This document shows, piece after piece, positions 1 through 36,830 of a DNA stretch of 36,830 bases. Under the pieces are notes generated by a model. It saw only the letters and a program-made list of their open reading frames with translations, ran no database searches and was not told the DNA's origin. Position numbers and translations under genes: made by a program. Numbering within the stretch: the first letter of the stretch is position 1; each line of letters begins with the position of its first letter. Source of the DNA: Gammaproteobacteria bacterium (lineage in GTDB: Bacteria; Pseudomonadota; Gammaproteobacteria; Steroidobacterales; Steroidobacteraceae); the NCBI GenBank assembly GCA_005878095.1, contig VBNH01000092.1:1-36830 (forward strand), given 5' to 3'.

Positions 1-2
1 GC

Positions 3-737
3 GCCACCGGCGAGGCGTTGCCGCACAACGCCATGGCGCTCGTCAACGTCGCTTACAACATCAGCTTCGGCTGGAGCAGGCCCCGGGTGCGCTCGCTCGA
101 GGCGCAGATGCTTGAGCCGCTGTTGAACACGCACCCCGTAGAGCTCGGACTCAAGGGGCGCGAAGCCGCGGTGTGCGCGCAGCTGGCGGCGGATCGCGCG
201 TACGCCGGCGAGTTCGCCGCCGCTTTCCCCGCCGATCCCGCGCCGGTGACTTTCGAGCATCTGGTCAAGGCCATCGCGAGCTTCGAGCGCACGCTGATCT
301 CCGGCGGCTCGCCCTTCGATCGCTACGTGTTCAATGGCGAGCACGAGGCGCTGTCGGGGCAAGCCAAGCGCGGCATGGCGCTGTTCTTCTCGGCCCGGGC
401 GGGCTGCTCGGAGTGTCACTCCGGATTCAACTTCTCGGGCAACTGGCGCGATGCGCAGGGTGAGACGGGGCCTGCGAGCTTCGCGCGCAACGGCACGAGC
501 GCACGAGCGATGCGGGTGCCGACCCTGCGCAACGTGGCCCTCACCGCCCCCTACATGCACGACGGGCGCTTCGCGGGCCTCGCGGCGGTGCTCGATCACT
601 ATTCGTCCGTGGCGAGGCAGGCCGTGCGTGCCGATCCGCGTCTGCCGCGCGTGCCGTTCTCCAGTGCCGAACGCAGCGCGCTCATCGCGTTTCTGGACAG
701 TCTCACCGATGAGAGCTTCGTCAGCCGCGCCCGGTGA
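3..737 (+). CDS. Di-haem cytochrome c peroxidase / MauG-family protein (5' end outside window)
   Basis: The reading frame is open from base 3, so the N-terminal part, including the first haem site, lies upstream of the window. What remains is the C-terminal half of a bacterial di-haem peroxidase. It has a CSECH haem-binding motif (CXXCH) near base 407, followed by the family block PTLRNVALTAPYMHDGRF, whose Met is a usual distal haem ligand, and a C-terminal helix ending IAFLDSLTDE. Known members are periplasmic and either reduce H2O2 to water with electrons from small cytochromes c or act as MauG-like oxidases. Which of the two applies cannot be decided from this half. It converges on the S9 peptidase gene with 22 bp between the stops. 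Confidence 0.85.
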   Translation, partial: ATGEALPHNAMALVNVAYNISFGWSRPRVRSLEAQMLEPLLNTHPVELGLKGREAAVCAQLAADRAYAGEFAAAFPADPAPVTFEHLVKAIASFERTLISGGSPFDRYVFNGEHEALSGQAKRGMALFFSARAGCSECHSGFNFSGNWRDAQGETGPASFARNGTSARAMRVPTLRNVALTAPYMHDGRFAGLAAVLDHYSSVARQAVRADPRLPRVPFSSAERSALIAFLDSLTDESFVSRAR

Positions 738-759
738 GCTGCAGCAGCTGCGCCGCGCG

Positions 760-2760
760 CTACGGCTCGCCCTTGAGGTACTTCCCCATCCAGTCGAGGT
801 AACGCCGGGAGCGATCCACCAGGAAGCTCGGTCGCGTGAGCACGTGGGACTCCCCGGGATAGACAATGAGTTGCGCCGGGACCCCGAGCGTGCGCAGGGC
901 CTGATACATCTGCTCACCGCCCGCTACCGGCACGTTGAAGTCTTTGTCACCGCCCAGGAAGAGCGTCGGCGTACGGATCCGGTCGGCGTGGAAGAACGGA
1001 TAGGAGACCTTCAGCCACAGCGCCGGATTGCGCCACGGGGCTCCGAGCTCGGCGTTGTACTCCACGATGTACTGGTCGGTGCCGTAGGTCGAGAGCTGAT
1101 TGCCGCTGCCGGCCCCGCTGATCGCCGCCTTGAAGCGCGTGTCACTCGCGATCAGGTAGTCCGTGAGCAGACCGCCGTAGCTCCAGCCACCGACGCCCAG
1201 GCGCGCCGGATCGGCCAGCCCCGAGGCGACCGCGTAATCGACCCCGGCGAGCAGATCCTGCACTTCCTTGTGGCCCCAGTCGGCGAGAATGCTGCGGGCG
1301 AACTGCGCGCCGCGCCCGGTGCTGCCGCGATAGTTGACGGCCAGCACCACGTACCCGTGGGTCGCGAACAGCTGCCGCTCGAGCGGCGGCCCGTAGCCTT
1401 GCAGCTCGAGGGAGTGGTCGTCCTGGCCGTTCGGTCCGCCGTGGATCCACACGATGGTGGGATAGCGACGCCCGGAGAGGTAGTCCGGCGGCTTGACGAG
1501 CTGTCCGTGCACGGAGGTGCCGTCGCGGCTTCTGAAGACGATGTCCTCGACCGCGCCCAGCTGCAACTCCGAAAACAGCGCCTGGTTGTGCGCGCTCAGG
1601 GGCCGCAGCCGGCCCGCCTCGAGCGCATAAACTTCCACCGGCGAGGCGTCGGTCGAAACCAACACCGCGGTGTGCCCGGCCGCCGCGGCGAGCTCGTGCA
1701 CGACCATGGGCCCGCCGAGGCGCTCGATCGCCCCGCCCGCGAGCGGGATCCGCGCCGGGTACTGACTGCCGTCGTCCTCGACGGCCAATTCAAGCGAGCG
1801 GCCGTCGGCGGCGAACGCCGGCGAGAGCACCGCGCGGTCGAGGCGCTCGGTCAGCACGCGCACCTCACCCGACTTCACGTCGAGCGTCGCCAGAGTATCC
1901 ATGATGTAAGCGTTGAATTTCGCCTCCGCGCCCTGCAGGAACGCGAGCCGCATCCCGTCCGGACTCCAGGCGAGCTTCTGGTTGTTGGGCGACCAGCTCG
2001 TCAGCAGCTGCCGCGGTGTCGCGCCGGCGCGGGCGGCAATGAGATGGATTTCATCGATGCCGGTCTGCTCAGGTCCCTTCATGGGGTCGCTGACGTAGGC
2101 GATCTGCTCACCGTCGGGCGACCAGGCCGGGTGCGACTGCCGGCGGCCGAAATCCGCGGTGAGCGCCTCGCAGGCGCCGCTGCGCACATCGAAGAGGTAC
2201 AGATGCGTGTGCGAGGCCGGGCTCAGGTAGCCCTCCTTGTCGTGTTTGAACTCGAACGCGTCGATGACGATGGGTTGCGGCGGCTTCCTGTCCGCCTCCC
2301 CGCTGGCGTGCATCACCAGCACGACGCGCTGAGCGTCGGGCGACCATTCGTAGCTCGTGAGCTCCCCGGTGACGTGAGTCAGCTGCCGCGGCTCCCCGCC
2401 GCGTCGATCGAGAATCCACAGCTGGGTTTTGTCCCCGGCAGGGCGCGCCGACAGGAAACCGAGGTAGCGCCCGTCGGGGCTGAAGCGCGGCTCCGACACA
2501 CTCTCGCCGCGCGTCAGCTGCACGCTCTTATCCCCCGCCCAGTCGGCCAACCACAGCGCGCTCCTGGATTCGTCGGACTCACGGTCGTAGCTCGTCACCA
2601 GGTAGGCGACCGCGGCGCCATCGGGCGAGATGCTCAGATCGGACACCGCCTGGAAGCGGAACCAATCCTCGGGGCTCAAGGGGCGTCCCGCCTGCACCGA
2701 CCCGGGCGCAAGGGTCGCAGCAACGGCCAAAGATAAGGGCAGCAGGCGTTTCAGGTGCAC
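760..2760 (-). CDS. Secreted S9-family (prolyl oligopeptidase / acylaminoacyl-peptidase type) serine peptidase
   Basis: A 666-residue protein with an N-terminal signal peptide (MHLKRLLPLSLAVAATLAPG, cleavage near Ala-24). Residues about 30-400 form the seven-bladed beta-propeller typical of S9, seen as recurring F/WSPDG strands. The rest is an alpha/beta-hydrolase domain. The triad is visible: Ser in GGWSYGG (about residue 525), Asp in GGDKDFN (about 605-607) and His639 in GESHVL. Family members cleave short peptides after Pro or remove N-acyl amino acids. The export signal places this one in the periplasm or outside. A strong Shine-Dalgarno (GGGGAGGAA) precedes the ATG. The 248-bp region to the divergent TPR-sulfotransferase gene must hold both promoters. 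Confidence 0.92.
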   Translation of the reverse strand: MHLKRLLPLSLAVAATLAPGSVQAGRPLSPEDWFRFQAVSDLSISPDGAAVAYLVTSYDRESDESRSALWLADWAGDKSVQLTRGESVSEPRFSPDGRYLGFLSARPAGDKTQLWILDRRGGEPRQLTHVTGELTSYEWSPDAQRVVLVMHASGEADRKPPQPIVIDAFEFKHDKEGYLSPASHTHLYLFDVRSGACEALTADFGRRQSHPAWSPDGEQIAYVSDPMKGPEQTGIDEIHLIAARAGATPRQLLTSWSPNNQKLAWSPDGMRLAFLQGAEAKFNAYIMDTLATLDVKSGEVRVLTERLDRAVLSPAFAADGRSLELAVEDDGSQYPARIPLAGGAIERLGGPMVVHELAAAAGHTAVLVSTDASPVEVYALEAGRLRPLSAHNQALFSELQLGAVEDIVFRSRDGTSVHGQLVKPPDYLSGRRYPTIVWIHGGPNGQDDHSLELQGYGPPLERQLFATHGYVVLAVNYRGSTGRGAQFARSILADWGHKEVQDLLAGVDYAVASGLADPARLGVGGWSYGGLLTDYLIASDTRFKAAISGAGSGNQLSTYGTDQYIVEYNAELGAPWRNPALWLKVSYPFFHADRIRTPTLFLGGDKDFNVPVAGGEQMYQALRTLGVPAQLIVYPGESHVLTRPSFLVDRSRRYLDWMGKYLKGEP

Positions 2761-3008
2761 GATGTTCCTCCCCGGGATAGAGCACCGCAGTCTTCAGGAT
2801 CTTCGCGTTGTGCGTCTGCGCCGCGGCGGCAGCGGCGCGAGGACAGCGGGCCGCGAACGCGAAGTGTAGCCTGAGCCCCGCTGCGCGGGCAGGACCGGGG
2901 AATGCTCGACACCGGAAGGCGCGTGTTACGCTGCGCATCCGGCGGCCGCTCTGCGCCGCACACGCGCAAGAGGCGGCGCGAAGCTGCCGGCGAGCACAAC
3001 CGGAGCCA

Positions 3009-5006
3009 ATGAGCGCGCCGCATCCACAAGCCGTCTTCGGAGAGAGCCTGCGCCGGGCGCACGCGGCACTGCGCGCCGGTCAGGCGGTGACCGCGGAAGC
3101 GTGGCTGCGGGCGCTCGAGGCGCAGGCGCCCGGGGAGGTCAACTGCCTGTGGCTGCTCGGCGTGGCGCTCCTGGACCAGGACAAAATCCCCGAGAGCATC
3201 GCGACGCTCGAGCGTGTCCTCGCCAGCGCTCCGGACTTCGCGAACGCGCGCGTCGACCTGGCGCGCGCCTATCGGCGCGACGGCCGCGCGGCGCAGGCGC
3301 GTGAACAAGTGCGGCGGGTTCTGAAGAGCGCGCCCCACCACCATCTCGCCTGGCTCGCCTACGGCGACGTGCTCGTCGACCTCGGTCAGTATGTGGATGC
3401 GTGCACGGCGTTCGAGCGCGCGCGCCTTAGCGATCCGCAGCGGCAGCGTGTAGAGCAAGCCACGGCCGCGCTCGTGGCCGACGACCGGAAAAAATCCGAG
3501 GCTCTGTTTCGCGACATCCTGCGGGCCGATGCGAGTCATGTCGCGGCGCTGTGCGGGCTGGCGGCACTCTCGCTGGCAGCGGACGTACCCCACGATGCCG
3601 AGCGGCTGCTGCGCCATGCCCTGAAACAGTCCGAGCACGTCCCGCTCGCATACCGGGGACTCGGGCCGGCATTGCTGGCGTTGGGCCGCATCGAGGAAGC
3701 GGACGCCGCCGCGCGCCACTTGCTGAAGATGGAGCCCGAAAACCCGCAGAGTTGGATCACGATCGCCGCCGTGGCGACGCGGCTCATGCGCCAGGAGGAA
3801 GCGCTCGAAGCCTACGAGCAGGCGGCCCGCTTCAAGCCGGAGGAGCTACGGCTGCGGATGTCCATCGGACACGTTCAAAAGACGCTCGGCAGGCGGCGCG
3901 AGAGCGAGGCCTCCTATAAGGCGGCGCTGGCGATGGATCCGCGCAATGCCGAGGCCTACTGGAGCCTGGCGGATCTCAAGAATTATTCATTCAGCGATGC
4001 CGAGGTCGCCGCCATGCAGCGCCTGCTTACGGACGACAAGCGCGCGCACCCCAATGAGGCGCAGCTGTACTTTGCGCTGGGAAAAGCCTTCGAACAGCGC
4101 CAGCAGTACCCGCAAGCCTTCGCGCACTACGCCAGGGGCAACGCGCTGCGGCGCCGCGATGCGCCGTTCGACATCGGGAACTTCGAGCGCCGCAGCGCGC
4201 GCATTCGCGCGTTCTTCGACAGCGCGTTCTTTGCCGCGCGCGAGGGCAGCGGGGACCCGAGCGGCGCGCCGATCTTCATCGTCGGCCTGCCACGCTCCGG
4301 ATCAACGCTCATCGAGCAGATCCTCGCCAGCCATTCGGGCGTGGACGGAACCATGGAGCTGCCGAACATCATCAACATCACGCGCGAGTTCGAAGACATG
4401 TCCGCCAACCGGGACGGCTACCCCGAGAGCCTCGGCAGCGCCTCGGCGGCGCAGCTCAGTGCACTCGGCCGCCGCTATATCGAGGAGACCGCGCCGCTGC
4501 GCCGCGGGCGCGAGCGCTTCACCGACAAGCTGCCCAATAATTTCAGTCACGTCGGACTCATCCACGCGATCCTGCCGAGGGCTACCCTCATCGACGCGCG
4601 TCGCCATCCGATGGATTCGTGCTTCAGCACCTTCAAGCAGCACTTCGCGGAAGGGCAGACCTTCAGCTACGATCTCCAGGACCTCGGCCGCTACTACCGC
4701 TGCTATCTCGCGCTCATGGATCACTGGGATGCCGTGTTGCCCGGCAAGGTGCTGCATCTTCAGTACGAGGAGCTGGTGCGCAACCCGGAGGCGAACATTC
4801 GCCGCCTCCTCGAGCACTGCCGGCTGCCCTTCGAGGCCGCCTGCCTCTCCTTTCACGAGACGCAACGCTCGGTGCGCACCGCCAGCGCCGAACAGGTGCG
4901 TCAGCCGCTGTATACCTCGGGGGTGGGGTACTGGCGACATTTCGCCACCGAGCTCGAGCCCCTGCGTCGCGCCCTCGGCGACAGTCTCGAGCGCTTCGAG
5001 TGCTGA
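3009..5006 (+). CDS. TPR-repeat sulfotransferase
   Basis: A 665-residue two-part protein. The first 400 or so residues are tandem tetratricopeptide repeats (for example GVALLDQDKIPESIATLERVL, then many degenerate copies). The C-terminal 245 residues are a sulfotransferase domain with the PAPS 5'-phosphosulfate loop in IFIVGLPRSGSTLIEQIL and the 3'-phosphate-binding segment near DARRHPMDSCFS. Such TPR-sulfotransferases are predicted to move sulfate from PAPS to a protein or carbohydrate acceptor. The acceptor here is unknown. In this group of bacteria the gene often lies beside TonB receptors, as here (TonB gene follows). I chose the ATG at 3009 (GGAG 4 bases upstream) over longer in-frame openings because the TPR sequence starts just after it. 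Confidence 0.9.
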   Translation: MSAPHPQAVFGESLRRAHAALRAGQAVTAEAWLRALEAQAPGEVNCLWLLGVALLDQDKIPESIATLERVLASAPDFANARVDLARAYRRDGRAAQAREQVRRVLKSAPHHHLAWLAYGDVLVDLGQYVDACTAFERARLSDPQRQRVEQATAALVADDRKKSEALFRDILRADASHVAALCGLAALSLAADVPHDAERLLRHALKQSEHVPLAYRGLGPALLALGRIEEADAAARHLLKMEPENPQSWITIAAVATRLMRQEEALEAYEQAARFKPEELRLRMSIGHVQKTLGRRRESEASYKAALAMDPRNAEAYWSLADLKNYSFSDAEVAAMQRLLTDDKRAHPNEAQLYFALGKAFEQRQQYPQAFAHYARGNALRRRDAPFDIGNFERRSARIRAFFDSAFFAAREGSGDPSGAPIFIVGLPRSGSTLIEQILASHSGVDGTMELPNIINITREFEDMSANRDGYPESLGSASAAQLSALGRRYIEETAPLRRGRERFTDKLPNNFSHVGLIHAILPRATLIDARRHPMDSCFSTFKQHFAEGQTFSYDLQDLGRYYRCYLALMDHWDAVLPGKVLHLQYEELVRNPEANIRRLLEHCRLPFEAACLSFHETQRSVRTASAEQVRQPLYTSGVGYWRHFATELEPLRRALGDSLERFEC

Positions 5007-5046
5007 GGCGGCCGAGGCCGCGGACTCGCACCGACCACCCTTGTTG

Positions 5047-5056
5047 AACGATCGTT
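5047..5056. promoter_or_regulatory. Perfect 10-bp palindrome in the TonB-receptor leader (possible operator)
   Basis: AACGATCGTT is a perfect inverted repeat lying within TTGAACGATCGTTGAC. It overlaps a possible -35 hexamer (TTGACT, 5055-5060) that pairs with a weak -10 (GATGAT, 5079-5084) at 18-bp spacing. TonB receptors are often controlled by a dedicated repressor binding such a site. A short palindrome also arises by chance, so confidence is low. Confidence 0.25.
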
Positions 5057-5141
5057 GACTAAGAGCGCCCGTACCAAGGATGATCGGGGCACGCGCCAGG
5101 GTAAAAAGCGCGCGACAGCGGTGAGTCACGGGGAGCAGCGC

Positions 5142-7580
5142 GTGGGTACCAGAACCAAGGTTCGTGCGGCCGATCACTTTTGCAGGACGACGCTGCCCCC
5201 GGGCTCCAGAATCGGCCTCGCGGTCGCGGCGGCGCTCGCCAGTGTCGCCGCGCCGCGCACGCCCGCATTCGCGGCGACGGCGGATGCTTCCAGCGGCGGG
5301 CTGCAGGAAGTCGTCGTCACGGCGCGCAAGCGCGAGGAGAACCTCCAGGACGTTCCCATCAGCATCGACGTATTCACGCAGAAGGACCTTCAGAACCTCG
5401 CCATTACGCAATTCGACGACTATGCAGCGAAGGTGCCGTCGATTTCCTTCATCAGCGTCGGCCCCGGCACCCAGGTGTTCTTCATGCGCGGCGTGTCCGA
5501 CGGCAGCAATCCGAACTACGCCAACAGCTCCGCGACGGGATTTTTTCTCGACGATATGTCCCTGAGCTGGTTCGGAGTGCAACCGGACCTGCACCTTTAC
5601 GACGTCGAGCGCATCGAAGTGCTCAACGGCCCGCAGGGTACGACCTTCGGCGCAGGTTCCATGGCCGGCGCGGTGCGCTACATCACCAACAAGCCCGACG
5701 TGCACCACTTCAGCGCCGGCGCCGATTTCGACGGCGGCAAGATCCAAGGTGGCCAGGAAGTGCAGACCTACGAGGGGTTTGTCAATCTGCCCTTGATCGA
5801 CGGCCGCCTCGGCCTGCGGCTCTCCGCCTTCAGCGCCGCCCATGGCGGCTTCGTCAACAACGCGCTCACCACGCGCCACTGGGTCAACGGTGCGGTCTCG
5901 AACAATGCGCAGTGGGCGCGCGACGACTACAACCGCGAGCATCAGGAGGGCGGGCGCGTGGCCCTCAGGGCGGTATTCAGCGACTCCTGGAGCTCGACGT
6001 TTTCCTACGACTATCAGCGCCTGTCCGCGCTCGGCGCGTGGGACGAAGATCCGAATCTGCCCCGGACGGTGGCGCGCTTCGGCCCGGAAGACCACCGCTT
6101 TCAGGCCAAGACCTGGGATTTGCGCGTCGACGGCGACGTCGGCATCGCGGACCTGGTGTTCGCCAGCACCTACTGGTCGCTACCCACGCGGCAGCTGAAC
6201 GAGTACTCCCAGTACATGGAGAACTTCAGTCATCCGCAGTATGGCCTGCAGCCTGGGTTCGTGGAGTCACTGGCGTGCGATACGGGACCGCACTACAGCG
6301 CCCCTGCCGAGCCGTTCAGCGGCTGCAACGTCCCGTTTCAATACTACGAATACCACACCAACCCCGAGCGCTGGTCGGACGAGCTGCGCCTGCTTTCCAA
6401 ACCCGGCGGGCGCTTCCACTGGCTCGCGGGTCTGTACTGGGAGAAGACGGTAGACAAGAACTCGGGCAGCACCTTCTACAACCCGGGACTGAAGCCACAG
6501 GGTGACACGTTCCAGTATTATCTCGCGTATTACGGCCAAACCGCCTCCTCGCTCGACCCAGGAGTCTGGTACGGCTATACCACGCGCTCCGACTACCTGC
6601 AGACCACCGAGTTTGCGGATATCAGCTTCGACCTCACGGACAAGCTCAACGTCGAAGCGGGAGTCGTGCACTTTCATTCCAATTTCTCCTACTACAGCCC
6701 CTACGGGCAGTTTGCTTACGCCCCCACGGCCTCGACCTTATCGACCGGCTCATCGCACAAGTGGAACAGCAAGTTCGGAATCAACTACAAGCTCACCGAC
6801 AAGGTGATGCTGTATGCCGACTTCGGTCAGGGCTTCCGCGATGGCGGAGCCAATTCCGGCTTTCCGGCGTCGTGCTATGCGAGCGGAGTGCCGCCGAGCT
6901 ATGTACCCGACACGCTCAATAACTACGAACTCGGCTGGAAGTCGACCAGCCTGGCAGGCCGGCTGCTGTGGAACGGCGCGGCCTACTACATGGATTGGAA
7001 AAACCTGCAGACGCTCCTCTACGACATAAATATCTGTGCCCCCAGCAGTTTCAACGCCAACGTGGGTGACGGACGCATCTATGGTGTCGAGTCGAATGTC
7101 GACTACAAGATAGGCGACCACTGGTCGTTCCAGGGTTCCGCCAGCTACACCGACGCGCACCTGGTGTCGAGTGTGTTCTCGACCTTCGCCGTGAATGTCG
7201 GCGAGCGACTGCCCTATGTGCCCTACTTCAACTACAGCGCCAACCTGCGCTACGAGCATCCGCTCGGCGCCAGCCTGCACGGGTACGCGCAGTTCGACCT
7301 AGCCCACAAGGGTGACATGTGGGACGACCTTCACGTCGCCGGCTCGAACGGCTTCCCGCGCATCCTGCAGCCCGACTACACGGTCCTGAATCTGCGCTTC
7401 GGCTTGAATCCCGGGAGCAGCCACTGGCTGGCCGAGTTGTACGTCAGCAACCTCACGGACAAGAACGCGATCGTCTATACCAACACCGGCAACTTCGACC
7501 TGCGCCAGACGACCAACCAGCCGCGCGTCTTCGGCGTGCGCGTCAACTACCGCTTCGGCAAGGTGAGCGGCTCCGAGTAG
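5142..7580 (+). CDS. TonB-dependent outer-membrane receptor
   Basis: An 812-residue receptor. A signal peptide (hydrophobic LAVAAALASVAA, then Ala-rich cleavage region) is followed by a TonB-box-like stretch (QEVVVTARKREENLQDVPIS) and the plug domain with its LYDVERIEVLNGPQGTTFG motif. A 22-strand-type barrel ends in the aromatic VNYRFGK region, close to the usual C-terminal beta-strand. These proteins import scarce large ligands such as siderophores, cobalamin or glycans using TonB-ExbBD energy. The substrate cannot be told from sequence. A TTG at 5055 would give a longer start. I prefer GTG at 5142 because GGGGAG lies 7 bases upstream and the extension looks like leader rather than protein. 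The downstream permease gene begins 5 bp after the stop. Confidence 0.9.
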   Translation: MGTRTKVRAADHFCRTTLPPGSRIGLAVAAALASVAAPRTPAFAATADASSGGLQEVVVTARKREENLQDVPISIDVFTQKDLQNLAITQFDDYAAKVPSISFISVGPGTQVFFMRGVSDGSNPNYANSSATGFFLDDMSLSWFGVQPDLHLYDVERIEVLNGPQGTTFGAGSMAGAVRYITNKPDVHHFSAGADFDGGKIQGGQEVQTYEGFVNLPLIDGRLGLRLSAFSAAHGGFVNNALTTRHWVNGAVSNNAQWARDDYNREHQEGGRVALRAVFSDSWSSTFSYDYQRLSALGAWDEDPNLPRTVARFGPEDHRFQAKTWDLRVDGDVGIADLVFASTYWSLPTRQLNEYSQYMENFSHPQYGLQPGFVESLACDTGPHYSAPAEPFSGCNVPFQYYEYHTNPERWSDELRLLSKPGGRFHWLAGLYWEKTVDKNSGSTFYNPGLKPQGDTFQYYLAYYGQTASSLDPGVWYGYTTRSDYLQTTEFADISFDLTDKLNVEAGVVHFHSNFSYYSPYGQFAYAPTASTLSTGSSHKWNSKFGINYKLTDKVMLYADFGQGFRDGGANSGFPASCYASGVPPSYVPDTLNNYELGWKSTSLAGRLLWNGAAYYMDWKNLQTLLYDINICAPSSFNANVGDGRIYGVESNVDYKIGDHWSFQGSASYTDAHLVSSVFSTFAVNVGERLPYVPYFNYSANLRYEHPLGASLHGYAQFDLAHKGDMWDDLHVAGSNGFPRILQPDYTVLNLRFGLNPGSSHWLAELYVSNLTDKNAIVYTNTGNFDLRQTTNQPRVFGVRVNYRFGKVSGSE

Positions 7581-7585
7581 CGGCG

Positions 7586-8626
7586 TTGGAATCCGCCTTC
7601 TACCTGCGCAGCTTCCAGATCGCGACCGCGGCGATACTCGCCTACCTGCTGGTGCGGGTCCTCGATCCCTTGAGCGGCATGCTCGGCTGGGCGGCGGTGC
7701 TGGCGTTCATCCTGCACCCCCTGCACGAGCGGCTCACGCGGCGCTTCAAGGGCCGGCGCGCGCTCTCCGCCGGCATCCTCACCGCGCTCACGCCCTTCCT
7801 GGTGCTGGCGCCACTGTCGGTGCTGGCGGGCGCGTTCGTCGGCCAGGTGACGCGGCTCATCGAGTATCTGCGCGGCCACAGCATCCTCTCCTTTCCCGAG
7901 CTGGTCGAGCGCCTGTCGGGCTATCCGCTCCTCGGCGGCGCGGTCGGCTGGGTGCGCGAGAACGCGGTGGTCAGCGCCGCGCAGCTGCAGGGCTGGATGA
8001 CCGGCGGCCTGCAGACGCTGCTCAAGAGCGCCGCCTCCATGGGCGGCAGCGTCGCGCTCGGGGCGATCGGCACCCTGGTCGGCTTCTTCATGATGCTGTT
8101 CATGCTGTTCTTCTTCCTGCGCGATGGGCGTGCGATGCTCGATGGGCTGACGCGCCTCGTGCCGGTGGAGCACGAGCGGCGCGCGCGGCTGCTGAAATAC
8201 CTGGCCGACGTGACACGCGCGGTGGTGTTCGGCTCCACCGTGACCGCCCTCATCCAGGGACTGTTCGTCGGCGTGGGTTTCGCCCTGGTGGGCCTGCCCT
8301 CGCCGGTGGTGTTCGGCGTGCTCGGCACGGTGGCCGCTTTCCTGCCGGCCGGCGCCGGCGCCGTGCTGATTCCGGCGGTGCTGTATCTCGCCTTCAGCGG
8401 GCGCTGGGGCGCGGCCATCTTCCTCGCCTGCTGGACCGCGGCCATGTGGATCGGGGAGAACATCCTGCGGCCGCTCCTCACCGCGCACCAGGCCGAGGTG
8501 TCGACGCTGGCGATTTTCGTGGGCGCCATCGGCGGCGCCGCCGCCTTCGGCATCCTGGGACTGGTGATCGGACCGGTGTTGCTGAGCTTCGTCGTGGCGC
8601 TGGTACGCTTCGCGCAGGAGCGCTGA
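7586..8626 (+). CDS. AI-2E family (PerM-like) membrane permease
   Basis: About 346 residues with the hydrophobic layout of the AI-2E/PerM family: two or three N-terminal helices (FQIATAAILAYLLVRVLDPL and following), a soluble middle segment (VTRLIEYLRGHS onward), then about five helices ending GLVIGPVLLSFVVALVRF. The GFMMLFMLFFFLRDG-like block followed by the loop VFGSTVTALIQGLFVGVGFALVGLPSP is characteristic. The family was named for a proposed autoinducer-2 exporter, but several members are Na+/H+ antiporters, so the substrate is uncertain. No ATG fits. The TTG at 7586, just after the TonB-receptor stop, is the most economical start. Tight spacing suggests cotranscription. Confidence 0.85.
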   Translation: MESAFYLRSFQIATAAILAYLLVRVLDPLSGMLGWAAVLAFILHPLHERLTRRFKGRRALSAGILTALTPFLVLAPLSVLAGAFVGQVTRLIEYLRGHSILSFPELVERLSGYPLLGGAVGWVRENAVVSAAQLQGWMTGGLQTLLKSAASMGGSVALGAIGTLVGFFMMLFMLFFFLRDGRAMLDGLTRLVPVEHERRARLLKYLADVTRAVVFGSTVTALIQGLFVGVGFALVGLPSPVVFGVLGTVAAFLPAGAGAVLIPAVLYLAFSGRWGAAIFLACWTAAMWIGENILRPLLTAHQAEVSTLAIFVGAIGGAAAFGILGLVIGPVLLSFVVALVRFAQER

Positions 8627-8674
8627 AGGGCCGGGCGCCTGAGCTTGGCGCGTTTCCCGTAGAATGCGCGCCCC

Positions 8675-11600
8675 ATGGATGTCTCCCCGATCCTCGCTCC
8701 CCTGAACGAGGCGCAGCGCGCCGCCGTCACGGCCCCCTTGGGTCCGGTGCTGGTGCTGGCCGGGGCGGGCAGCGGCAAGACCCGCGTGCTGACGCACCGG
8801 ATCGCCTGGGTGATCCAGGCCGAGGGCGTATCCCCGCACGGGATCCTCGCGGTGACCTTCACCAACAAGGCCGCGGGCGAGATGCGCGCGCGCGTCGAGC
8901 GGCTGCTCGGGGTGCCGGGCGGCGCCTTGTGGATCGGCACCTTTCACGGCATCGCGCACCGGCTGCTGCGGTTGCACTGGCGCGAGGCGAAGCTCGCGCA
9001 GGGATTCCAGATCATGGATTCCGAGGATCAGCAGCGCCTCATCAAGAAGGTCCTGAAGGCGTCCGATCTCGACGAGACGCGCTGGGTGCCGCGCGAGGTG
9101 CAGTGGTTCATCAACTCCAACAAGGACGAAGGCCGCCGCCCGCAGCATCTCAAGGACGCCAACGACCCCACCCGCAGCCAGCTCATCAGGCTGTACGCCG
9201 CGTACGAGGAGGCCTGCACGCGCGCCGGGGTGGTGGACTTCGCGGAGCTGCTGCTGCGCGCCTTCGAGATGTGGCGGGACAACCCGGAACTGCTGGCGCA
9301 CTACCGGCAGCGCTTCCGGCACGTGCTGGTCGATGAGTTCCAGGACACCAACGCCATCCAGTACGAGTGGATTAAGCAGCTCGCCGCGCCAGGGCCGCTG
9401 GCTGCGCCAGGGCAGCACGCGGCATCGGCCCGCTCGGCCGCTGCGGCGGCCGCGAGCTGCCCGTTTGTGGTGGGGGACGACGACCAGTGCCTTGCAGCGG
9501 GCACCCCGGTCACGCTGGCGGACGGGTCGAAGCGGCCCATCGAGGCCGTCTCGCCCGGTGATCTGGTGATGTCGAGCTATGGCAGCGGCGCGTTGCGACC
9601 CGCGAAGGTTACCGAGCGGCTTGCCCGCGAGCGCAGCGGACGCATGCTCACGCTGTATATGCGCTCTGGACGGTCAATTTGCTCTACACCGGAGCACACG
9701 CACTTTGCCGGCTATCTCCTCGGCGAGACTCCCCAGACGTACTTTCTGTACCTCATGCACAAGGAAAGGGTGGGCTGGCGCCTCGGCACTTCGCAGGTCT
9801 ATACGAACGGCCAAGAGAAACCCATGGTGGGTTTCAAGCAGCGCTCGGCACAAGAACACGCCGACGACACGTGGATCATTCGTACTCACTCAACCGAGAA
9901 CGACGCCAGGCTTGACGAAATACTGACGTCGCTGCGGTACGGGTTGCCGACGTTGCCTTTTTCACCTCGCAAGGGCAAAGCGGTTAATGGACTCGTGCAC
10001 GACGCGAAATATATCTCGCACTTATTCCAATCTTTGGACACGGATGCCGCGGCTCTGAGACTCCTGGAGGACGTAGGGTTGGACCCCGAGCAGCCGCACT
10101 ATCGACCACGAGGTCGAAATTCCAACCGACACAACATCGTGATCACCTTGTGCGCGGGCCGTCGGGGCGCAAGCCCCATGCATCGAATCTCGGTTGCGGG
10201 CGGCGCGCGCGCCGTGCGCGGGATCCTCGAAGCGCAGGGTCTCAGTGTGCGTGCGGCCAAGCACAACCACGGGAGTTGGCGGTTCGAGACGGTGCGCAAG
10301 GACTTTGGCGAGCTGATGACGATCGCGAGGCGCATCCGCGATGAGCTCGACGCGCGATTGGTGCTGCAAGGGCTCATGTACAAGCGCTCGCTGCCCTTCG
10401 TCACGGCTTCGGCTATCCGACCCGGCATGGTGGTCGCGACCGACGCGAACAGCTTCGACGTCGTGGAGCGCATCGAGGCGCAGCCATACACGGGCGAGGT
10501 CTATGATCTCAACATCGAGCGCACGCATAACTTCATTGCTGGCGGCGTCATCACGCACAACTCGATTTATCGCTTCCGGGGCGCGAGCGCCCGGCACCTC
10601 GAGCAGTTCCGCCGCGACTACCCTGCGGCTCAGTTGTTCCGCCTCGAGCAGAACTACCGCTCCACCGGCACCATCCTGGAAGCGGCCAACGGGCTCATCG
10701 CCCATAACGCCGGCCGCCTCGGCAAGAAACTCTGGACCAGCGGCGCGCGCGGCGAGCCGATCCGCCTCTACACCGCCTTCAACGAGCGCGACGAGGCGGA
10801 GTTCGTCACGCACCGCATCCGCGAATGGGTGGCGGGCGGCGGACAGCGGCGCGAGCTCGCCATCCTGTACCGCTCCAACGCCCAGTCGCGCGTGTTCGAA
10901 GAGGCGTTTCTGTCGGCGCGCGTGCCGTACCGCGTGTACGGCGGCCTGCGGTTCTTCGAGCGCGCGGAAATCAAGGACGCGCTCGCCTACCTGCGGCTCA
11001 TTGCCAACCGCAACGATGACGCCTCCTTCGAGCGCGTGGTGAACCTGCCGACGCGCGGCGTGGGCGCGAAGAGCCTCGAGGTGCTGCGCGAGTATGCGCG
11101 GGGAGCCGGCTGCTCGTTGTGGCAGGCGGCCGCGGCCTCGAGCAGCGGCGGCGGCGCGCTCGGCGCCAAGGCGGGCGGCGCCATCCACGGCTTCCGCGCG
11201 CTCATCGAGCGCCTCGCCGGCGAGAGCCGCGGCCTCGCGCTGCACGAGCAGGTCGATCAGGTGTTGAAAGCGAGCGGCCTCATCGAGCACTACCGCCGCG
11301 AGAAGGCCGAGCGCGGCGAAGCGCGCGTCGAGAACCTCGATGAGCTGGTGAGCGCGGCGCGCGGCTTCACCCCCGAGGGCGCGGAGCTGCCGCCGCTCGA
11401 GGCGTTCCTGGCGCACGCCGCGCTCGAGTCCGGCGAAGGCCAGGCGCAGGAGTGGGAGGACTGTGTGCAGATGATGACGCTGCACAGCGCCAAGGGGCTG
11501 GAGTTCCCGGTGGTGTTCCTGTGCGGCATGGAGGAAGGGCTGTTCCCGCATCAGCGCTCGCTCACCGACCTCGACGGCCTGGAGGAAGAGCGCCGGCTGT

Positions 11601-11965
11601 GTTATGTCGGCATGACACGCGCCATGCAGCAGCTGTATCTCTCCTGGGCCGAGCAGCGGCGGCTGCACGGCGTGGACAGCTACGGCCAGGCGTCGCGCTT
11701 CGTGCGCGAGCTCCCGGAGGAGCTGCTGCAGGAGGTGCGCCCGCGCGTGGGTGTGGCGCATCCCAAGGCGGTGGGGCGCTTTCGCTTCGAGGAGCCGGCG
11801 GCGGCCGGCGTGCGGCTCGGGGCGCGGGTGCGGCACGGCAAGTTCGGCGAGGGCGTGATCCTCAGCGTCGAGGGCAACGGCGCGCAGGCGCGCGTGCAGG
11901 TGAGCTTCGAGCGCCAGGGCACCAAATGGCTGATGGTGCAGTACGCGAATCTCGAGCCGTTGTAG
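8675..11965 (+). CDS. uvrD: DNA helicase II UvrD, interrupted by an in-frame intein
   Basis: The precursor is 1,096 residues. Removing the 358-residue intein (272-629) leaves 738, close to the usual UvrD size. SF1A motifs are present: Walker A in LAGAGSGKTRVLTHR, motif Ia in AVTFTNKAAGEMRAR, Walker B DEFQDTN, motif III GDDDQ/SIYRFRGA split by the intein, motif IV QNYRSTGTI, motif V MTLHSAKGLEFPVVF and motif VI EERRLCYVGMTRA. The C-terminus has the PcrA/UvrD Tudor-like domain (VRHGKFGEGVIL). UvrD unwinds 3'-5' in nucleotide-excision and mismatch repair and removes RecA filaments. Residues 237-263, just before motif III, are an unusual Ala/Pro-rich insertion. A TAGAAT hexamer (8660-8665) lies very close to the ATG, so the transcript leader may be very short. 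Confidence 0.95.
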   Translation: MDVSPILAPLNEAQRAAVTAPLGPVLVLAGAGSGKTRVLTHRIAWVIQAEGVSPHGILAVTFTNKAAGEMRARVERLLGVPGGALWIGTFHGIAHRLLRLHWREAKLAQGFQIMDSEDQQRLIKKVLKASDLDETRWVPREVQWFINSNKDEGRRPQHLKDANDPTRSQLIRLYAAYEEACTRAGVVDFAELLLRAFEMWRDNPELLAHYRQRFRHVLVDEFQDTNAIQYEWIKQLAAPGPLAAPGQHAASARSAAAAAASCPFVVGDDDQCLAAGTPVTLADGSKRPIEAVSPGDLVMSSYGSGALRPAKVTERLARERSGRMLTLYMRSGRSICSTPEHTHFAGYLLGETPQTYFLYLMHKERVGWRLGTSQVYTNGQEKPMVGFKQRSAQEHADDTWIIRTHSTENDARLDEILTSLRYGLPTLPFSPRKGKAVNGLVHDAKYISHLFQSLDTDAAALRLLEDVGLDPEQPHYRPRGRNSNRHNIVITLCAGRRGASPMHRISVAGGARAVRGILEAQGLSVRAAKHNHGSWRFETVRKDFGELMTIARRIRDELDARLVLQGLMYKRSLPFVTASAIRPGMVVATDANSFDVVERIEAQPYTGEVYDLNIERTHNFIAGGVITHNSIYRFRGASARHLEQFRRDYPAAQLFRLEQNYRSTGTILEAANGLIAHNAGRLGKKLWTSGARGEPIRLYTAFNERDEAEFVTHRIREWVAGGGQRRELAILYRSNAQSRVFEEAFLSARVPYRVYGGLRFFERAEIKDALAYLRLIANRNDDASFERVVNLPTRGVGAKSLEVLREYARGAGCSLWQAAAASSSGGGALGAKAGGAIHGFRALIERLAGESRGLALHEQVDQVLKASGLIEHYRREKAERGEARVENLDELVSAARGFTPEGAELPPLEAFLAHAALESGEGQAQEWEDCVQMMTLHSAKGLEFPVVFLCGMEEGLFPHQRSLTDLDGLEEERRLCYVGMTRAMQQLYLSWAEQRRLHGVDSYGQASRFVRELPEELLQEVRPRVGVAHPKAVGRFRFEEPAAAGVRLGARVRHGKFGEGVILSVEGNGAQARVQVSFERQGTKWLMVQYANLEPL
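9488..10561 (+). mobile_element. Intein within UvrD helicase motif III, with a probable endonuclease-like central domain
   Basis: A 358-residue insertion splits motif III exactly between DDDQ and SIYRFRGA. It begins with Cys (CLAAGTPVTLADGSK, splicing block A) and has block B with its conserved Thr/His (STPEHTHF). It ends with block F (VYDLNIERTHNFIA) and block G (GGVITHN), then extein Ser+1. All residues for protein splicing (Cys1, block-B His, terminal His-Asn, Ser+1) are present, so it should be active. The middle contains YFLYLMHKERVGWRLGTS, about 40 residues on STENDARLDEILTSLRYGLP, and a Lys/Arg-rich part. No LAGLIDADG motif is seen. The spacing of the Tyr, Gly-Arg-Gly and Glu recalls a GIY-YIG nuclease, but this is inference. 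Similar inteins occur, from memory, in actinobacterial UvrD proteins. Confidence 0.93.
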
Positions 11966-11971
11966 GTCAGC

Positions 11972-13342
11972 ATGAAAATCCTCATCCTCGGCGCCGGTCA
12001 GGTGGGTCGCACCGCCGCCGACCACCTGTCGCGCGAAGAGGCCAACGAGGTCACGGTGGTGGACCTGAACGAGGAGGTGCTGCGCGATCTGCAGGACCGG
12101 CTGGACGTACGTACCGTCGCCGGCAACGCCGCCCACCCGACGGTGCTCGAGAGCGCGGGCGCCGCCGAGGCGGACATCATCGTCGCGCTCACCTCGAGCG
12201 ACGAGGTCAACATGATGGCCTGCGAAGTGGCGTTCACGCTGTTTCGCACCCCGACCAAGATCGCGCGCATCCGCGCGGCCGACTACACCAGCCACGCGGC
12301 GCTGTTCGGCGCCGAGGGGCTGTCGGTCGATGTGTTCATCAACCCCGAGCAGCTGGTGACCGAATACGTCGAGCGTCTCATCTATCACCCCGGCACGCTG
12401 CAGGTGCTGGATTTCGCCGACGGCAAGGTGCGCCTGGTCGGCGTGCGGGCGCAGCGCGACGGCCTCCTGGTCGGTCAGAGTCTGCGCGAGCTGGCGCGCC
12501 ACCTGCCCAAGGTGGAGGTGCGCGTGGTGGCCATCTACCGCGACGGCCGCGGCGTTGCGCCCGAGGGCGACACCGTCGTGCAGGAGGGGGATGAGATATT
12601 CTTCCTGGCCGCGCGCCACGACATCCGCCGCGTCATGAGCGAATTGCGCCACGCCGACGACCCGGCGCGGCGCATCGTCATCGCCGGCGGCGGCAACATC
12701 GGCCTGCGCCTCGCCACGACCCTCGAGCCGCACAACCAGGTGAAGATCATCGAGCGCGATGCGCGCCGCGCTCGCCGCATCGCCGAGCTGCTGGAAAACG
12801 CCATCGTGCTGCACGGCGATGCCGCGGACGAGGAGCTGCTGATCGAGGAGAACATCGACAGCGCGGATGTGTTTGCGGCGCTGACCAACTCGGAGGAGGC
12901 CAACATCCTCTCGGCGATGCTCGCCAAACGCCTGGGTGCGCGCAAGGCGATCGCGCTCATCAACAAGCCCTCGTATACCGAGCTGGTCGAGAGCAGCAGC
13001 ATCGACATCGCCGTCTCGCCGCAGACCGTCACCATCGGCTCGCTGCTCGCCTACGTGCGCCGCGGCGACGTGGTACGCGTGCATGCGCTGAAGCGCGGCG
13101 CCGCCGAGGCGCTGGAGGCGATCGTGCACGGCGACGAGCGCAGCTCGCGCGTGGTCGGCAAGATGGTGGGGCAGATCCCGCTGCCCGAAGGCGCCTCCAT
13201 CGGTGCGGTGGTGCGCGGCGAGGAAGTCATCATGGCGCACCACGACACACGGGTAGCGGCCGACGACCATGTGATCCTGTTCCTCGCCGACCGCCGGCAC
13301 CTCGAGGCGGTCGAACGCCTGTTCCTGCGTTCGCCCCGCTAG
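11972..13342 (+). CDS. trkA: Trk potassium-uptake regulatory subunit TrkA
   Basis: A 456-residue protein made of two RCK units, the standard TrkA arrangement. The first has the nucleotide-binding loop ILGAGQVGRTAADHL at the N-terminus, followed by an acidic strand end (VVDLNEE). The second has VIAGGGNIGLRLATTLEP at about residue 235. Each Rossmann fold is followed by a TrkA-C domain (for example GQSLRELARHLPKVEVRVVAIYRDG). TrkA sits on the cytoplasmic face of the TrkH channel and gates K+ uptake in response to NAD(H)/ATP. The ATG is 6 bp after the uvrD stop, and trkH follows 12 bp downstream, so the three may share a transcript. Confidence 0.96.
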   Translation: MKILILGAGQVGRTAADHLSREEANEVTVVDLNEEVLRDLQDRLDVRTVAGNAAHPTVLESAGAAEADIIVALTSSDEVNMMACEVAFTLFRTPTKIARIRAADYTSHAALFGAEGLSVDVFINPEQLVTEYVERLIYHPGTLQVLDFADGKVRLVGVRAQRDGLLVGQSLRELARHLPKVEVRVVAIYRDGRGVAPEGDTVVQEGDEIFFLAARHDIRRVMSELRHADDPARRIVIAGGGNIGLRLATTLEPHNQVKIIERDARRARRIAELLENAIVLHGDAADEELLIEENIDSADVFAALTNSEEANILSAMLAKRLGARKAIALINKPSYTELVESSSIDIAVSPQTVTIGSLLAYVRRGDVVRVHALKRGAAEALEAIVHGDERSSRVVGKMVGQIPLPEGASIGAVVRGEEVIMAHHDTRVAADDHVILFLADRRHLEAVERLFLRSPR

Positions 13343-13354
13343 GAAAGCGCGGCG

Positions 13355-14803
13355 GTGCTCGCGGTGGCGCACGTTCTGGGGTTGCTGCTGGCGACCTTCG
13401 CGCTCGCCTACGCCCTGCCGGTCGGCTGTTCGCTGCTCATGGGCGACGGTCTGTGGCCGAAATTCCTGTTGGCCGCGGCGCTCACCGCCGGCTGCGGCCT
13501 GGTGCTGGCGGGCGCGACGCTGCGCCCGCGGCGGGCGCTGAAGGCGCGCGACGGCTTCCTGCTGCTCACGCTCGGCTGGCTGCTCCTGCCGGGCGCCGCG
13601 GCGCTGCCGCTGCTGCTGGCGCTGCCGGACCTGAGCTTCACCGGCGCGTTCTTCGAGGCCATGTCCGGGCTCACCACCACCGGCTCCACGGTGCTGAACG
13701 GGCTCGATCAGCTGCCGCCGTCGCTGAATTTCTGGCGTCATGCGCTGCACTGGTTCGGCGGGCTCGGCGTCATCGTCATGGCGCTCGCGGTGCTGCCGGT
13801 GCTCGGCGTGGGCGGCATGCAGCTGTACAAGGGGCAGGCGCCGGGGGCGATGAAGGACGAGCGGCTGGCGCCGCGCATCACCGAGACCGCGAAATCGCTG
13901 TGGCTGGTGTATGCGCTCATCACCCTTGCTGGCATCGCGGCGCTACGCATGTGCGGCATGTCGTGGTTCGACGCCATCTGCCATGCCTTCTCGGCGGTGG
14001 GGCTGGGCGGCTTTTCCACCCACGACCGCAGCATCGCGTACTTCGGCTCCCCGGCGATCGAGGCGGTGCTGATCGTGCTGATGCTGATCGCGTCGCTGAA
14101 CTTCGCGCGTCACTTCATCGCGCTGCGGCGCCTGTCACTGGAGAGCTACCAGGTCGACCCGGAGTGCAAGGCGATATTCGCGCTGCTGGCGGTGAGCGTG
14201 GTCGGGATCGCGGTGCTGCTCACCCGCAACGACGTGTATGCGGATTTCTCCACCGCGCTGCGCCACTCGGCGTTCAACGTCATCTCCCAGGCGAGCACCA
14301 GCGGCCTCACCACCCAGGACTATCAGCGCTGGCCGGTGTTCGCGCCCTACTGGATGCTGTTCCTCTCCTGCATCGTGTGCAGCACCGGCTCGACCGGAGG
14401 CGGCATCAAGATGTTCCGCACGCTGCTGCTGACGCGCCAGGCGGGCCGCGAGCTCAAGCTCCTCATTCATCCGGCCGCCATGGCGCCGGTGCGCATCGGC
14501 GGCCGGCCCATCCCGGACGGCGTGGGGCACGCGGTGCTGGCGTTCATTTTCCTGTATTTCATGACGGTGGTGCTGCTCACCTTCGCGATGCTGCTGACCG
14601 GGCTCGACTTCGACTCCTCCATGAGCGCGGTCATCGCCTCGATCAACAACACCGCACACGGCTTCGGGCCGCCGGGCGCGGTGTACAACTTCCATGCGCT
14701 CACCGCCCAGCAGACCTGGATCTGCACGGCGGCGATGCTGCTCGGAAGACTGGAGATCTTCAGCGTGCTCGTGCTGTTCCGGCCGGCGTACTGGCGCAAG
14801 TAG
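13355..14803 (+). CDS. trkH: Trk potassium-uptake channel subunit TrkH
   Basis: A 482-residue polytopic inner-membrane protein with the four pore-loop repeats of the Trk/Ktr/HKT superfamily: SGLTTTGSTV, FSAVGLGGFSTH, ASTSGLTTQDY and NNTAHGFGPPG. Each carries the selectivity-filter glycine. TrkH forms the K+-translocating dimer that associates with the TrkA ring encoded just upstream. The start is a GTG 12 bp after trkA. The long N-terminal hydrophobic segment (VLGLLLATFALAYALPVG) begins right after it. It converges on the CBS-domain gene with 65 bp between the stops. Confidence 0.95.
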   Translation: MLAVAHVLGLLLATFALAYALPVGCSLLMGDGLWPKFLLAAALTAGCGLVLAGATLRPRRALKARDGFLLLTLGWLLLPGAAALPLLLALPDLSFTGAFFEAMSGLTTTGSTVLNGLDQLPPSLNFWRHALHWFGGLGVIVMALAVLPVLGVGGMQLYKGQAPGAMKDERLAPRITETAKSLWLVYALITLAGIAALRMCGMSWFDAICHAFSAVGLGGFSTHDRSIAYFGSPAIEAVLIVLMLIASLNFARHFIALRRLSLESYQVDPECKAIFALLAVSVVGIAVLLTRNDVYADFSTALRHSAFNVISQASTSGLTTQDYQRWPVFAPYWMLFLSCIVCSTGSTGGGIKMFRTLLLTRQAGRELKLLIHPAAMAPVRIGGRPIPDGVGHAVLAFIFLYFMTVVLLTFAMLLTGLDFDSSMSAVIASINNTAHGFGPPGAVYNFHALTAQQTWICTAAMLLGRLEIFSVLVLFRPAYWRK

Positions 14804-14868
14804 CCGGGCAGGCGCAGCGCGCCGGTGAGCGGTGCGGCGGGCGCGCCGCTTGACCCCAAAGGGCCATA

Positions 14869-15303
14869 TCAGCTGTGAATGTAACTCTCGAGCTGCTCGA
14901 TCTGCTGCTGCTGCTCGGCGATGACCGCCTTCACCAGGTCGCCGATCGATACCATGCCGACGACGCGGCCCGCCTCGACCACCGGCAGGTGGCGCACGCG
15001 CTTGTCGGTGACCAGCTGCATGCACTGCTGCACCGAGGTATCGGGCGACACCGTGAGCACCTGTGAGGTCATGATGTCGCGCACCGGCGTGTCGCTGGAG
15101 GAGCGCCCGCGCAGGATGACCTTGCGGGCGTAGTCGCGCTCCGAGACGATGCCGGCGAGCGCCTCGCCCTTCATGACCAGCAGCGCCCCGATGTGATGCT
15201 CGGCCATGAGGCGGATCGCCTCCAGCACCGGAGCCTGGGGCCCCACTGAAAAAACCTGCCGACCCTTGCCCTCGAGCAACTGGCGCACAGTAGTCATGAG
15301 CAT
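14869..15303 (-). CDS. Two-CBS-domain protein
   Basis: A 144-residue cytoplasmic protein that is essentially a tandem pair of CBS motifs (Bateman module). CBS1 covers about residues 8-60, with the signature HHIGALLVMKGEALAGIVSERDYARKV, and CBS2 about 75-127, with DKRVRHLPVVEAGRVVGMVSIGDLVKAV. A Gln/Glu-rich helix (IAEQQQQIEQLESYI) ends the protein. Such stand-alone CBS proteins bind adenine nucleotides and act as energy sensors, usually by touching a partner enzyme or transporter. No partner is evident here, though the neighbouring Trk system is one possibility. Confidence 0.9.
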   Translation of the reverse strand: MLMTTVRQLLEGKGRQVFSVGPQAPVLEAIRLMAEHHIGALLVMKGEALAGIVSERDYARKVILRGRSSSDTPVRDIMTSQVLTVSPDTSVQQCMQLVTDKRVRHLPVVEAGRVVGMVSIGDLVKAVIAEQQQQIEQLESYIHS

Positions 15304-15320
15304 CTCCCGCAGTTTCGAGC

Positions 15321-16043
15321 CTAACGTGCCGTGGGGCTCACTTCCACCGTGAGCATGACGTCGGCGGTCACGTCCAGAGTCCCCGCCTCCACCGGCGTCG
15401 GTGCGGCCGCGGTCACCATCGTGCGCGGCGCTCCCATGTAAGCGCGCACCGGTATCACGCGCGGACTGTTCTCCTCGACGCTGAGCACGCGCACCACCTT
15501 CAGGCCCAGCGCCGCGGCGAGCACGTCGGCCTCGGCGCGCGCCCGGGTCGCCGCCTGGCGCAGCGCCGCGGTGCGCACCGCGTCCTGATCGCGCAGCGTG
15601 AACTGGATGCCCTGCACGTGATTGGCGCCGGCCTGCGTCGCGCTGTCGATGACCGTGCCGATCTTGGTTAGGTCATCGAGCGTCACCTGCACCACGTTCA
15701 GCGCGCTGTAGCCGGTGATCGTCGGCTCCTCGCCGTTCGGGTGGTACTGGTAGGTCGGATTGAGCGAGTAGCTGATGGTCTTCAGGTCCGCCGCGGGACC
15801 GGTGGCCTTGCGCACCGCCGCCAGCATCGCGTCCACCTGACGCGCGTTCTGCGCCGCCGCCTCCTGCGATTGCGCCGCCCGCGTGCTCACGCCGATGTCG
15901 ATCTGGACGCGATCGGGCCGGGCGGTGACCTTGGCGTCTCCCGTGACGCGAATCGACGACACGGGCGAGGCCGGCGAGGGTTGTGCGCGTGCCGACGATT
16001 GCGCCACGGCGCACGCGAGCATGACCGCGACCAGACAGCGCAT
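15321..16043 (-). CDS. Periplasmic SIMPL-domain (DUF541) protein
   Basis: About 240 residues, with a signal peptide (MRCLVAVMLACAVAQSSARAQ) and then a single SIMPL/DUF541 domain, recognised by ISVRGDAKV-like SIRVTGDAKVTARPDRVQIDIGVST, the YSLNPTYQYHPNG segment and ARARAEADVLAAALGLKVVRVLSV near the end. E. coli YggE is the best-studied relative and lowers oxidative stress by an unclear mechanism. Upstream in-frame ATGs exist at 16064 and 16070. A TACAAT hexamer (minus strand, 16071-16076) would place transcription start near 16063, which favours the ATG at 16043. It lies divergent to the CheD-like gene. Confidence 0.85.
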   Translation of the reverse strand: MRCLVAVMLACAVAQSSARAQPSPASPVSSIRVTGDAKVTARPDRVQIDIGVSTRAAQSQEAAAQNARQVDAMLAAVRKATGPAADLKTISYSLNPTYQYHPNGEEPTITGYSALNVVQVTLDDLTKIGTVIDSATQAGANHVQGIQFTLRDQDAVRTAALRQAATRARAEADVLAAALGLKVVRVLSVEENSPRVIPVRAYMGAPRTMVTAAAPTPVEAGTLDVTADVMLTVEVSPTAR

Positions 16044-16122
16044 GTTCCCCAGAGCGCAGCCCATGGGCATATTGTACCCGTGCTTCGTGCGGCAGTTCAT
16101 GGTTTGGGCAGGAGAAGCGCGC

Positions 16123-16605
16123 ATGCTCATCCAGCGCGGTATACAACGGTGCATGACAAATGCGGAACTTCATGTTGCACCCGATCGGTTCGAAATCAGC
16201 TCCGGCGAAGCGCTGCTGGTAGCCGAGCTGCGCTCGGCGATCGCGGTGTGCGTGTACGACGCAGACGAGGAGGCCGGGGCGCTGTTGCACCTGCGCTGCA
16301 TCGTCAGGCACTCCAAGCCCGCCGACGTCACCGACACGACCCTCGCCACCGAGCTGCTGCTGCTGCACCGCTGCCTGGAATCGCTGCGCGAGAGCGCGCC
16401 CGCGGCGCGCCGCCTGCAGGCGCGAATCGTGGTCCATCTCGTGGACACGCCGCAGGTGAACCCGGCCTGCGACATCGTCATCAAGCTGGTGCGCCATTAC
16501 CTCGAGGACGCCGGCGTGCAGGTGCTGCCCGAAGACATCGCGGCGGGCCCGGCGCGCACGCTGCGCTTCCGGCCGGCCATGGGGTGGGTACACACGCGCG
16601 CCTGA
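16123..16605 (+). CDS. CheD-like protein lacking the catalytic cysteine
   Basis: 160 residues whose layout follows the chemoreceptor glutamine deamidase CheD: an N-terminal ISSGEALLV strand, an AVCVYD strand, ALLHLRCIV, LLLHRCLESLRE, LQARIVVHLVD, IKLVRHYLEDAGVQVLPEDI, and a final RTLRFRPAMGWVHTR. In CheD the catalytic Cys sits in the loop LGLGSCVAVC. Here the matching segment reads LRSAIAVCVYD, so Cys becomes Ala and the upstream Thr is also absent, while the His is kept. The alignment is mine, by eye. If right, this is a non-catalytic relative, perhaps a binding or regulatory protein. AGGAG 8 bases upstream selects the ATG at 16123 over 16153. No chemotaxis genes are nearby. Confidence 0.6.
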   Translation: MLIQRGIQRCMTNAELHVAPDRFEISSGEALLVAELRSAIAVCVYDADEEAGALLHLRCIVRHSKPADVTDTTLATELLLLHRCLESLRESAPAARRLQARIVVHLVDTPQVNPACDIVIKLVRHYLEDAGVQVLPEDIAAGPARTLRFRPAMGWVHTRA

Positions 16606-16617
16606 GTGAGGCCGCGC

Positions 16618-17043
16618 ATGCGACGCGCACGCGAAGCAGCGGTGCCGCCGGAGGTGCGCACCGCCCTCGAACGGCTGCTGGGGACGAGCATCGCCGAGGT
16701 CCGGGTGATCGAGCATTCCTGGTTCGTGCGCCTGCACGGCCGTGCGGTGGCGACCACGCGCCGCGGGCGCATCTACCTGCGCGGCAGCGCCGCCGACTTC
16801 TTCGCCGACCCGTGGCTGCTGCTGCACGAGTACTGTCACGTCATCAGGCAGTGGCAGCCGGGCGAGCTCACCGCGGCACGCTACCTCATCGAGTGCCTGC
16901 GGCGCGGCTACTGGAACAACCGCTTCGAAGTCGAGGCGCGCGCTTTCGCGGACGCGCACCTGGCCCAGCTGCACGCGCTGCTGGCGGGCGCGCCGCCGCC
17001 ACCGGCCGCGGTGCCTTATCCCAGCAGCGCCTCGCGCCGGTAG
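16618..17043 (+). CDS. Small HExxH-motif (DUF4157-like) putative metalloprotease-type protein
   Basis: 141 residues from the ATG at 16618 (a GTG at 16606 is an alternative, directly after the preceding stop). The core is [16 protein letters not shown], a HEXXH zinc-binding motif in a helix. It is followed about 25 residues later by [14 protein letters not shown], whose Glu could be the third ligand, as in gluzincin-like DUF4157 domains. There is no signal peptide, so it is predicted cytoplasmic. The tail is Pro/Ala-rich. It starts 12 bp after the CheD-like gene and probably shares its transcript. Its 3' end overlaps the convergent ABC permease gene by 28 bp. Function unknown. Confidence 0.65.
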
Positions 17044-18194
17044 AGACCTCCGGCCACGCCGATGAGCAGCGCGCCCAGGGCGAGCGTCGCGCTGACCGAC
17101 ACCGCGAGATACGCCGCCGGCACCCGCTCATCGCGCAACAGGCTCGTGATGAGGAAGTGCTGGCTGAGCGAGGGGACCGCCATGAGCGCGAGCGTCGGAC
17201 GCAGGCCCATGACGCCGGCGAACACCAGCGGCAGGGTCGGCACGAGCAACACCAGCCCGAGGTAGGTCTGCGCCTCGCGGTAGCTGCGCGTGGAGGCGGC
17301 CACGATGGTCATGAGCGCCGCGCCGAGCGGCACCAGCGGCAGACAGAACAGCACGACGGCGAGGCCGACGAGCGGGCCGAAATTGACGCTCATGCCGAAG
17401 CGCTCCAGCCCCGTGAAACGCAACATGATCGCGAATGCGGCCACGGTGAGGGTCAGCGAGGCCGTCATGTAGGCGCAGGTCGCGAGAATCTTGCCGAACA
17501 TCAGAGCTTCGCGCCGCACCGGCACGGTCAGCAGCGGCTCGAGCGAGCCGCGTTCGCGCTCACCGGCGGTGGCGTCGATGGCGAGGTACATGCCGCCCAT
17601 CAGCATGGTGAGCAGCACCAGGTAGCTGAGCGTCCCGAGCGCCAGCACCGAGCGGCTCGCCGGGGTCGCGACGTCGATGTCCTGCAGCGCGAGCGGGGAC
17701 AGCACCAGGGGATCCACTCCGCGGGCCACCACCCGCAGCCGCGCGAGGAGTGAGGCGTACTGGCCCAGGAGCGCCGTCACCCGCGAGAGGGCGCCGGAGG
17801 CGGACGGGTCGGAGGAATCCGCGTACAGCAGGAGCGCGGCGGGCGTGCCCGAGCCCAGGTGCGCGGCGAAGTCCGCGCTCACCGCCAGCACCAGCTCGTG
17901 CCTGTGCGCTTGCACCGCGGCGCGGGCCGCGGCGGGGTCGTAGTCCACGGACTCGACCCGCACCCCGTACTGGCGCAGGAAGCCGAGCAGGTTCGGAGCG
18001 CGCTCGCCATGCACCACCGCGAGCGTGATCGGGCGCTCACCCTCCTCGGCGCCGCGCTCGATGCGCAGCGACAGGCCGCCGGCGAACAGCAACGGGCCCA
18101 GCAGCGGACCCAGGATCAGGGCCGAGACGAGCGTGCGCCGCTCGCGCAGATTCTCGCGAAACTCCTTGCCGAACACGGTGAGGATGGCGCGCAC
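17016..18194 (-). CDS. ABC-2 type (NatB-like) exporter permease
   Basis: A 392-residue membrane protein with the NatB/ABC-2 layout: one N-terminal helix ([22 protein letters not shown]), a periplasmic domain of about 130 residues (including [21 protein letters not shown]), then about five helices ([21 protein letters not shown], then [16 protein letters not shown], the ABC-2 coupling motif, and so on). In intact systems it pairs with a NatA ATPase to export Na+ or small molecules. The partner gene immediately upstream is damaged, so this permease may be orphaned or use another ATPase. A GTG start at 18194 lies 3 bp after the vestigial natA stop, and no ATG fits. Confidence 0.85.
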
Positions 18195-18197
18195 GGC

Positions 18198-18766
18198 TCA
18201 AGTTCCGCCGCTGCCGGATGTCAGAGCAACGAAGGCCTCCTCGAGAGGCGGCGCAGGGCGCGCACCGCGATGACGTCCAGCCCGTTGGTGGGCTCGTCCA
18301 GCACCAGGTTGCGCGGCCGGTGAACGAGCGCGCGGGCGAGCGCGGTCTTGACGCGCTCCCCCTGCGAGAAACCCTTGGCGCGCCGGTCGGCGAATTCTTC
18401 CATCTCCAGGAGCCCCACGAGCTCGGCGGCGCGCTCGCGCGCCGCGGCACGCGTGAGGCCGTGCAGCGCGCCGAAGTAGAGGATGTTCTCGCGCGCCGTG
18501 AGGTTCGGATAGATAGCGGCGCCGTGCGTCAGCACGCCCAGGCGCCGGGCGGCTTGCAGAGGCGAGCGCACCGTGCTGTGCCCGTCGATGAGCGCATCGC
18601 CCGCATCGGGCCTGAGCACCGTGTACAGCATGCGCAGCGTGGTGGACTTGCCGGCGCCGTTGGGCCCGAGGAGCCCGGTGATGCGGCCGTCGGCGGCGCG
18701 CAGGCTCACGTCGCGCACGGCCGTCAGCGCGCCGAAGTGCTTGTAGAGGTGAGTGGCCTCGATCAC
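18198..18766 (-). pseudogene. NatA-like ABC exporter ATPase gene with internal deletion and frameshift
   Basis: The frame encodes an ABC ATPase to residue 181. It has Walker A GPNGAGKSTTLRML, a Q-loop region (LTHGAAIYPNLTARENI), signature FSQGERVKTALAR, Walker B LVLDEPTNGLD and a D-loop, then RALRRLSRRPSLL-stop. Normal NatA proteins run about 240 residues and carry a switch histidine (SSHIM) that is missing here. A different frame directly after the junction (18242-18198) reads EEAFVALTSGSGGT-stop, a typical NatA C-terminus ending 3 bp before the permease start. The simplest explanation is a deletion of about 50 codons with frame change. Without the switch His, ATP hydrolysis should be impaired. 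A sequencing or assembly error is the alternative. Confidence 0.8.
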
Positions 18767-18791
18767 GAGCGCTTGAAGGCGTGCGCGCGCC

Positions 18792-20324
18792 TCACGGCGG
18801 CGGACCGTTCAGCGAGGTGAAGAACGGCAGCGGGCGCGCGCGGCGCGTGCAGCCGACGTCGAGCCCGAGCACCGAGGCGCGGGCGAGAAACTGCGCCAGC
18901 ACGCGGTCCATGCAGGGGGCGGTCAGCTGGCCGTGACCGAAGCCCTCGAGCACGATCGAGAGGCCGTGCGGAAAGGCGCGCGCCGCCAGGCGCGCGAACG
19001 CGGGCGGTGTGACCGGGTCGTCGCTCCCGGACAGCAGCAACGCGGGCACGTTACTCTCGAGCGGCGCGTGCAGGTCCGCATCCACCGGTCCGTGCGGCCA
19101 GATGCGGCACACGGTCTCGAGCCCGTCGAGCTGCAGCGTGCCGAGGAAGGTGTCGGCGAGACGCGCGCGGTCGATGGCACGCAGGTCATAGAAGGGCACA
19201 TCCTCGGCACATACCACGCTGTTGTGCATGCCGGTCGCGAGCGCTTCGCCGTAGCCGCGTTCGATGAGCAGGAACTGCGCGGCGAGGGGTACGTAGTCCT
19301 GGTGCGCGGCGGCCTCATCGAGCAGCAGAGGCAGGAGCGCGGCGTATTCCGCGGTGTAACTGGCGAGGCGCAGCACCGTCGCCAGGTGCGCGCTGCCGAA
19401 GCTGAAGCGCGTCGGCTCGCCGGTGGACGGATCGGGCAACGTCACCGGCACCGCATGGGTCCTGAGCGCTGAGCGCACGCTCAGGTAGCTGCGCGCGGGA
19501 TCGCCGTAGCGGGCGCGGCAGGCGGGCTCCGCGGCGCAGCGCGCCAGAATGTCGAGGAGCGCGCGCTCCGCATCGCTCGCCGTGTCCGGCCCGAGCGCCA
19601 CGGGCGCCGGCACGACGCCATCGAGAATCAGCGCGCGCACGCGCTGCGGGAAGCGGCGCAGGTAGTGCTGCGCGACGCGCGTGCCGTAGGAAGTGCCATA
19701 CAGGTCGATGCGCTCGAGGCCCAAGGCCGCGCGCACGCGCTCCAGATCCTGCACGGCGAGACTGGTGGTGTAGTACGCAACGTCGGCGCGCGCGCTGAGC
19801 CGGGCGAGACAGCGGCGCGTGCCGGCGGCGATCTCGGCCTCGCTCGCGCGATACAGCAGCTGCGCGTCCGCTTCGCAATCGAGGCGGTTCGATCCTCCGC
19901 TGCCGCGCTGGTCGACGAGGACGATGTCGCGCTCGCGGTGAATGCGCGCGAAGGCGCCAGCCACGGTGGCATAGAACGCGCTGGCCGCCGCTCCCGGGCC
20001 GCCGGCCAGGATGAAGAGCGCGTCCGGCTGTTTGCGCCGACTGATCGCCGGCACGCGCGCCACGCGCAGGGGAACGTGCCGGCCCGCCGGATCCTGTGGA
20101 TTCTCCGCAACCGGCAGCACGCCGCACTCGGCCGCCACGACGGTGAGTCGCTGCGGGTGCTCGAGCTCGCAGGCCGAGAGCTCAAGGCCCGGCGCACCCG
20201 CAGCCGCGGCCAGCCCGCCGGCGGTGAGGCCCAGCGCCAGCAGCGCGCCCGCGCCCCTGGCCCCAGGGCGATCCGCATGCGCGCCTTTCGATCCGCTCGC
20301 CGGGGACATCGGTCGCCAGAGCAT
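18792..20324 (-). CDS. Secreted alpha/beta-hydrolase, S33 / TAP-like peptidase
   Basis: About 510 residues with an Ala-rich export signal (ALLALGLTAGGLAAAAGAPG). The hydrolase core has an oxyanion-type FILAGGPGAAAS, the VDQRGSGGSNRLDC strand typical of tripeptidyl/prolyl aminopeptidases, the nucleophile elbow GTSYGTRVAQ (Ser), Asp in LLLSGSDDPVTPP and His in LEGFGHGQLTAPC, the last two inside the C-terminal TAP-like domain. Relatives release N-terminal residues or tripeptides, or hydrolyse ester-like substrates, in the periplasm. Start choice is uncertain (ATG 20324 or 20309), since neither has a clear Shine-Dalgarno. It is divergent to mnmG, sharing a 77-bp intergenic region. Confidence 0.88.
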   Translation of the reverse strand: MLWRPMSPASGSKGAHADRPGARGAGALLALGLTAGGLAAAAGAPGLELSACELEHPQRLTVVAAECGVLPVAENPQDPAGRHVPLRVARVPAISRRKQPDALFILAGGPGAAASAFYATVAGAFARIHRERDIVLVDQRGSGGSNRLDCEADAQLLYRASEAEIAAGTRRCLARLSARADVAYYTTSLAVQDLERVRAALGLERIDLYGTSYGTRVAQHYLRRFPQRVRALILDGVVPAPVALGPDTASDAERALLDILARCAAEPACRARYGDPARSYLSVRSALRTHAVPVTLPDPSTGEPTRFSFGSAHLATVLRLASYTAEYAALLPLLLDEAAAHQDYVPLAAQFLLIERGYGEALATGMHNSVVCAEDVPFYDLRAIDRARLADTFLGTLQLDGLETVCRIWPHGPVDADLHAPLESNVPALLLSGSDDPVTPPAFARLAARAFPHGLSIVLEGFGHGQLTAPCMDRVLAQFLARASVLGLDVGCTRRARPLPFFTSLNGPPP

Positions 20325-20340
20325 AAGGCAAGGCGTGGGC

Positions 20341-20368
20341 TTGTTCGTGGGGTTTGCGGCCCTACAAT
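20341..20368 (+). promoter_or_regulatory. Candidate sigma-70 promoter for mnmG
   Basis: TTGTTC (20341-20346) and TACAAT (20363-20368) are separated by 16 bp. Transcription would start near 20375, giving a short leader to the mnmG ATG at 20402. The -10 differs from consensus at one position. Confidence 0.55.
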
Positions 20369-20401
20369 ACGCGTCCCGCGTCGCCGTCAGCCGTGCATGC
20401 C

Positions 20402-22465
20402 ATGAGTCCCCAGCAGCGATTCGCCTACGACGTCATCGTCATCGGCGGCGGTCATGCCGGCACCGAGGCGGCCCTCGCCGCGGCACGCATGGGAGCGCGG
20501 ACGCTGCTCCTGACCCAGAGCATCGAGACCCTGGGTCAGATGAGTTGCAATCCGGCCATCGGCGGCATCGGCAAGGGACACCTGGTGCGCGAGATCGACG
20601 CGCTCGGCGGCGCCATGGCGACGGCGGCCGACCGCGCCGGCATCCAGTTCCGCACGCTCAATGCCAGCAAGGGCCCGGCGGTGCGCGCGACCCGCGCCCA
20701 GGCCGACCGGCAGCTCTACAAGCAGGCCATCCGCGCCCTGCTCGAGAACCAGCCCAACCTCGCGCTCTTCCAGCAGGAGGCGGCCGACCTCATCGTGCAC
20801 AGCGGCCGCGTGCACGGTGTGGTCACGGTCACGGGCATCCGGTTCGAAGCCCCGGCGGTGGTGCTGACCGTGGGCACGTTCCTCGCCGGGCGCATGCACG
20901 TCGGCCTCGCCAACTACCCCGGCGGCCGGGCGGGTGATGCCCCCTCCAACCGACTCGCGGCGCGGCTGCGCGAGCTCGCCCTGCGCGTGGGGAGACTGAA
21001 GACCGGGACTCCCCCAAGGATCGACGGCCGCACCCTCGATTGGTCGGTCATGGCGGCCCAGCCCGGGGATGACCCCACGCCCGTGTTTTCGTTCCTCGGG
21101 CGAGTTAGTGAGCATCCTAGGCAGGTAAATTGTTTCATCACAAAGACAAATGAGCGGACACACGACATCATCCGGGCGGCCACCGACCGCTCCCCGATGT
21201 TCACCGGCCTCATCGAGGGCGTCGGCCCGCGCTACTGTCCCTCGGTCGAGGACAAGGTGGTGCGCTTCGCGGACCGGCCGTCGCACCAGATCTTCGTCGA
21301 GCCCGAGGGGCTGAACACTCACGAGGTCTACCCGAACGGCATCTCCACCAGCCTGCCCTTCGACGTGCAGTGCGAGTTCGTGCGCACCATCCGCGGCTTC
21401 GAGAATGCGCACCTCACCCGCCCCGGCTATGCCATCGAGTACGACTTCTTCGATCCGCGCGAGCTCAAGGGCTCGCTCGAGACTCGCGCGCTTGCCGGAC
21501 TGTACTTCGCCGGCCAGATCAACGGCACCACCGGCTACGAGGAAGCCGCCGCGCAGGGCCTCATCGCCGGCATCAATGCCGCGCTCGCCGTGAGGGAGCG
21601 CGAGCCCTGGATACCGAAGCGCAGCGAGGCCTACGTCGGAGTGCTCATCGATGACCTGGTGACGCGCGGCACGTGCGAGCCCTACCGCATGTTCACCAGC
21701 CGCGCGGAGCACCGCCTGCTGCTGCGCGAGGACAACGCGGACCTGCGCCTCACGCCCGCGGGCCGCGGACTCGGGCTCGTCGACGATGAGCGCTGGGCGC
21801 TGCTGGAGGCGAAGCGGCGGACGTCCGATCTCGAGGTCGCGCGCCTGAAGGGCCTGCGCCTGCGGCCGGCGGACGTGCCGGCGGCCTGGGCACAGCGCGT
21901 GCTGGGTGCGCCGCTGGCGCGCGCTGCTTGCGCCTTCGAGCTGCTGAGCCGGCCGGGGGTGACCTACGAGGCGCTGCTGGAGATTGCCGGGGCGCCGGTC
22001 GGATCTGCGGCGGGCGACGCCGAGGGCGATGCGGCCCGCGGGGGCGATGCGGCCCGCGAGGGCGATGCGGCCCGCGAGGGCGATGCGGCCCGCGAGGGCG
22101 ATGCGGCCCGCGAGGGCGATGCGGCCCGCGAGGGCGAGGCGGCCCGCGAGGGTGCGCTGGACGAGCGCCTGCCGGCGCAGGTGCGCGCCCAGGTCGAGGT
22201 GCGCGCCAAGTACGCGGGCTACATCGAGCGGCAGCAGGACGACATCGAGCGCGCCAGGGGACACGAGGAGACCGCGCTGCCCGCCGACCTCGACTACACG
22301 CTTCTCGCGGGCCTGTCGCACGAGGTGCGCCAGAAGCTTGCCGACATGCGGCCGGCGACGCTCGGCCAGGCGGGCCGCATCCCGGGCGTGACACCGGCGG
22401 CGGTGTCGATCCTGCTGGTGCACCTGAAGAAGCGCGGCGGCGGTGGGCGCACACGGGTCGCATGA
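20402..22465 (+). CDS. mnmG: tRNA uridine-5-carboxymethylaminomethyl modification enzyme MnmG (GidA), with repeat insertion
   Basis: MnmG with MnmE installs (carboxymethyl)aminomethyl groups on U34 of tRNAs, using FAD, NADH and methylene-tetrahydrofolate. The protein has 687 residues, more than the usual 620-630. The FAD Rossmann motif [19 protein letters not shown] is at about residues 11-30, followed by [40 protein letters not shown] and the C-terminal signature [14 protein letters not shown]. The extra length comes largely from seven GDAARE-type hexapeptides (residues 542-583) in the helical C-terminal domain that contacts MnmE. The following [17 protein letters not shown] is normal. Codons 234-254 are unusually AT-rich. 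The start is chosen at the ATG before [12 protein letters not shown]. The stop overlaps the pyrF start (ATGA). Confidence 0.96.
22025..22150 (+). repeat. In-frame 18-bp tandem repeat (minisatellite) in mnmG, 7 units
   Basis: Seven consecutive 18-bp units of GGCGATGCGGCCCGCGAG encode Gly-Asp-Ala-Ala-Arg-Glu. Unit 1 ends GGG (Gly instead of Glu), units 2-6 are identical, and unit 7 starts GGCGAG (Glu instead of Asp). A partial unit (Gly-Asp-Ala-Glu) precedes. Because 18 is a multiple of 3, copy-number changes keep the frame. Near-perfect identity implies recent expansion. Confidence 0.97.
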
Positions 22466-23289
22466 GCGGCTTCATCGAGCAGCTCACGCGCGCCTGGCAG
22501 AGAAGCGACTCGCTCGCGTGCGTGGGGCTCGACCCTGACATCGCGCGCTTCCCGCGGCACATCGGCGCCGAACCCTCGCCGCTCTTCCAGTTCAACAAGG
22601 CCATCATCGACGCCACCGCCGACCTGGTGTGCGCGTACAAGCCGCAGTTCGCGCACTACGCCGCCTACCGGGCCGAGGATCAGCTCGAGCGCACCATCGA
22701 GTACATCCACAAGACTCATCCGGGCGTGCCCGTGATTCTCGACGCCAAGCGCGGCGATGTGGGCAACACCGCCGAGCGCTACGCCGTCGAGGCGTTCGAG
22801 CGCTATGGCGCGGATGCCGTCACCGTCAATCCCTATCTCGGCAGTGACTCGCTCGAGCCGTTCCTCAAGTATGCGGACAGGGGCGTCGTGATCCTGTGCC
22901 GCACGTCCAATCCCGGGGCGCGCGACCTGCAGGACCGCCTGATCGGCTCCCGCAAGCTCTACCAGGTGGTCGCGGAGCTGGCCGCCCAGCGCTGGAACTC
23001 CCGGGGCAACTGCCTGCTGGTCGTGGGCGCCACCTACCCGGCCGACCTCGCCGAGGTGCGAGCGCTGGTGGGCGACATGCCGCTGCTGGTGCCCGGGGTC
23101 GGAGCGCAGCGGGGCGACGTGGCGCATGTGGTGCGCAACGGCCAGACCGCCCGCGGCACCGGCCTCATCATCAGCTCCTCGCGCGCCATCCTGTATGCCT
23201 CCTCGGGCGAGGACTTCGCCAGCGCGGCGCGCGCGGCGACGCAGCAGCTGCGCGGGGAGATCAACTCGAGCCGCACGCGGCCGGCATGA
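22462..23289 (+). CDS. pyrF: Orotidine 5'-phosphate decarboxylase, type 2
   Basis: A 275-residue type-2 OMP decarboxylase, the last step of UMP synthesis (OMP to UMP + CO2). The diagnostic catalytic strand is [18 protein letters not shown] (Asp-Ala-Lys-Arg-Gly-Asp), with the Lys/Asp charge network of the family. Substrate-binding segments include [15 protein letters not shown] near the N-terminus, [15 protein letters not shown], and the phosphate-binding region [17 protein letters not shown]. The ATG overlaps the mnmG stop (ATGA), and the TGA overlaps the start of the following lipoprotein gene (ATGA), so the three were built as one translationally coupled operon. Confidence 0.95.
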
Positions 23290-24796
23290 GCACGCGGCGC
23301 GCCGCGCGTTGCGCCGCCGCCATTGCGACGCTGGCGACGGCCCTCGCCACACTCGCCGGTTGCAGCCGCTCGCACGAGCAGGGTCCGCCAAGCACCGGCG
23401 CCGCGCCGCATGCGGCCATCCTGGTGCGCGGCGGCGGACCCGAGCCGGACTCCCTCGATCCTCAGAAGGCCCGCGGCTTCGAGGCGCAGAGCATCCTGCG
23501 CGATCTGTGCGAGGGCCTGACCACGCTCGACCGCACGGCCTCCGTGGCGCCGGGGGTGGCGAGCACGTGGGGCGTGAGCACCGACGGCAGGGTGTATGTG
23601 TTCAAGCTGCGTCGCGAGGCGCGCTGGTCCAACGGCGACCCGGTAGTGGCGGCGGATTTCGTGGCCGGGCTGCGGCGCCTGGTGGACCCCGCCACCGCCT
23701 CGGGGTATGCGCAGTACATCGACGTCATCGCGAACGCCGGCGACATCGTCGCCGGGCGCAAGCCCCCGCAGGCCCTCGGCGTGGCCGCGCCGGATGATTC
23801 CACCGTGGTCGTCACGCTCGCGACGCCGGCGCCGTATCTGCCCACCCTGCTGTCGCATCCGAGCGCCTGTCCGGTGCACCGGCCGACGCTCGCCGCCCAC
23901 CCGGAAGGCCTCGCGCGGCCCGGCGTGATGCTCTCCAACGGCGCGTTCGTCCTCCAGGAATGGGTGCCGGGCTCCTACATCCTCGCCAGGCGCAACCCCT
24001 ACTACTGGAGCAGCTCACCACCTACTACTACGGCTTCAACCTCAGACGCGCGCCGTTCCGGGACAAACCCAAGCTGCGCCGGGCGCTGTCGCTGGTCATC
24101 GACCGCGAGCTGCTCGCGCAGCGGGTGCTGCGGGTGGGCGAGCTGCCCGCCTGGGGGTGGGTGCCGCCGGGTATCGACAACTACAGCGCGCAGTCCTTCG
24201 ACTATCGGGGCGAACCGATGGCGGCGCGCGTGGCCGAGGCGCAGCGCCTGTACCGCGAAGCCGGCTACTCGCGCGAGCAGCCGCTCACCTTCGAGCTGCG
24301 CTACAACTCCGGCGAAGTGCACACCAAGCTCGCGGTCGCGATCGCCTCCATGTGGAAGGAGGCCCTCGGCGCCGACGTGCGCCTGACACAGGTGGAGTTC
24401 AAGTCGTTGCTGCAGGACATCGATCGCGGCGATGTCGAGATGTTCCGCTCCAGCTGGGTGGGCGACTACAACGACGCCTACACCTTCGCGCAGTACCTGA
24501 AGAGCGACTTCGGCGTGAACCTGCCGCACTACGCGAGCGCGGCCTATGACGCGCTGCTCAGGCGCGCCGCGGCCGAAGCCGACGGCGCACGGCGGCGCGC
24601 GCTGCTCGAGGAGGCCGAGCGCGTCGCGCTGCGCGATCATCCCCTGATCCCGCTGTACTTCTACGTCAACAAGCACCTGGTGAAGCCGGAAGTTCAGGGC
24701 TGGTACGACAACGTCATGAATGTCGTGTACAGCAAGGACCTGGCGCTCAAGGGCGGCGCCGCGCCGGCGGCGCAGCAGCCGCAAAGGCAGCGGTAA
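23286..24796 (+). pseudogene. Oligopeptide ABC transporter substrate-binding lipoprotein (OppA/SBP_bac_5), internal deletion and frameshift
   Basis: The 5' part has a lipoprotein signal (LATALATLAGC, lipobox Leu-Ala-Gly-Cys) and the OppA N-lobe: GGGPEPDSLDPQKARGFE, ILRDLCEGLTTLD, FKLRREARWSNGDPVVAADF, up to LARRNPYYW near 24008. The next expected segment of about 55-60 residues is missing. The C-terminal part resumes in another frame at EQLTTYYYGFNLRRAPFRD (about 24007 on) and runs cleanly to 24796 (YSKDLALKGG). Both parts are well preserved, so the lesion is a single recent deletion joining the two frames, or an assembly error. The upstream frame reads into non-OppA sequence and ends near 24386. 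An intact protein would bind peptides in the periplasm for import. Confidence 0.85.
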
Positions 24797-24824
24797 AAAG
24801 CAGGGCCGCGCGCGGCGGCCCTGC
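24795..24824 (-). terminator. Rho-independent terminator for the secreted HExxx protein gene
   Basis: A 10-bp GC stem (24800-24809 with 24815-24824, arms GCAGGGCCGC and GCGGCCCTGC) encloses a 5-base loop. On the minus strand it is followed by TTTTT (24799-24795). It lies 22 bp beyond the stop of the minus-strand gene ending at 24846. There is no T-run on the plus side, so it should act mainly on minus-strand transcripts. Confidence 0.8.
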
Positions 24825-24845
24825 GGTCTCACGAGGACGGCGCAG

Positions 24846-25928
24846 CTACAGGATCGCGTGCGAGATGTCGCACTCGTTGGTGTCGTTCGACCAGGTGCTC
24901 TGCATCGCGTACGCGCCATTGCCCATGCTCACGTTCGCGGCCGCTCCCTGGCCGGAGTTGATCCAGGCGCATTCATCGCCATTCTCCTGGCCCAGCAAGG
25001 AGGTCCAGCCGCCGGGCGGATTCTGATCGGTCAGCGTCTCGGCGTACTCGTGGCCGTTCACGATCGAGAAGCCATCGAGCAGGCCCGCCGAGCCGCCATT
25101 GACGAAGTTCTGGCCACAGTTGGCGCCCTGGTCGGTCACGTACGGCATGTTGGTGTACGCAAGGTCGCCATAGGACGAGGTGGTGTAATCGTGCCAGGCG
25201 CAGAAAGCCGACGTCGGGGTGTTGAAGCCGTCAGGATGGGTCCCCGACGGCGACACGACCACGTACTGCGCGTAGCGATTGGCGGCTGCGGTGGTGTTGC
25301 CGAAATGCCCGGCCCCCCTGATCGCTTCCTGCGCCAGTTGCGCGGCGGTCGCATTGGAGGGCGACGGGGCCGCCGTGTCGAACCACACTCCCGCCAGGGC
25401 GCCACTGCTGGGGTAGCCCACGTGCGGCGTGGTGCTCGGGTCGCAGGTGCTGGCGCCCGCCGGCACCGTCGGACCATCGCAGTACTGCGTCATGGCGCCC
25501 GACCACAGCTCACCGCCCGTGCCGATCCCGCGGAACAGGTTCTGCAGGTAAGTGGCCGCGCCATTGGGGTCACCGCCGCTCGTCCACTGGCTGCCGTAGA
25601 ACACCAGGTAGACCTTCGGGGTACCGCTGGTCACACCGATGCCGTCGATCCCGCCCCCGTAGTAGAGGTGGTTAAGGCCGAGGAGGCCGAAGAGATCCAA
25701 GGGCAACGGGGCATGCCGGGCAGCCCATTCCCGCATCCGTCGCGCGGCCTCGCGAGTCGGCACCGCGCCGTGGCGGTAAGCGTGACCGTAGGCGGGCGCG
25801 TAAGGATTTTCGGTGAGCCTCTCATCGGCCGCCAGCGAGCCGGCGGCCCCAAGGCAGCCGAGGAACGCCGCCGTCAGCGGCACCCATGAAAACGTACGGC
25901 TCCCGTGCAGGTAGCTTGAGCTTGTCAC
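24846..25928 (-). CDS. Secreted protein with HEYAETLTD motif, putative metallohydrolase-like, function unknown
   Basis: About 360 residues. A signal peptide (TFSWVPLTAAFLGCLGAAGSLAADE) is followed by a Gly/Ser/Asn-rich exported domain. LYYGGGIDGIGV and VYLVFYGSQWT mark the start of the domain, WHDYTTSSYGDLAYTNMPYV the middle, and HEYAETLTDQNPPGGW, then GQENGDECAW, the end. A His-Glu pair followed by Asp and by Glu-Asn-Gly-Asp suggests metal binding, and similar proteins are common as hypothetical secreted proteins in acidobacteria and xanthomonads (memory, not a search). Several Cys could form disulfides. The GTG at 25928 is preferred to 25937 because AGGGAG lies 8 bases before it. It converges on the oppA-like pseudogene. 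Confidence 0.75.
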   Translation of the reverse strand: MTSSSYLHGSRTFSWVPLTAAFLGCLGAAGSLAADERLTENPYAPAYGHAYRHGAVPTREAARRMREWAARHAPLPLDLFGLLGLNHLYYGGGIDGIGVTSGTPKVYLVFYGSQWTSGGDPNGAATYLQNLFRGIGTGGELWSGAMTQYCDGPTVPAGASTCDPSTTPHVGYPSSGALAGVWFDTAAPSPSNATAAQLAQEAIRGAGHFGNTTAAANRYAQYVVVSPSGTHPDGFNTPTSAFCAWHDYTTSSYGDLAYTNMPYVTDQGANCGQNFVNGGSAGLLDGFSIVNGHEYAETLTDQNPPGGWTSLLGQENGDECAWINSGQGAAANVSMGNGAYAMQSTWSNDTNECDISHAIL

Positions 25929-26176
25929 GGTAATCACTCCCTGTGCTTTGCGTTGTTGAACGCCGCCCGCTTTCGTGCAACCTGCAGGCGATCCCAGTGC
26001 GACGCGGGATAGGCTCGAGGGAACGCCCTCCCTGGCCGCTCAATCGTTCGGGATGCTCCGCCTTCGCGAAGGGCCGCGCAATTGGATTTCAGCCTACATG
26101 CCGGGGCATAACCCGGGGGCTGCGGGACGGTGTGCGAGATGACCGGCTCCGCACGCACGCGGCGCCATGGCTCGCC

Positions 26177-27529
26177 TCACTTGCCGATGCAGAATCCGGC
26201 GAAAATCCGCCCCAGCAGATCATCCGAGGTGAACTCGCCGGTGATCTCGCTCAGGGCCTGCTGCGCGGCGCGCAGCTCCTCGGCGACCAGCTCTCCGGCG
26301 CGCTGCTCGGCGAGCTGGCGCGCGGCTGCCTCGGTGTGCTCGCGCGCCCGCGCCAGGGCCTCCAGGTGCCGGCGGCGGGCGCTGATCGCCCCGGCCTCGA
26401 CACTCTGGTACCCCATGCACTGCTTCAGATGCGCGCGCAGCTCCTCCAGCCCCTGGCCGGTGAGCGCGGACAGCGTGATGTGCGGCGGGCGGGTGAGCGT
26501 GTCGGGGACCGGCAGGCCGACCGCGAGATCGCACTTGTTGAACACCAGCGTGACCGGGACATCCGCCGGCAGCCGCGCGCCCTCGTCGCGAAAGGCCGTG
26601 GCGCCGGGGTCCTCCACCGTGTCGATGACGAACAGCACGCGATCGGCGCGCTGCATCTCGGCGTGCGCGCGCCGCATCCCTTCCTCCTCGACCAGATCGC
26701 CTCCCTGGCGCAGACCCGCGGTGTCCAGCACGTGCAGGGGCATGCCGTCGAGATGGATGCGCTCGCGCACTACATCGCGCGTGGTGCCGGGAATCGCCGT
26801 CACGATCGCCGCATCGTAGCCCGCGAGCCGGTTGAGCAGGCTCGACTTGCCGGCGTTCGGCCGGCCCGCGATGACCACCGTCATGCCCTCGCGCAGCAGC
26901 GTTCCGGTGCGCGCACTCGCGAGCACGCCGTCGAAATGGTCGCGCACCGCCTCGAAGCGCGCGCCGAGCTCGTGGTCGGCGAGGAAGTCGATTTCCTCCT
27001 CCGGAAAGTCGATCGCCGCCTCGACGTAGCTGCGCAGCTCGATCACCGCCTCGGTCAGCCCGCGCACCATGGCGGAAAACTCCCCGCGGAGCGAGCGCAT
27101 GGCGGCGCGCAGCGCCTCGCGCGAGCCCGCGTCGATGAGATCGGCGACCGCCTCGGCCTGCGCCAGATCCAGCTTGTCGTTGAGGAAGGCACGCTGGGTG
27201 AATTCCCCGGCCTGCGCGCGGCGCGCGCCGAGCTCCACCGCGCGCGCGATGAGCGCATCCATCACCACCGGCCCGCCGTGGCCGTGCAGCTCGAGGATGT
27301 GCTCGCCGGTGTAGGAATGCGGCGCCGGAAAGAACAGCGCCAGGCCCGCGTCGATCGGCTCCTGCTGCGCGTCCAGGAAGCGCGCCAGGGTCGCGTGGCG
27401 CGCCTTGGGGAGCTCACCGAGCATGACCGCCGCCACTTCCGGCACCTTGGGGCCCGAGACGCGCACGATGCCCACGCCCCCTCGTCCCGGAGGCGTCGCC
27501 GCGGCCACGATGGTGTCCCTACGGGTCAT
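26177..27529 (-). CDS. mnmE: tRNA modification GTPase MnmE (TrmE)
   Basis: 450 residues. The N-terminal tetrahydrofolate-binding domain opens with [23 protein letters not shown] long helical domain follows, into which the G domain is inserted: G1 [13 protein letters not shown]2 region GTTRDVV, G3 DTAGLR and G4 NKCD. The protein ends with the invariant FCIGK, whose Cys is required for modification. MnmE dimerises and works with MnmG to modify tRNA U34. Its partner gene mnmG lies about 4 kb away on the other strand, whereas in many relatives both flank the origin. It lies downstream of yidC with an 83-bp gap. Confidence 0.97.
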
Positions 27530-27612
27530 ATGGGCCGTGCGCCAAGGCTACCGCCGGACGCCCGCGCAATGGAAGCGGCGCACTCGTGCGCGGCGCGGGC
27601 CGCGCGGCGCGC

Positions 27613-29346
27613 TCAGGTTCTTCTCGCCGCCGCGGCCGCCTCGATGCGGCGGTTGATGTTCCATTGCTGTGCGATCGACAGGACGGTGTTCGTCACCCAG
27701 TAGAGCACCAGTCCCGCCGGGAAAAACGCGAACGTGGCCGACATGGCGATCGGCATGATCATGAAGACCTTCGCCTGCACCGGGTCGGGGGGCGCGGGAT
27801 TGAGCTTGTACTGCACGAACATCGCCACCGCCATGATCGCCGGCAGGATGAACAGCGGATCGCGCGAGGACAGATCGTGGATCCAGAACGCGAACGGCGC
27901 CTGGCGCATCTCGACACTCTCGAGCAGCACCCAGTAGAAGGCGAGGAACACGGGGATCTGGATCACGATCGGCAGGCAGCCGGCGACCGGGTTGATCTTC
28001 TCGCGCTGATACAGCTCCATCATCGCGCGGCCGAGCTTCTCGCGGTCGTCCTTGTAGGTCTCCTGCAGGTTCTTGATGCGCGGCTGCATGGTCTTCATCT
28101 TCGCCATCGAGCGGCCGCTCGCCTCCGACAGCGGATAGAACACGAGCTTCAGCAGGAAGGTGACCAGGATGATCGCAACGCCCCAGTTGCCGGTGAGCCC
28201 GTGCACCTTGTCGAGCACCCAGAACAGCGGCATCGACAGGAACCACAGCCGGCCGTAATCCGCCACCCGGCCGAGCTCGGGGGCGGTCGTCTCGAGCTGC
28301 CTCTGCAGCTTTGGTCCGACGTAGAGCGACGCGCCGAATTGCGCCGTTGCGCCGGGCGCGACCGACTGCTCCGGGCCCGTGGCCGACAGCAGGTACTCAT
28401 TCCCGGAGACACCCAGCGTGAAGCGCCAGGGGGCGCCGCGCGGCGGCACGATGGCGCTGACGAAGTGGTGCTGCAGGGCGGCGAGCCAGCCGTCGCGCAC
28501 TTCGAGGGACAGGTGACTGTCCTGCGCGTCGGTGGTGTCGAGCTTGCGGTACTTGGTGCCGTCGTAAATCGCCGGACCGTGGAACGAGTAACTCTCGACA
28601 TTGAACATCGAGCGCTTGGTGGGTGGATCGTCGCGCAGGATCCGCGCGTACGGGCGCGCGGTCCAGGGCGCGCCGCCGCCGTTGTCGACCTCGTATTGCA
28701 CGTCGATGCGGTACTCGCCGCGGTGGAACACGAAGGTCTTGGTGACCCTCAGCGCGCCCTCACTCCAGGTGAGCGGCACGCGCAGCTCGTTGCGGGCATC
28801 GAGGCTGTACTCGGCCTGCGCGCTGGCAAAGGTCGCGAGATGGGTGGGATACGCCGCGGCGCCCGAGTCGGTCAGACCCGACTGCAGCTCGTAGCGCGAG
28901 AGCGGACCGTCCTCGTTCTCCAGGCGCACCCGCGTGGCCTCGCCCTTGACCTGCGGATAGGCGGGCAGATCCACGCGCGTGAGCGTGCCGCCACGCGTGC
29001 TGATGTCGAGGTCGAGCACGTCCGTGCGCACGCGCACACGCGGCGCCGCGGCTGCCGCGCCGGGCGCCGTGCCGGGGGCGCCCGAGGCCGCCGGCGCCCC
29101 GGCTTCGCCGTGAGCGCGCTCACCCGGGGCGGGTGTCGCAGTCCGGGGCGCCTCGGGAAGCCTGTCGCCGAGATCGCTCGCGGGCGTAACCGTGTTCGGG
29201 GCCGCGTTCGCCGCCGGCGGGGCCGTCGCTTGCGGCGGCGGCCCGTAGTCGTGCAGCCACGTCTGGTAGTTGACCAGCAGCAGCGCCGCGAGCGCGACCC
29301 ACAGCCACAGGCGCGGACTGAAGCGCGGGAGGAGGTTATTGCCCAT
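27613..29346 (-). CDS. yidC: Membrane protein insertase YidC
   Basis: 577 residues from ATG 29346 (start [22 protein letters not shown]). TM1 is followed by an Ala/Pro-rich linker and a large periplasmic domain (residues about 100-340, e.g. [23 protein letters not shown]). The conserved insertase core follows: [27 protein letters not shown], the cytoplasmic hairpin [21 protein letters not shown], then three helices including [24 protein letters not shown], and the end [17 protein letters not shown]. YidC inserts membrane proteins alone or with SecYEG. The start overlaps the yidD stop by 11 bp. Confidence 0.97.
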
Positions 29347-29581
29347 GAGCGGGATGGGTGCCTGGGGGCGTCGGCGGCACGGGGTCGAATCCGCCCGGGT
29401 GCCACGGGTGGCAGCGCGCAAGGCGCGTGAGCGCGAGCCAGCCGCCCTTCACGACGCCGAAGCGCAGCAGCGCTTGCAGCGCGTACTGCGAGCAGGAGGG
29501 ATAGAAACGGCACGCCGGCCCGAGCAGCGGACTGACGGTCCATTGATACAGGCGGATCAGGAAGGCTGCGACGTGGCGCAT
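29336..29581 (-). CDS. yidD: Membrane protein insertion efficiency factor YidD
   Basis: 81 residues from ATG 29581 ([21 protein letters not shown]). The family block [19 protein letters not shown], with its paired cysteines, is present, followed by [23 protein letters not shown]. YidD is a small peripheral inner-membrane protein helping YidC-dependent insertion. It overlaps rnpA by 25 bp on its 5' side and yidC by 11 bp on its 3' side, the usual coupled layout. Confidence 0.95.
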
Positions 29582-29928
29582 TGTTGGCCGACCTTCTTCC
29601 ACAGTGCCGCGAGGCTCTCGCGCAGCGCCTCGCTCGTCGCCTCGCGCGCGCGCGGCCGCACGCTCACCACCAGGTCCACGGCGGGGATCTCGCGCTGGTG
29701 CAGGCGGAAGGACTCGCGGATGATGCGCCGGATGCGGTTGCGCGCCACCGCGCCGCCGGCCGCACGCACCGCCACCGCCAGCCCGAGCCGCGGGGCGCCC
29801 GCTTGATTGACACTCGCAGTCACCGCGAAAAATCCATCGCCCATGCGCCGCCCGCGTGCGTAAGCGGCGTCGAAATCGCGCTTGCGCCGCAGACGAAGTC
29901 GCGCCGGCAGAGTGAGCCGCCCTGGCAT
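29557..29928 (-). CDS. rnpA: Ribonuclease P protein component RnpA
   Basis: 123 residues, the basic protein subunit that binds the catalytic RNA and the 5' leader of pre-tRNA. The N-terminal [20 protein letters not shown] and the signature RNR loop [19 protein letters not shown] are both present. The last residues ([13 protein letters not shown]) are encoded in the overlap with yidD. rpmH precedes it by 70 bp, and the pair is normally cotranscribed. Confidence 0.95.
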
Positions 29929-29998
29929 CGAGCCCTTGAACAGACTCTCAACGATGGGTTACGCAGGCGCTGTCGCAGTGCGCGTGAACCCGTGGTTC

Positions 29999-30133
29999 CT
30001 AGGGTATCAGCTTGCGCCGGCCCTTGGCGCGCCGGCGCGCGAGCACCCTGCGGCCGCCCTTGGTGGCCATGCGCGCACGGAACCCGTGAGTGCGCTTGCG
30101 GCGCACTTTGCTCGGTTGATAGGTACGCTTCAT
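29999..30133 (-). CDS. rpmH: 50S ribosomal protein L34
   Basis: 44 residues, the standard length: [20 protein letters not shown], then [15 protein letters not shown] and a short tail. The ATG at 30133 gives the conserved MKRTYQPS start. The longer upstream reading is leader. It begins the rpmH-rnpA-yidD-yidC-mnmE minus-strand cluster. Confidence 0.97.
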
Positions 30134-30180
30134 GCCGTGAGCTCCGTGGGACGATCCGTGGCTCGCAAAAAAGGGCGGCA

Positions 30181-30210
30181 AGGCTAAGCCGTTGAGCGTC
30201 AAGGTGTCAA
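30181..30210 (-). promoter_or_regulatory. Candidate sigma-70 promoter for rpmH-rnpA
   Basis: On the minus strand a perfect TTGACA (30210-30205) is followed after 18 bp by TAGCCT (30186-30181), or after 17 bp by TTAGCC. It lies about 48 bp upstream of rpmH, a usual position for the strong ribosomal-protein promoter. The -10 is weak. Confidence 0.5.
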
Positions 30211-30230
30211 TACGCTGCGCTTGCGAAAAC

Positions 30231-30258
30231 CTTCAGCGCGCCGCGCGATCGGTATAGA
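30231..30258 (+). promoter_or_regulatory. Possible promoter for dnaA
   Basis: CTTCAG (30231-30236), 16 bp, then TATAGA (30253-30258) lies about 55 bp before the dnaA GTG. The -10 is good, the -35 poor. No convincing DnaA box is visible in this rpmH-dnaA gap. Confidence 0.35.
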
Positions 30259-30312
30259 CTCCGCAGCCCTTTCCTCAACGTTCACCTGAAAACGTCGCGG
30301 AGGCAAACGCGA

Positions 30313-31644
30313 GTGGAAGCGTCCCTTTGGACTCGCTGCATGGGCGCGTTGGAAACGGAGCTTCCCGAGCAGCAGTTCAATACCTGGGTGCGGCCGTTGC
30401 AGGCCATGGAAGGCCACGGCGCGCTGAAGCTCCTGGCGCCCAACCGCTTCGTGGTCGACTGGATCAACGCGAACCTGCTGCCGCGCATCGGTGAGCTGCT
30501 GCGCGATGAGAGCACCGGAGACGCGCCCATCGTGACCGTGGAAATCGGCTCGCGCGCCGCCGCCGTACGCGGCGCCGCCGCGGCGGTACCCGCTCGCGCG
30601 CGCCGCGCTGAAGGGCTGGTGGTCGGCGCGCGACTCAATCCCGACTTCTGCTTCGCCACCTTCGTCGAAGGCAAGAGCAACCAGCTCGCCAAGGCCGCGG
30701 CGGCACAGGTGGCGGAAAATCCCGGCCGCGCCTACAACCCGCTGTTCCTGTACGGCGGCGTCGGCCTCGGCAAGACGCACCTGATGCACGCGGTGGCGCA
30801 CCTGATCAAGCACCGCGACGCGGAAGCACGCATCGCCTACGTGCATTCGGAGCGCTTCGTGGGCGACATGGTGCGCGCCCTGCAACACAACTCGATGAAC
30901 GAGTTCAAGACCGCCTACCGCTCACTGGATGCGCTGCTGATCGATGACATCCAGTTCTTCGCCGGCAAGGAGCGCTCGCAGGAAGAGTTCTTCCACACCT
31001 TCAACGAGCTGCTGGAGGGCCAGCACCAGGTGATCCTCACCTGCGATCGCTATCCGAAGGAGGTCGAGGGACTGGAAGAGCGCCTGAAGTCACGCTTCGG
31101 CTGGGGCCTCACGGTGGCGATCGAGCCGCCGGAGCTCGAGACCTGCGTGGCGATCCTCATGACCAAAGCGCAGGCGAACGGCGTGGCGCTGCCCGAGGAA
31201 GTGGCGTTTTTCATCGCCAAGCGCATCCGCTCCAACGTGCGCGAGCTGGAGGGCGCGATGCGGCGGGTGATCGCAAACTCGCGCTTCACGGGGCGCGCCA
31301 TCACGCTGGAATTCACCAAGGAAGCGCTGCGCGACCTGCTGTCGCTGCAGGCGAAACTGATCACCGTCGAGAACATCCAGAAGACCGTGGCGGACTACTA
31401 CAAGGTGCGCCTGGCGGACCTGCTTTCCAAGCGCCGCAGCCGCTCGGTGGCGCGCCCGCGGCAAGTCGCCATGGCGCTCGCCAAGGAGCTCACCAGCCAC
31501 AGTCTGCCGGAGATCGGCGATGCCTTCGGCGGCCGCGATCACACCACGGTGCTGCACGCCTGCAAGCGCATCAAAGAGCTGCGCGACAGCGAGCAGCGCA
31601 TCAAGGAAGACTACTCAAACCTGTTGAGAACCCTGGCGGGTTGA
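30313..31644 (+). CDS. dnaA: Chromosomal replication initiator protein DnaA
   Basis: 443 residues with a GTG start (GGAGG about 10 bases upstream). Domain I is at residues 1-80 ([26 protein letters not shown]). A short Ala-rich linker (domain II) follows. The AAA+ domain III contains Walker [16 protein letters not shown], Walker [22 protein letters not shown] and sensor/arginine-finger region [12 protein letters not shown]. Domain IV contains the DnaA signature [16 protein letters not shown], which recognises DnaA boxes. ATP-DnaA melts oriC and loads DnaB. The gene points away from rpmH and toward dnaN, the normal origin layout. Confidence 0.98.
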
Positions 31645-31867
31645 TGTGGACTGCCCTGTGGACTTGCTGTGCGCGAACGTGAGGATAAGTTACGAACAGG
31701 ACGTGCACAGCTGTTGGTCAGTTCTTGCCTGCACATGTGCCGCGGAGAATCGACGGCAACAGCCTGAGCGTGAGCGGAAAGTTTTCTTATGCCCGTGAGT
31801 CACAGGCTCTATAGTCTTAACAATAAAGAGACTTTCACCGAATAAGATCCTACTGAAGAGAACTCTC
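31645..31867 (+). promoter_or_regulatory. dnaA-dnaN intergenic region, putative oriC and dnaN promoter
   Basis: The 223-bp gap holds one near-consensus DnaA box (TGAGGATAA, 31680-31688, 8 of 9 to TGTGGATAA). Two weaker TGTGGACT elements begin at 31645 and 31657. It also holds a distinctly AT-rich stretch (about 31780-31860) in a GC-rich genome, which could serve as the unwinding element. TATAGT at 31810-31815 may be the dnaN -10. Gene polarity also flips around rpmH/dnaA. The number of good boxes is low, so the functional origin could extend elsewhere. Confidence 0.5.
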
Positions 31868-32965
31868 ATGAAGCTGACCGCCACCCGCGAAGAGCTGCTC
31901 GCACCGCTCCAGAGTGTCATCGGGGTCGTCGAGCGCCGCCAGACCATGCCGGTGCTCGCCAACGTGCTGCTGGCTGCGCGGGACAATCGTCTGAGCGTGA
32001 CGGGAACCGACCTGGAAGTGGAGCTCGTGGCAACCTGCCCGGTGAGCGTGCAGCAGCCGGGCGACATCACGGTGCCGGGCCGCAAGCTGCTCGACATTTT
32101 CCGCTCGCTGGCGGAGAAGACGAGCGTCACCGTGAGCACCGAGGGCGAGCGCGTGTCGGTGCGCGCGGGTCGCAGCCGCTTCACTCTCTCGAGCCTGCCG
32201 GCCGCCGAGTTTCCGCTGGTCGAGGAGATCAACGCACAGCAGACGCTCAGCGTGGCGCAGGGCGAATTCCGGCGCCTGATCGACAAGACGCATTTCTCGA
32301 TGGCGCAGCAGGACGTGCGCTACTACCTCAACGGGCTGCTGCTCGAGACTGACGGCAAGGCGCTGCGTGCGGTGGCGACCGATGGGCACCGCCTCGCGCT
32401 GTGCGAGATGGCGCTCTCGGGAAAGGACAGGGCCACACAGCAGGTGATCGTGCCCCGCAAGGGGGTGCTCGAGCTGCAGCGCATCCTGGGAACCGAGGGC
32501 ACCATCGAGCTGGCCGTTGGTACCAATCACGTTCGCGCCCAGATCGGGGAAATTCGCTTCACTTCAAAGCTGATCGACGGCCGTTTCCCGGAGTATGCGC
32601 GGGTAATTCCGACGAATCCGCCGCGCACAGTGGAAGCGGACCGGGAAACCTTGAGACAGGCGCTTCAACGGACCGCCATCCTGTCCAACGAGAAGTACCG
32701 TGGAATCCGACTCACGGCGCGGCCGGGTCTGCTCACCCTTCAGGCGCACAACCCCGAGCAGGAAGAGGCCGAGGATCAGGTCGAGGTTTCGTACCAGGGG
32801 GAGGAAGTGGAGATTGGATTCAACGTCAACTATCTCCTCGATGCGCTGAGCGCGATCGAGAGCGACAAGGTGCACATCGGGCTCACCGACTCCAACAGCA
32901 GTTGCCTCATCCATGCGCCCGGCACGGCACACACGCGCTACGTCGTGATGCCGATGCGGCTCTAA
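31868..32965 (+). CDS. dnaN: DNA polymerase III beta sliding clamp
   Basis: 365 residues forming three clamp domains: MKLTATREELLAPLQSVIGV at the start, a second domain around LIDKTHFSMAQQDVRYYLNGLLLE, and a third around FNVNYLLDALSAIESDKV. It ends in the conserved VVMPMRL that forms part of the partner-binding groove. The dimeric ring holds Pol III and many repair proteins on DNA. Normally recF follows directly. Here the downstream DNA is a non-coding repeat array. Confidence 0.98.
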   Translation: MKLTATREELLAPLQSVIGVVERRQTMPVLANVLLAARDNRLSVTGTDLEVELVATCPVSVQQPGDITVPGRKLLDIFRSLAEKTSVTVSTEGERVSVRAGRSRFTLSSLPAAEFPLVEEINAQQTLSVAQGEFRRLIDKTHFSMAQQDVRYYLNGLLLETDGKALRAVATDGHRLALCEMALSGKDRATQQVIVPRKGVLELQRILGTEGTIELAVGTNHVRAQIGEIRFTSKLIDGRFPEYARVIPTNPPRTVEADRETLRQALQRTAILSNEKYRGIRLTARPGLLTLQAHNPEQEEAEDQVEVSYQGEEVEIGFNVNYLLDALSAIESDKVHIGLTDSNSSCLIHAPGTAHTRYVVMPMRL

Positions 32966-32980
32966 GAGGTCGAAGCCCGC

Positions 32981-33579
32981 GCGCTACTGCGGCTCTCCGG
33001 ATAGGTGTTTCTTAGCAGCCTTGGCGACGCCCGAGGGCTCTGGTGCGGGCGATGGTCTCGTTTCACGTGTGCTGTTCGCTGCTCGGCCGAGAGCAGCCAA
33101 CTCACCATCAGACGCGGGCTGGCACGCGGGGCCAAAGAGCCTTCGGAGCGTGGCTACGGCCGTTCCACGTGGAACCTGGGGGGAGCCTACGCTCGGGGCT
33201 CGGACTGCCTCGGCTTGGGAGTCGTGCGCACAACCCGAGCTCGCCATGAGTTACGCGCACTGCATCAAGCGCCCGGAGCTTGAGACTCCGTGCATTGTCC
33301 CTGCTTGCTGGACAACGTGATGTCCGAAGGAAGACGCCTTGAACACCTAGGCTGGTCTGTGGCGAATTGCCGCGAATACGAGACGGTGAGCGCCGTGGAA
33401 TGACAGATAGGGTGATTTTCCAGCCATTAAATGCTTCGTGGGGTGCTCCGGGCCGCTACAGGGCCTCGGTTTCGAACCCAACTCCAGGTAAGCATCCGTC
33501 CGCGGCAGGCGCGCCTCTGGCCAAGACCCGTGCGCCTTTCAAGGTGTCGCATCCAATGGGTACCGATGACGCTCGCCGT
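32981..33579 (+). repeat. Repeat unit 1 (E tail-D-parS1-C-B-F-E)
   Basis: The first complete unit, starting 15 bp after the dnaN stop. It contains all elements; B is at about 33358-33412 and F at 33420-33490. The D element carries GTTTCACGTG (33060-33069), half of a parS-like palindrome absent from the other copies. Confidence 0.85.
33162..33175. promoter_or_regulatory. parS site 1
   Basis: GTTCCACGTGGAAC is a perfect 14-bp palindrome matching the core of the ParB-binding consensus TGTTNCACGTGNAACA. ParB nucleates here, spreads with CTP and is pulled by ParA. The flanking bases are C and C. Confidence 0.93.
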
Positions 33580-34168
33580 GCGCTATCGCCAGTCTTCGGC
33601 TGTTCGAATCAGGGGCGGTGCCCGAGGGCCGTGGTGCGACCGAGGTCTTCTTTCAGGTCTGCTGTTCGCCGCTGGCCCGACAGCAAGCAACTGACCAGCA
33701 AACGAGGCTGGCTCGCAGGCCAATGAGCCTACGGAGCGTCACCACCGGCGTTCCATGTGAAACCTGGGCGAGGCGATGCTGAGGGCTCGGACTGCCTCGG
33801 TTTGGGGGTCATCAGGCGCACAACCCAGAGGAGCTCGGTATGAATTGCAGGCACCGCATGAAGCATCCGGAGCTTGAGACTCCGCTGCGTTGGCGAGGGC
33901 TGACGGGTGCCGCTAGTTCGAGGAAGCTTGCCTAGAGCGCCCAGCGGCTGTTTGTGACGAATTGCCCCGAATACGCGACAGTTAGCGCTGCCAATTCACT
34001 GATAGGAGCATTTGCGAGGGACGCTTCGTGGGCTGCTTCAGGCCGGTACAGGGCGTGGGCTTCGAGCGCAGCTGCAGGTCCGCAGCGATCAGCGGCAGGC
34101 GCGCCCCTGACCAAGACCCGTGCGCCTTTTGCAGGTGTCGCATCCAATGGGCGAATGACGCTCGTCCT
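33580..34168 (+). repeat. Repeat unit 2 (with degenerate parS2)
   Basis: A full-length unit of about 590 bp carrying all elements (B near 33952-34010, F near 34010-34110). Its D and parS segments are the most diverged in the array. Confidence 0.85.
33750..33763. promoter_or_regulatory. parS site 2 (degenerate)
   Basis: GTTCCATGTGAAAC differs from the other four cores at two positions: the central CACGTG is now CATGTG, and G is replaced by A in the right arm. The right half alone matches the common GTGAAAC arm. Binding is probably weaker. Confidence 0.75.
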
Positions 34169-34171
34169 GCG

Positions 34172-34436
34172 CTATCACCGGTCTCCGCGCTGTTTCGAAT
34201 CAGGCTTGGCGGTGCGCGAGCGCTGTGGTGCGCCGCCCTGGCGGGACGCGGCCGCCTGCGAACTCAGCGGCAGCCGTGTGCCCTGGTCCAGATGGACGTT
34301 CTTCGCGCTCGATGTCATGTGAGCTGGTGGTCGCATCCGCCGCGCCGCCCGAGAGGCTCAAGCCGTGCTGCCCAAAGGCACCGCTACTGCCGGCAGCGAA
34401 CATTGCGGGAGCGTCCACGCGTGCCATCGCCACGCC
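34172..34436 (-). pseudogene. Fragment copy of the 3' end of the TrbI-like secreted protein gene
   Basis: On the minus strand this reads AGSSGAFGQHGLSLSGGAADA, matching AGSSGVFGLHGLSLSGGAADA of the intact gene ending at 35746. The frame then shifts near the ATTS/ATGS position, though DNA similarity continues to the homologous stop. It has no start and no RBS. It arrived with the repeat duplication and is not expressed as a protein as far as can be seen. Confidence 0.85.
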
Positions 34437-34549
34437 CCGCCTGCGGAGCACTGCTGGTGCCTACCACGAGCGACCCGACGCCGCTGGCCGCGCCTCACCA
34501 TGAGACGCTGGCTAGCACGAAGGGCGAAGCTTCCGGAGCGTCTACCCGC

Positions 34550-34563
34550 GTTCCACGTGGAAC
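34550..34563. promoter_or_regulatory. parS site 3
   Basis: Perfect GTTCCACGTGGAAC palindrome, flanked by C and G. It lies 800 bp from site 2, the largest spacing, because of the gene fragment in this unit. Confidence 0.93.
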
Positions 34564-34911
34564 GTGGGTGAGCCTCGGAGGAGTTGCCTCAGCTTGGGAG
34601 TCATAGAGCGCACAACCCGGAGGAGCTCGCATGAAATTGCAGGCACCGCATGGAGCGTCCTGAGCTTGAGACTCCGCTGCGTTGGCGGGGGCTTACGGGT
34701 GCCGCGTAGTTCGAGGAAGCTTGCCTGGAGCGCCCAGTGGCTGTTCGTGACGAATTGCCTCGTATACGCGGCAGTGAGTACTAAAAAGTGAGGGATAGGA
34801 TCATTTGAGACTCAATTAGATGCTTTGTGGGGTGTTCTGAGCGTGTACAGGCCTCGCTTCGAGCGCAGCTGCAGGAGCGCAGGGATCCGGGGTACGGATG
34901 ACGCTCGCCGC

Positions 34912-35402
34912 GCGCTGCCGCGGGTCTCCGGAAGGCTGTTTCGAGTCAGGCGTGACGACGGCCGGCGGCCGTGGTGCGGCCGATGGTCTCGTTTCAGGTG
35001 TGCTGTTCGCAGCTCGCCGCCAGGTAGCCAGCTCGCCATCAGGTACGGGCTGGCAAGCGGGTCAAAGAGCTCCCGCGCGTCGCTACCGGCGTTCCACGTG
35101 GAACTTGGGCGTGCATATGCCTGGGGCTCGGAAGCGTCGGCTTGGGAGTCAGAAAGCGCACGATCCGGAGGAGCTTGCCATAAGTTACAGGCGCTGCATC
35201 CAGCATCCGGGGCCTGAGACTCCGCTCCAGTGCCCCGGCTTGTGGGGGCGAGGAGATGTTCGGTAGGGAAGACGTCTCGAGCCCCCAGTGGTCTGTCTGT
35301 GACGGATTGCCTCGAATACGCGACGGTAAGCACTGTAGACCGACAGATAGGAGCATCCGCGAGCCATCAAATCCTTGGTTGTGCTCCGGGCGGCTACAGG
35401 AG
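34912..35402 (+). repeat. Repeat unit 4 (lacks the terminal E element)
   Basis: D, parS, C (35169-35235) and B (35292-35356) are present. F is cut short and joins directly to the next D at about 35400, so the F-E junction was lost by deletion. Confidence 0.8.
35091..35104. promoter_or_regulatory. parS site 4
   Basis: Perfect GTTCCACGTGGAAC palindrome, flanked by C and T, 541 bp after site 3. Confidence 0.93.
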
Positions 35403-35741
35403 CTCGGTGCCCGAGGGCTGTGGTGCGGGCGATGGTCTCGCTTCAGGTGGGCTGTTGGCTGCTCGCCGGACAACGCACTCATCATCTCATCAGACGCGCG
35501 CTGGCAAGCGGGCCAAAGCGGTTGCGGAGCGTGGCTACCGGTGTTCCACGTGGAACCTGCGCGAGCCTGGCTCGGGGCTCCGAGCAGTTGCCTGGGCTTG
35601 GGAGAGGTGTTCCAAGCCGGCACAGGGGCTGAGCTTGGAGCACAGCTGCGCGTCCGCAGGATCCGCGGCAGCGCGCCTCTCACCAAGCTCCTGTGCGCCT
35701 TTCCGGGTCTGGCATCCAAAGGGGACCGAAGACGCTCGCCG
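35403..35741 (+). repeat. Repeat unit 5 (lacks C and B), merging into the gene 3' end
   Basis: D and parS5 are followed almost directly by the end of F and by E. E runs without a break into the stop codon and last codons of the minus-strand gene at 35746. This copy shows where the E element came from. Confidence 0.8.
35543..35556. promoter_or_regulatory. parS site 5
   Basis: Perfect GTTCCACGTGGAAC palindrome. With the flanking T and C it matches the 16-bp TGTTCCACGTGGAACA form at 15 positions, the best match in the array. Confidence 0.95.
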
Positions 35742-35745
35742 TCCG

Positions 35746-36693
35746 CTATCGACGGTCTCCGGAAGGCTGTTTCGAATCAGGCTTGGTGGTGCCCGAGGGT
35801 CGCGGTGCGCCGCCCTGGCGGGACGCGCCCGCCTGCGAACTCAGGAGGAGCCGCGTGCCCTGGTCCAGATGCACGTTCTTCGCGCTCGAGGTCATGACTG
35901 ACCCCGTGGCCGCATCCGCCGCGCCGCCCGAGAGGCTCAAGCCGTGCAGCCCAAAGACGCCGCTACTGCCGGCAGTGAGCATCCCGGCAGCGTCCAATCC
36001 TCCCATCGCCCCCGGACCCGCCTGCAGTGCGCCGCTGGCGCCTCCCGCGAGCGACCCTACGCCGCCGGTCGCGCCGAGTCCCGATCCGACCGTCCCACCG
36101 ACGGCACCGGTGGTGCGCCCCAGCAAGCCTCCGCCGCGACTCATACCGGCACCGCCCGCCGCGCCCATCATCGCACCGGCGTCTCCGGCACTGCTCGCGG
36201 CGCTCGCTTCGGCGGCAGCCATCGCCTGGATCCCGAGGTAGCGAAGCGGAATCTCGTGTCCGTCCCGGGTCACCGCCTTGTCAAAGACGATACCCATCGA
36301 TGAGCCCGCCTGGCCTTCGGCCGCCGCGTGTGCATCGGAGACGTGTCCGATCAGCGTGCTGCCTTTTGGAATCGAGGTGCCCCCTTCGGTTCTGGCGTTT
36401 TGCGTCGTGCGTGCACTGACGGGATCACCGGGTTTGCTGCGCTTGGAGTCGAGGGGTTTGGTGAGCACGGCATTCACCGATGACCCGCTCGCCAGGTTGG
36501 CGCCGCTATCATCCGCGTGTGCCGCGCCGGCTGCGCTGCCTTGCGCGTTGGCGCTCGGGCGATCGGCCGTCACCGTCCCCTGGCCGGAGGCCTGGGCACC
36601 GGCTTGGGTTTGGGCCCACGTCGCCCCGGCAAACAGCACCGCCGCAGCGGCCAGACAGAGTCGTCCCGAAACGTGTCGCATCGGCATTGCCAT
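35746..36693 (-). CDS. Secreted TrbI-like/glycine-rich protein of unknown function
   Basis: 315 residues from ATG 36693 (GGAGG 5 bases upstream decides the start). A signal peptide (LCLAAAAVLFAGATWAQ) is followed by a Gln/Ala/Ser-rich stretch. A compact domain then contains NAVLTKPLDSKRSKPGDPV, TSIPKGSTLIGHVSDA and SMGIVFDKAVTRDGHEIPL, resembling the beta-barrel part of TrbI/VirB10-like proteins (similarity by eye). Residues about 185-275 are Gly/Ala-rich low complexity with GGG and Met-Met stretches. The end has VHLDQGTRLLLSSQ and a polar tail. Relatives are mostly hypothetical proteins. The 3' end of this gene has been copied into the adjacent parS array. Confidence 0.8.
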   Translation of the reverse strand: MAMPMRHVSGRLCLAAAAVLFAGATWAQTQAGAQASGQGTVTADRPSANAQGSAAGAAHADDSGANLASGSSVNAVLTKPLDSKRSKPGDPVSARTTQNARTEGGTSIPKGSTLIGHVSDAHAAAEGQAGSSMGIVFDKAVTRDGHEIPLRYLGIQAMAAAEASAASSAGDAGAMMGAAGGAGMSRGGGLLGRTTGAVGGTVGSGLGATGGVGSLAGGASGALQAGPGAMGGLDAAGMLTAGSSGVFGLHGLSLSGGAADAATGSVMTSSAKNVHLDQGTRLLLSSQAGASRQGGAPRPSGTTKPDSKQPSGDRR

Positions 36694-36830
36694 GATCGCC
36701 TCCGTGGTCGGCCTCGGATGCGCCCGAAGTGCGCCTTGCCCTGGCCGAAGATTCTCAGGCATCGAATTGTTCCCATAGCACTGAGAGTCGTCAATTGTCC
36801 GTGGCCCGCGACCAGGTGAAGGCGATATGT

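Follow-up and report, generated by a model that had tools for sequence, protein, structure and literature searches.

A dense parS array 3' of dnaN in a Steroidobacteraceae draft genome, with repeat units derived in part from recF

The closest described systems are chromosomal parS clusters near the replication origin. In Myxococcus xanthus, 22 parS sites lie in ~3 kb near the origin (PMC3899335); according to the available portions of two reports, these sites are ~140 bp apart on average, lie ~4 kb upstream of parA, and were bound by chromosomal ParB in vitro (PMC3899335, PMC3778016). The four sites parS1-4 of Pseudomonas aeruginosa adjoin dnaA-dnaN, as the sites described here do, and the excerpts available on this cluster make no mention of repeats (PMC5521831, PMC4368675, PMC5098823). 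One of these four origin-proximal sites suffices (PMC4368675), and the authors suggest that ParB bound to parS1 and parS2, both within recF, interferes with dnaA-dnaN-recF-gyrB (PMC5521831). Streptomyces coelicolor and Listeria innocua resemble the present locus in having many parS near the origin, up to 20-23 sites, but unlike it have no long repeats described in the available part of the source (PMC7333895).

Here we analyze a stretch of 36,830 nucleotides (the window, meaning that whole stretch) in which five parS-type 14-mers, four of them perfect, follow dnaN within ~2.7 kb of diverged tandem repeats. The array resembles the M. xanthus cluster in its kind of site, its density, its extent of ~3 kb, and its probable position near the origin (PMC3899335, PMC3778016). 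It differs in that its sites are 452 to 800 bp apart, follow dnaN, and lie within partly recF-derived repeats. The sites of S. coelicolor and L. innocua occupy a broader region. The centromere sopC of plasmid F is also a tandem-repeat array on which a ParB-family protein loads, but it is plasmid borne and has short units and another motif; to our knowledge, units of this type have no known gene origin. Eukaryotic satellite centromeres likewise consist of tandem units with turnover within lineages and a short protein-binding box kept amid drift, an analogy only, since size, proteins, and mechanism are unrelated. An original prediction, made from the letters of this DNA, had described a centromere-like array in which the ParB site is held while the rest of the repeat decays. 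That reading stands in part: parS does appear to be held, but the recF origin of the units was missed, and the statement that parS usually occurs as isolated sites was overstated, given the 22 clustered sites of M. xanthus (PMC3899335) and up to 20-23 sites elsewhere (PMC7333895). Since dense clusters are already known from Myxococcus, the novelty here lies in a variant with an unusually readable history. Among the matches listed in a search of titles and abstract starts in the open-licence PMC literature, none described parS amplification through gene-fragment duplication.

parS sites and the encoded ParB

We scanned the window for the 16-bp palindrome TGTTNCACGTGNAACA, allowing up to three mismatches, and recovered the five array sites and no others (Table 1); none of 100 dinucleotide shuffles of the window contained five matches (mean, 0.61; largest, 4). 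Sites 1, 3, 4, and 5 match all core bases and differ at one or two of the outermost bases, while site 2 has three mismatches to the 16-mer. Both the positions of the five sites and the division into four perfect copies and one with two changes agree with the original prediction. Measured from the dnaN stop codon, the array starts after 19 nt and the first parS after 197 nt. In the draft genome (3.43 Mb in 191 contigs, 94.7% complete), the exact 14-mer was found in this array only; all four exact sites of this incomplete draft lie within 2.6 kb 3' of dnaN rather than being scattered genome-wide. Outside the array, the draft holds one site with a single mismatch (C25:22922) and six with two. The contig ends at position 36830, and two relatives, L022 and L023, carry further parS 2 to 3 bases beyond the equivalent point, so that five sites should be taken as a minimum.

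The adjoining dnaA and dnaN genes, from which alone oriC was placed, suggest that the array lies next to the origin. A DnaA-box cluster was sought in the window and not found; one DnaA-box-like 9-mer, with one mismatch, is present at 31680. The predicted nearness to oriC is provisional.

Table 1. Features of the array and its surroundings (window positions; nhmmer array coordinates were converted by adding 32965). The start of each recF fragment is anchored on repeat family D7, and its end is estimated from the end of the unit.
Feature	Position	Strand	Evidence or remark
dnaA	30313..31644	+	Pfam Bac_DnaA 9.1e-71, Bac_DnaA_C 1.8e-32, DnaA_N 4.7e-18
dnaN (sliding clamp), last gene 5' of array	31868..32965	+	Pfam DNA_pol3_beta N-terminal, central, C-terminal domains
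Repeat unit 1	32984..33555	+	model 1-578; nhmmer E 6.2e-137
parS site 1	33162..33175	.	GTTCCACGTGGAAC
Decayed recF 5' fragment, unit 1	33237..33540, ends approximate	+	model 260-563 vs recF 10-337
Repeat unit 2	33583..34146	+	model 1-578; nhmmer E 7.8e-155
parS-like site 2	33750..33763	.	GTTCCATGTGAAAC, two changes
Decayed recF 5' fragment, unit 2	33831..34131, ends approximate	+	model 260-563 vs recF 10-337
Repeat unit 3, enlarged by neighboring-gene fragment	34172..34900	+	model 1-536; nhmmer E 8.8e-110
Truncated copy of 3' part of 35746-36762 gene	34178..34494	-	families D9, D11, D17 at 90%, 86%, 83%
parS site 3	34550..34563	.	exact GTTCCACGTGGAAC
Decayed recF 5' fragment, unit 3	34623..34900, ends approximate	+	model 260-563 vs recF 10-337
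Repeat unit 4	34916..35403	+	model 2-488; nhmmer E 5.9e-115
parS site 4	35091..35104	.	exact GTTCCACGTGGAAC
Decayed recF 5' fragment, unit 4, shorter	35171..35403, ends approximate	+	model 260-563 vs recF 10-337
Truncated unit 5	35405..35718	+	model 42-240, then 463-578; nhmmer E 9e-44, 1.5e-21
parS site 5	35543..35556	.	exact GTTCCACGTGGAAC
Start of a further unit, overlapping 3' end of minus-strand ORF	35746..35899	+	model 1-79; nhmmer E 2e-17
338-aa Ala/Gly-rich ORF	35746..36762	-	function unassigned

One protein in the draft matches TIGR00180 above cut-off, a ParB of 295 aa that carries the motif GERRWRAA and adjoins a parA-like partial ORF. Among NCBIfam models, Noc scores best, at 208.7 bits, far under its cut-off of 315; the ParB-domain cut-off is passed (191.7 versus 58.45). 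By hand count on an alignment with 6t1f, the equivalents of R173 and G201 are kept and that of Q162 is H. We ruled out Noc binding sites (NBS), since this sole ParB-family match keeps R and G where Noc has Q173 and R201. The closest solved chain is 7bnk, from M. xanthus. These residues point to a cognate ParB with parS-type specificity positions, which would be expected to bind the array sites.

Repeat units and recF

A nhmmer profile resolves the array into four units that are nearly complete, one further truncated unit, and some fragments. Similarity among the window repeats is 61-90% for ungapped copies and 68-83% for gapped local alignments, so the predicted "roughly 75-80%" serves well as a central figure. 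A 601-bp unit searched against the draft gave eight matches, all on the window contig (33023 to 35809). With no matches to the tested unit elsewhere in the draft, a dispersed (REP/BIME-like) or common interspersed element in this genome is ruled out. One stretch of the array has another source: positions 34039-34494 align locally with 35613-36075 at 83%, with protein pieces 80% and 59% identical, and this gene fragment appears to have been brought into the array by segmental duplication.

Over its initial ~340 nt, recF is colinear with the unit profile. Model positions 260-540 align with recF 10-308 of L023 (50.2 bits; E, 1.9e-15), 284-563 with recF 34-337 of L022 (48.2 bits; E, 7.7e-15), and 284-568 with recF 34-332 of the array-free L027 (13.5 bits; E, 2.5e-4). 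As controls, the best of 160 shuffled recF sequences scored 2.8 bits (E, 0.19) and the best of 79 dnaA-dnaN stretches scored 4.5 bits (E, 0.13). With a rebuilt model, the corresponding E values were 4.4e-15, 1.2e-14, and 7e-4. In pairwise comparisons, nine units matched recF of L024 weakly (z of 0.7-4.5; 30 shuffles) and that of L022 with z of up to 15. Eight RecF sequences searched as proteins against the window gave no match better than E 0.24. The units are degenerate copies of a segment comprising a parS and the 5' end of recF, a derivation new relative to the original prediction. The unit parS precedes the recF-like part, which rules out its being the recF-internal site at +416. A source for the part of the unit before parS (model 1-175) was sought, and none was found. 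Nor does the array stand in place of a lost recF, since the gene is present downstream of it in L022 and also starts in L023 ahead of the contig end.

Identity between units is flat across recF codon positions (0.62, 0.66-0.67, and 0.63-0.64, with gaps counted as differences), whereas four real recF pairs, for which gaps were skipped, gave 0.74-0.90, 0.78-0.96, and 0.44-0.67. The best forward tblastn E values were 0.002 in L023 and 0.13 in the window. The recF pieces in the units are thus without coding constraint. We then compared column conservation over 22 stretches, 17 of them covering parS. The 14 parS columns are 97% identical across these 17 units (0.967), and 523 other 14-column windows average 0.576 (sd, 0.111; maximum, 0.794). 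No second motif as strong as parS was found in the units, the next best separate window reaching 0.79. The sites at +3829 in L022 and +3989 in L023, where the flanks are not unit DNA, were not counted. The predicted selection on the ParB site passed this direct test, and we suggest that selection keeps parS while the surrounding repeat erodes. Site 2, with its two changes, and a disrupted site near +4130 in L023 imply that not every parS copy is held.

Alternatively, the dnaN-recF gap may be prone to duplication and have carried parS along as a by-product, the copies being neutral and seeming conserved because the duplications are recent. The array has caught other DNA as well, namely the gene fragment in the window and, in L022, 235 bp duplicated from the 3' end of dnaA (90%). 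In a tree of the 16 of 22 stretches with at least 250 bases, moreover, the four window units split from all 12 units of L022 and L023 (ultrafast bootstrap, 97), a clustering by genome that implies copying or homogenization later than the divergence of the species. However, recent neutral copies would be evenly alike, and units average 0.58-0.59 identity to one another (gaps as differences) against 0.967 at parS. We therefore consider such a by-product unlikely.

Distribution among relatives

Strong array matches were found only in G000, G005, and G006 among 217 family genomes; two other hits were scraps of 42 and 55 bp (E, 4.4e-4 and 3.1e-4). As the original prediction had proposed looking for, the same array lies 3' of dnaN in relatives, filling a dnaN-to-recF gap of ~4.5 kb in L022 (seven sites, plus one parS in recF) and L023 (six sites). 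L050 and L032 stop 117 nt and 1 nt past dnaN, respectively, and are uninformative for this survey.

In array-free L026, L027, and L177, a parS ~75-110 bp 5' of recF and the recF start occur once in the colinear combination seen in the units, alongside one or two more upstream parS. As one colinear alignment, this combination has low scores of 16.7 bits in L027 (E, 7.5e-7) and 10.6 bits in L026 (E, 5.4e-5), with an E of 2.9e-7 in L177; parS alone contributes ~6 bits. Such an alignment was obtained in two of 10 loci (L026 and L027), with 5.8 bits (E, 0.046) as the best of 300 shuffles; the remaining eight match mainly at parS, and among them L024 and L025 gave weak alignments to recF alone (E, 0.06 and 0.003, respectively). 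A parS followed by the recF start, seen in only these three array-free relatives, is likely the ancestral state.

Two parS sites lie inside recF in 20 of the 32 genomes listed from a DnaN tree of 82 tips, much like parS1 and parS2 of P. aeruginosa as described in the available text (PMC5521831). L032 was left out of the tree (incomplete dnaN), and recF was not located in three of the 32 (L030, L031, and L045). Sites were tallied per genome by eye, and zero counts may reflect missing contigs; G093, G334, and G339 have four sites each, spread over two contigs. Although some nodes are weak (0.10 and 0.74), the tree suggests a series in which two parS sites in recF were joined by one upstream, the 3' recF site was lost, and tandem amplification followed.

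Growth of the array and its possible role

We regard it as highly probable that the array is a chromosomal parS cluster that was amplified through segmental duplication and is kept by selection on parS. We infer the following order of steps. An ancestor would have had the usual dnaN-recF-gyrB order with two parS sites within recF, and a further parS would have been gained in the dnaN-recF gap, shortly 5' of recF. Repeated tandem duplication of this parS with about the first 340 nt of recF could then have placed units between dnaN and an intact recF. The extra recF pieces, being noncoding, would drift freely, while most parS copies would be selected as chromosomal ParB loading sites. ParB dimers close as clamps on parS and then slide along the intervening DNA; at the array, close-set sites would thereby make the partition complex near the origin denser, a complex that ParA would move and that may also recruit SMC. 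The locus thus points to a way in which a bacterial centromere can expand. Relatives appear to preserve the steps, from two gene-embedded sites to the seven-site array plus one site in recF of L022, and the decaying recF pieces offer an internal neutral yardstick for selection on each parS. Given that a single site suffices in P. aeruginosa (PMC4368675), any gain from extra copies may be small.

Only tentatively do we extend this amplified-cluster reading to a satellite-like bacterial centromere, with continuing lineage-specific amplification and turnover of parS units under selection on parS copy number alone. A parS arising in the noncoding dnaN-recF gap would have been freed from the coding constraint of recF.

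ParB on the array might instead mainly silence or insulate dnaA-dnaN-recF-gyrB or the enclosed gene, with segregation secondary. In P. aeruginosa, according to the available text, ParB excess lowers expression around parS1-4 (PMC5521831), and in L022 and L023 the array sets dnaN and recF far apart. The enclosed 338-aa ORF also sits within the array in L022 and L023, and its protein is 89% identical in G006 and 84% in G005. It has a signal-peptide-like stretch, as judged by eye, and matches TrbI below cut-off (Pfam; E, 5.6e-4; 20.2 bits versus 35), with no NCBIfam or PHROGs match. One promoter-like match precedes it (36794-36766, minus strand; 0.3 expected), but a scan for one promoter type found none inside the units. 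Furthermore, since the draft's only exact parS sites are here, the array must hold the segregation sites unless these lie in missing DNA, and a mainly regulatory role seems improbable.

It is very unlikely that the array is an assembly artefact of collapsed or chimeric draft-genome repeats. The window contig does break off within the region, its draft yielded no recF, all three array genomes are drafts, and L022 and L023 seem to come from one sampling series. However, the order dnaN, array, and same gene recurs in three different genomes, followed by recF in the two that continue; the enclosed proteins are 84-89% identical, and the units are too diverged for assembler duplicates. Lastly, although tandem-repeat plasmid centromeres such as F sopC exist and TrbI is a conjugation family, we ruled out an integrated plasmid or phage centromere as scarcely credible, given the recF descent of part of each unit, no match of the array to 72,556 plasmid records, and an enclosed protein with no PHROGs match and no relative found in viral contigs.

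L078 (= G172) is a separate case, with eight sites, two in recF and six after recF, and one 128-bp tandem copy (81%) that holds a parS.

The parS array of the window and its draft genome

Searching the window for TGTTNCACGTGNAACA with up to three mismatches returned exactly the five 14-mers located in the original prediction and nothing further, and none of 100 dinucleotide shuffles of the window reached five sites. The long, diverged repeats around them, an array of ~2.7 kb after dnaN, proved real in repeat and alignment analyses of the window. The exact 14-mer is present in four copies in the draft (3.43 Mb, 191 contigs, 94.7% complete), all within the array; outside it, the draft holds a single one-mismatch site and six two-mismatch sites, and the repeat unit tested has no match elsewhere. 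Neither good parS sites spread genome-wide nor a common interspersed element, two of the cases weighed against the prediction when it was made, agrees with this distribution. Since the contig ends at 36830, 2 to 3 bases short of the point where the corresponding loci of two relatives (L022 and L023) carry another parS, the array is truncated by the assembly.

Features of the window and of the ParB locus (L103) of its draft genome
Feature	Sequence	Position	Strand	Remarks
uvrD (DNA helicase II) ORF	window	8675-11965	+	1096 aa
dnaA	window	30313-31644		precedes array
dnaN	window	31868-32965		precedes array
338-aa ORF	window		minus	3' of array; function unassigned; Ala/Gly-rich, signal-peptide-like stretch (by eye)
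parB ORF	L103	5132-6019	minus	295 aa

The final codons of the 338-aa ORF overlap the beginning of a repeat unit (model positions 1 to 79). No recF was found in the draft, where two weak matches (24.7 and 19.8 bits) fell short of the cut-off of 172, and searches of the window for RecF protein gave best E values of 0.24 (eight queries) and 0.13 (L022 query). Elsewhere in the window, the uvrD ORF appears to carry an intein between its helicase halves; residue 628 is where the best helicase stretch begins, and matches to intein-related models cover residues 272 to 633 and 608 to 630.

Related arrays and the origin of the repeat unit

A DnaN scan yielded 80 loci, almost all of them in metagenome-derived genomes and several titled Steroidobacteraceae; isolates of Steroidobacter agaridevorans and Povalibacter uvarum are also represented. 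Two loci titled Klebsiella pneumoniae (L054 and L059) look like mislabeled metagenome bins, as their DnaN is 72 to 73% identical to that of the window and they share the two-site parS pattern of the group. Scanning downstream of dnaN in relatives, as originally proposed, revealed the same array in L022 (VBMV01000087.1) and L023 (VBNP01000036.1), with seven and six consensus parS, respectively, ahead of a recF that starts 4584 and 4503 nt past dnaN. Both arrays enclose a minus-strand gene whose protein is 89% (L022) and 84% (L023) identical to that of window ORF 35746-36762. The other 78 loci gave no blastn match to the array or the enclosed gene at an E value of 1e-3, array DNA had no match in 72,556 plasmid records, and among 217 family genomes only those of L022, L023, and the window matched it over more than 42 or 55 bp. 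The array region captures neighboring coding DNA too: at 3899 to 4133 nt after dnaN, the L022 array contains 235 bp copied from the dnaA 3' end (90% identity), L022 also has a piece of the dnaN tail, and the window array holds a fragment of the 3' part of the enclosed gene.

A unit profile of 578 positions, built from 22 stretches of the three arrays, is colinear with the beginning of recF, positions 260 to 540 matching L023 recF 10 to 308 (50.2 bits, E = 1.9e-15), 284 to 563 matching L022 recF 34 to 337 (48.2 bits, E = 7.7e-15), and 284 to 568 matching recF 34 to 332 of the array-free locus L027 (13.5 bits, E = 2.5e-4). Shuffled recF sequences (n = 160) gave at most 2.8 bits (E = 0.19), and the top score among 79 dnaA-dnaN stretches was 4.5 bits (E = 0.13). 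In direct pairwise comparisons, several units matched L022 recF strongly (z up to 15, leaving out a segment that extends into recF proper), and matches to L024 recF were weak (z of 0.7 to 4.5). The parS occupies profile positions 179 to 192, ahead of the recF-like part. Of 10 loci tested, two array-free ones have the same combination of an intergenic parS followed by a recF start in single copy, L027 scoring 16.7 bits (E = 7.5e-7) and L026 scoring 10.6 bits (E = 5.4e-5), with 5.8 bits (E = 0.046) for the best of 300 shuffles; the combination also occurs once in array-free L177 (E = 2.9e-7). In these three loci the parS lies 77 to 109 nt ahead of recF, with one or two additional parS farther upstream. 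Given this colinearity and the single-copy combination in array-free relatives, we read each unit as a parS, a spacer, and the initial ~340 nt of recF; no source was found for profile positions 1 to 175, ahead of parS.

Conservation and history of the sites

The recF-derived copies are free of coding constraint: identity between units in these columns is flat across codon positions 1, 2, and 3 (0.62, 0.66 to 0.67, and 0.63 to 0.64), versus 0.74 to 0.90, 0.78 to 0.96, and 0.44 to 0.67 for the same stretch in four real recF pairs. With gaps scored as differences, mean identity over 17 units is 0.967 in the parS columns and 0.576 (standard deviation, 0.111; maximum, 0.794) in 523 other 14-column windows. 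GTTYCACGTGRAAC is present in 15 of the 17 unit rows, the exceptions being window site 2 and one L023 site that is disrupted on inspection. Recent neutral copying would leave sites and flanks alike and is disfavored, as it does not account for this difference, which upholds the earlier proposal that the ParB site is held while its flanks decay.

The usual arrangement in relatives is dnaN-recF-gyrB with two parS within recF, ~416 and ~1022 nt into the gene. Exact GTTYCACGTGRAAC was counted in 247 genomes of the order, each at least 90% complete (table tallied by eye): 188 have two sites, 14 none, 13 one, 21 three, 8 four (including the window genome), 1 five, and 2 eight. The eight-site genomes are those of L022 (G006) and L078 (G172). 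The latter has a separate cluster of eight exact sites at 6922-9536 of QGUO01000111.1: recF holds two, the other six follow it, and one pair sits within a 128-bp tandem copy (81%).

Among the 32 genomes printed in the DnaN tree, 20 carry two recF parS and lack upstream sites, 9 (window included) have upstream parS and form one group (support, 0.90), and recF was not located in 3. At the base of the upstream-site group, L176 retains both recF sites alongside a single upstream one. In L022, L024, L026, L027, and L177, just the first of the recF sites is left; in L023 and L025 the contig ends within recF, and in the window recF is unseen. L176 (G041:C42:3000-14000) also carries exact parS at 3130 and 3672, beyond gyrB, for a total of five, the other three being in or just ahead of recF. 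Outside the group, L041 has its own upstream parS and one mismatch in its second recF site. The three array genomes group together (0.98); because inner nodes are weak (0.10 and 0.74), the order of steps toward the array is a working reading. In a tree of 16 of the 22 unit stretches, the four window units stand apart from all 12 L022 and L023 units (ultrafast bootstrap, 97), with the six L023 units forming a cluster of their own (87), indicating that units were amplified or homogenized within lineages after the species split.

Altogether, the array is most likely a cluster of parS sites that expanded through tandem duplication of a parS-recF segment, with parS itself under selection. The array called centromere-like in the original prediction is real, and such duplication explains it better than the account first proposed.

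ParB and the putative partition complex

The ParB domain family has one match above cut-off in the draft, an ORF that adjoins a parA-like ORF extending to the contig end, apparently beside ATP synthase genes (labeled by eye). Its protein retains, by alignment, equivalents of the arginine and glycine reported as invariant in ParB orthologues (PMC7383237). At the position equivalent to Caulobacter Q162, a residue described as conserved across ParB and Noc, it has a histidine (counted by hand on the alignment). The top-scoring NCBIfam model for this protein is the Noc model, yet the score is below its cut-off.

Chromosomal ParB dimers load at parS, slide as DNA clamps, and are released in a manner tied to CTP hydrolysis (PMC10387095). 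At the array, ParB would load at several parS, 452 to 800 bp apart, and clamps from these multiple loading sites would fill the entire interval and form a single strong partition complex near the replication genes at the origin; we infer ParB binding at the array, its loading, and a benefit of extra sites. Among the literature matches listed, there was no parS cluster made of gene-fragment duplication units with a visible single-copy state. A parS within recF is already known in P. aeruginosa (PMC5521831), as is a dense parS cluster in M. xanthus, with 22 sites in 3 kb (PMC3899335).
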